A stretch of DNA of 38,670 bases. Source: Fidelibacterota bacterium (GTDB lineage Bacteria > Fidelibacterota > UBA8477). A model generated the notes under the pieces. It was not told the DNA's origin, made no database searches, and saw only the letters and a program-made list of their open reading frames with translations. The position numbers and the translations under genes are program-made. Numbering within the stretch: position 1 is the stretch's first letter; each line of letters opens with the position of its first letter. This document shows, in pieces, positions 1 to 38,670 of this stretch. Where the stretch lies: NCBI GenBank assembly GCA_021734045.1, contig JAIPJR010000014.1:1-38670 (forward strand). Direction: 5' to 3'.

Positions 1-791
1 AATTGTATCTGAAGCGCTTGATCATCGGCGGATTTGAAAAGGTCTATGAATTCTCCCGGAACTTCCGGAATGAAGGCATGGATCGTACCCATAATCCTGA
101 ATTCACAGCGATCGAGTGGTATGAAGCGTATGTGGATTACCATTACCTCATGGATCAGGTAGAGGCGCTGTTCAAGCATCTGGTGAATGCATTGGGTAAA
201 AGTAAGTTTGAGTACAATGGTCATACGGTTGACTTAAGCGAGCCATTTCAACGCGCAACGATGCAGGACCTGGTAGCTGAGTATGTGAAAATCGATCTCA
301 GTGAAGCTGATGAGGCGGAATTGGAGCAAGTTTGTAAAACGCATCATATTGCCATTCCCAAAAACGCCAATTATGGCCATTTGCTGGACGCGTTGTTCGA
401 CGAACTGGTTCAGCCTAACCTGGTGAAGCCCACCTTTGTCACCGAATATCCCAAGGCGATTTCACCGTTGGCCAAGGTCAAGCGTGACAGCGATGGGACT
501 TTTGTGGAGCGCTACGAATTATTCATTGCCGGGAGTGAGTTTGCCAATGCTTTCAGCGAGCTGAATGACCCACAGGACCAACGTGCGCGCCTGGAAGCGC
601 AGGCTGCATTACGGGCAGCCGGGGATGAAGAGGCTCAGGTTGTGGATGAAGATTTTCTGCAGGCTGTGGAATATGGAATGCCACCCACCGGTGGCGTGGG
701 AATGGGATTGGACCGGTTGGTCATGCTGCTTACCGGGAATCGGTCGATCCGTGATGTGCTACTATTCCCGCACATGCGTCCCGAACGCTAA
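1..791 (+). CDS. lysS: Lysyl-tRNA synthetase (class II), C-terminal part
   Basis: This is the 3' portion of a class II lysyl-tRNA synthetase, which charges tRNA-Lys with lysine in the cytoplasm. The gene begins upstream of the window; the reading frame is already open at the first base, and about 262 residues are visible of the roughly 500 usual for the family. Class II motif 2 is seen near the start ([14 protein letters not shown]), and motif 3 near the end ([15 protein letters not shown]), followed by the family's typical ending around [11 protein letters not shown]. The first visible codon, TTG, is an internal leucine rather than a start. The next gene follows after 22 bases, so lysS may be co-transcribed with the lipoprotein-export genes. 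The identification is secure because both catalytic motifs and the conserved C-terminus are present. Confidence 0.96.
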
Positions 792-813
792 TTCGTAGGG
801 AGTCGAATACCTT

Positions 814-2022
814 TTGTCCTATGCCGCGTATATTGCCCGGCGGTATCTTTTCGGACGCCACCGTATCAAATTCATCGCATTCATTGCCCGCACATCCATC
901 CTGGGATTGGCGCTGGGTGTGACCGCATTGGTGCTGTCGGTTTCCATTCTACATGGCTTTAAATCAGAGGTTACCCGCAAGATCATCGGGTTTGACGCGC
1001 ATCTGCGGGTAGAAAATCTATACGGGCAAAATCTCTATCAGCCGGAACGCATGATGCGGACTATTGATACCCTGGCAGGTGTGAAGCGCGTGTTCCCCAT
1101 CCTGAGAGGGGAAGTGATGCTCCGGGCGAATGACGCCACTGATGGTGCCATTTTCGAAGGGTTACCCGAAGAGGCGCTGCCAGACCTTTATTCCGTGTCC
1201 GGTACGGTTGTGGCAGGAAATACAAATTTAGGAAGCAATGGCCTGCTGATGGGAAAAACCCTGGCAGATCGTCCCAATGTCGCGGTTGGTGACCAGTTGT
1301 TACTCTACAATTTAGAGACAATTTCTGCAAATTCGCCGCTTCCGTTTGTCCAGATCGCCACGGTACGGGGGATATACGCTTCCGGGATGGTGGATTATGA
1401 CAAAGCGTATATTTATGGCAGTTATGATTTAGCCCAATCACTGTTTGAATCCCCGGATCAAGCCAGTGCAATCGGCATTTCACTCCACGACATCCGTGAC
1501 ACCCAAATCACCATGGCCGACCTGAGTGAACACGTCAAATATCCGGATTTGGTGTTGAGTTGGGAGGAGCGTCATCAGACGCTATTCAACTGGATCAAGA
1601 CCCAACAGCTACCCATTATTACCATTTTCAGTCTGATCATCCTCATCGCATTGGTAAATGTGACCAGCACATTGATTCTTATCATTCTGGAAAAAACGCA
1701 GGAGATTGGTATCCTCAAATCCCTGGGGACTCCGCGTATGAAAATCATGGTCATTTTTGCGTTGAAAGGACTTTACATCGGTGCGATTGGTGCAGGAATT
1801 GGTCTGGTTTTAAGTCTGGGGTTTGGGTGGCTTCAGATTCACTATCAAATCATTCCGCTGCCCACGGATGTTTATTTCATGGATGCTGTTCCCATTCGAT
1901 TTGTGTGGCGGGATGTTGCTTTGATTGCTGGTGGCGCGGTGATGTTTTCGGTATTGGCCACAACATTTCCCGCATGGAAAGCCGGTCGCATTCAACCCGC
2001 AGATGCCCTGAGGAGTGAGTGA
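814..2022 (+). CDS. LolC/LolE-family ABC transporter permease (first copy)
   Basis: This is a 402-residue inner-membrane permease of the LolC/LolE (FtsX/MacB-like) family. In proteobacteria such proteins extract mature lipoproteins from the inner membrane and pass them to LolA. A first membrane segment lies near residues 22-48, followed by a large periplasmic domain to about residue 265, then three C-terminal membrane segments. The segment beginning LEKTQEIGILKSLG (about residue 290) is the family's typical cytoplasmic coupling region. The start is TTG with a purine-rich GTAGGGAG upstream; no better start is seen. Its stop overlaps the ATG of the second permease (TGATG). With a second permease and a LolD-like ATPase next to it, it probably forms a LolCDE-like heteromeric transporter. 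Which copy corresponds to LolC or LolE cannot be decided here. Confidence 0.88.
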   Translation: MSYAAYIARRYLFGRHRIKFIAFIARTSILGLALGVTALVLSVSILHGFKSEVTRKIIGFDAHLRVENLYGQNLYQPERMMRTIDTLAGVKRVFPILRGEVMLRANDATDGAIFEGLPEEALPDLYSVSGTVVAGNTNLGSNGLLMGKTLADRPNVAVGDQLLLYNLETISANSPLPFVQIATVRGIYASGMVDYDKAYIYGSYDLAQSLFESPDQASAIGISLHDIRDTQITMADLSEHVKYPDLVLSWEERHQTLFNWIKTQQLPIITIFSLIILIALVNVTSTLILIILEKTQEIGILKSLGTPRMKIMVIFALKGLYIGAIGAGIGLVLSLGFGWLQIHYQIIPLPTDVYFMDAVPIRFVWRDVALIAGGAVMFSVLATTFPAWKAGRIQPADALRSE

Positions 2023-3221
2023 TGTCTTTCGAATGGTATCTGGCAAGGCGCTACCTCTTATCCAAAAAGCAGAATCGTTATATCTCGCTGGTATCGCTCA
2101 TTTCTGTGCTGGGAATGACCGTGGGTGTTGCGGCACTGATCATTGCCATGGCGGTGCTTAATGGTTTTGAGCAAGCGGTGACCGGAAGAATTGTGAACTT
2201 TTTGCCGCATGTGGTCCTGGAAAACCGGTTTGAACTACCGGAAGAATTAGCAAAGGATCCCATGTTCCGGCAGGGATATCGTTTCACCGAGCGGAAATCG
2301 TTACTGGTCTTCGACGGTGGTCGACAGATTGTGGATGTTCAGGCGGTGGATCTACCGAGTTGGCCTGTGAACACGAATGACTTACCCTACGATTTTTACG
2401 GCGATGGAGACTTGCCGCGCCAAGACGGGAAACTTCCCGGCATCGTCCTGGGATACGATCTTTCAGAAAAATTGATGATTGCCCTGGGAGATACACTGAG
2501 ACTGCTGTCGCCGTTGGATGTGACCACCGGTACAGGTGGGATTCCCCAGACCACATTTCAGGTCACAGGGCTATTTGACGCCAATGTGTTTGATTACGAC
2601 AAATTGTTGTGCTTTATAGATTATGGTGAAGGTCGGCGGTTGTTCCGCCAATCCTCACAACAGACCGGTTGGCAGATCTGGTTGAATGATTATCGTCAGG
2701 CTAAAAAATTTCATAATAAACACGCAGAAACCGTGGGGGAGCAGGAACTCCAGACATGGTACGAACGGAATCAGACACTTTTCGAAGCCATGACGCTGGA
2801 AAAATGGGGTACGTTTGTGGGACTGAATTTTATCATTCTGGTGGCGGTGTTCAATGTGGTGAGTTCGCTCATGATGTTGGTCCTGGAGAAAACCGGAGAG
2901 ATTGGCATTCTGCGTGTTTTGGGTGCCACAGCATTCAATATTCGCCGCGTATTTATCAAACAGGGTGTAATGGTTGCCTCCATGGGGATTTTTGCTGGTG
3001 TGGTATTGGGATTGGGATTCGTGTGGACCCAAATGCATTGGGAGTGGCTGAAACTTCCGCAGGATATCTATTTTGTTGCGGCATTGCCCGTTATTTTATC
3101 CGCTTGGGAGCTGGTGGCTATCGTTGCTACTGCGCTTGTGATTACATTTCTGGCGGCACGCTACCCGGCGCGCAGGGCGGCTGATCTGACGCCGGTGGAA
3201 GCCATGAACTACAATCGATGA
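2022..3221 (+). CDS. LolC/LolE-family ABC transporter permease (second copy)
   Basis: This second permease of about 399 residues has the same architecture as the preceding gene: an N-terminal membrane segment (about residues 22-48), a periplasmic domain, and three C-terminal membrane segments after the LEKTGEIGILRVLG motif. The two are clearly homologous (both begin with a EWYLARRYL/AAYIARRYL-like stretch) but divergent, as expected for a heterodimer. I chose the ATG that overlaps the previous stop codon as TGATG, because an AGGAG sits six bases upstream; a GTG one codon earlier is also possible. The overlap implies translational coupling with the first permease. The LolD-like ATPase gene follows after seven bases. 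A role in lipoprotein release is inferred from family and context. Confidence 0.88.
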   Translation: MSFEWYLARRYLLSKKQNRYISLVSLISVLGMTVGVAALIIAMAVLNGFEQAVTGRIVNFLPHVVLENRFELPEELAKDPMFRQGYRFTERKSLLVFDGGRQIVDVQAVDLPSWPVNTNDLPYDFYGDGDLPRQDGKLPGIVLGYDLSEKLMIALGDTLRLLSPLDVTTGTGGIPQTTFQVTGLFDANVFDYDKLLCFIDYGEGRRLFRQSSQQTGWQIWLNDYRQAKKFHNKHAETVGEQELQTWYERNQTLFEAMTLEKWGTFVGLNFIILVAVFNVVSSLMMLVLEKTGEIGILRVLGATAFNIRRVFIKQGVMVASMGIFAGVVLGLGFVWTQMHWEWLKLPQDIYFVAALPVILSAWELVAIVATALVITFLAARYPARRAADLTPVEAMNYNR

Positions 3222-3228
3222 AAGTGTT

Positions 3229-3927
3229 ATGAACAATCAAGTGATATTGAAAGCATCGGGCATCACCAAAACCTACCATTCATCCGCTGAGGACATTCAG
3301 GTGTTGCAGGCGGTTCATCTGGAAGTCAACGCCGGTGAAATCGTAGCCATCAGCGGACCGTCAGGTATTGGGAAAACAACGCTGCTGAATATTCTTGGTA
3401 CGCTGGATCGACCGGATGGTGGTGATTTGACGATTTCAGGTAAGCAGCCGTTCGCGCTGAATGATATTGCGCTGAGTACATTTCGGGCGCGCCATCTGGG
3501 ATTCGTCTTTCAATTTCATTATCTACTGCCGGAATTTACAGCCCTGGAAAATGTGATGATTCCAGGACGCATTCTTTCTGGTGATGTTGCGCAGTTGGAA
3601 GCGCGCGGCGAAGAATTGCTGGAGGCAGTGGGTATCAGCCATCGAATGCATCACAAGCCTTCCCAGTTATCCGGTGGTGAGCGTCAACGGGTGGCGGTAG
3701 CCCGGGCGTTGATGAATTCACCAGCATTGGTACTGGCAGATGAACCTACCGGGAACCTCGATCCGGAAAACGGAGAACGTCTGATGAAGCTATTTCTTGA
3801 ATTGCGGGGACAGTTTAACCAAACATTTTTGATTGCAACCCATAATCGCCAATTGGCGCAGAGTGCGGACCGTACCGTTCGTCTTACCACAGAGGGGATG
3901 CAGGCGAATGGACAGACATCCGGTTGA
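3229..3927 (+). CDS. lolD: LolD-like ABC transporter ATP-binding protein
   Basis: This 232-residue cytoplasmic ATPase powers the adjacent permease pair. Walker A is GPSGIGKTT at about residues 43-51, the ABC signature is LSGGERQRVAVARAL, and Walker B is LVLADEPTGNLD followed by the H-loop in IATHNRQLA. The GTLDRPDGG segment after Walker A and the single-domain length are typical of the LolD/MacB/FtsE group. It lies seven bases after the second permease and is the last gene of this cluster; a gap of about 150 bases precedes clpC. The LolD assignment rests on adjacency to two LolC/E-type permeases. A MacB-like or other envelope exporter of the same superfamily is the main alternative. Confidence 0.88.
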   Translation: MNNQVILKASGITKTYHSSAEDIQVLQAVHLEVNAGEIVAISGPSGIGKTTLLNILGTLDRPDGGDLTISGKQPFALNDIALSTFRARHLGFVFQFHYLLPEFTALENVMIPGRILSGDVAQLEARGEELLEAVGISHRMHHKPSQLSGGERQRVAVARALMNSPALVLADEPTGNLDPENGERLMKLFLELRGQFNQTFLIATHNRQLAQSADRTVRLTTEGMQANGQTSG

Positions 3928-4080
3928 TATTCCACACATATTGAGCTGGGGCTTAAATTGTTACGGTGTGCTTGTTTCTTTACGGAACATTACACCCTAT
4001 ATTTTATTCAAGCCGCTGGAGCGGTGAGAAACTTGAAAATGATGAATTGTATGATGTACAGGATTGACAGAGGAATTTAA

Positions 4081-6549
4081 GTGAAGAGCAATTTTAATAA
4101 ACGACTACAGATTGTAATCCAGTTAGCCAAGGAAGAAGCCATCCGGCTGGGACATGGCTACATCGGCTCGGAGCATTTGTTCCTGGGCATTATCCGTCAC
4201 CACGATAATCGGGCGATCGAGATTCTGGAGTCCCTCAATGTGGATGTGAATGACATGAAAACCACGCTGGAGGATTTGATTCGCACCACCGGTGGTACCA
4301 TGGTAATGGGGACATTGCCTTTCACGAAGCGCGCAGAGCGGATATTGAAAAATACTTATCAGGAAGCGCGTGATTTAAATATGGACACGGTGGATGTGGA
4401 GCACCTGCTGTTGGCAATTGCCCGGGAGCAGGAGGGTGTTGCGGCCGAGGTTTTGGCGCAATTCAGTATCGACTACGAGCTCATCCGGGATGAATTGGAA
4501 TTTTCCCCGGGGATGGAACAGAAGGAAGTTGAAATTCCCAAGGGTAAAAGCAAATCCAAGACGCCGGCGCTGGATCATTTTGGCCGGGATATCACGGCTC
4601 TAGCTCGCGCAGGGAAACTGGATCCGGTCATTGGCCGGGAGAAAGAAATTGAGCGTGTGGCGCAGATTCTGTCGCGTCGGAAGAAGAACAATCCGGTACT
4701 AATCGGAGAGCCTGGCGTGGGGAAAACCGCCATTGCTGAAGGATTGGCCCTGCGCATCAATGCCCGCAAGGTCCCACGGGTTCTATTTGATAAGCGCATT
4801 GTCTCGCTGGATCTGGCTTCACTGATTGCCGGTACGAAATACCGCGGGCAATTTGAAGAGCGCATGAAGGCCGTGACCACGGAGCTAGAGAACAATGACA
4901 ACATCATCCTGTTTATCGATGAATTGCATACCATCGTAGGCGCCGGGAGTGCCAGCGGCTCACTCGACGCCAGTAATATGTTCAAGCCAGCCCTGGCTCG
5001 CGGTGATATTCAATGTATTGGTGCTACGACGCTGGATGAATATCGCCAGTATATTGAGAAGGATGGCGCTCTGGAACGGCGTTTCCAAAAAGTGCAGGTG
5101 GAGCCACCCTCGGCAGCGGAAACGCTGCAAATCCTCCACGGCCTGAAGGATCGCTATGAAGCACATCATAATGTGCAATACAGCGATGAAGTTCTTCAGG
5201 CGGCTGTCAGCTATTCCATTCGATACATCTCTGATAAATTTTTACCGGACAAAGCGATTGATGTGATGGATGAAGGTGGTGCCCGGGTTCATCTGGCGAA
5301 CGTGGACATTCCTAATTCAATTACATCCGTGGAGAATGAGTTAGAAGCATTGCGGCAGGAAAAAGAACTGGTTGTGAAGGAGCAGGAATTTGAGCGCGCA
5401 GCTGCTTTGCGGGATAAAGAACGCCGGCTGCTGCATGAGTTACAGGTCGCCAATGATGAGTGGATTAAGGAGATGAAAACCAATCCACCACGGGTCGAAG
5501 TTGAAGATGTGGCTGAAGTGGTTTCGCTCATGACAGGAATTCCACTGCAAAATGTGGCCGAATCTGAAGCGGATCGCTTGTTAAAGCTGGAGAATGAAAT
5601 TACCAAATATCTGGTGGGGCAAGACCATGTGGTAAAAACCTTGGCGCGCACGCTGCGGCGGGCACGTAGTGGTTTGAAGGACCCGAAGCGCCCCATCGGA
5701 TCATTCCTGTTTCTGGGACCCACTGGCGTGGGCAAAACCGAACTTGCCAAGGTATTGGCCAAGTACATCTATCAGGATGAATCGGCATTGGTCAAGATTG
5801 ATATGTCAGAGTACATGGAGCGTTTCAATGTGAGTCGCTTGATCGGTGCACCACCGGGATATGTGGGTTATGAAGAGGGGGGGACACTCACGGAAGCAGT
5901 TCGTCGTCGGCCTTACAGTGTCATCCTTTTTGATGAAATCGAAAAAGCGCATCCGGAAGTGTACAACATGCTACTTCAGATCATGGATGAAGGCTCGCTG
6001 TCAGACAGCCTGGGGCATCATGTTGACTTTAAAAATACCATTCTCATCATGACATCAAACCTGGGTATGCGCAATCTGGGTCGTCCGAACATTGGTTTCA
6101 CAGAAACCGGCAGGAAATCGGCCGAGTCAGCGGACGAAGAAAAAATTATTAAAGAGATGAAAGAGGTTTTTAAGCCGGAATTTTTAAATCGCCTCTCTGA
6201 AACCCTAATTTTTAAACCCCTGAGCAAAGCGGAACTGATTCAAATCATTGATATCCTCCTCCAGGAGGTGAGTGGATACGCGGCTGATCAGGGGCTGAAA
6301 ATTGAATTGCGGAAAGACGCCAAGGAATTTCTGCTGGAAAAAGACTATAACATGGAATATGGCGCACGCCCCTTGCGCAGGGAGATTCAAAAGCGCATCG
6401 AAGATCCCATTGCCGAGATGATGCTGCAGGGTAAAATTAAGCCCAATTCCACTGTCAGTGTTACCGTCAAAAACGGTGACCTTTCTTTTAAATCGCAAAG
6501 CCAAAAACGCAATTCACCGAGACAATCCACTAAAGAGAGTGTTGCCTGA
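4081..6549 (+). CDS. clpC: ATP-dependent Clp protease ATP-binding subunit ClpC
   Basis: This 822-residue Hsp100 unfoldase feeds substrates to the ClpP peptidase or acts in disaggregation. The double Clp N-domain lies at about residues 1-150. AAA module 1 has Walker A GEPGVGKT at 209-216 and the LFIDELHT Walker B. A UVR-type helical insert around residues 425-460 ([14 protein letters not shown]) distinguishes ClpC from ClpB. AAA module 2 has Walker A GPTGVGKT at 546-553, then the GYVGYEEGG pore loop and a C-terminal D2-small domain ending in a basic tail. The start is GTG with AGAGGA six bases upstream. Length and domain order match the family. No clpP, mcsA or ctsR is next to it; dnaK follows after about 280 bases. 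A member of the same superfamily, clpB, lies 8 kb downstream. Confidence 0.95.
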
Positions 6550-6617
6550 CTCAGAATTAATCCCGCTGTTTAGCCGACTGAATATCTGACGCAAACAGCC
6601 GATTACTTTTAAGTAAT

Positions 6618-6663
6618 ACGCCATATTAGCAGAGATGTGATATGATATCTGCTGATATGGCGT
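6618..6663. promoter_or_regulatory. Long inverted repeat between clpC and dnaK
   Basis: Two 19-base arms (6618-6636 and 6645-6663) are complementary, with 17 Watson-Crick pairs and two wobble mismatches, separated by an 8-base loop. The arms contain ACGCCATAT and AGCAGA blocks. It lies about 70 bases after the clpC stop and 160 bases before the dnaK start. It is AT-rich and is followed by only three T residues, so it is not a classical intrinsic terminator. It does not match the CIRCE element (TTAGCACTC and its complement) that controls many dnaK operons. It could be a weak terminator or mRNA-stabilising hairpin for clpC, or an operator for dnaK; the sequence alone does not decide. Confidence 0.6.
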
Positions 6664-6826
6664 TTAATATGTGGTGGCACAGGCTTTGAGACTATGAGGT
6701 ATGCTGGACAGTCCGGTCAGTTTGGCCGGTGAATGTTTGAAAAGAAAATAGTGAAATGAACCGTTATAAGTGTGGAATTGTTTGAAAAGCATTTTGATGG
6801 TAGTGGAAACAAAGGAGTGAAGTATT

Positions 6827-8770
6827 ATGGGTAAGGTTATTGGAATTGATTTAGGAACAACCAACAGTGTTGTTGCCGTGATGGAAGGTAAGGACGCTGT
6901 TGTTATTACAAATTCAGAGGGTGGTCGCACAACCCCTTCCGTGGTGGCATTTACGAAAGACGGGAACCGTTTGGTGGGGCAACCCGCGAAACGGCAGGCC
7001 ATTACGAACCCGGATAAGACCATTTATTCCATCAAACGCTTCATGGGTCGGAAATACAACGAAGTGAAGCAGGAATTGACGGAAATCCCATACAAGGTTG
7101 AGAGTGGTCCCAATAACCGTTGCCAGGTGAAAGTGGACGATAAGACTTATTCGCCGCCTGAAATCTCAGCAATGGTTTTGCAGAAAATGAAACAGACTGC
7201 CGAAGAATACCTGGGCGAGAAGGTTACCGATGCAGTAGTCACTGTACCGGCCTACTTCAATGACTCGCAGCGTCAGGCGACCAAGGATGCCGGTGAGATT
7301 GCAGGTCTCAATGTGCTACGTATTATTAACGAACCCACCGCGGCATCGCTGGCCTATGGTTTGGACCGAAAGAAGGATGAAACTGTAGCGGTTTTTGATT
7401 TAGGTGGTGGCACGTTTGACATCTCAGTGCTGGAAATCGGTGATGGTGTTTTTGAGGTAAAATCTACAAATGGCGATACCCACCTGGGTGGTGATGATTT
7501 TGATCAGAAACTCATCGAGTGGATGGTAGATGAATTCAAGAAACAGGAGGGGATTGATCTGGCGAAGGATGCCATGGCGATGCAGCGCCTCAGAGAAGCC
7601 GCTGAGAAGGCCAAAATCGAGCTGTCTTCCTCCTCCAGTACGGATATTAACCTGCCCTATATTACGGCTGATAATACCGGTCCCAAGCACCTGGCGCTGC
7701 AACTTTCCCGCGCCAAGTTCGAAAATCTTTGCAGTGACCTGTTCGAACGCTTGAAGGCACCGTGTAATGCCGCGATCAAGGATGCCGGATTGAAAGTGGA
7801 TGAAATCCATGAAGTGATTCTGGTTGGTGGGTCCACACGCATTCCCAAGGTTCAGGAAATCGTAAAAAATATCTTTAAAAAAGAGCCGAACCGCAGCGTG
7901 AACCCGGATGAAGTTGTGGCCATGGGTGCCGCTATCCAGGGTGGTGTACTCTCCGGAAGCGTGTCAGATGTTCTGCTGCTGGATGTAACTCCACTTTCCC
8001 TGGGAATTGAAACCTTGGGTGGTGTGATGACCAAATTGATTGAACGGAACACGACGATTCCCTCTAAAAAGAGTGAAATTTTCAGCACTGCCGCTGACAA
8101 TCAGACTCAGGTGGAAATACATGTGCTCCAGGGCGAGCGTGACATGGCGGTTCACAACCGCACGTTGGGGCGCTTCATTCTGGATGGCATTCCACCTGCT
8201 CCGCGTGGCACACCACAGGTCGAAGTCACTTTTGACCTGGATGCTAATGGCATATTGAATGTCTCGGCCAAGGATAAGGCAACCAATAAGGAGCAGAGTA
8301 TCCGGATTGAAGCTTCCAGTGGCCTCACTGAGGAAGAGAAGGAAAAGATGGTCCAGGATGCCGAACTCCATGCGGAAGAGGATAAAAAGGAGAAGGAACT
8401 GGTGAATGCCAAGAATCAGGCTGACTCATTGGTTTACCAGACCGAGAAAAACCTCTCCGAGTATGGTGAAAAGCTGGATAGTCAATTAAAAGAGGAAATC
8501 CAGCAGAAGGTCGAGGCTGTCAAATCTACTGCCACGGGAACGGACAAAGAGGCGATTGATACAGCTGTGAATGCACTGAACGAAAGCTGGAACAAAGCAT
8601 CCAGTGCCATGTATGAAGCGGCGAAAGAAGCCGGTGCTCAGGCAGAGGCCGATTCGAACGACGGAACTTCAACAGGTAATGGCAAAGGTGATAGCGACGC
8701 AAAAGACGCAGAAGTTGAAGAAGCCGATTTTGAAGTCGTGGATGAAGAGGATAAGAATAAGAAGAAATAA
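6827..8770 (+). CDS. dnaK: Chaperone protein DnaK (Hsp70)
   Basis: This is a full-length 647-residue Hsp70 chaperone that binds exposed hydrophobic segments of client proteins in an ATP-regulated cycle. The nucleotide-binding domain starts with [14 protein letters not shown] (phosphate-1 loop) and has the phosphate-2 motif [12 protein letters not shown] and the adenosine motif [12 protein letters not shown]. The interdomain linker is at about residues 380-385 ([12 protein letters not shown]). It is followed by the substrate-binding domain, the helical lid, and the conserved acidic end [13 protein letters not shown]. The ATG start has a strong AAAGGAGTGA seven bases upstream. A strong terminator follows the stop, so dnaK is probably its own transcription unit. 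Neither grpE nor dnaJ is adjacent, unlike many hrcA-grpE-dnaK-dnaJ operons. Confidence 0.98.
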
Positions 8771-8793
8771 TCTTTTCGTTTACCCAATAACCC

Positions 8794-8821
8794 AAGGGGT
8801 GGCATCTGCCGCCCCTTTTTT
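8794..8821 (+). terminator. Rho-independent terminator after dnaK
   Basis: A 10-bp GC-rich stem (arm AAGGGGTGGC, loop ATCT, arm GCCGCCCCTT with one wobble pair) is followed by a run of six T residues. It begins 24 bases after the dnaK stop codon and separates dnaK from the TamB-like gene. Confidence 0.9.
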
Positions 8822-8888
8822 CATGCCACTCAAATGGGTCATGTATCTATAGAATTCCCATTGGAGGCCGGCTAAATTTAAGGCTGTT

Positions 8889-11800
8889 ATGCCGAAGCAA
8901 GGGCGCCAAGAACTCGATTTTCTAAAACTGGCTAAACGGGGGCTGATTACTGCTGGCATTCTGTTAACTCTGTTCATGGTAATTTTGCTCTTTTTTACAC
9001 CCAGAGTCTCCGGGTTGCTGATTGGTGGGGCGAACAGGTTTTTCCTTTCATCAAACCAGCTTCATTTATCCGGTAAAATATCCGGGTCGGTAATTCCCAA
9101 TGGCGTAGCACTTCAGGATGTCCAGATCGTTGACCTGCGTCGCAATCAGGAATTGCTCCGGGCAAATGCGTTGACCATGGGGTTGCACTGGTCCACCATT
9201 TTTAAGAAAAATATGGTTCTATCCCGGATCGCACTGGAAAATGCAACACTTGACACAGCGATATGGACCCTTGAGCGTTCGAATCAGAGTTCCAAGCGCA
9301 AAATTAATCTGATTTTCCACCGATTAGCGTTGGATAGCGTTATTGTCCACCTACCTAAAACGGCGAATATTGAAGCTGTCACAATTAGCAAATATCGGGG
9401 GAGTGGGTGGTTTCTGGATGGATTTTTATACACCAATACCGATTCTGCGTCGATCGTATTTGCTGATCCAATTAATCAGTCTGTCCAATTTTCCGGAGGA
9501 CTAAGCCTGGAAGGAGCGCTATCGGGGCAACTCATTGATTTTGGTATTCAGATTGCCAGCGGCAGCGGCATTTTGAATGCAGCCTGGCAACCGGATTCGC
9601 TTGGTGGGAACGTGATGGTTCCTAAGCTGGATGTAGCGGCATTACTAAAATCTCAGAAGATCAAAACGCCATTTGATACACTGTATTTGGTAAATATGGG
9701 GTTGGATGTCCTGAACCGGAACGGAAACTGGATAGCCGATGGCAACGGCCGTTTCAGATTTGACTCCTACGAACCCCAGTTGCGGCTAAACCGTCTTTCC
9801 TGGGATTCCCTGGGGTTACGCGCTGACGCCAGCCTGAGTGAAGGTGATCAACGTCTCATGGTAACCGGGAGCTATTCCACCGATGGCCAATTATCTATGG
9901 CCGGTGAGTTGAGTAACCTTGATTTTTCTAGTGAACTTCCCGAAATCCCCCCACGGCAGGTGAGCGGGGAGTTTATTATCTCCGGTGATGAAAAGCTCCA
10001 GAAAACTCAGCTCATGCTGGACCACTTTACAGTTGGCTTATACCAAGTGGAGGAATTGACTCTCCTGGCAATTCGGAATTCGAGAAATCAATTTAAGATT
10101 GATTCACTGGGTGTGGACTTAGGCCACTCCCAGGCCTCTTTGGCTGGTATTATTTCAGCCGATACCCTGTCACTTGCGGGGCAGGTGACGATTGGGGAAC
10201 TTGGTGATTGGTTCACACCCCTGGATAGTTCCACTACTCTGGGGGGTACAGCTGAAGTGGAATTCGACTTGTCCGGATCTCCTGCACAACCCAGACTTTC
10301 GGGTCATTTTCACCAGCGAAAAATCGGAATTGCCAAAACTGTGCAATTGGACGGCATGGGAAAATTTTCACTGGAAAAGCGGCAGAAAGACTGGACCGGA
10401 GAGCTGGTTCTCCAATCAGAAAGTGGTCACTTTTTAGAGGATACGCTTCGTAATCTTAACCTTACGGCAACCTTATTTAACAAACAAATTTCACTTAATA
10501 ATTTTAATCTGCGTACGGACAGATATTTACTGGCAGGTACTGGGTCATTTTCTCCCGATAGTTTCCAGGTACAACGCCTGAACATGATGGTTGGCGATTT
10601 ATCCGTTTCATTAGCAGAGCCATTAAAGATTAGAAAAGGTGGTAGCGGAGCATCCTACTGGGTAATCCCACGCAGTGTGTTTACGGTGAATCGTGGTGGT
10701 ATGGCGGTCTCAGGACAGATTGGCGAAGATGGCGCTCTTGATTTGAATCTGAACGCCGAATTGATATCAATAGCCACTATTAGCAGGGCATTGAATATAG
10801 CCAGACCGACGGACGGTGAGTTGACCGGTCAGTTCGCTGTTAAGGGTACGCTGGTAAATCCCACCATTGATGCCACTTTTAATTGGAATAAGCCGGTTCT
10901 GGGCAAATTGATTGCTGATAATTTCAAGTTTAACGGTGTTTTGAAAAATCGTGAACTGAACATCACCAGGGCGGAGTTGGTGAGAGGGAATAAAAGTGTC
11001 TATTTGGTGGGCGCCATTCCCGTGGGTTATACCAGCGAAGATTGGGAGCAGGCGCGTGATAAGTCACAGATGTTTTCGGTAAAATTCACCAATTACCCCA
11101 TGAAGGAATTGCTTATAACCGATTTCAGAGGAACTCCGATTGCCGGGATATTATCTGGGACGCTGAATATCCGGGGTACTGCCAAGCATAGTGTTGTAGA
11201 CGGAAATCTGGGTATCGCGGACGGGCGGTGGGGTAAGCTGGACTTTAACCGTGGTACAGCAATTTTTAGCTACCAGCAGGGAATCATCAGTTTTGATTCA
11301 CTGAGTATCAGTTCGAACTGGGGCGTCGCGAGTGGTTTGGGATATTTATCCGGACGACTTGATTTGCGACCGGACAGCCAGGAGCCACCAGCGGTCAATC
11401 CCATGGATTTGGCGTTTAAGGGCAACTTCACGTCGTTAAAATTTCTCACGGCCTACCTGCCCGGATTGGACCAGTTGACCGGCGATTTTACGGCTGATAT
11501 GCACTTGTACGGTTCCTACGAAGAGCCTATCCGTGATATGAAAATCCGGGGACACCACGCCACGCTGGCCTTAGCGCCATTTGATAATAAAATCACAGAT
11601 ATTCATACCGAATTGACCATGCAGAACAATCTCATGACCATCAATCATTTCAGTGGTAAAATGCGCTACGAGCAAGGCACGGCATTACAGCGAGGTGGAA
11701 TTGTTTCATCTGTTACCGAGCTGTTTGGATCACTTATCGGGATGCAGACGGTCCGCCAATATTCGGGTGATATATTCATCACAGGCGTGGGTGATTTTTC

Positions 11801-12782
11801 CAGCTTTTTCCATCCACGGTTTAACCTTCGTCTGGAGGGAGATCAAATCTATTATCGTAATCTGGCCGGCGGCATTGAAGCTATTGCCGATTTGGATATG
11901 ACCATTGAAGGCCAGGACACGATTCGGATCAACGCCGAGATGCCTGTGTTGAATGCTTTGTATTACAATAATTTCAGTAGTCAGAAAACCTATGATGTTT
12001 CGCAGCCGGGCTCAGGCACCAAACCCTCCACCGGGATGTTGACCTATAACTTGCATACGATATTCCCGGGAAATTTGCGTATCGATAATGATTTTATCTC
12101 TGCTGAAATGGATGGAGAATTATGGCTTCTGGATTATGGTGATGGTCAATTGCGCTTCAGCGGCACGCTGGAGGCAGAACCCGGTGGGAAATTTTTCTAT
12201 CTGGGGAATGTCCTCACCATTGAGCGGGGAACATTGACATTTGACCCCATCGAATTTAATCCCACGATCAGCGATTTTGTCGTAAGCACATTCATTGAGG
12301 GTGAGCGAATCGACCTGGTGGTTAGTGGTGACCTGAAGGAGCCGCAACTCAGTCTGGAAGCATCCCAAACCACTACCCATACCATGGATGACATTCTGAC
12401 CTACCTGACGATTAACCAAAAGGTCACGGAAGGTATCAGTCTGGCTGCCAGCAGCATTCGTGATCCGGTAAGGTCTTATGTCGGGTTGTTGGTCAATAAA
12501 ACCGGCGAAAGACTCCTGAGTCGTAGTGTGGGATTGGATTACCTGGACATTCAGAGCCCGTACCTGGGAACGGCAACGGGTGACACGACCCGGATATTAA
12601 TGGGGCAACAAATCTCTCGTGATTTGAAAATGACCTACCAGACTGACTTCAATCGTCTGGACCCCAATCTGGAGTACAAATTTGGTGTAGAATACCGGGT
12701 AAATAAAAATGTCTCTCTGATTGGCAATGTGAATCAGGATGGTTTGGTTGAGTTAAGGAGTCGGGTACGTTACAGCTATTAA
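8889..12782 (+). CDS. tamB: TamB-like translocation and assembly module protein (DUF490 family)
   Basis: This 1,297-residue protein has one N-terminal membrane anchor (about residues 15-37), followed by a long periplasmic region of repeating short beta strands, the AsmA/TamB-type pattern. The C-terminal 300 or so residues match the conserved TamB (DUF490) domain: an amyloid-like beta-rich segment around GGKFFYLGNVLTIERGTLTF, then the GERIDLVVSGDLKEPQLSLEAS and MDDILTYLTIN motifs, ending on an aromatic residue. TamB proteins span the periplasm and work with TamA in outer-membrane protein assembly or in phospholipid transport between membranes. The gene for the Omp85 partner starts eight bases downstream, which supports the assignment. 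The Shine-Dalgarno is weak (TAAGG a few bases upstream of the ATG). Length is typical of the family (E. coli TamB is about 1,260 residues). Confidence 0.88.
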   Translation: MPKQGRQELDFLKLAKRGLITAGILLTLFMVILLFFTPRVSGLLIGGANRFFLSSNQLHLSGKISGSVIPNGVALQDVQIVDLRRNQELLRANALTMGLHWSTIFKKNMVLSRIALENATLDTAIWTLERSNQSSKRKINLIFHRLALDSVIVHLPKTANIEAVTISKYRGSGWFLDGFLYTNTDSASIVFADPINQSVQFSGGLSLEGALSGQLIDFGIQIASGSGILNAAWQPDSLGGNVMVPKLDVAALLKSQKIKTPFDTLYLVNMGLDVLNRNGNWIADGNGRFRFDSYEPQLRLNRLSWDSLGLRADASLSEGDQRLMVTGSYSTDGQLSMAGELSNLDFSSELPEIPPRQVSGEFIISGDEKLQKTQLMLDHFTVGLYQVEELTLLAIRNSRNQFKIDSLGVDLGHSQASLAGIISADTLSLAGQVTIGELGDWFTPLDSSTTLGGTAEVEFDLSGSPAQPRLSGHFHQRKIGIAKTVQLDGMGKFSLEKRQKDWTGELVLQSESGHFLEDTLRNLNLTATLFNKQISLNNFNLRTDRYLLAGTGSFSPDSFQVQRLNMMVGDLSVSLAEPLKIRKGGSGASYWVIPRSVFTVNRGGMAVSGQIGEDGALDLNLNAELISIATISRALNIARPTDGELTGQFAVKGTLVNPTIDATFNWNKPVLGKLIADNFKFNGVLKNRELNITRAELVRGNKSVYLVGAIPVGYTSEDWEQARDKSQMFSVKFTNYPMKELLITDFRGTPIAGILSGTLNIRGTAKHSVVDGNLGIADGRWGKLDFNRGTAIFSYQQGIISFDSLSISSNWGVASGLGYLSGRLDLRPDSQEPPAVNPMDLAFKGNFTSLKFLTAYLPGLDQLTGDFTADMHLYGSYEEPIRDMKIRGHHATLALAPFDNKITDIHTELTMQNNLMTINHFSGKMRYEQGTALQRGGIVSSVTELFGSLIGMQTVRQYSGDIFITGVGDFSSFFHPRFNLRLEGDQIYYRNLAGGIEAIADLDMTIEGQDTIRINAEMPVLNALYYNNFSSQKTYDVSQPGSGTKPSTGMLTYNLHTIFPGNLRIDNDFISAEMDGELWLLDYGDGQLRFSGTLEAEPGGKFFYLGNVLTIERGTLTFDPIEFNPTISDFVVSTFIEGERIDLVVSGDLKEPQLSLEASQTTTHTMDDILTYLTINQKVTEGISLAASSIRDPVRSYVGLLVNKTGERLLSRSVGLDYLDIQSPYLGTATGDTTRILMGQQISRDLKMTYQTDFNRLDPNLEYKFGVEYRVNKNVSLIGNVNQDGLVELRSRVRYSY

Positions 12783-12790
12783 TACGTCCG

Positions 12791-14647
12791 TTGGCGCATT
12801 TTAGATATCTCGTGCTTTGCCTGCTCATGCTGGTGCCGCTTGCCGGGTGGACCCAGGAAGCCTTTATTTCTGAAGGTGCGGAGATTCGGTCCATCACGTT
12901 CAGTGGTAATGAGAGCATCCGGAAAGCGGATTTGAGAGACCAGCTCTCGATACATACGCGACTCTTCAAACGCTGGATCCGACGTGGTTCACCATATAAT
13001 GTCCGGCAAATCATCCGGAATAAATTGGTCCTCTCCAATTACTACCGCCAATTCGGGTATCTGGATATCACGGTTCGCGATTCCATCATACCTGTCTCAG
13101 CGGATGTGATTGATATTGCATTCATCATCCATGAGGGAAAACAGTATTATCTGAACAATTTCGCTATCACCGGGAATGAAGTCATTCCTACCTCGCGATA
13201 CCTGGAGGAATTGAAGCTCAAAGCCAACATTCCCTTCAGTCGGTACGAAATACAGAATGGGCTTCGCAGGATTATTCGCCGCTATGAAACCATGGGTTAC
13301 CCCGGTGTAATAATCCAAGACAGCGTGGCGATTGGTGATTCCGTGGATTTTTACCTGCAGGTTAATGAAGGTGCGCTGACCTACTTCGGTAATATCCAAG
13401 TTCCTGAGTTGGAGGGTATTGATGATCGTGTGGTGCGCCGGGAAGTAGTGGTTGAGCCGGGTGAAGTCTATAATATTGAGTTGATTGAAGAGTCACAGCG
13501 GCGCCTGTTTGAAACGGGCCTATTTAATGGCGTGAGTATTCGACCGACCAAAATTGATCCACTGACAAATCGTGTGGATTTATCAGTGCAGTTAATTGTG
13601 AGCAATTTTCGAGCAGTGGATTTTGAGTTCGGTCTGAAGCAGGAAGCCAGCGCGGAATATGCAGACCCATTGCTTAATCTGAAGATGGGAGGGAGTTGGC
13701 AACATAAGAATATCGCCGGAGCGGGTCGTCGTTTTCAGGTGAAAATGTCTGCCAGTACGCGATTTCCTGAAATCTACCAGCCGCAGACTTTTCGCAGTGA
13801 TTTGCTTTACACCATTCCCTGGTTGTTGGATTTTAGAACTCCCACCACAATCAACCCCTATTATGACTACAAAGATTGGTCAGAATGGCATGGTGCCGGT
13901 GCGTATCATTGGCGCTATGGCGTTCAGGTGACCACGTTGTATCGCTGGTTTCGCATTGTTCAGGCTCAGGGTCGGTTGGAATGGAGTAAGTTGAAAACCA
14001 GCGTGGTGACCAGTAAGGAAACTGGGATTACGGAGCAGCGCTCCTATCGTTTGCTGATACGCTGGGACAACAGGAATAATTTTTTCTCACCGTCTTCCGG
14101 ATACCTCATTGAGCTGACACCCAAATTAGCCGGGACGTTCCTGGGGGGCAGTCACCATTTTACCCAGGTCGAGGCCTCTTACAGTATCTACCATCGTCTA
14201 TTTCGGAATGTGGTGGGAGCAGGGCGAATTGTCAGTGGAATCACCCACATCATGCCCCAAGACACCAGTGGTGTGGCGCCGGTGGACCAGCGCTTCTATC
14301 TGGGTGGTAACACATCGGTGCGCGGTTATCGCAATCAGATGTTAGGTCCCACACTTTTGGATGGGGGGAATTTGGTACCCCAGGGTGGGAATTTTGAACT
14401 GTTCGGGAATTTTGAAGTGCGTTTCCCCATCTATGGTTTCCTTGGCGGCGAGGTTTTTCTGGATTGGGGCAATTTGTGGACGGAACCAGAGTATGCCAAT
14501 CTGACTGATATTAAGTTTGCATCTGGATTTGGCATCACCTTTGCGACCCCTATAGGGCCGGCCAGGGTCGATTTTGCCCGGCCTTTGAATGATAGTAATT
14601 ATGGCAGAGAATGGAACATTCATGTCGCCATTTCTCATGCCTTTTAA
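12791..14647 (+). CDS. tamA: TamA-like Omp85/BamA-family outer-membrane protein
   Basis: This 618-residue outer-membrane protein has a signal peptide (CLLMLVPLAGWTQ core), three consecutive POTRA-like domains (about residues 30-115, 116-190 and 190-270), and a C-terminal 16-strand Omp85-type barrel. The conserved Omp85 loop motif is present as GGNTSVRGYRNQ (residue ~505), and the chain ends in phenylalanine (SHAF), the usual barrel signal. Three POTRA domains and a TamB-like gene just upstream favour TamA over BamA, which usually has five. The start is TTG; an ATG at codon 13 would remove most of the signal peptide. Its role is insertion of proteins into the outer membrane together with the TamB-like protein. 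A divergent BamA-type protein is the alternative. Confidence 0.85.
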   Translation: MAHFRYLVLCLLMLVPLAGWTQEAFISEGAEIRSITFSGNESIRKADLRDQLSIHTRLFKRWIRRGSPYNVRQIIRNKLVLSNYYRQFGYLDITVRDSIIPVSADVIDIAFIIHEGKQYYLNNFAITGNEVIPTSRYLEELKLKANIPFSRYEIQNGLRRIIRRYETMGYPGVIIQDSVAIGDSVDFYLQVNEGALTYFGNIQVPELEGIDDRVVRREVVVEPGEVYNIELIEESQRRLFETGLFNGVSIRPTKIDPLTNRVDLSVQLIVSNFRAVDFEFGLKQEASAEYADPLLNLKMGGSWQHKNIAGAGRRFQVKMSASTRFPEIYQPQTFRSDLLYTIPWLLDFRTPTTINPYYDYKDWSEWHGAGAYHWRYGVQVTTLYRWFRIVQAQGRLEWSKLKTSVVTSKETGITEQRSYRLLIRWDNRNNFFSPSSGYLIELTPKLAGTFLGGSHHFTQVEASYSIYHRLFRNVVGAGRIVSGITHIMPQDTSGVAPVDQRFYLGGNTSVRGYRNQMLGPTLLDGGNLVPQGGNFELFGNFEVRFPIYGFLGGEVFLDWGNLWTEPEYANLTDIKFASGFGITFATPIGPARVDFARPLNDSNYGREWNIHVAISHAF

Positions 14648-14665
14648 GATAGATGGGGGTGCAAA

Positions 14666-17299
14666 ATGTTGGATTTTAATCGACTGACATATAAAAGTCA
14701 GGAGGCACTTCAGAAAAGTGTTTCCCTGGCACAATCACTGAATCACCAGGTCGTAGAAATCGACCATTTTATCGCGGTGTTATTGCGTGAGGAAGATAGC
14801 CTGCTAAATGCCATCGTGCGTAAGCTGGGTGTGAATAAATCTGATTTGGTGCAGGAAGTAGAATATAATCTTTCACGGTTACCGAAGGTGACCGGGGGTG
14901 GTGTGGGACAAACCGGCATCAGTCCGGAATTCAATCGCATTCTGGATTTGGCACAGACTGAAATGGCCACGCTTAAAGATGAGTATGTGAGCATCGAACA
15001 CATCTTATTGGCGGCATTCCAGGAGGGGAAAACCACCACAATCGGGTCCCTGAAGCGGATTGGTCTGAGCCGGGAGCGGTTACTGGAGTTGCTCAAATCA
15101 GTTCGTGGGTCCCAACGGGTTACAGATCAAAACCCGGAAGAAAAATACCAGGCGTTGGATCGCTATACCCGGGACCTGACAAAACTGGCGCGCCGGGGAA
15201 AGCTGGATCCCATCATTGGCCGGGATGAGGAAATCCGCCGCGTACTACAGGTTCTCAGTCGTCGCACCAAAAACAATCCGGTCTTGATTGGTGAACCTGG
15301 TGTGGGAAAAACCGCAATTGCTGAGGGAATTGCTTTGCGCATCATTAATCAGGATGTGCCGGAAGGCATGAAATCGAAACGCTTATTGGCACTAGATATG
15401 GGTGCGCTCATCGCCGGAGCGAAGTTCAGGGGTGAGTTTGAAGATCGGCTGAAGGCAGTTTTAAAAGAAATTGAAACCGCGGAAGGCTCGGTCATCCTGT
15501 TTATTGATGAATTACACACGGTTATTGGTGCCGGGGCGGCCGAAGGTGCCATGGATGCCTCCAATCTATTGAAACCAGCATTAGCTCGTGGCGATTTGCG
15601 GGCTATTGGTGCTACCACCTTAGACGAATACCGGAAACATATTGAGAAAGACGCGGCATTAGAGCGACGCTTCCAACCGGTTCTGGTAGAACCGCCTACG
15701 GTGGAGGATACCATCTCTATTTTACGCGGGTTAAAAGAGCGGTATGAAATTCACCATGGTGTGAAAATCAGAGATTCCGCGTTAGTGGCTGCGGCAGAAC
15801 TTTCAGATCGCTACATTTCAGACCGATTCCTGCCGGATAAAGCCATCGATCTCATGGATGAAGCGGCCAGCCGTTTACGATTGGTGATTGATTCATTACC
15901 CGAAGAATTGGATGAGGATGAACGCAGAATCCGGCAGCTTGAAATTGAGATTCGCGCGTTGAAAAAGGAGAGCGACCCGGAGGCCAAGAAGCGCCTGAAA
16001 GCGGTGGAGAAGGAGCTCTCTGACCTGCATGAGCAATCAGATTCGATGCGTTCACACTGGAATCTGGAAAAAGAGCTGCTTAAGGAAATTCAAGGACTGA
16101 AAAAGCAGATTGATGATACCCGCACTGAGCTGGAACGGGCAGAGCGGCAGGGGGACTTTGACAGAGCTGCCGAATTGAAACACGGTACCCTGGTTCGACT
16201 GCAACAGGAATTGGAAGCGAAAAGTGCGTCACTCAGTGGCGATGGACAGACACATCGGATGTTGCGCGAAGAAGTTACGGCCAACGATATTGCAGAGATT
16301 GTCTCCCGCTGGACCCATATTCCCATCACCAAATTAATGGAAACAGAGCGAGAGAAGTTACTCCACATAGAAGATCGTTTGCACGAGCGGGTAGTTGGAC
16401 AGGATCATGCGATCCAGGTTGTTTCCAACGCCATTCGCCGCAGTCGGGCGGGTTTTGCTGATGAACAGCGGCCCATGGGGAGCTTCATTTTTATCGGTAG
16501 TACCGGTGTTGGGAAAACCGAGTTGGCCAAAGCCTTGGCAGAGTTTCTCTTTGATGATGAGAATGCCATGGTGCGTATTGACATGAGTGAATACATGGAG
16601 AAGCACTCGGTAGCACGACTAATCGGTGCGCCACCTGGCTATGTAGGTTATGAGGAAGGTGGTCAGCTTACCGAATCGGTTCGGCGGAAGCCGTATGCTG
16701 TGGTTCTTTTGGATGAAATTGAGAAGGCCCATCCCGAAATATTTAATGTGCTGCTCCAGGTATTGGATGATGGTCGCCTGACGGATGCCCGTGGGAAGAC
16801 GGTGAATTTCAGAAACACCATTATCATCATGACGTCAAACCTGGGTTCCGATGTCATTGCCCGACAACTGGAAGAAAAACATGGTGACATCTCCGAATCT
16901 GAAATTACAGACTTGGAAAATGCTGTTCTCCAGTTGATGCGTCGGACTTTGCGACCGGAATTTCTGAATCGCATTGATGATGTTGTGGTGTTCAAACCTT
17001 TGAGTCAGAGCCAAATTGGTGAAATCGTACGGATTCAGTTTCGCCAGTTGGTGAACCGATTCAGGGCTCAGGGCGTTGTGGCGGAGTTGTCAGAAGCTGC
17101 TATCGCGCAACTTGCGCAGGAAGGGTTTGATCCCATGTATGGCGCCAGACCGTTGAAACGCGCGCTGCAACGGCATGTGGTTGACCGGGTCGCAACAGCA
17201 TTTTTAAAGGGCGAGATTGAACCGGGAACTGCAGTAATTATCGACTACGATAATGGTTATACGCTCAAAATCACCGAACACCGGAAAGAGTCAGTGTAA
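14666..17299 (+). CDS. clpB: ATP-dependent chaperone ClpB
   Basis: This 877-residue Hsp100 disaggregase rescues aggregated proteins together with DnaK. The Clp N-domain lies at about residues 1-145, with KVTGGGVGQ in the linker. AAA module 1 has Walker A GEPGVGKT at 209-216. The long coiled-coil middle domain, about residues 400-540, distinguishes ClpB from ClpC. AAA module 2 has Walker A GSTGVGKT at 611-618, with serine where the family usually has proline, and the GYVGYEEGG pore loop at about 655. The chain ends with the D2-small domain. No ClpP-binding IGF/L loop was recognised. The ATG has GATGGGGGTG upstream and follows the TamA-like gene by 18 bases, so it may be co-transcribed with the envelope genes. 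DnaK, its usual partner, is 6 kb upstream. Confidence 0.94.
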
Positions 17300-17463
17300 G
17301 CCAGAATTTTCCCGGGAACTTCACAATTGAAATGAAAGTAGAACGCTTGCTCTGATGAGGGAAAAATTGTGATAAAGGTTGTGATGTCCCATAGTAAAAT
17401 CAATATTTCGCGCACACAAAAAAGCGGACTACGCATCGCATATTAATAGGAGATGGATTCATT

Positions 17464-18183
17464 ATGCTGAAAAAGGGTATGATTGTTTTGTTGGGGGGAA
17501 TCTTGCTCATTAGCTGTGGGAAAAAATCTTACACTGAATTAATGTCAATGGGCAATGAGTACATGGAAAAAAGTGAAATGGGTAAAGCACTGGAGGCTTA
17601 CCGTGAAGCGGTCTATGTAGCTGAGGAACCGGCACAGATTATCGCTGCAGCGGATAAACTGGGTGATATTTTTGTGCAGCATGTTCCCAATCCTGATAGT
17701 GCCGGGACCTATTACGCCATCATTCTTGATTATCCGGATGAGCTGAATGTGGAAACCCTGCGCGAATACACCAAATTAATTCACGAATCTGGAAATTATG
17801 GTGTCGCAGCCCGGGGATACGCCATGTGGCTGGAACGCTATAACGACAATCCGCTGGCACCCAGTATGGCGTATGATCTGGCTGAGCTTTACCACAAACA
17901 AATTCAGGATTTAATCCGGGCAGTGCAGCTATACGACCAGGTTGTAACCGATTATCCTGATTCACCTTTCGCACCAAAAGCGTTGTTTTCTGCCGGGTAT
18001 GTCTATGCCAATGACTTGAAAAACCTTGAGAAGGCCCGTGCGAAGTACGAGACGTTTCTCGCCTCTTATCCCAAACATGAAATGGTTCCTTCTGTCCAGT
18101 TTGAGTTGAGATATCTGGGCAAATCCATCGAAGAAATTCCGGAATTACAGCACCTGGTGGGCAGGAAAAAATCCAGTAGTTAA
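17464..18183 (+). CDS. TPR-containing lipoprotein
   Basis: This 239-residue protein has a lipoprotein signal peptide: KK, a hydrophobic core, and a lipobox ending LISC, with cysteine at about residue 18. Tetratricopeptide-like helix pairs follow, for example SYTELMSMGNEYMEKSE with GKALEAYREAV near residues 22-50, and KARAKYETFLASYPKHE near 192-208. Such repeats usually mediate protein-protein contacts, and here the protein would sit on a membrane facing the periplasm. A good AGGAG lies ten bases before the ATG. It lies 164 bases after clpB and about 66 bases before the moxR-like gene, so it may be the first gene of the next operon. BamD- or YbgF-like roles are possible but not shown. Confidence 0.8.
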   Translation: MLKKGMIVLLGGILLISCGKKSYTELMSMGNEYMEKSEMGKALEAYREAVYVAEEPAQIIAAADKLGDIFVQHVPNPDSAGTYYAIILDYPDELNVETLREYTKLIHESGNYGVAARGYAMWLERYNDNPLAPSMAYDLAELYHKQIQDLIRAVQLYDQVVTDYPDSPFAPKALFSAGYVYANDLKNLEKARAKYETFLASYPKHEMVPSVQFELRYLGKSIEEIPELQHLVGRKKSSS

Positions 18184-18249
18184 TTGATGGAGCGATGATT
18201 CATTAATCGTTGAAGTTGAAAATACAAACAGAGGGATTTGATACAGCGT

Positions 18250-19242
18250 ATGTCATTTGATCTGGCTCAGTTGAATGAAGAGATAAAGCGGGAAAGTCAA
18301 TTCATTGAAATCCTGGAAAGCGAAATCGGTAAAGTCATCGTTGGCCAACAATACCTGGTCCGTCGTCTATTGGTGGGACTTCTTGCCAACGGTCATATTT
18401 TACTGGAAGGGGTTCCCGGATTAGCCAAAACTTTGACCGTGCACACCCTTGCACAGCTGATTCATACCCATTTCCAGCGCATACAATTCACGCCTGATCT
18501 GCTTCCTGCCGATTTGCTGGGAACGCTGATCTATAATCAAAAAGATGGTGAATTCACCATTAAAAAGGGACCCCTGTTCAGCAACATTATCTTAGCGGAT
18601 GAGATTAACCGCTCACCCGCCAAAGTGCAGGCGGCTCTCCTGGAGGCAATGCAGGAGAGGCAAATCACCATAGGCGAAGAAACCTTCAAGCTGGAAGATC
18701 CTTTTCTTGTATTGGCAACGCAGAATCCAATCGAGCAGGAGGGCACGTACCCGCTTCCGGAGGCACAGGTAGACCGGTTCATGCTCAAGGTTAAAATCAA
18801 CTACCCCAACGAGAGTGAAGAGCTGGAAATCATCCGTCGTATGGCGCACCCGAAACCGAGCCTTGCACTGGAACCGGTCGTGAACCCGGACCAGATTCTA
18901 AAGGCACGCCAGGTGGTGGACAATATCTATATGGATGAAAAAATTGAGCGCTACATCGTGGATATCGTGTTTGCCACACGTAATCCTGAGAAATACGGTC
19001 TGGGTGAGCTGACTGACCTTATTCAGTTCGGCGCATCACCGCGTGCTTCCATTAATCTGGCAATGACGGCGAAGGCGCACGCCTTCATCAATCACCGCGG
19101 CTATGTCACCCCGGATGATATACGTGCCATGGGCATGGATGTGCTGCGCCATCGCGTTTTGGTGACCTACGAAGCTGAAGCTGAAAATATGACAAGTGAA
19201 GATATTATTCAGCGCGTGTTTGAAACAGTTGAAGTGCCATAA
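18250..19242 (+). CDS. MoxR-family AAA+ ATPase
   Basis: This is a MoxR-type AAA+ ATPase of about 330 residues. Members are thought to act as chaperone-like factors that mature or activate partner proteins, often with von Willebrand A-domain proteins encoded next door. Walker A is GVPGLAKT (residues 54-61), Walker B is IILADEINRSP, sensor 1 lies in LATQNPIEQEGTYPLPEAQ, and the C-terminal lid contains GASPRASI. I chose the ATG; a TTG four codons upstream is also possible, as the AGAGGG sits between ideal spacings for both. The DUF58 gene follows 91 bases later. This pairing is the classic MoxR-DUF58 arrangement. Confidence 0.92.
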   Translation: MSFDLAQLNEEIKRESQFIEILESEIGKVIVGQQYLVRRLLVGLLANGHILLEGVPGLAKTLTVHTLAQLIHTHFQRIQFTPDLLPADLLGTLIYNQKDGEFTIKKGPLFSNIILADEINRSPAKVQAALLEAMQERQITIGEETFKLEDPFLVLATQNPIEQEGTYPLPEAQVDRFMLKVKINYPNESEELEIIRRMAHPKPSLALEPVVNPDQILKARQVVDNIYMDEKIERYIVDIVFATRNPEKYGLGELTDLIQFGASPRASINLAMTAKAHAFINHRGYVTPDDIRAMGMDVLRHRVLVTYEAEAENMTSEDIIQRVFETVEVP

Positions 19243-19333
19243 GCCGGTTATGAATGTTTGTCCTGCTATTTTGTGAGATAGAATTTTCGATAATGTCCTG
19301 CAGCGGCGATTCACGAAGCGCTTCTGATTGAAC

Positions 19334-20212
19334 ATGATTTCAAAAGACATTCTGAAGAACATCCGCCGACTCGAATTTTCCACCCGGCACCTGGTGAATG
19401 AGGTGTTCGGTGGCGAATATCATTCGGTATTCAAAGGCCGGGGAATGGAGTTCGCGGAAGTTAGGGAATATCTGCCCGGTGATGACATTCGAACAATTGA
19501 TTGGAATGTGACAGCCCGGACCGGGAAACCGCATGTGAAATTGTTTGACGAAGAGCGGGAGCTCACGGTCATGTTGCTGGTGGATGCATCCGCTTCTGGA
19601 GCCTTCGGTAGTCGCGGTCGGATGAAACGGGAGGTGGCAGCAGAATTATCAGCGGTTTTGGCATTTTCAGCGATTAAAAATAATGATAAGGTGGGTGCGG
19701 TAGTATTTACAGATAAGGTGGAAAAATTCCTTCCACCGCACAAAGGGCGCCACCATGTACTGCATGTGATACGCGAATTATTATACCATGAACCACAGAG
19801 TAAAGGCACTGATATTGGTGCTGCCGTTGAGTTCATGTCCAGTGTGGTGCGGCGACGGGCTGTGGTCTTTTTAATTTCAGATTTTCTCACTTCCGGATTT
19901 GAAACACCGATTCGAATCGCTGCTCGCCGACATGATTTCATCACTTTACGACTGTTTGACCCGTTGGAAGCTACATTGCCCCGTACTGGTTTGATTCAGG
20001 TGCACGACGCGGAAACGGGCGAGATTGCCCTGATGGATACCGGCAACCCGCGCTTCCGTGAAGCCTATCAAAAAGCCAATCAACAGCGAGTCAGTTCATT
20101 GGAGAGTTTCTTCCGCAAACATCAATTGGATTACCTGGCACTGAATTCAACCGAGTCCTATGTGGAACCATTGGTGAAATTTTTTAAGGCGCGAGCCAAG
20201 AGGGTGCGCTGA
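19334..20212 (+). CDS. DUF58 domain-containing protein
   Basis: This protein of about 292 residues has the conserved DUF58 block VREYLPGDDIRTIDWNVTAR (about residues 43-62). A von Willebrand A-like fold follows, with a VDASASGAFGS metal-site-like motif near residue 87 and a LISDFLTSG strand near 185. DUF58 proteins are commonly encoded beside MoxR ATPases and are believed to be their substrates or partners; the biochemical function is unknown. No membrane segment is seen, so it is probably cytoplasmic. The ATG was chosen over a TTG two codons upstream. Its stop overlaps the next gene's ATG (TGATG), showing translational coupling. Confidence 0.9.
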   Translation: MISKDILKNIRRLEFSTRHLVNEVFGGEYHSVFKGRGMEFAEVREYLPGDDIRTIDWNVTARTGKPHVKLFDEERELTVMLLVDASASGAFGSRGRMKREVAAELSAVLAFSAIKNNDKVGAVVFTDKVEKFLPPHKGRHHVLHVIRELLYHEPQSKGTDIGAAVEFMSSVVRRRAVVFLISDFLTSGFETPIRIAARRHDFITLRLFDPLEATLPRTGLIQVHDAETGEIALMDTGNPRFREAYQKANQQRVSSLESFFRKHQLDYLALNSTESYVEPLVKFFKARAKRVR

Positions 20213-21228
20213 TGGCTGGGCGTGGACGCGCACAACTGAGCCGGACGTTCCAGGCTTTTACCCTCTGTTCTTTATACTCTCGACGCCTCCTGGTCTTCTT
20301 CCTGTTCATTCCATCGTTATTCGCCCAATCGTTACAGGTCAGCGTTGACTTGGATACCACTGACGGCACGCTGGGGGATGTGTTTCATGCTACCTGGCAG
20401 GTTCAGCACTCCCCAAATCAAGCGGTTCAGTTCCCTGTTTTGGATCAACGGGTAACCACATTTGAAATTCTGGAACAGAACCAGGGTGTGGAACAAGAAA
20501 ATATTACTGCCCTGCAACTGGCGGTGGCTGTATATGATTCCGTAGGCCCACACGATTTTCCGGATCTGAAAGCGACTGTCATTTCACCAGTCGATACACA
20601 GGTTATAAAACTGCCAGGATTTCGGGTGGAAATTCATTCCGTCCTCACAGCAGAGGACTCGACCTTTCATCCCATCAAACCGATTCATCCCGTTCGTTTA
20701 CCGTTCAATTGGTGGTACATCATTTATGGTGTCATCGCAGTTGTCACTATCTATTTGCTATACCGGTATTGGCCACGCAGGATAGGTAAAAATGAAGCAG
20801 GTAAGGAAAAAGTTGTCGTCATCCTGCCGGAGGAAGCACATGTGATAGCGTTGCGCGAATTAAATGAATTGCAGCGTTCCACACTGCTTGAAACGGGGGA
20901 TTTCAAAGCCTATTACTCCTGGCTAACTGAAATTGTGCGTCGATATTTCGAGAATCGCTTTCTAATTGATGCGTTGGAAATGACCACGACAGAGGTATTA
21001 CTGGCCTTGAAGAACGGTATTCTAGGGCCGGATCGGTTGCGGGATAGTGAAGAACTATTGACACAGGGAGATTTGGTCAAGTTCGCCAAATTTATCCCCA
21101 CATCTACACAAGCTGAAGCAGCATTAAAATTGGCCATCAACCTGGTGGAAACCACCAGGGTTCAGACCGAAACAACCATGAAAAAATCTGATGTTAAACA
21201 GCAAGCAGAAGTGGAGGACATATCGTGA
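20212..21228 (+). CDS. BatD/DUF4381-like membrane protein
   Basis: This 338-residue protein has a long basic N-terminus and a signal or anchor segment around residues 25-42 (RRLLVFFLFIPSLFAQ). A beta-rich periplasmic domain follows to about residue 165, then one membrane helix near 168-186 (WWYIIYGVIAVVTIYLLYRYW) and a cytoplasmic helical domain (ALRELNELQRSTLLETGDFKAYYSWLTEIVRRYFENRF). That arrangement resembles the BatD/DUF4381-type proteins that accompany MoxR and DUF58 proteins. It overlaps both neighbours: TGATG with the DUF58 gene and GTGA with the ABC ATPase gene. It would couple the cytoplasmic MoxR/DUF58 pair to the envelope. The name is by architecture and context only. Confidence 0.65.
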   Translation: MAGRGRAQLSRTFQAFTLCSLYSRRLLVFFLFIPSLFAQSLQVSVDLDTTDGTLGDVFHATWQVQHSPNQAVQFPVLDQRVTTFEILEQNQGVEQENITALQLAVAVYDSVGPHDFPDLKATVISPVDTQVIKLPGFRVEIHSVLTAEDSTFHPIKPIHPVRLPFNWWYIIYGVIAVVTIYLLYRYWPRRIGKNEAGKEKVVVILPEEAHVIALRELNELQRSTLLETGDFKAYYSWLTEIVRRYFENRFLIDALEMTTTEVLLALKNGILGPDRLRDSEELLTQGDLVKFAKFIPTSTQAEAALKLAINLVETTRVQTETTMKKSDVKQQAEVEDIS

Positions 21229-22166
21229 TTGAAGTCCAAAATGTGAGTAAGTCCTATGGACCGGTTCACGCGGTCAGGGATATCTCCTTTTCCGTGCAGA
21301 AAGGTGAAATACTGGGCTTTTTGGGACCCAATGGAGCTGGTAAAACCACAACCATGCGGATTCTATCCTGCTTTATGCCAGCCACGACCGGTACGGCCCG
21401 GGTAGCCGGATTTGATGTGTTTGAAAATGCAATGGAAGTGAAGAAACGCATTGGGTATTTGCCGGAAAATCCGCCCTTATACATGGAACAGACAGTGGAT
21501 GACTTCCTGCGGTTCGTTGCCGGGATAAAAGGTCTGTCTGGCCCGGATGTGAAATCCAAAATTGACCGAGCACTGGAACTCACAACGACGGTTGATGTGC
21601 GCCACCGGATTATTGGCAAGCTGTCCAAGGGTTTCCGGCAGCGAATCGGCTTGGCGCAAGCGCTGATCCATGAGCCGGAGGTATTAATTCTGGATGAGCC
21701 CACCGTGGGACTGGATCCGGCGCAGATTATTGAAGTGCGCGAATTGATTAAGGGTCTGGCTGGTGATCATACCATCATTTTATCCACCCATATTCTGCCG
21801 GAGGTTGAACAGACCTGCGACCGAGTGGTCATTATCAACAAAGGGCAGGTCGTCGCCGAGGATACAACCACCGGATTGACGCAGAAACTCCAGGGAGCAT
21901 CCACGGTGAAACTGGAGGTAGAAGGTGATCCTGAAGCCATTAAAACTACCCTGCGAAGTGTTGACGGTGTAGTGAATGTGACCCATACCGCCGGCGCCTA
22001 TATGATTGAATCCACCGCTGAGAAAGACATTCGCAGTGAGCTGGCTAGAGTCATTGTAACCAATAAATTCAAATTATTTGGCCTGCAGAGCGTGGGCATG
22101 AATCTGGAAGAAATATTCCTTCAATTGGTGAAATCCGAAACTGGCGCGGGGAGGGTGGAAGCATGA
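21225..22166 (+). CDS. GldA-like ABC transporter ATP-binding protein
   Basis: This 313-residue ATPase belongs to the ABC-2 exporter class (GldA, NosF, CcmA-like). Walker A is GPNGAGKTT at residues 34-42, the signature region is LSKGFRQRIGLAQAL, Walker B is VLILDEPTVGLDP, and the H-loop is LSTHILPE. A C-terminal extension of about 90 residues (after residue 220) is typical of this group. It starts with GTG overlapping the previous stop (GTGA) and ends overlapping the permease ATG (ATGA). Together with the next three genes it resembles the GldAFG transporter; in Bacteroidetes that complex is needed for gliding, but related sets are widespread in non-gliding bacteria. The substrate is unknown. 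Confidence 0.9.
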   Translation: MIEVQNVSKSYGPVHAVRDISFSVQKGEILGFLGPNGAGKTTTMRILSCFMPATTGTARVAGFDVFENAMEVKKRIGYLPENPPLYMEQTVDDFLRFVAGIKGLSGPDVKSKIDRALELTTTVDVRHRIIGKLSKGFRQRIGLAQALIHEPEVLILDEPTVGLDPAQIIEVRELIKGLAGDHTIILSTHILPEVEQTCDRVVIINKGQVVAEDTTTGLTQKLQGASTVKLEVEGDPEAIKTTLRSVDGVVNVTHTAGAYMIESTAEKDIRSELARVIVTNKFKLFGLQSVGMNLEEIFLQLVKSETGAGRVEA

Positions 22167-22945
22167 AAAACACATGGACTATCTTTCGTCGTGAATTGAA
22201 CGCTTATTTTGTGTCACCCATGGCATATGTGATTCTGGTATTCTTTTTTGCCCTGGCCGCAGTGTTCTTTTACCTGTTTCTGGCTTCATTTCTTCAAAAT
22301 CAGCAGCTGATTCAGATGCAGGCTCAGCAGGGTGGGCGGTTTCAACCGGTAAATGTAAACCTTATGTTGATACGCGGGTTGTTACTGAATTTATCCGTAA
22401 TCTCCCTCTTCATGATACCCATGATTACCATGCGCTCGTTTTCAGAGGATAAGCACAACGGTACCATGGAGTTATTACTCACATCACCACTCACCAATTG
22501 GCAAATCATTTTGGGAAAATATTTTGCTGCGCTCACCCTTTACGCCACCATGATTGGCACTACCTTGCTATTTATGGTAATGCTGTTTTTCTATGGTGAT
22601 CCTGAGCTCCTGCCCATTCTCAGTGGCTATCTCGGATTGCTGCTGTTTGGTGCGGCTCTGGTAGGCATTGGGATGTTTATCAGCAGTTTAACCGAGAATC
22701 AATTGGTATCAGCGCTGGTAACCTTCGTGGTAATGCTGGTGCTCTGGCTGGTGGGCGCTTTGGGAAGCTTTAACAGTACCAACTGGTCACAGCAGCTCCT
22801 CCAATACCTTTCCACAATCGAGCATTTGGATGATTTTGTGAAGGGTGTTTTTGATACCCGGCATGTGGTCTATTATCTGTCAGCTGCATTTCTGGGACTC
22901 TTTTTGACCTATCAATCGGTTGAATCAACACGGTGGAGGGGTTAA
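22163..22945 (+). CDS. GldF-like ABC-2 type permease
   Basis: This 260-residue integral membrane protein has about six hydrophobic helices. The first, near residues 15-40, follows FRRELNAYFVSPMAYV, a sequence typical of the ABC-2/GldF family. Other helices lie near 70-92, 110-135, 143-170, 175-200 and 225-255. The motif TMRSFSEDKHNGTMELLLTSPL at about 90-110 is the conserved cytoplasmic loop of this family. It overlaps the ATPase gene by four bases and is followed after two bases by the GldG-like gene, with tight translational coupling. It should form the membrane channel of the transporter. Confidence 0.9.
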   Translation: MKNTWTIFRRELNAYFVSPMAYVILVFFFALAAVFFYLFLASFLQNQQLIQMQAQQGGRFQPVNVNLMLIRGLLLNLSVISLFMIPMITMRSFSEDKHNGTMELLLTSPLTNWQIILGKYFAALTLYATMIGTTLLFMVMLFFYGDPELLPILSGYLGLLLFGAALVGIGMFISSLTENQLVSALVTFVVMLVLWLVGALGSFNSTNWSQQLLQYLSTIEHLDDFVKGVFDTRHVVYYLSAAFLGLFLTYQSVESTRWRG

Positions 22946-22947
22946 TC

Positions 22948-24486
22948 ATGCAGAAAATATGGAAAATCTTACTCTGGGTTGGTGTTATCGGCATGTTAGC
23001 CGGATTGGTACTCTACAGCATTACCGGATTATGGCGCTGGTACTCAGTCACTACGGAAATCGTGGGATTGGTATTGGTGATAGGGACGATTATCGCGAAT
23101 TTCAGAACCGTCGTGCAGGCATTGGGACGGCGATCCACCAAATACGGTATCAGTATGGTCATTGGTGGTCTGTTCGTTCTGGGCATTCTGGCTGCGGTAA
23201 ATTTTTTCTTCTACCGCAATAACTACCGATCGGACTGGACGCAGCAAAAGACATTTTCGTTATCCGATCAAACCACAAAAATCCTCAAGAATCTGGGAAA
23301 AGATGTTCAAGTTTATGCCTTTTGGAATGACAATGACAATGCTCGGAGCCAGATTCAGGAGCTGTTTGTAGAATACAACAACATCTCACCCAGATTTCAG
23401 TATGAATTTCTGGATGTGGATAAAAATGCGGACCTGGCGCAGCAGGTGTATGAAATTGAACAGTACGGGACGATTGTCTTCAAAACTGAAACCAAAGAGG
23501 AACGCTGGGAGCCAGCACCTCAATTTGGGGGCGCGCGTCCACCCCAGGAGGAGGACATCACCAATACGCTGATTAAGGTGCTGCGGGATGAACAAAAGAC
23601 TGTTTATTTTATAACCGGGCATGGCGAAGTGGATTTGGAGGACGCCCAATCCCGGGATGGCTATGGGGTGGCAAAAACCGCACTGGAAAAGCAGTTTTAT
23701 AAAGTTTCTTCTCTGGATTTGATGTCCATGGATGCGGTTCCCCAGGATGCGTCTGCCGTCGTCATTGCCGGCGCCGATAAACCTTATCTGGCGCATGAGA
23801 CGGCAGCACTTACGCGCTATCTGAAGGCGGGTGGCGGTGTTGTGGTTTTGCTGGATCCGGCACCCAAACCGGATTTCCGGGCTTTCCTCACTCCATTTGA
23901 CATTACACCGGACAATGATATTGTGGTTGATCCTTCACTTGAAAATCGTCTGTTTGGTGGCAATCCGGGTACGCCGATGGTGCGTCAATACGGAGAGCAT
24001 GCCATAACGAAAGATTTTCCTTATGCCACTATTTTCCATATGACCCGTTCGCTGCAGGTCAGTGGATCGGCAACAGCTTTGGCGATTTCCGGTGGCAGTG
24101 CCTGGGGGGAGACCGATCTGGCGAACTTGCAACAGGGCGTTTCCTTCGGGGAGAATGATATTCCAGGACCCCTGAATCTTGCAGCGGTTACGAACGTACC
24201 CAGTGATTCGACCGGAGGGAAGGCGGGCCGACTGGTCGTGGTGGGGGATTCAGACTTCGCCACCAACATCCAATTCAACACCCAGGGGAATGGGAATTTT
24301 TTCACAAATATTGTCTCCTGGCTTGCGCAAGATGATGATCTTATCTCTGTATCGTCTAAACAGATGGAAAATCGCCCGTTAAATATGACAGCCGGTGATC
24401 TGCGTATCGTCTTATATGTCATTATCCTGTTCGGTCTGTTAATCATGGGCCAGGGGGTACGTGTCTATCTCAAACGACGGAGGTAA
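22948..24486 (+). CDS. GldG-like ABC transporter auxiliary protein
   Basis: This protein of about 512 residues has several N-terminal membrane segments (near residues 7-25, 32-50 and 65-90), a large extracytoplasmic domain and a C-terminal membrane helix near 485-505. The YFITGHGEVDLEDAQSRDGYGVAKTALE segment (about 218-245) is characteristic of the GldG/ABC-transporter-auxiliary family, and the fold resembles a glutamine-amidotransferase-like core. The ATG was chosen because a GGAGGGG lies six bases upstream; an in-frame GTG further upstream falls inside the permease gene. In Bacteroidetes, GldG is the third component of the gliding-associated ABC transporter. The function outside gliding bacteria is unclear. 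Confidence 0.85.
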   Translation: MQKIWKILLWVGVIGMLAGLVLYSITGLWRWYSVTTEIVGLVLVIGTIIANFRTVVQALGRRSTKYGISMVIGGLFVLGILAAVNFFFYRNNYRSDWTQQKTFSLSDQTTKILKNLGKDVQVYAFWNDNDNARSQIQELFVEYNNISPRFQYEFLDVDKNADLAQQVYEIEQYGTIVFKTETKEERWEPAPQFGGARPPQEEDITNTLIKVLRDEQKTVYFITGHGEVDLEDAQSRDGYGVAKTALEKQFYKVSSLDLMSMDAVPQDASAVVIAGADKPYLAHETAALTRYLKAGGGVVVLLDPAPKPDFRAFLTPFDITPDNDIVVDPSLENRLFGGNPGTPMVRQYGEHAITKDFPYATIFHMTRSLQVSGSATALAISGGSAWGETDLANLQQGVSFGENDIPGPLNLAAVTNVPSDSTGGKAGRLVVVGDSDFATNIQFNTQGNGNFFTNIVSWLAQDDDLISVSSKQMENRPLNMTAGDLRIVLYVIILFGLLIMGQGVRVYLKRRR

Positions 24487-24492
24487 TCGCGT

Positions 24493-25833
24493 ATGAAACC
24501 AAAACATTTAATGCTTCTATTCGCTGCATTCGTGGTGATCGCAGGTTTCGTATATTTCTACGAATATAAAGGTGGTCTGGAAAGGGAGGCGGCATCAGAA
24601 TGGGCCAGTAAGACCTTTAAAATTGCCAATCCGCAGGACATTGTCGGTTTAACGCTGCAGACACCGCAGGGAACGATTACCGCAGTCCGTGAAAATGGAG
24701 AATGGCAAATCACTGCCCCCTTCCAAGTTGCTGCCGAGGATGGTCAGTGGGATGGTATTGTGAATGCAATCATGCGGTCCACCATTAACCGTGAAATCTC
24801 ATCAGAACTAAGGGATTTAAGTAAATATGGATTAAATATCCCACGAGCCACCGTCACGTTGATGCTGGCGGATGGTTCGGAAAAATCCTTTCTGGTGGGT
24901 GCGGAGAGCAAAGCCAGCAAGGGTGGGGTGATGACCTTCGTGAAATGGGCTGATTCCAGCAGGGTGGTGACGACTGAGAACACATTATTCACCACATTGG
25001 ATAAGTCCCTCTTCGACCTGCGCGATAAATCGATTTTCCACATTGAAAAGGAACCCCGCATCGCGAAGATAGAATTGGAAAAGATGGGACAAAAGGTTGT
25101 GCTGGAAAAACTCGCCAACCGCTGGATGATTACGGAACCGGTGAATCTGGTTGCCATGCCCAGCGCGGTGAACAGTTTAATCTCCGGTATTAAAGGATTA
25201 AAGGCGCGCGATTTTGTGGTGGAAGAGCCACAATCTTTAAAACCCTACGGCATGGAAGATCCGGTTGGACGGGCAGTCTTTGTTTACGATGACAGTACCA
25301 CCAGCATGGAACTGCGGTTGGGTGATAAACGCTCGGCCAATGAACTGTATGTACACTGGCTGGGAAAACATCCTGTGGCGATTATAGACACGACCCAGGC
25401 CAAACAGTTTGTGCGCACGGCATTTGATTTTCAGGATAAAAAGCTGAAGCCTTTTGATATAAAACTGGCGGACCGTATTACCATGACCGGTGATATGACG
25501 CTGGACATTTTCAAACGTGATACACTGGGGTGGTTTAGTGTCGCCGGTGACACGCTCAAAACCGACAAGGTGGAGAGTTTGTTACGAAATCTGAGTAATT
25601 TACAGGCAGACGCGGTGGGTGACTATTATGCAGAAAACCTGGCGCTGTACGGGCTGCAGGGTCCGCGTAGAAAAATCATCGTCATGGTGGGCGACACGGT
25701 ATTATCCGCCATCTGGATCGGCACGAAACTGGAGAATGAGTGTTTTGCAAAATGGTCCGAAAGCCCGCATGTCTATAAGCTACGTAATTGGCGCATTGGT
25801 AACCTTGAAAAAACAGTTGATGATTTAAAGTAG
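24493..25833 (+). CDS. DUF4340 domain-containing protein
   Basis: This 446-residue protein has an N-terminal membrane anchor (about residues 5-24, LMLLFAAFVVIAGFVYFYEY) and an extracytoplasmic region with repeated modules. These contain patterns such as DIVGLTLQTPQGTITAVRENGEWQIT, an FDLRDKSIF motif near 175 and later MEDPVGRAVF, typical of DUF4340. DUF4340 proteins are commonly encoded directly after GldG-like proteins and are presumed to belong to the same complex; their role is unknown. A GGAGG lies nine bases before the ATG, and the GldG-like gene ends six bases upstream. It is the last gene of the operon, followed by an AT-rich gap. Confidence 0.85.
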   Translation: MKPKHLMLLFAAFVVIAGFVYFYEYKGGLEREAASEWASKTFKIANPQDIVGLTLQTPQGTITAVRENGEWQITAPFQVAAEDGQWDGIVNAIMRSTINREISSELRDLSKYGLNIPRATVTLMLADGSEKSFLVGAESKASKGGVMTFVKWADSSRVVTTENTLFTTLDKSLFDLRDKSIFHIEKEPRIAKIELEKMGQKVVLEKLANRWMITEPVNLVAMPSAVNSLISGIKGLKARDFVVEEPQSLKPYGMEDPVGRAVFVYDDSTTSMELRLGDKRSANELYVHWLGKHPVAIIDTTQAKQFVRTAFDFQDKKLKPFDIKLADRITMTGDMTLDIFKRDTLGWFSVAGDTLKTDKVESLLRNLSNLQADAVGDYYAENLALYGLQGPRRKIIVMVGDTVLSAIWIGTKLENECFAKWSESPHVYKLRNWRIGNLEKTVDDLK

Positions 25834-25909
25834 TGCTAATTTTCATGAATATTAAAACTATTTCACCTACAACTTAACTATGTAAATCTTTGTGATTAGA
25901 CTTGAAATA

Positions 25910-25939
25910 TTGATTGCTTTATGTACAGTGTTATTTAAA
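25910..25939 (+). promoter_or_regulatory. Possible promoter for the small basic protein gene
   Basis: The 160-base gap between the DUF4340 gene and the next gene is strikingly AT-rich. Within it, TTGATT at 25910 and TTTAAA at 25934 are 18 bases apart, resembling a weak -35/-10 pair; other pairs in this AT-rich gap are equally possible. The downstream gene has a separate strong AAAGGAGTG ribosome site and its own terminator, which makes a dedicated promoter likely. Confidence 0.25.
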
Positions 25940-25993
25940 ATTACTACGGTATGTGTAAAATGCTATTAAGTGATACAATGAAAGGAGTGACAA

Positions 25994-26347
25994 ATGGGTT
26001 TTGAACCGTATAAGCCAAAACGCGGTGGTCGTGGAAAAGGTTTAGCAATTAGTTTTAGTCCTTCGGGTCGCATTGGTTTTAGTCGTGGTTTGTATGATGC
26101 TCATTTGAGCAAAGCCAATCATGTGGAACTATTTTATGACCGGGCACGGAACAAGGTCGGTATTAAGCCGGTGAAGCGTAATTCCGTCAGCTCAATCAAA
26201 CTGCCTGCCGTTGGCGAAAAGAAACCCTGTGCTATTATGGGCAAAGGTTTTTACAAAGCATTCGGCCTTTCTTTTGACAAACTGAAACGGGTTACGCCTG
26301 TCTTTGATGAAGAGAAAAAAATGCTGATTGCTGACTTAAACAGCTAA
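25994..26347 (+). CDS. Small basic protein, possibly AbrB-barrel-like, function unknown
   Basis: This 117-residue, lysine- and arginine-rich protein begins with a basic patch (PYKPKRGGRGKG). It contains SFSPSGRIGFSRG (about 21-33), then VELFYDRARNKVGIKPV (about 45-61), and ends with an MGKGFYKAFGLSFDK segment near 80-94. The pattern of glycine-rich strand, ELFYD strand, GIKPV strand and GFYKAFG helix recalls small uncharacterised proteins in diverse bacteria with a swapped-hairpin AbrB-like barrel. That link is from memory and not tested. A strong AAAGGAGTGA precedes the ATG. The gene stands alone between an AT-rich leader and a bidirectional terminator. A nucleic-acid-binding role would fit the charge, but nothing here proves it. 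Confidence 0.65.
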   Translation: MGFEPYKPKRGGRGKGLAISFSPSGRIGFSRGLYDAHLSKANHVELFYDRARNKVGIKPVKRNSVSSIKLPAVGEKKPCAIMGKGFYKAFGLSFDKLKRVTPVFDEEKKMLIADLNS

Positions 26348-26368
26348 GTTAAAAGCACATTTGAACAC

Positions 26369-26403
26369 AAAAAAAGGAGCATCGTTTTGATGCTCCTTTT
26401 TTT
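26369..26403. terminator. Bidirectional rho-independent terminator
   Basis: A symmetrical hairpin has arms AAAAAAAGGAGCATC and GATGCTCCTTTTTTT around the loop GTTTT. It lies 21 bases after the small basic protein gene and about 25 bases beyond the stop of the convergent dehydrogenase gene. Because the A-run and T-run flank the stem symmetrically, it can terminate transcription from both sides. Confidence 0.92.
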
Positions 26404-26428
26404 ATAACTTTAAATAGACGCTCCCGAA

Positions 26429-27205
26429 TTATTCTTTTTTCGCAACGATTGTTGCTGAAGCCTGGGCAGTGGGGAAAATAATCATATCCGCAATTTGAAC
26501 ATGGGGTGGCCGGGTTGCGGCATACAAAATCGCATCTGCAATGTCATTTGCTACCAGTGGTTCATATCCCTGATAAACCTGGCTGGCTCGCTGAGCGTCT
26601 CCCCTGAATCGCACTTGGCTAAACTCCGTTTCCACCAATCCCGGAGAGATTGCGGTTACACGGACAGATGTACCAGCCAGATCCATGCGTGTGCTTTTCG
26701 TAATGGCATTCACGGCGTGTTTTGAGCCGCAATAAATACTCCCACCGGGATAAGCTTCATGCCCAGCGATTGAGGAAATATTAATCACATGACCTCGCTG
26801 GCGGGAAACCATACCCGGAACAATTGCCTGAGTGAGCCAGAGGACACCTTTCACATTCACATCGATTACCGTATTGATATCCTCCGGATTATTTTCATGG
26901 GCTTTATTCACACCTAATGCCAAACCGGCGTTATTCACTAAAATGTCAATATTTGTGAATGATTCCGGTAGATCGTTTAGAACTGATTCAATTGATTCCA
27001 AACGACTCACATCAATGGCAGCATGATGGACATGGATATGATATTTTTGCGTCAATTCCTGTGCTAATATCTGGAGACGATCTACCCGACGCGCTGTGAG
27101 GATAAGGTGACAACCGGCAGCGGCAAATTGACGGGCAGTCGCCTGACCTATACCTGCACTGGCTCCCGTGATGAACACTATCTGATCTTTAATGTCGTAA
27201 CCCAT
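26429..27205 (-). CDS. Short-chain dehydrogenase/reductase (YdfG-like)
   Basis: This 258-residue NAD(P)-dependent oxidoreductase has a classical SDR fold. The cofactor motif TGASAGIG lies at residues 13-20, NNAG at 91-94, and the catalytic residues are Ser145, Tyr158 and Lys162 in the YCGSK motif. The ARR following the second strand suggests NADP preference. Overall it resembles the YdfG/3-hydroxy acid dehydrogenase subgroup, but the natural substrate cannot be read from sequence. It is the last gene of a minus-strand set, 13 bases after the symporter gene, and ends close to the bidirectional terminator. Its relation to the thiamine gene two genes upstream may be incidental. Confidence 0.9.
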   Translation of the reverse strand: MGYDIKDQIVFITGASAGIGQATARQFAAAGCHLILTARRVDRLQILAQELTQKYHIHVHHAAIDVSRLESIESVLNDLPESFTNIDILVNNAGLALGVNKAHENNPEDINTVIDVNVKGVLWLTQAIVPGMVSRQRGHVINISSIAGHEAYPGGSIYCGSKHAVNAITKSTRMDLAGTSVRVTAISPGLVETEFSQVRFRGDAQRASQVYQGYEPLVANDIADAILYAATRPPHVQIADMIIFPTAQASATIVAKKE

Positions 27206-27218
27206 TTAAAATGTCCTT

Positions 27219-28619
27219 TCAATTATAATGTATGGATTTGGTGTGCTTAAAATGACCATTCAACATCCCGATACCCCAGAGCAGCAGACTGATGAATATA
27301 CCGGGATAAAATGGCTCCAATTGCCATAAATACTGCCAGCTATCCACCTTTGCGAAACTAAACCACACACCAGCAACAAGTGGTCCCAGAACCATGCCCG
27401 ACAGAATATACCGTTTTTCGACACTAAAAGCTGGGACCAGACTGGTAATTACCGGCAGCAATAATCCCGGTAGAATGAGGGTTCCCAATGTGTACCAGAG
27501 ATTTACCACACTGGGCATAAAAACAGCCATGACAAATGCCAATCCCAGGGATAATCCCATGCCAATCTGGGTCAGGTGTACGGGATTGTGGGAGCCGAAT
27601 CGTTTTAAACGCGCCAGAATGTCATAGCCAAGCGTTTGGGCTGTGACCAGGGTTGTACTGTCCAGCGTCGACATGACGGTAGCGAAAATACCCAATAGAA
27701 ATAACCCCTGAATCCCAACGGGCAGAATATGGGCGGACAATTCCAGGAATGCCTGGGCCGGATTCGAAAGGTCCGGTAGAAGTGCCCTGGCCAGCAAGCC
27801 GGTCCAGGTGGTGAGTAAATCAAACACAAACCAGCAGGCTACAGCCAGAATAATACCTTTTCGGGCAGTTTTGTGGTCTTGCGTCGCGTAAACCCGTTGG
27901 TGGAATCCCGGGTCAACCAGGGTCCACATGGCGATAAAAAACCACACCAGGATATATGCAAATGAATGTCCGCCTGTTAGCGTCAGATGTTCTGGTGGCA
28001 GCATAGCTTTGAGTTGGGAGAAGGAACCCACCGTGCACCAACCGATAACGGCCATCGTCACAAATCCCAGGTACATGAGCAGGAATTGAAACATATCGGT
28101 GCGCACCACCGCTCCCAGGCCACCACGGAGGATATAAAGTGTGGAAAAGACCAAACCCAGGATCATGGCCGTAATTAAACCGAATCCGAAAAAGAATTGC
28201 AGCAGGAAGGCAACTGTTAATAGATAAGGCGCTGGTGATGCCAGCAGAAAGACCCATAACGCACCAATTTTCCCCGATGTCTCACCATAGTTTTGTCGCA
28301 ATAGTCCGGGGATGGTTTCTGCCTGGGATAAGCGGGCGCGCTGCGCAAGAAAAAATGCGAAAGCAAGGCCGAACACATAATAGGGCACGCCAAAAATAAT
28401 CCAGTTGGAAATGCCGTATGAAAAGCTGAATTCGCTCACTCCCAGAATGCCGCCATACCAGGTGGAAACCAGCGTCATTACAAATGCCGGCAGGCTGAGA
28501 CGGCGTCCCATGAGGATGTAAACACCAATTTTCGTATCAGATTTTTTCCAGAAGCCCAATACCCAGATCAGGATGAAGTAAACAACAATAATTGCGGTAT
28601 CGAGAGGATGCAGATTCAT
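27219..28619 (-). CDS. Sodium:solute symporter family protein
   Basis: This 466-residue integral membrane protein has about 12-13 hydrophobic helices and belongs to the solute:sodium symporter (SSS) family. Its start follows the MNLHPLDTAIIVVYFILIWVLG pattern. It contains the conserved TWYGGILGVSEFSFSYG segment near residues 53-69 and an EKRY-type loop near the C-terminus. SSS proteins use a sodium gradient to import sugars, amino acids, vitamins or organic acids. Its gene lies 18 bases downstream of thiamine pyrophosphokinase, which makes thiamine or a precursor a candidate substrate: predicted SSS-type thiamine transporters (ThiV) have been described from comparative genomics. The substrate is inference only. 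Confidence 0.88.
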   Translation of the reverse strand: MNLHPLDTAIIVVYFILIWVLGFWKKSDTKIGVYILMGRRLSLPAFVMTLVSTWYGGILGVSEFSFSYGISNWIIFGVPYYVFGLAFAFFLAQRARLSQAETIPGLLRQNYGETSGKIGALWVFLLASPAPYLLTVAFLLQFFFGFGLITAMILGLVFSTLYILRGGLGAVVRTDMFQFLLMYLGFVTMAVIGWCTVGSFSQLKAMLPPEHLTLTGGHSFAYILVWFFIAMWTLVDPGFHQRVYATQDHKTARKGIILAVACWFVFDLLTTWTGLLARALLPDLSNPAQAFLELSAHILPVGIQGLFLLGIFATVMSTLDSTTLVTAQTLGYDILARLKRFGSHNPVHLTQIGMGLSLGLAFVMAVFMPSVVNLWYTLGTLILPGLLLPVITSLVPAFSVEKRYILSGMVLGPLVAGVWFSFAKVDSWQYLWQLEPFYPGIFISLLLWGIGMLNGHFKHTKSIHYN

Positions 28620-28637
28620 GGCATTAATGGCAGCACA

Positions 28638-29258
28638 TCAAGCGTGATTGAGAACCTGAACCGCGTAGAGCATACCATGGTTCAACCGGATGGTGACGGG
28701 TGAATGGGTGACCCGGTTGGATTGTCCCAGTTGGCTATTTGGACTCAGCAGTGTGTTGGTGAGGTCCCATTGTAAACCGGTGGTTTTTTCAATCAATGCC
28801 TCCGGCCAGGGAATCAGGCTGAGTGTGGAATTTACAGGTAATGCAATCGTCATACGGTTTATCACGCGGAAAATATGAGCATTGATACCTTCAAATTCCA
28901 CTTCCCAGGAGGGATCCAGTGCGGCTGCAATATGGAGATTGGTGAGTTCGTGATCAACCCGGCCACCCAGGCCTCCCAGAATCATTAAACGGTTGATTTT
29001 GGAGGTGGTCAGAACGCCAAACACTTTTTGAAAATCGGTGGTATCCTGGTTGGAATCCTTTTGAACTACCCAGTTTTCTGGAATAGTTTCTAAAGTAACC
29101 GAATCCAGATCTCCGATAACCAGGTGGGGAGTAACACCCGCGTTCAGACAGGCCATCGCACCACCATCGGCAGCAATGATCCGGTCAGCTTCTTGCGCAT
29201 GGTGCTGTAATCGAGCCGGCTGGGGAGGTGGTCCACCTAAGATGATGAGAATTCGCAT
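28638..29258 (-). CDS. thiN: Thiamine pyrophosphokinase
   Basis: This 206-residue enzyme transfers pyrophosphate from ATP to thiamine, giving thiamine diphosphate. Characteristic motifs are AADGGAMACL (about residues 29-38), VIGDLDSV (about 47-54), the metal-binding QDTTDFQK (about 70-77), and a GGLGGRVDHEL segment near residue 95. Length fits the bacterial thiamine pyrophosphokinase family. The gene opens the minus-strand operon thiN-symporter-dehydrogenase; only 96 bases separate it from the divergent lipoprotein gene. I looked for a THI-box riboswitch upstream and saw none. Confidence 0.93.
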   Translation of the reverse strand: MRILIILGGPPPQPARLQHHAQEADRIIAADGGAMACLNAGVTPHLVIGDLDSVTLETIPENWVVQKDSNQDTTDFQKVFGVLTTSKINRLMILGGLGGRVDHELTNLHIAAALDPSWEVEFEGINAHIFRVINRMTIALPVNSTLSLIPWPEALIEKTTGLQWDLTNTLLSPNSQLGQSNRVTHSPVTIRLNHGMLYAVQVLNHA

Positions 29259-29354
29259 AAGCCAAATCTATAACCTGTACAACGGATTGCCATGAAATTG
29301 GAATGGCTTAAAAAAACATGGCTTAAATGGTCGGCGGGCTTTAGATTTTTCATT

Positions 29355-29915
29355 ATGCAGCGAATTCCCCGACACATTCTCATTCTATCCAGTGTATTGG
29401 TATTTCTGTGGAACTGTGCACCGCAACCCGGTGCCGGTGCCTCTCCGCAGGATCTGGATAAATTGAACAAAGCCCAGGCACGGGATGAAAAGTTTCAGAA
29501 GGTGGCTTTTCAGAAAATTACCGAATTAGAAAAGTCCCTGGCTGAAGTGAAAAAATCCCAGCAGCAGCTTAGCAAAGTGGTGCGGGACCTGCAACAAATG
29601 AAACCCGGTACTACCTCGCCCGGTACTGGATCCGCCCGTTTGGATAGTCTGGCGGATGCGCTAGCCAAAATGAGTCAGCGGTTGCAGCGAATCGAGCAAT
29701 CCCTGACAACTGTATCATCCCCACCTCCAGGAGCCGGCTGGCAGAATTACGAGGCACCACAACCCACACGATCGGATCAAGAGGCTATTCTGCAGCGGTT
29801 TGGGGACCCGATTGAACGCCACCTCACCGATTCAAACACCGAAGTGTGGCTCTACCGCAATGGTGTGGTGACTTTTGATGAAAAAGGTCAGCTCACTTCC
29901 ATCAAATTTGATTAG
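29355..29915 (+). CDS. Coiled-coil lipoprotein with a BamE/SmpA-like C-terminal segment
   Basis: With the start chosen here the protein is 186 residues, with a clear lipoprotein signal peptide: RIPRHILILSSVLVFLWNC, a lipobox ending in FLWNC, with cysteine near residue 21. An ATG 21 codons upstream (29292) would put the lipobox too far from the N-terminus. A predicted coiled coil spans about residues 35-85 (heptads of Leu/Val/Ile within KITELEKSLAEVKKSQQQL), followed by a Pro/Thr/Ser linker. The C-terminal GDPIERHLTDSNTEVWLYRNGVVTFDEKGQLTSIKFD resembles the short BamE/SmpA fold. This is a resemblance only. It lies upstream of two barrel-like proteins, so it may act in the outer membrane. Confidence 0.7.
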   Translation: MQRIPRHILILSSVLVFLWNCAPQPGAGASPQDLDKLNKAQARDEKFQKVAFQKITELEKSLAEVKKSQQQLSKVVRDLQQMKPGTTSPGTGSARLDSLADALAKMSQRLQRIEQSLTTVSSPPPGAGWQNYEAPQPTRSDQEAILQRFGDPIERHLTDSNTEVWLYRNGVVTFDEKGQLTSIKFD

Positions 29916-29977
29916 TTAAACCGTATCTAAAACCATGGTCCGGGCGTACTTTCCGGAACAGAATGCACCCCTGTTTT

Positions 29978-30008
29978 AAAGGGTAAATTTTGTTTCGATT
30001 TATCCTTT
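29978..30008. other. Imperfect inverted repeat in intergenic gap
   Basis: Arms AAAGGGTAAAT (29978-29988) and ATTTATCCTTT (29998-30008) form an 11-bp stem with one wobble pair around a 9-base loop. It lies in the gap of 150 bases between the coiled-coil lipoprotein and the first barrel-like gene. No T-run follows, so it is not a typical terminator; it may be a regulatory hairpin or chance. Confidence 0.35.
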
Positions 30009-30065
30009 ACCATTATAGCTTTGAGACTCATAGGAAAATTACTTCATGAATAGGATTAGATTAGA

Positions 30066-30842
30066 ATGGCTAATCTGCAAAAAATATGGGTCCATAGCCT
30101 AATTATCACCCTGGGTGTGTTCGCGACTGGATTCTCCCAGAATACCGGGGGCGATGATTGGGGCGGCTGGTTCGAAGATACGGATACCGCCCCGGCAGTA
30201 TCCGATACATCCGGATCAGACGGTGCCTGGGATGATTGGTCAGGTGGGGAAGCGGATTTGCCTCAAACTGACACACTAAGTGTGAATGCGGATGAATTTT
30301 CCGATTGGGGGATTGAGACCAGTGAGTGGGGTCTGGAACCTGAGCCGGAAGAAGAATCTTTACCAACTCAGGCTATTTATGATCCTAATGCGCCGGTAGG
30401 GATGGGAATGGCCATTGAAATCAGCGCTGTGTCACCCTTCTGGGTTTCCCGGAATATGAAAACCTGGTATTCCTTCATGGATTGGCGGGTGGGGGTGCAG
30501 ATGCCCTTCAGTTTTCAATTGCCCCTGTACGGAATGCGCGTTACCGCCAGCGCGGAAATCGCGAGTTTTAATTTTGAAAATACATTTCCCCAGGGCGGTC
30601 AGTTTGGTGGGATTTCCGTATTGGCCTATGGGCGACTATTGTATCAGCAATTTTGTGTTGACGCGGGATTTGGGCTGTTTGGCAACACGGGCGGTGCACT
30701 TTTCGGGGCGATGTACCGTTATCCCATTTCACCCAATATTTATCTGGGAGCAGGTGGGCGTGCTATTTGGGTCAACAAAATAGAGCCTTTAGGTAGTTCT
30801 AGCTGGGCGGATGTTCAATTCCTGGCCGGATACAAATTTTAG
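30066..30842 (+). CDS. Secreted protein with acidic Trp-rich linker and C-terminal barrel-like domain (paralogue 1)
   Basis: I do not recognise this 258-residue protein as a named family. It has a signal peptide (about residues 1-25, hydrophobic LIITLGVFATGFSQ). An unusual acidic, glycine- and tryptophan-rich stretch follows (about 27-105, with repeated DDWGGW, DDWSGG, SDWG, SEWG). The C-terminal domain (about 111-258) is rich in alternating hydrophobic beta strands and ends in phenylalanine (AGYKF), like outer-membrane barrels. It shares SPFWVS, TWYS, DWR, FENTFPQGG, YLGAGGR, WAD and GYKF with the next gene, which begins 12 bases downstream. The pair are therefore neighbouring paralogues with different N-terminal parts. 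An outer-membrane location is inferred. Confidence 0.75.
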   Translation: MANLQKIWVHSLIITLGVFATGFSQNTGGDDWGGWFEDTDTAPAVSDTSGSDGAWDDWSGGEADLPQTDTLSVNADEFSDWGIETSEWGLEPEPEEESLPTQAIYDPNAPVGMGMAIEISAVSPFWVSRNMKTWYSFMDWRVGVQMPFSFQLPLYGMRVTASAEIASFNFENTFPQGGQFGGISVLAYGRLLYQQFCVDAGFGLFGNTGGALFGAMYRYPISPNIYLGAGGRAIWVNKIEPLGSSSWADVQFLAGYKF

Positions 30843-30853
30843 GTGGAATTGGT

Positions 30854-32188
30854 GTGAGCGTACACCAACCAAAGGGTGGCATTAACCGACACCAGCCAGT
30901 GGCGTGGTTATGGTTAATCATTGGCATGATTGAACTCATGGGAGCAACAGCGACGTTATTCAGCGCGGAAATCAAGAATACCGGCACATGGTACGAAGAG
31001 GACACGCTATATGTGCTTACCGTACAAGTTCCGGATAATCAAAATCTCACCAGCATGAAATTACAGGAAAAGATTGGTGATCGGTATTCTACCGTTGGGT
31101 CGCCCCGAATTCAGGTGATCCCCGCCGATTTTATCGGGAAAGAGATTATTTTTACGCGATCCCGGCTCCTGATCGGTACCGAAATTGGTGAACGGTCGCA
31201 TGTGCCGGAATTTCGCGTTGTTTTTTATGAAGAGGGCCTGAAACTAGCCGGGTACACGGCGTTAAGGCGCGTGTTGAAACCCAGCACGGATGTGGATTTA
31301 GAGATGATTTCCCGAAGCGCATACCCCGTGCTTCCGCAGGAGCCGGTCACAAACGGGGAAGTGGACAGTCGTGAAAATTTAGAGTCATCCGCCATTGAAG
31401 AAACAGCGGAAACGGTAACTGCTGATACTGCGAGGGCGACTGTCTTGACGAACTCTGATCAGGATAAAATTGACCCCAGCAATTCTGTTGAAACACCTCT
31501 GGCGTCGAAACTTAAACCGGTGGTTAATTCCCCCGATTCCGTAACAGCAATGCAACAAACCAAACCGGACACGCTTGCGAAATCATTAACCCGGCAGAAA
31601 CCATCCAAGCCGGCTCCCCAATCCAAAGCGTCCGAGAAGCAAAAAAGTGCGGAAACTCCTGACGCCTCGGTGAATCAGTCCAAAAAACGAGAACCACGCC
31701 CCAAAGTACCTTCAAAAGCGCCTTGGGGGACCATTTTCAATCAAGGCATTTTGAATGGACTGGCTCTGGAGATGAGCATCGCTTCCCCTTATTGGGTCTC
31801 GGAGAACCTCAACACCTGGTACTCATCTGTTGATTGGCGGTTCTCATTTACCATGCCCTTTTATTACCGGTGGGGTTCGGTGATGATGGGGGTGAGTTTT
31901 GAGTGGTCCAGTTATGATTTTGAGAACACATTCCCGGAAGGTGGTCGTTTTATGGGGCAAGCCAAGCTGGCGTATGTAAGCACGTATTGGCGGGGATTGA
32001 TTCTGGAGCTGGGGGGTGGTAAATTTAGTGATACTACAGGTTTCATCGCTGGAATATCAGGGAAAATTCTGGAAGGTGAACACCTGTATCTGGGTGGGGG
32101 GATGCGGGGCGTGGTCATTCAGGAGATTCCATCCATCGGACAGGGGCATTGGGCAGACGGCCGGCTCACACTGGGCTATAAATTTTAA
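30854..32188 (+). CDS. Secreted protein with Ser/Thr/Lys/Pro linker and C-terminal barrel-like domain (paralogue 2)
   Basis: This 444-residue protein is not a recognised family. A signal peptide core lies near residues 17-38. A beta-rich N-terminal domain (about 40-150, with YEEDTLYVLTVQVPDNQ) is followed by a low-complexity Thr/Ser/Lys/Pro-rich linker (about 160-290), and the C-terminal barrel-like domain spans residues 301-444. That domain is homologous to the one in the preceding gene (ASPYWVS, NTWYS, VDWR, FENTFPEGGRF, YLGGGMR, HWADG, GYKF). The start is GTG with AGGTGG seven bases upstream. The giant repeat protein gene begins 31 bases after the stop. Different linkers and N-terminal domains on a shared barrel suggest that each presents something different at the cell surface; this is inference. 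Confidence 0.75.
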   Translation: MSVHQPKGGINRHQPVAWLWLIIGMIELMGATATLFSAEIKNTGTWYEEDTLYVLTVQVPDNQNLTSMKLQEKIGDRYSTVGSPRIQVIPADFIGKEIIFTRSRLLIGTEIGERSHVPEFRVVFYEEGLKLAGYTALRRVLKPSTDVDLEMISRSAYPVLPQEPVTNGEVDSRENLESSAIEETAETVTADTARATVLTNSDQDKIDPSNSVETPLASKLKPVVNSPDSVTAMQQTKPDTLAKSLTRQKPSKPAPQSKASEKQKSAETPDASVNQSKKREPRPKVPSKAPWGTIFNQGILNGLALEMSIASPYWVSENLNTWYSSVDWRFSFTMPFYYRWGSVMMGVSFEWSSYDFENTFPEGGRFMGQAKLAYVSTYWRGLILELGGGKFSDTTGFIAGISGKILEGEHLYLGGGMRGVVIQEIPSIGQGHWADGRLTLGYKF

Positions 32189-32219
32189 TGGCGTACCATG
32201 AGAACACAGGGCAGACTTT

Positions 32220-35200
32220 ATGAAATCGCATAGGCACAGTTTTCAGTTTCAGCGACACCTGGTGAAAAATTTCCTGGGGAGTTTGCTTCTAACCGGTAGT
32301 CTGATGGGCGCGAATACCTTCACACCCACAGGCGGATCGGTGGTTTCCGGGTATTGGAATGCCAGTAATACCGGCGCCAGTGTTTCTGTGAATGTGCCGA
32401 ATAATTCCAACATTAACTACGCCAGTACCCAGCTAAAAGTAGGTGCGAACGCCTGGACAGGCATCGGTAGCCCAATCAATGTGGCTGCATTCATCAACTC
32501 CGAAGCCACGCTTACCTATACTGCCGGTGATGTTGAGGATGCTGCCGGTTTTACCAACGGGGAAACCTTTGACAGTCGGGTGATTTTCCTGAATAGCAGC
32601 TTTGCCCCCACTGGTGATGAAGTGACCCTGACACCCAACACGACGATTGATCAGACGGTGCCCAGTATCTCCTCAATCAGTTTCAATGTGACCAGCGGGT
32701 ACCTGAAGGTGGGGGATAACCTTACGCTGACAATTAATTCGACAGAAACGGGACTGAATGCCACAACCCTGACCATAAATGGTGTGGATGTATCCGGCGA
32801 TATGGTGGATAATGTTGATAATACCTATTCCGTGCCTTATCAGGTGACGGAAGGGGACGACCCGGTGAGTGATGACAGTGAGATTCCCATCAGCATTACG
32901 CTCACGGATGACGCTGGCAATAGCACCGGCTCTTACACTACCTCTCCGGCAGCCGGAAGTTCACCGGGTATTGATGGTACGACGCCCACCATTTCCAGTA
33001 TTTCATTTTCACCTGCCAGCGGTGTGCTGAAAGTTGGAGACGCTCTGACCATGACCATTGTCTCCAGCGAAACCGGTCTATCTGCCAATACCCTGACAAA
33101 TAACGGGGTTGATGTGGCTGCAAGCCTGAATGACGTGGGTGATAATTCCTATACCGCATCATTGACCATTCAGGAAGGTCAGTCTGATGTAAGCGACGCA
33201 GACCAGATCGCCATCAATGTGGTGCTGGCTGATATCGCCGGGAATTCCGTTACTACCACCAGTGCGCCCTCAGCGGGAAATTCACCGGGAATTGATGCGA
33301 ATTCACCTGGAATATCATCTGTCACTTTTAATCCTTCAACCGGCACACTGAAGGTGAGTGATGCGCTCACTGTCACTGTAACGGCCGATGAGACCGGACT
33401 CACCGCCTCCAGCGTTTCCGTGAATGGTGTTTCAATTGAAACCTCCAAGGTGGATAATGGTGATAATTCTTACACATTCACCTATACGGTTTCTGAAGAT
33501 GATGACAATATCGGCGATGATGCACAAATTCCCATCAGCGTTACACTGCTGGATTCTGCCGGTAACACGACAGGTGCTTATACGACTGCCCCTCTTGCCG
33601 GTAATACCCCGGCCATTGATGCCGACTCACCGGAAATTTCCAGTGTCACCTTCACACCTTCTTCCGGTGTAAGGAAAGTTGGAGAAAACATTACAGTGTC
33701 GATTAATGCGGGGGAGGCAGGACTCCTGCTGCAGACACTTACACTCAACGGTGTTGATATCTCCGGATCCCACTCTGATGATGGTGGTGGACTTTATTCC
33801 GCGACCTATACGGTTGTGGAGGGCCATGGTGATATTTCGAATGCAGCGACGATTCCCATCACGATTAAGTACAACGATGCAGCCGGAAACACGACGGGCG
33901 ATTATACCACACCGGTTGCGGCAGGCAGTTCACCGGGGATTGATGCCAACTCCCCAAGCATCAGTAGTGTCACATTTAACCCCACGGCAGGAACATTAAA
34001 GGTGGGCGATGTCCTGAGCGCGACCATTAATGCCTCTGAAAGCGGTCTCACGATTAATACGGCTACACTGAACGGGGTGGATGTTTCCGGTCAGATTACA
34101 GACAATGGAAATACGACCTACACGGCCTTGTACACAATTGTGGATGGGAATGACGATGTAGGCGATGCTGAGCAGTTAGTCATTGCGTTTGCATTTTCCG
34201 ACAGCGCCGGGAACAGTACTGGCTCGTTTACCACCGCACCCGGAGCAGGAAGCACACCGGCCATCGATGCCAATGCACCCGCTATCTCAACGGTGAGCTT
34301 TTCACCCACCAATGGAACCCTGAAAGTAGGTGATGCCGTATCCATGACCATCACCGCGGATGAGACTGGCCTGGATGCATCAGCCATTACCATGAATGGT
34401 GTGGATGTGGCTTCAACACTGGTGGATAATAGCGATAACTCCTACACGGTCACCTATACCATTCAGGAGGGTGATACGGATATCGGTGAGGCGGAAACAC
34501 TGCCCATCTCTGTGATACTACAGGATGCTGCCGAGAATGTCACCCAAACCTTCACCTCATCACCAGCTGTAAGTGTCACCCCAACCATCGATGCCAATTC
34601 TCCCGGCATTACATCGGTAACTTACTCACCCCAGAGTGGGTACCTGAAAGTAGGTAATAGCTTAACCGTTACCATTAATGCAGATGAAGCAGGTCTCTCT
34701 GCTAATACACTGGTAGTGAATGGTGTGGATGTTTCCGGCAGTTTTCAGGACAATACCGGGGGCGTGTATGTGGCAACCTATACTGTTGCGGAGGGGCAAA
34801 CCGATCGCTCTGATTCGGAGCAGATTCCCCTGAGCATTGAACTGCTGGATGATGCCGGGAATTCCACCGGAAATTATACCACAGCGCCCACATCTACAGC
34901 CACACCCATCGTGGATGCCAATTCACCCAGTATTGCATCGGTGAGTTTTACGCCCACCAGCGGTGTTTTACAGGTCGGTGACACGCTTACCATGCAGATT
35001 AGTGCCAGTGAAGCGGGCCTAAATGCATCAACTATTACAGTGAATGGCGTGGATGTCAAATCGACCCTGAGTGACCTTGGGGGTGGTGATTACTCGGTTC
35101 GATATGTTGTAGCAGAGGGAAACACGGATCGGACGGATAACGAGCAAATCCCCATCCAGGTGCTTCTGGCGGATGATGCCGGGAACGCTACGAATAATTT

Positions 35201-38200
35201 TATCACCTCACCGGTGGCCGGAAGTTCGCCCGGGATTGATGCTCAAACACCGACCATCAACAGCGTCGCCTGGTCACCCACTTCCGGTTGGCTGAAAGTG
35301 GGTGAAACACTCACGCTTACGATTGATTTGCAGGAGAGCGGTCTCACACTGGATACATTGCGGATTAATGACGTGGTGATTGCGTCGGTCACAGATAATT
35401 CCGATGGCACTTACACGGCCACCTATCAGGTTGCAGAGGGACATACGGATCGCGCAGAATCGTCGCAGATCCCCCTCCTGGTTACATTCTCAGATGCGGC
35501 CGGAAATTCCACGGGTGCCTATACGACAGCACCCGATGCCAATAATTCTCCCGCCATCGACGCCCACAGTCCCAGTATCTCCAACACGACTTTTAATCCC
35601 ACCAGCGGAACACTCGTTGTCGGTGATCAACTCACGGTGATTATAACAGCCAGCGAAGCGGGACTAAGCGCGGAAACCATTCTCGTCAATGGTGTGGATG
35701 TGGCGGGTACACTTACCGATAACAGCGGTGGAAAATATTCGGTGAGCTACACCATTTCGGAAGGTGACGCTGATATTAATGACAGTGAAACAATCCCCAT
35801 TAGCATTACGCTCCAGGATGCTGCAGGTAACCTGACCAATACATTTACCACCTCTCCGGCCGCTTCCGGAACGCCCATCATTGATGCCCATTCGCCCATT
35901 GTCTCGCTGGTAAATTTCAGCCCCACCAGTGGTACATTGAAAATTGGCGATACACTTAATGTCTCCATCTCAGCCAATGAAGCCGGTTTCTCCGCCGATA
36001 CATTGCGGATTAACGTAAAGTCGGTCATTTCCACCTTCCAGGATGTAGGCGGTGGAGATTACACCGCTAAATACATCATTGCTGCCGGGGATGACGACGT
36101 GACGAATGCCGAAACCATTCCGGTCTATGTGGTTTTCCGGGATGCAGCCGGGAATCGCAATACGGCATTTACCACGAGCCCTTCGGCCGGTACGACACCG
36201 GCAATTGATGCCCATAGACCTTCGATCAGCAGTGTTAGTTATACACCCACTACCGGAACGCTCATTCCAGATGAAACATTGACGGTAAATATCACGGCCA
36301 GTGAGGCAGGTCTTTCAGCCGGCGCAATCACCATTAATGGTGTAAATGTAGCGGGCACACTGTTGGATAATGGTGGCGGGAATTATGCGGTGACCTACAC
36401 CGTATCAGCCGGTGATGATGATATTGCCGGGACGGCAACCATTCCCATTTCAATTGTTCTTTCAGACGTTGCAGGCAATCAAACCACGGCCTATACCACA
36501 TCGCCATCCGCCGAAAATTCACCGGCGATTGATGCCCACGCACCCACCATCAACGGCCTTAGCTTCACCCAGACCTCCGGTACACTACGGGTTGGGCAGA
36601 TACTTACGCTTAATATCACAGCCAGTGAGGCCGGGTTGGAGGCCAGTACGCTGTCCGTCAATGGTGTGAATGTCAATGCCTCCCTGGCGAATGTAAGTGG
36701 TACCGCATACACCGCGAACTACACCGTGCCCGAAGGGGATAACGATGTTGCCGGAACCGCCCAGATTCCTGTTTCACTAACCCTGGCAGATTCAGCTGGG
36801 AATTTGAGCAATACCTTCACCACTTCCCCTAACGCCAATGTCTCACCGGCGATTGATGCTAATTCGCCTGTTATTGTATCGGTGACCTGGGAACCACCCT
36901 CAGGCACCCTGGTGGTGGGGGACACACTGGTATTGCGGGTGAATTCGACGGAAACCAACTTAGCACGCCAATCCATTACTATAAACGGGGAAACCCAGAC
37001 CAACCTCACGGACGCGGGTGATAACACATATACGGTGGATTATGCCATTGCTAACGGTGATAATGATATTGCCGATAACGAAACAATTCCTATTAGCGTT
37101 GTTCTGAAAGATAGTGCCGCGAATCTGAGCACGACCTATACAACCTCACCGGGTGCCAGCATCACACCGATTATCGATGCCAATCTACCGGTTATCAGCA
37201 GTGTGAGTTTTTCTCCCACCACTGGCATTCTCTCCATCGGGGATACGTTGACTGCCACTGTAACTGCGGGAGAAACCAGCTTGGCTGCCGGAGCAATTAC
37301 CATCAACAGTGTGGATGTCGCATCATCGCTTACGGATGAAGGGGATAACACCTACACCCTGATTTATGTTGTGGATGAGGGGGATAATGCCATCTCGGAT
37401 AATGCCCAAATTCCCATCTCAATTGTTTTGGTTGATAATGCCGGGAACAGCAGTGCCAACTTCACCACCTCACCGTCGGCAGCGAATGCACCGGGGATTG
37501 ATCCGACCCGGCCGACCATTTCCAGTGTGAGTTTTTCGCCAAAAACCGGGATTCTCACACCGGGTGAATCCCTCACCATGACAATTACGGCGTCAGAAAC
37601 GGGACTTACAGCCAGGGCCATCAGCATTAATGGCACTACCGTCACCGATAACTTTAACAGTACAGGCGGCGGTACCTACACGGTGACCTACCAGATAACG
37701 GCCGGGGATGACGATGTTTCTGATGCGGCTACAATTCCCATCAGTATTGAATTGGAAGATGGCTCGGGGAATACGAGCGCGGTTTATACCACATCGCCCT
37801 CGGCAGCGAATTCGCCCGGCATCGATGCCAATCCACCGGTAGTGCTGACGGCCACTTTCAGCCCAACTTCCGGTACACTGAAAATTGGCGATTCGCTCAC
37901 CGTGAATATCACAGCGGATGAAGCTGATTATATCGCATCAGCCATAACAATTAACGGCCGGAGTGTTTCAACGTCTTTTACCGATCTGGGGGCCGGCTCG
38001 TATCAGGCTAAATATGGTGTCACATCAGGGGATACAGATATTGGCCAAAGTGAGACCATTCCCCTCAGTATCACACTGGCTGACAGTGCCGCTAATCTGT
38101 CCACAGAATTCACCAATACGCCGGGCAGCGCCAGTGCGCCGGCAATTGACGCGCACGCACCTACTATTTCCACTGTCGCGTTCCAGCCAACCACCGGAAC

Positions 38201-38670
38201 GCTGGGAATTGGTGATAGCCTTATCGTCACGATAACGGCGACGGAAACGGGACTGACCGCAGGATCGACCACCGTCAATAGTGTGGATGTATCCACAACA
38301 CTGGTTGATGAAGCGGATAATACCTATACGCTTGTCTATGTGGTGTCAGAAGGTAACAATGCCATAACAGATAACGCTCAGATTCCCGTATCCATCGTCT
38401 TGGTGGACGATGCCGGTAATTCCAGTGCTGCTTTCACCACGGCTCCTCTGGCGGTCAATACACCTGCCATTGATCCGGTCAAACCGGTTATTTCCAGTGT
38501 GAGCTTTTCACCCACATCCGGTGTTTTGGTACCGGATGAAACCATCACCATGACCATTAATGCCGGTGAGAATGGACTCAGCGCTACAGCCATTTCTGTA
38601 AATCAGGTTTCGGTGGAAGCGAATTTTACCAGTGACGGACCGGGCATCTACCTGGTGGACTATACCATTT
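32220..38670 (+). CDS. Giant secreted protein with tandem Ig-like repeats (3' end not in window)
   Basis: This reading frame is open from an ATG to the window end, giving at least 2,150 residues without a stop. A signal peptide (about residues 1-31) ends LLLTGSLMGA before NTF. A distinct N-terminal beta-rich domain covers about 32-145. From residue 146 the protein is a tandem array of Ig-like domains of 107-108 residues: 18 complete copies and part of a nineteenth. A typical copy reads from a PxISSVSF strand through SPTSGTLKVGD, the LTVTITASETGL strand, INGVDV, an acidic DNGDNTYTVTYTVSEGDDDI region, IPISITL and DAAGN. It closes with an IDANSP or IDAHAP junction. Such arrays are typical of surface adhesins or S-layer and stalk proteins. 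The gene lies 31 bases after the second barrel-like protein, probably in one operon. What the C-terminus carries, for example a sorting or secretion signal, is outside the window. Confidence 0.88.
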   Translation, partial: MKSHRHSFQFQRHLVKNFLGSLLLTGSLMGANTFTPTGGSVVSGYWNASNTGASVSVNVPNNSNINYASTQLKVGANAWTGIGSPINVAAFINSEATLTYTAGDVEDAAGFTNGETFDSRVIFLNSSFAPTGDEVTLTPNTTIDQTVPSISSISFNVTSGYLKVGDNLTLTINSTETGLNATTLTINGVDVSGDMVDNVDNTYSVPYQVTEGDDPVSDDSEIPISITLTDDAGNSTGSYTTSPAAGSSPGIDGTTPTISSISFSPASGVLKVGDALTMTIVSSETGLSANTLTNNGVDVAASLNDVGDNSYTASLTIQEGQSDVSDADQIAINVVLADIAGNSVTTTSAPSAGNSPGIDANSPGISSVTFNPSTGTLKVSDALTVTVTADETGLTASSVSVNGVSIETSKVDNGDNSYTFTYTVSEDDDNIGDDAQIPISVTLLDSAGNTTGAYTTAPLAGNTPAIDADSPEISSVTFTPSSGVRKVGENITVSINAGEAGLLLQTLTLNGVDISGSHSDDGGGLYSATYTVVEGHGDISNAATIPITIKYNDAAGNTTGDYTTPVAAGSSPGIDANSPSISSVTFNPTAGTLKVGDVLSATINASESGLTINTATLNGVDVSGQITDNGNTTYTALYTIVDGNDDVGDAEQLVIAFAFSDSAGNSTGSFTTAPGAGSTPAIDANAPAISTVSFSPTNGTLKVGDAVSMTITADETGLDASAITMNGVDVASTLVDNSDNSYTVTYTIQEGDTDIGEAETLPISVILQDAAENVTQTFTSSPAVSVTPTIDANSPGITSVTYSPQSGYLKVGNSLTVTINADEAGLSANTLVVNGVDVSGSFQDNTGGVYVATYTVAEGQTDRSDSEQIPLSIELLDDAGNSTGNYTTAPTSTATPIVDANSPSIASVSFTPTSGVLQVGDTLTMQISASEAGLNASTITVNGVDVKSTLSDLGGGDYSVRYVVAEGNTDRTDNEQIPIQVLLADDAGNATNNFITSPVAGSSPGIDAQTPTINSVAWSPTSGWLKVGETLTLTIDLQESGLTLDTLRINDVVIASVTDNSDGTYTATYQVAEGHTDRAESSQIPLLVTFSDAAGNSTGAYTTAPDANNSPAIDAHSPSISNTTFNPTSGTLVVGDQLTVIITASEAGLSAETILVNGVDVAGTLTDNSGGKYSVSYTISEGDADINDSETIPISITLQDAAGNLTNTFTTSPAASGTPIIDAHSPIVSLVNFSPTSGTLKIGDTLNVSISANEAGFSADTLRINVKSVISTFQDVGGGDYTAKYIIAAGDDDVTNAETIPVYVVFRDAAGNRNTAFTTSPSAGTTPAIDAHRPSISSVSYTPTTGTLIPDETLTVNITASEAGLSAGAITINGVNVAGTLLDNGGGNYAVTYTVSAGDDDIAGTATIPISIVLSDVAGNQTTAYTTSPSAENSPAIDAHAPTINGLSFTQTSGTLRVGQILTLNITASEAGLEASTLSVNGVNVNASLANVSGTAYTANYTVPEGDNDVAGTAQIPVSLTLADSAGNLSNTFTTSPNANVSPAIDANSPVIVSVTWEPPSGTLVVGDTLVLRVNSTETNLARQSITINGETQTNLTDAGDNTYTVDYAIANGDNDIADNETIPISVVLKDSAANLSTTYTTSPGASITPIIDANLPVISSVSFSPTTGILSIGDTLTATVTAGETSLAAGAITINSVDVASSLTDEGDNTYTLIYVVDEGDNAISDNAQIPISIVLVDNAGNSSANFTTSPSAANAPGIDPTRPTISSVSFSPKTGILTPGESLTMTITASETGLTARAISINGTTVTDNFNSTGGGTYTVTYQITAGDDDVSDAATIPISIELEDGSGNTSAVYTTSPSAANSPGIDANPPVVLTATFSPTSGTLKIGDSLTVNITADEADYIASAITINGRSVSTSFTDLGAGSYQAKYGVTSGDTDIGQSETIPLSITLADSAANLSTEFTNTPGSASAPAIDAHAPTISTVAFQPTTGTLGIGDSLIVTITATETGLTAGSTTVNSVDVSTTLVDEADNTYTLVYVVSEGNNAITDNAQIPVSIVLVDDAGNSSAAFTTAPLAVNTPAIDPVKPVISSVSFSPTSGVLVPDETITMTINAGENGLSATAISVNQVSVEANFTSDGPGIYLVDYTI
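32655..38670 (+). repeat. Tandem in-frame DNA repeat of 324 or 321 bases encoding Ig-like domains
   Basis: Using the codon after IDA as the phase marker, successive copies begin at 32655, 32979, 33300, 33624, 33948, 34272, 34596, 34920, 35244, 35565, 35889, 36213, 36537, 36861, 37182, 37506, 37830, 38154 and 38478. Spacing is 324 bases, except for 321 in the three copies beginning at 32979, 35244 and 36861. All length changes are whole codons. The DNA copies are diverged but keep GAT-GC-rich junction codons. The last copy is cut by the window end. Confidence 0.9.

Follow-up and report, generated by a model that had tools for sequence, protein, structure and literature searches.

The window analysed here, a stretch of 38,670 nucleotides from a Fidelibacterota contig, carries on its + strand, at positions 18250-25833, seven co-directional genes in the order MoxR-DUF58-BatDl-GldA-GldF-GldG-DUF4340, where BatDl is a 338-aa Ig/DUF4381-like membrane protein. 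As distantly related bacteria combine them in differing gene orders, the Bat-type MoxR genes and the transporter are likely partners in the cell envelope, even though in many relatives the two are apart or the transporter is missing. The reading that we favour, tentatively and with the chances close to balanced, is that the block joins the leading genes of a Bat operon split in two to a cassette at the site that BatA-E occupy in other phyla, with the MoxR/VWA machine and the cassette serving one envelope process.

The initial annotation had described a nearly contiguous seven-gene run with one- and four-base overlaps across the BatDl/ABC boundary, and the coordinates bear this out. DUF58 and BatDl overlap by 1 base, BatDl and GldA by 4 bases, and GldA and GldF by 4 bases, and a 91-base gap separates MoxR from DUF58. 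The BatDl/GldA overlap of 4 bases is preserved in 23 of the 30 loci measured within the window's phylum. A consensus scan of positions 17200-26500 found two terminator-like sites on the + strand, both intragenic within the block, and 8 sites overall, i.e., fewer than in the shuffles (mean 10.5). Rfam gave no match. The conserved unit starts farther upstream on the same strand, with genes encoding a TamB-like protein (8889..12782; PF04357, E 2.1e-24), an Omp85/BamA-TamA-like outer-membrane protein (12791..14647; PF01103 and POTRA), and a TPR lipoprotein that is the upstream partner of MoxR (17464..18183; TPR_6, lipobox-like LISC; YbgF model TIGR02795 at 60.4 bits, below its cut-off of 90.1). 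The region upstream carries many genes for envelope and chaperone functions (LolC/E- and LolD-like, ClpC, DnaK, TamB, TamA, ClpB, TPR).

The first gene of the block (18250..19242) encodes a MoxR-type AAA+ ATPase of 330 aa (AAA_3, PF07726, E 2.4e-65; AAA_lid_2) that contains the motifs GVPGLAKT (Walker A), IILADEINR (Walker B), and ATQNP, and groups in the Bat MoxR clade in our trees; the ATG at 18250 was chosen as its start, the mechanical ORF opening at TTG 18238. The second gene (19334..20212) encodes a DUF58/VWA protein of 292 aa (PF01882, E 3.8e-83; VWA_2) for which hydropathy predicts no TM segment. It has the DxSxS motif, and its residues D84, S86, S88, T159, and D183, which we take to be the MIDAS, are invariant across 15 orthologues. 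Both features of a MoxR-VWA pair are present, i.e., Walker A/B in MoxR and the DxSxS..T..D arrangement in the VWA partner.

BatDl (20212..21228) is the third gene of the Bat head; hydropathy and a structural model together predict a signal peptide, a periplasmic Ig-like domain, one TM segment, and a cytosolic helical (DUF4381-like) domain. The best structural match of its AF2 model (mean pLDDT 85.9, pTM 0.55, 57 sequences) to an Ig-like fold reached Z 8.6, with an rmsd of 2.8 over 100 aligned residues; Foldseek alone gave weak Ig-like matches, and a sequence search of solved structures returned no match for either BatDl or DUF58. Among 15 BatDl orthologues searched at E<=0.1, DUF4381 was matched in 9 and BatD in 4, and a BatDl gene lies 3' of DUF58 in 74 of the best 80 named DUF58 loci. 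The earlier label of "BatD-like" had to be abandoned, since none of the Pfam families reaches its cut-off with this protein (DUF4381, E 0.018) and the genuine BatD, of 609 aa, is encoded on another contig, C77 (L037).

That locus contains BatA, BatB, BatD, and BatE genes together with a further one in the BatC place. The BatD and BatE models score 606 and 243 bits, the BatC-place protein (267 aa) matches the BatE model with 99.6 bits, and a PF07584 match lies at C77:19507-19728. The BatA-E HMMs were built from the L113 genes, whose Bat names we assigned by order and size; the other HMMs were built from the window's relatives, and ORFs were called with our own caller. In the window, the 3' neighbour of BatDl is the GldA-like gene and not BatA/BatB as in the Bat operon, and none of the 44 core loci of the phylum has a same-strand BatA label within 9.5 kb.

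The transporter half comprises a GldA-like ABC ATPase (21225..22166; 313 aa, GTG start, ABC motifs), a GldF-like ABC-2 permease (22163..22945; 260 aa, PF12679 and PF12698, five TM-like peaks), a GldG-like protein (22948..24486; 512 aa, PF09822 E 4.5e-20, DUF7088, DUF4350 E 1.8e-9), and a DUF4340 protein (24493..25833; 446 aa, PF14238 in three stretches). For GldG, the ATG at 22948, which follows GGAGGGG, was preferred over the listed GTG at 22933. The best curated models for the cassette are GldA, GldF, and GldG, and none of the three proteins reaches the curated cut-off (TIGR03522, 332.4 bits vs 402.6; TIGR03518, 139.4 vs 288.5; TIGR03521, 64.1 vs 389.85). In the GldG-like protein, three N-terminal and one C-terminal TM-like segments flank a large ABC_transp_aux/DUF4350 (GIFT-related) domain, predicted to be extracytoplasmic, whose DUF4350 match (38.6 bits) is over the cut-off of 30.4. 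The DUF4340 protein has an N-terminal anchor followed by three similar beta-rich repeats, with TM-like peaks at 5-23 and, weakly, at 395-413. Its AF2 model, made from just 3 sequences (mean pLDDT 72.4), contains three strand/helix runs and had no VIA-align match above Z 5.6. Searching solved structures by sequence yielded two short matches to designed proteins for GldG, and E 0.19 and worse for DUF4340. The substrate might be an envelope lipid or a surface protein, which is a guess. A DUF4340 domain has been reported as essential in Verrucomicrobium spinosum (PMC12283558).

The same cassette also stands alone. All 20 DUF4340 regions inspected from 19 genomes of other phyla (mostly one region per genome inspected, though several genomes have more) carry it, with the four genes labelled in 16 regions; the other 4 lack a label for GldF or GldG, and 3 of them are, by length, probably GldF-GldG fusions. 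No Bat-type gene lies within 7.5 kb in 18 of the 20. Most of these cassettes have no MoxR neighbour at all.

Within the window's phylum, taken to be Neomarinimicrobiota, the transporter adjoins MoxR-DUF58-BatDl in 35 of 60 genomes, lies elsewhere in 11, and is undecided in 1; none was found in the remaining 13, of which 8 are at least 90% complete. A type-A DUF58 without an adjoining transporter is therefore present in 24 of the 60 relatives (11 plus 13), which rules out a universal linkage in the phylum. Among the 13 genomes in which no cassette was found, a PF07584 match within a frame of 322-378 aa was found in 11, in 6 of them over the cut-off. BatA-like genes persist without the cassette, and thus Bat does not need it.

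Of the 84 cassettes extracted, 65 entered a tree, after removal of 4 because of their length, 13 near-duplicates, and 2 poor rows. This tree splits the cassettes of the phylum between two clades that are deeply separated, each including attached ones; a single origin of all cassettes in the phylum was rejected (AU p 2e-57, for a group named after viewing the tree). The tree includes 14 long-type cassettes from the phylum, every one of which adjoins the MoxR-DUF58-BatDl triple; in two cases the cassette takes the second place of a tandem, and one of the two was joined across contig ends. Both cassette types may have stood in an ancient tandem in the phylum. More constant than the cassette as neighbours of the triple are the TPR lipoprotein and Omp85/TamB: upstream of MoxR in the 44 core loci, the TPR label is present in 42, Omp85 in 39, and TamB in 36, several of the loci without a TamB label being broken off by contig ends.

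Outside the phylum, the transporter is absent from the available flank (up to 9 kb) in 78 of the best 80 named DUF58 loci, of which 66 have at least 5 kb of downstream sequence. Since the triple occurs without the transporter both there and in the 11 and 13 relatives mentioned above, the transporter cannot be its only client. There are, however, two further lineages with the linkage. The second is the phylum of genome G065, with records titled Gemmatimonadetes, which we guess to be Latescibacterota. Its order is MoxR-DUF58-GldA-F-G-DUF4340-BatDl-BatA-B-C-D-E, also seen in loci L098 and L101, and Bat genes stand beside the transporter in 31 of 35 GldG-holding regions (40 regions, 5 of them without GldG, from 39 of 64 genomes, picked from the listed DUF4340 matches). 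In five of these genomes the operon is split inside the ABC set, with TPR-MoxR-DUF58-GldA-GldF and GldG-DUF4340-BatDl-BatA-BatB at separate places. Loci L097, L116, and L134 likewise bear Gemmatimonad- titles, but their assignment to this phylum was rejected, as their genomes G061, G074, and G080 are not among its 64.

The third lineage, the anammox Brocadiaceae, has the order GldA-F-G-DUF4340-MoxR in 16 of 16 regions, and the 8 MoxR proteins placed in the tree all fall within the Bat MoxR clade. The one Bat operon of this lineage with a complete upstream flank (L096) is without MoxR. All the Brocadiae genomes of PMC8862662 are stated there to encode BatA and BatD. In an anammox culture under hydrazine, MoxR, GldG, and ABC ATPase genes were reported to be down-regulated together (PMC12053348); judged by its locus tag, that MoxR gene lies at a distance from the other two, and we do not count this observation as evidence.

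The linkage in the window's phylum and in the second lineage may share an origin (core-gene AU p 0.099). Of 123 usable loci, 98 entered the core-gene tree alongside 2 outgroup rows, after some of the Bacteroidota and near-duplicates had been removed; the MoxR tree was rooted on other-type MoxR rows that we named, and all trees are quick trees. As for neighbourhood conservation, the linkage is conserved in three lineages with three orders, in the window's phylum in 35 of 60 genomes. Unlinked halves as the rule, named at the outset as what would speak against coupling, are thus found in most phyla sampled and not in these three lineages. The re-made linkage in three lineages and three gene orders favours a functional partnership. 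The proposed coupling of the MoxR system to the transporter gains from the linkage having been made or kept in three lineages, and is weakened by the independence of the triple.

The adjacency might also reflect shared expression only, two independent systems being co-expressed in a long envelope/proteostasis block without mutual action. We regard this as plausible but less likely than not: the upstream block is full of envelope and chaperone genes, and the triple or its DUF58 lacks an adjoining cassette in those 24 relatives, but both further lineages show the linkage too, in orders of their own, and no TamB/Omp85 label adjoins it there. Moreover, TamB/Omp85 lies upstream in only 4 of the best 80 named loci, all titled Neomarinimicrobiota or Marinimicrobia. 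These four loci count in favour of an unlikely alternative, in which the MoxR triple of the window's phylum serves TamA/TamB outer-membrane assembly together with the TPR lipoprotein, the cassette being a later passenger. The frequent TPR, Omp85, and TamB labels 5' of MoxR in the core loci agree with it, and these neighbours are also there in loci whose cassette lies elsewhere or is missing. Nevertheless, the arrangement was seen in the window's phylum alone, one ancestral neighbourhood explains it, and in G052 and the f7 genomes G027 and G045 the roughly 9 kb upstream carry no Omp85 label.

It seems very improbable that the cassette is a gliding/type IX secretion (T9SS) GldA-F-G transporter, with MoxR aiding gliding or the T9SS. 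The best curated models do point that way, and the T9SS output of a Flavobacterium psychrophilum gldG mutant is reported to be reduced (PMC5682007). Against this, all three curated cut-offs are missed, and genomes titled Planctomycetes, Armatimonadetes, and Archangium carry the cassette, DUF4340 included, as a stand-alone set. To our knowledge, these phyla are not known for a T9SS.

Returning to the partnership of the Bat head with the cassette, cytosolic MoxR hexamers and DUF58 would, at the expense of ATP, act on an inner-membrane complex so as to remodel, assemble, or load it. BatDl, as modelled, could be an adaptor that ties the chaperone to the membrane through its cytosolic helical and periplasmic Ig-like domains. 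One partner or client of MoxR-DUF58 would be the ABC motor GldA/GldF together with the large periplasmic GldG and DUF4340, and BatA-E another. A more specific version, possible but rather doubtful, is that Bat serves to assemble or activate an envelope ABC complex of the GldA-F-G-DUF4340 kind. MoxR-DUF58 would act via BatDl on GldF/GldG/DUF4340, and bacteria would have re-created the linkage with whichever of two ancient transporter paralogues was present. In the open-licence PMC literature, we recognised no paper that connects GldA-F-G or DUF4340 with the Bat operon. Few clients are known for the widespread MoxR-VWA systems and the job of Bat is disputed; the linkage offers GldA-F-G-DUF4340 as a concrete candidate partner, so that either orphan system can serve as a way into the other.

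The Bat (Bacteroides aerotolerance) operon has the order MoxR, DUF58, third gene, BatA, BatB, BatC, BatD, BatE. The window's Bat-type MoxR-DUF58-BatDl corresponds to its first three genes, and BatA-E are also in the genome, but here the operon lies in two places, and the genes after BatDl are GldA-F-G-DUF4340. Whether Bat confers aerotolerance is itself disputed: in Leptospira biflexa, protection by Bat was not supported (PMC3557215; for further background, PMC11834572). Compared with GldA/GldF/GldG of gliding Bacteroidota, the ATPase, permease, and auxiliary protein belong to the same best-matching families, but the window's set is below the cut-offs, with DUF4340 after it and MoxR-DUF58-BatDl before it. 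NorQ-NorD and RavA-ViaA likewise pair a MoxR AAA+ ATPase with a VWA partner; they represent other MoxR subfamilies, DUF58 being another VWA family, and their clients differ. NorQD is described as driving metal insertion into nitric oxide reductase (PMC13036017), and RavA-ViaA as located at the inner membrane (PMC9489729).

A related archaeal set also speaks for the partnership: arCOG01314 (DUF4350, GldG-like), COG0714 MoxR ATPase, vWA, and Ig-like proteins were predicted in 2015 to form a secretion or membrane remodelling complex (PMC5898192). GldA, GldF, and DUF4340 do not figure in the description of it available to us, and the archaeal vWA proteins are described as likely secreted, whereas the DUF58 protein of the window is predicted to be soluble. 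BatA/BatB, encoded elsewhere in the genome, might fit the archaeal-type role of a secreted or membrane-anchored vWA protein. As far as that description goes, a MoxR, a vWA protein, an Ig-like membrane protein, and a GldG/DUF4350-like protein are encoded together in both cases, and the archaeal prediction is the closest prior statement of the idea of a MoxR/transporter partnership.

The window (contig C82) belongs to a genome of 2.54 Mb assembled in 119 contigs and carries at 18250-25833 (+) genes encoding a MoxR ATPase, a DUF58 protein, a 338-aa Ig/DUF4381-like membrane protein (here BatDl, distinct from BatD), GldA-, GldF- and GldG-like ABC transporter proteins, and a DUF4340 protein, as identified by ORF calls and domain profiles. 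The nearly contiguous seven-gene order proposed in the initial annotation, with 1- or 4-base overlaps across the BatD-like/ABC boundary, was borne out: DUF58 and BatDl overlap by 1 base, BatDl and GldA by 4 bases, and GldA and GldF by 4 bases, and the best start of GldG (22948) lies 2 bases past the GldF end. Walker A and B motifs are seen in MoxR, MIDAS-type residues in DUF58, and an ABC signature in GldA. Right behind DUF4340 there is a 117-aa ORF (25994-26347, +) that matches no Pfam family and that, among a first set of loci compared, was found in two of the same genus (L038 and L039). Upstream, 814-8770 (+) encodes two FtsX/MacB-type permeases and an ABC ATPase, which we take to be LolC/E-like and LolD-like, together with ClpC-like and DnaK genes; these run into TamB-TamA-ClpB and with them make up a block of envelope and proteostasis genes 5' of the operon. 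The open-ended ORF at 32220-38670 (+), which matches Filamin, HYDIN-Ig, and CopC-like families and is at least 2150 aa long, probably encodes a large surface or secreted protein.

A scan for DUF58 across one genome per species (84,980 species) yielded at least 596 matching stretches. Among the best 80 named loci of these, 69 have MoxR upstream of DUF58, 74 have BatDl behind it, and 68 have BatA or BatB behind it, which makes MoxR-DUF58-BatDl the head of the Bat operon (MoxR, DUF58, a third gene, BatA-E). The remaining Bat genes of the window's genome, i.e., BatA, BatB, a 267-aa protein in the place of BatC, BatD, and BatE, lie together on contig C77 (L037), with no Bat-type MoxR or DUF58 labelled within the 15 kb examined. 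A second MoxR-DUF58 pair, of a different type, is found on C79 (L036), with a 974-aa unlabelled protein between the two.

We sampled 60 genomes of the window's phylum, including its own. The MoxR+DUF58 tree unites 38 rows from the window and related genomes with L102, L114, L128, L159, and L165, five loci whose records are titled Neomarinimicrobiota or Marinimicrobia, in one 43-row group (support 88), so the phylum is probably Neomarinimicrobiota; its NCBI label reads Fidelibacter-. GldG lies about 4 kb from the Bat-type (type-A) DUF58, on the same strand and contig, in 33 genomes, with one of the two genes clipped by a contig end in G004, G016, and G033; adding G020 and G046, in which the halves adjoin across contig ends, gives 35/60 linked. 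The transporter is elsewhere in 11 (G026, G031, G036, G041, G043, G047, G052, G054, G056, G057, G058), at about 0.42 Mb from DUF58 in the one-contig genome G036. No GldG match over the cut-off and no DUF4340 match were found in 13 (completeness at least 90% in eight, lowest 63%), and G024 (65% complete) was left out of all three classes. These assignments come from inspected core or cassette surroundings in 48 genomes and G020, and from match coordinates in the other 11. By family code, linkage occurs in seven and separation in six, one family (f7) shows nothing but absence, and one is undecided; f2, f6, and f11 also include genomes without the transporter. MoxR and BatDl accompany all 44 type-A DUF58 loci fetched besides the window, mostly with upstream TPR (42), Omp85 (39), and TamB (36) labels; among loci with long flanks, the real exceptions are G052, without Omp85, and G027 and G045 (f7), without TPR and Omp85. 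None of the 44 has a BatA label within 9.5 kb on the same strand, some flanks being short. In G013, of the window's order, a short AAA_3 match (C2:119997-120131, 45 positions) lies within a giant gene, whose open frame is put at 24,111 aa.

A second lineage is the phylum of G065, the genome of locus L101 (records titled Gemmatimonadetes), where DUF4340 is present in 64/64 genomes. GldG was found in 35 of 40 regions fetched from 39 of these genomes, and 31 of the 35 have DUF58, BatDl, or BatA within 7.5 kb on the same strand; MoxR, DUF58, BatDl, and BatA are all within that distance in 23. The common order is MoxR-DUF58-GldA-GldF-GldG-DUF4340-BatDl-BatA-BatB-BatC-like-BatD-BatE. The unlinked regions are L196 and L197, whose genomes show no type-A DUF58 (best 171 bits vs 279-287 in type-A relatives), L198 (a 4-kb contig), and L218, whose genome has a MoxR-DUF58 pair running off the end of another contig (L240). 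MoxR and DUF58 are missing on the spot in 7 of the 31 linked regions, and in the five traced (G117, G121, G123, G126, G127) the operon is parted into TPR-MoxR-DUF58-GldA-GldF at one site and GldG-DUF4340-BatDl-BatA-BatB at another; in G126 both sites are on a single contig, separated by about 0.5 Mb. The split point in these five genomes is inside the transporter, between GldF and GldG, and not at the transporter/Bat border. L200 (9403-12621) and similar loci of this phylum encode a GldG of about 1070-1120 aa, which in L200 consists of two GldG units arranged head to tail (model matches 12-496 and 510-956). In L205, L212, L214, and L215 there is a second DUF4340 protein (about 445 aa) that has no Gld gene beside it and precedes a TPR-labelled protein of some 1100 aa.

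The third lineage comprises the anammox Brocadiaceae. DUF4340 is present in 16/17 genomes of the family of G060, and MoxR lies downstream of it on the same strand in 16/16 regions (L181, L182, L245-L258; L252 starts within DUF4340). Three regions have an insert between the two: L182 an HtrA-like gene, L256 a gene of 465 aa, and L246 an ORF of 105 aa; the other 13 have no called gene there. The eight of them that were placed in a tree are all in the Bat MoxR clade, beside a canonical Planctomycetes Bat MoxR (95) and separated from the other types of MoxR (99). Two Brocadiaceae Bat operons were examined: the one in G060 (L096) begins without a MoxR, and the L107 contig starts just before DUF58. 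The sole other strong MoxR match in G060 is of another type.

Outside a few lineages, the triple and the cassette lie apart as a rule. Of the best 80 named loci, drawn from at least 596 matching stretches, L098 and L101 alone show a same-strand GldG or DUF4340 in flanks of up to 9 kb. DUF4340 is present in 23 of the 31 genomes behind chosen loci. The 21 of these not already seen linked were sampled through 20 cassette regions from 19 genomes, and in 18 regions no Bat-type gene was found within 7.5 kb; near the cassette, L181 and L182 carry a Bat-type MoxR, and L190 one of another type. The initial annotation had proposed a physical coupling, against which unlinked halves as the rule would speak: such is the rule in most phyla sampled, but not in the window's phylum or in the second and third lineages.

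A tree of GldA+GldF+GldG (65 rows) has two deep clades. In one, the 14 rows of long-DUF4340 cassettes from the window's phylum, every one attached to the triple, are sister to 20 second-lineage rows (17 attached; support 92), and L217 and L230 (attached, second lineage) and six stand-alone rows lie elsewhere within it. The other combines seven cassettes that stand alone in other phyla with 16 rows from the window's phylum, of which 8 are attached and 8 separate. Since a single clade for all 30 window's-phylum rows was rejected (AU p 2e-57), the triple became joined to two transporter kinds, either by two joining events or as an old tandem of both kinds followed by losses. Such a tandem persists in L086 (G039) and L050 (G046), which carry two cassettes of the different ancient clades behind the Bat head. 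In the best MoxR+DUF58 tree the window's phylum and the second lineage are separate, but a single clade is still compatible (p 0.099); common inheritance of their linkage is possible on these trees.

PF07584 (BatA N-terminal) matches, longer proteins included, occur in 59/60 genomes of the window's phylum, 56 over the cut-off. Of the 13 genomes in which no transporter was found, 11 show a match within a 322-378-aa frame (six over the cut-off), and because such BatA-sized frames occur there, the transporter is at most one client of the Bat machinery. Many of the 60 also have a 570-715-aa frame with this domain at its own locus, away from the BatA-sized frames.

We recognised no publication on a bacterial Bat-transporter linkage in the open-licence literature searched; the nearest earlier work, as far as the excerpts of PMC5898192 go, is an archaeal prediction. 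On the strength of the repeated linkage, the GldA-F-G-DUF4340 complex is a candidate partner or client of MoxR-DUF58. The confident BatDl model (mean pLDDT 85.9) has a signal-peptide helix (residues 12-31), a beta sandwich (42-142) whose Ig-like fold was upheld by VIA-align (best Z 8.6, rmsd 2.8, 100 residues), a TM helix (167-191), and a helical domain (209-315). Because the model spans both sides of the inner membrane, BatDl would be a natural link between chaperone and membrane. The known MoxR-VWA pairs NorQD (PMC13036017) and RavA-ViaA (PMC9489729) act on a membrane enzyme or at the membrane, and by analogy with them MoxR-DUF58 would remodel a membrane client.
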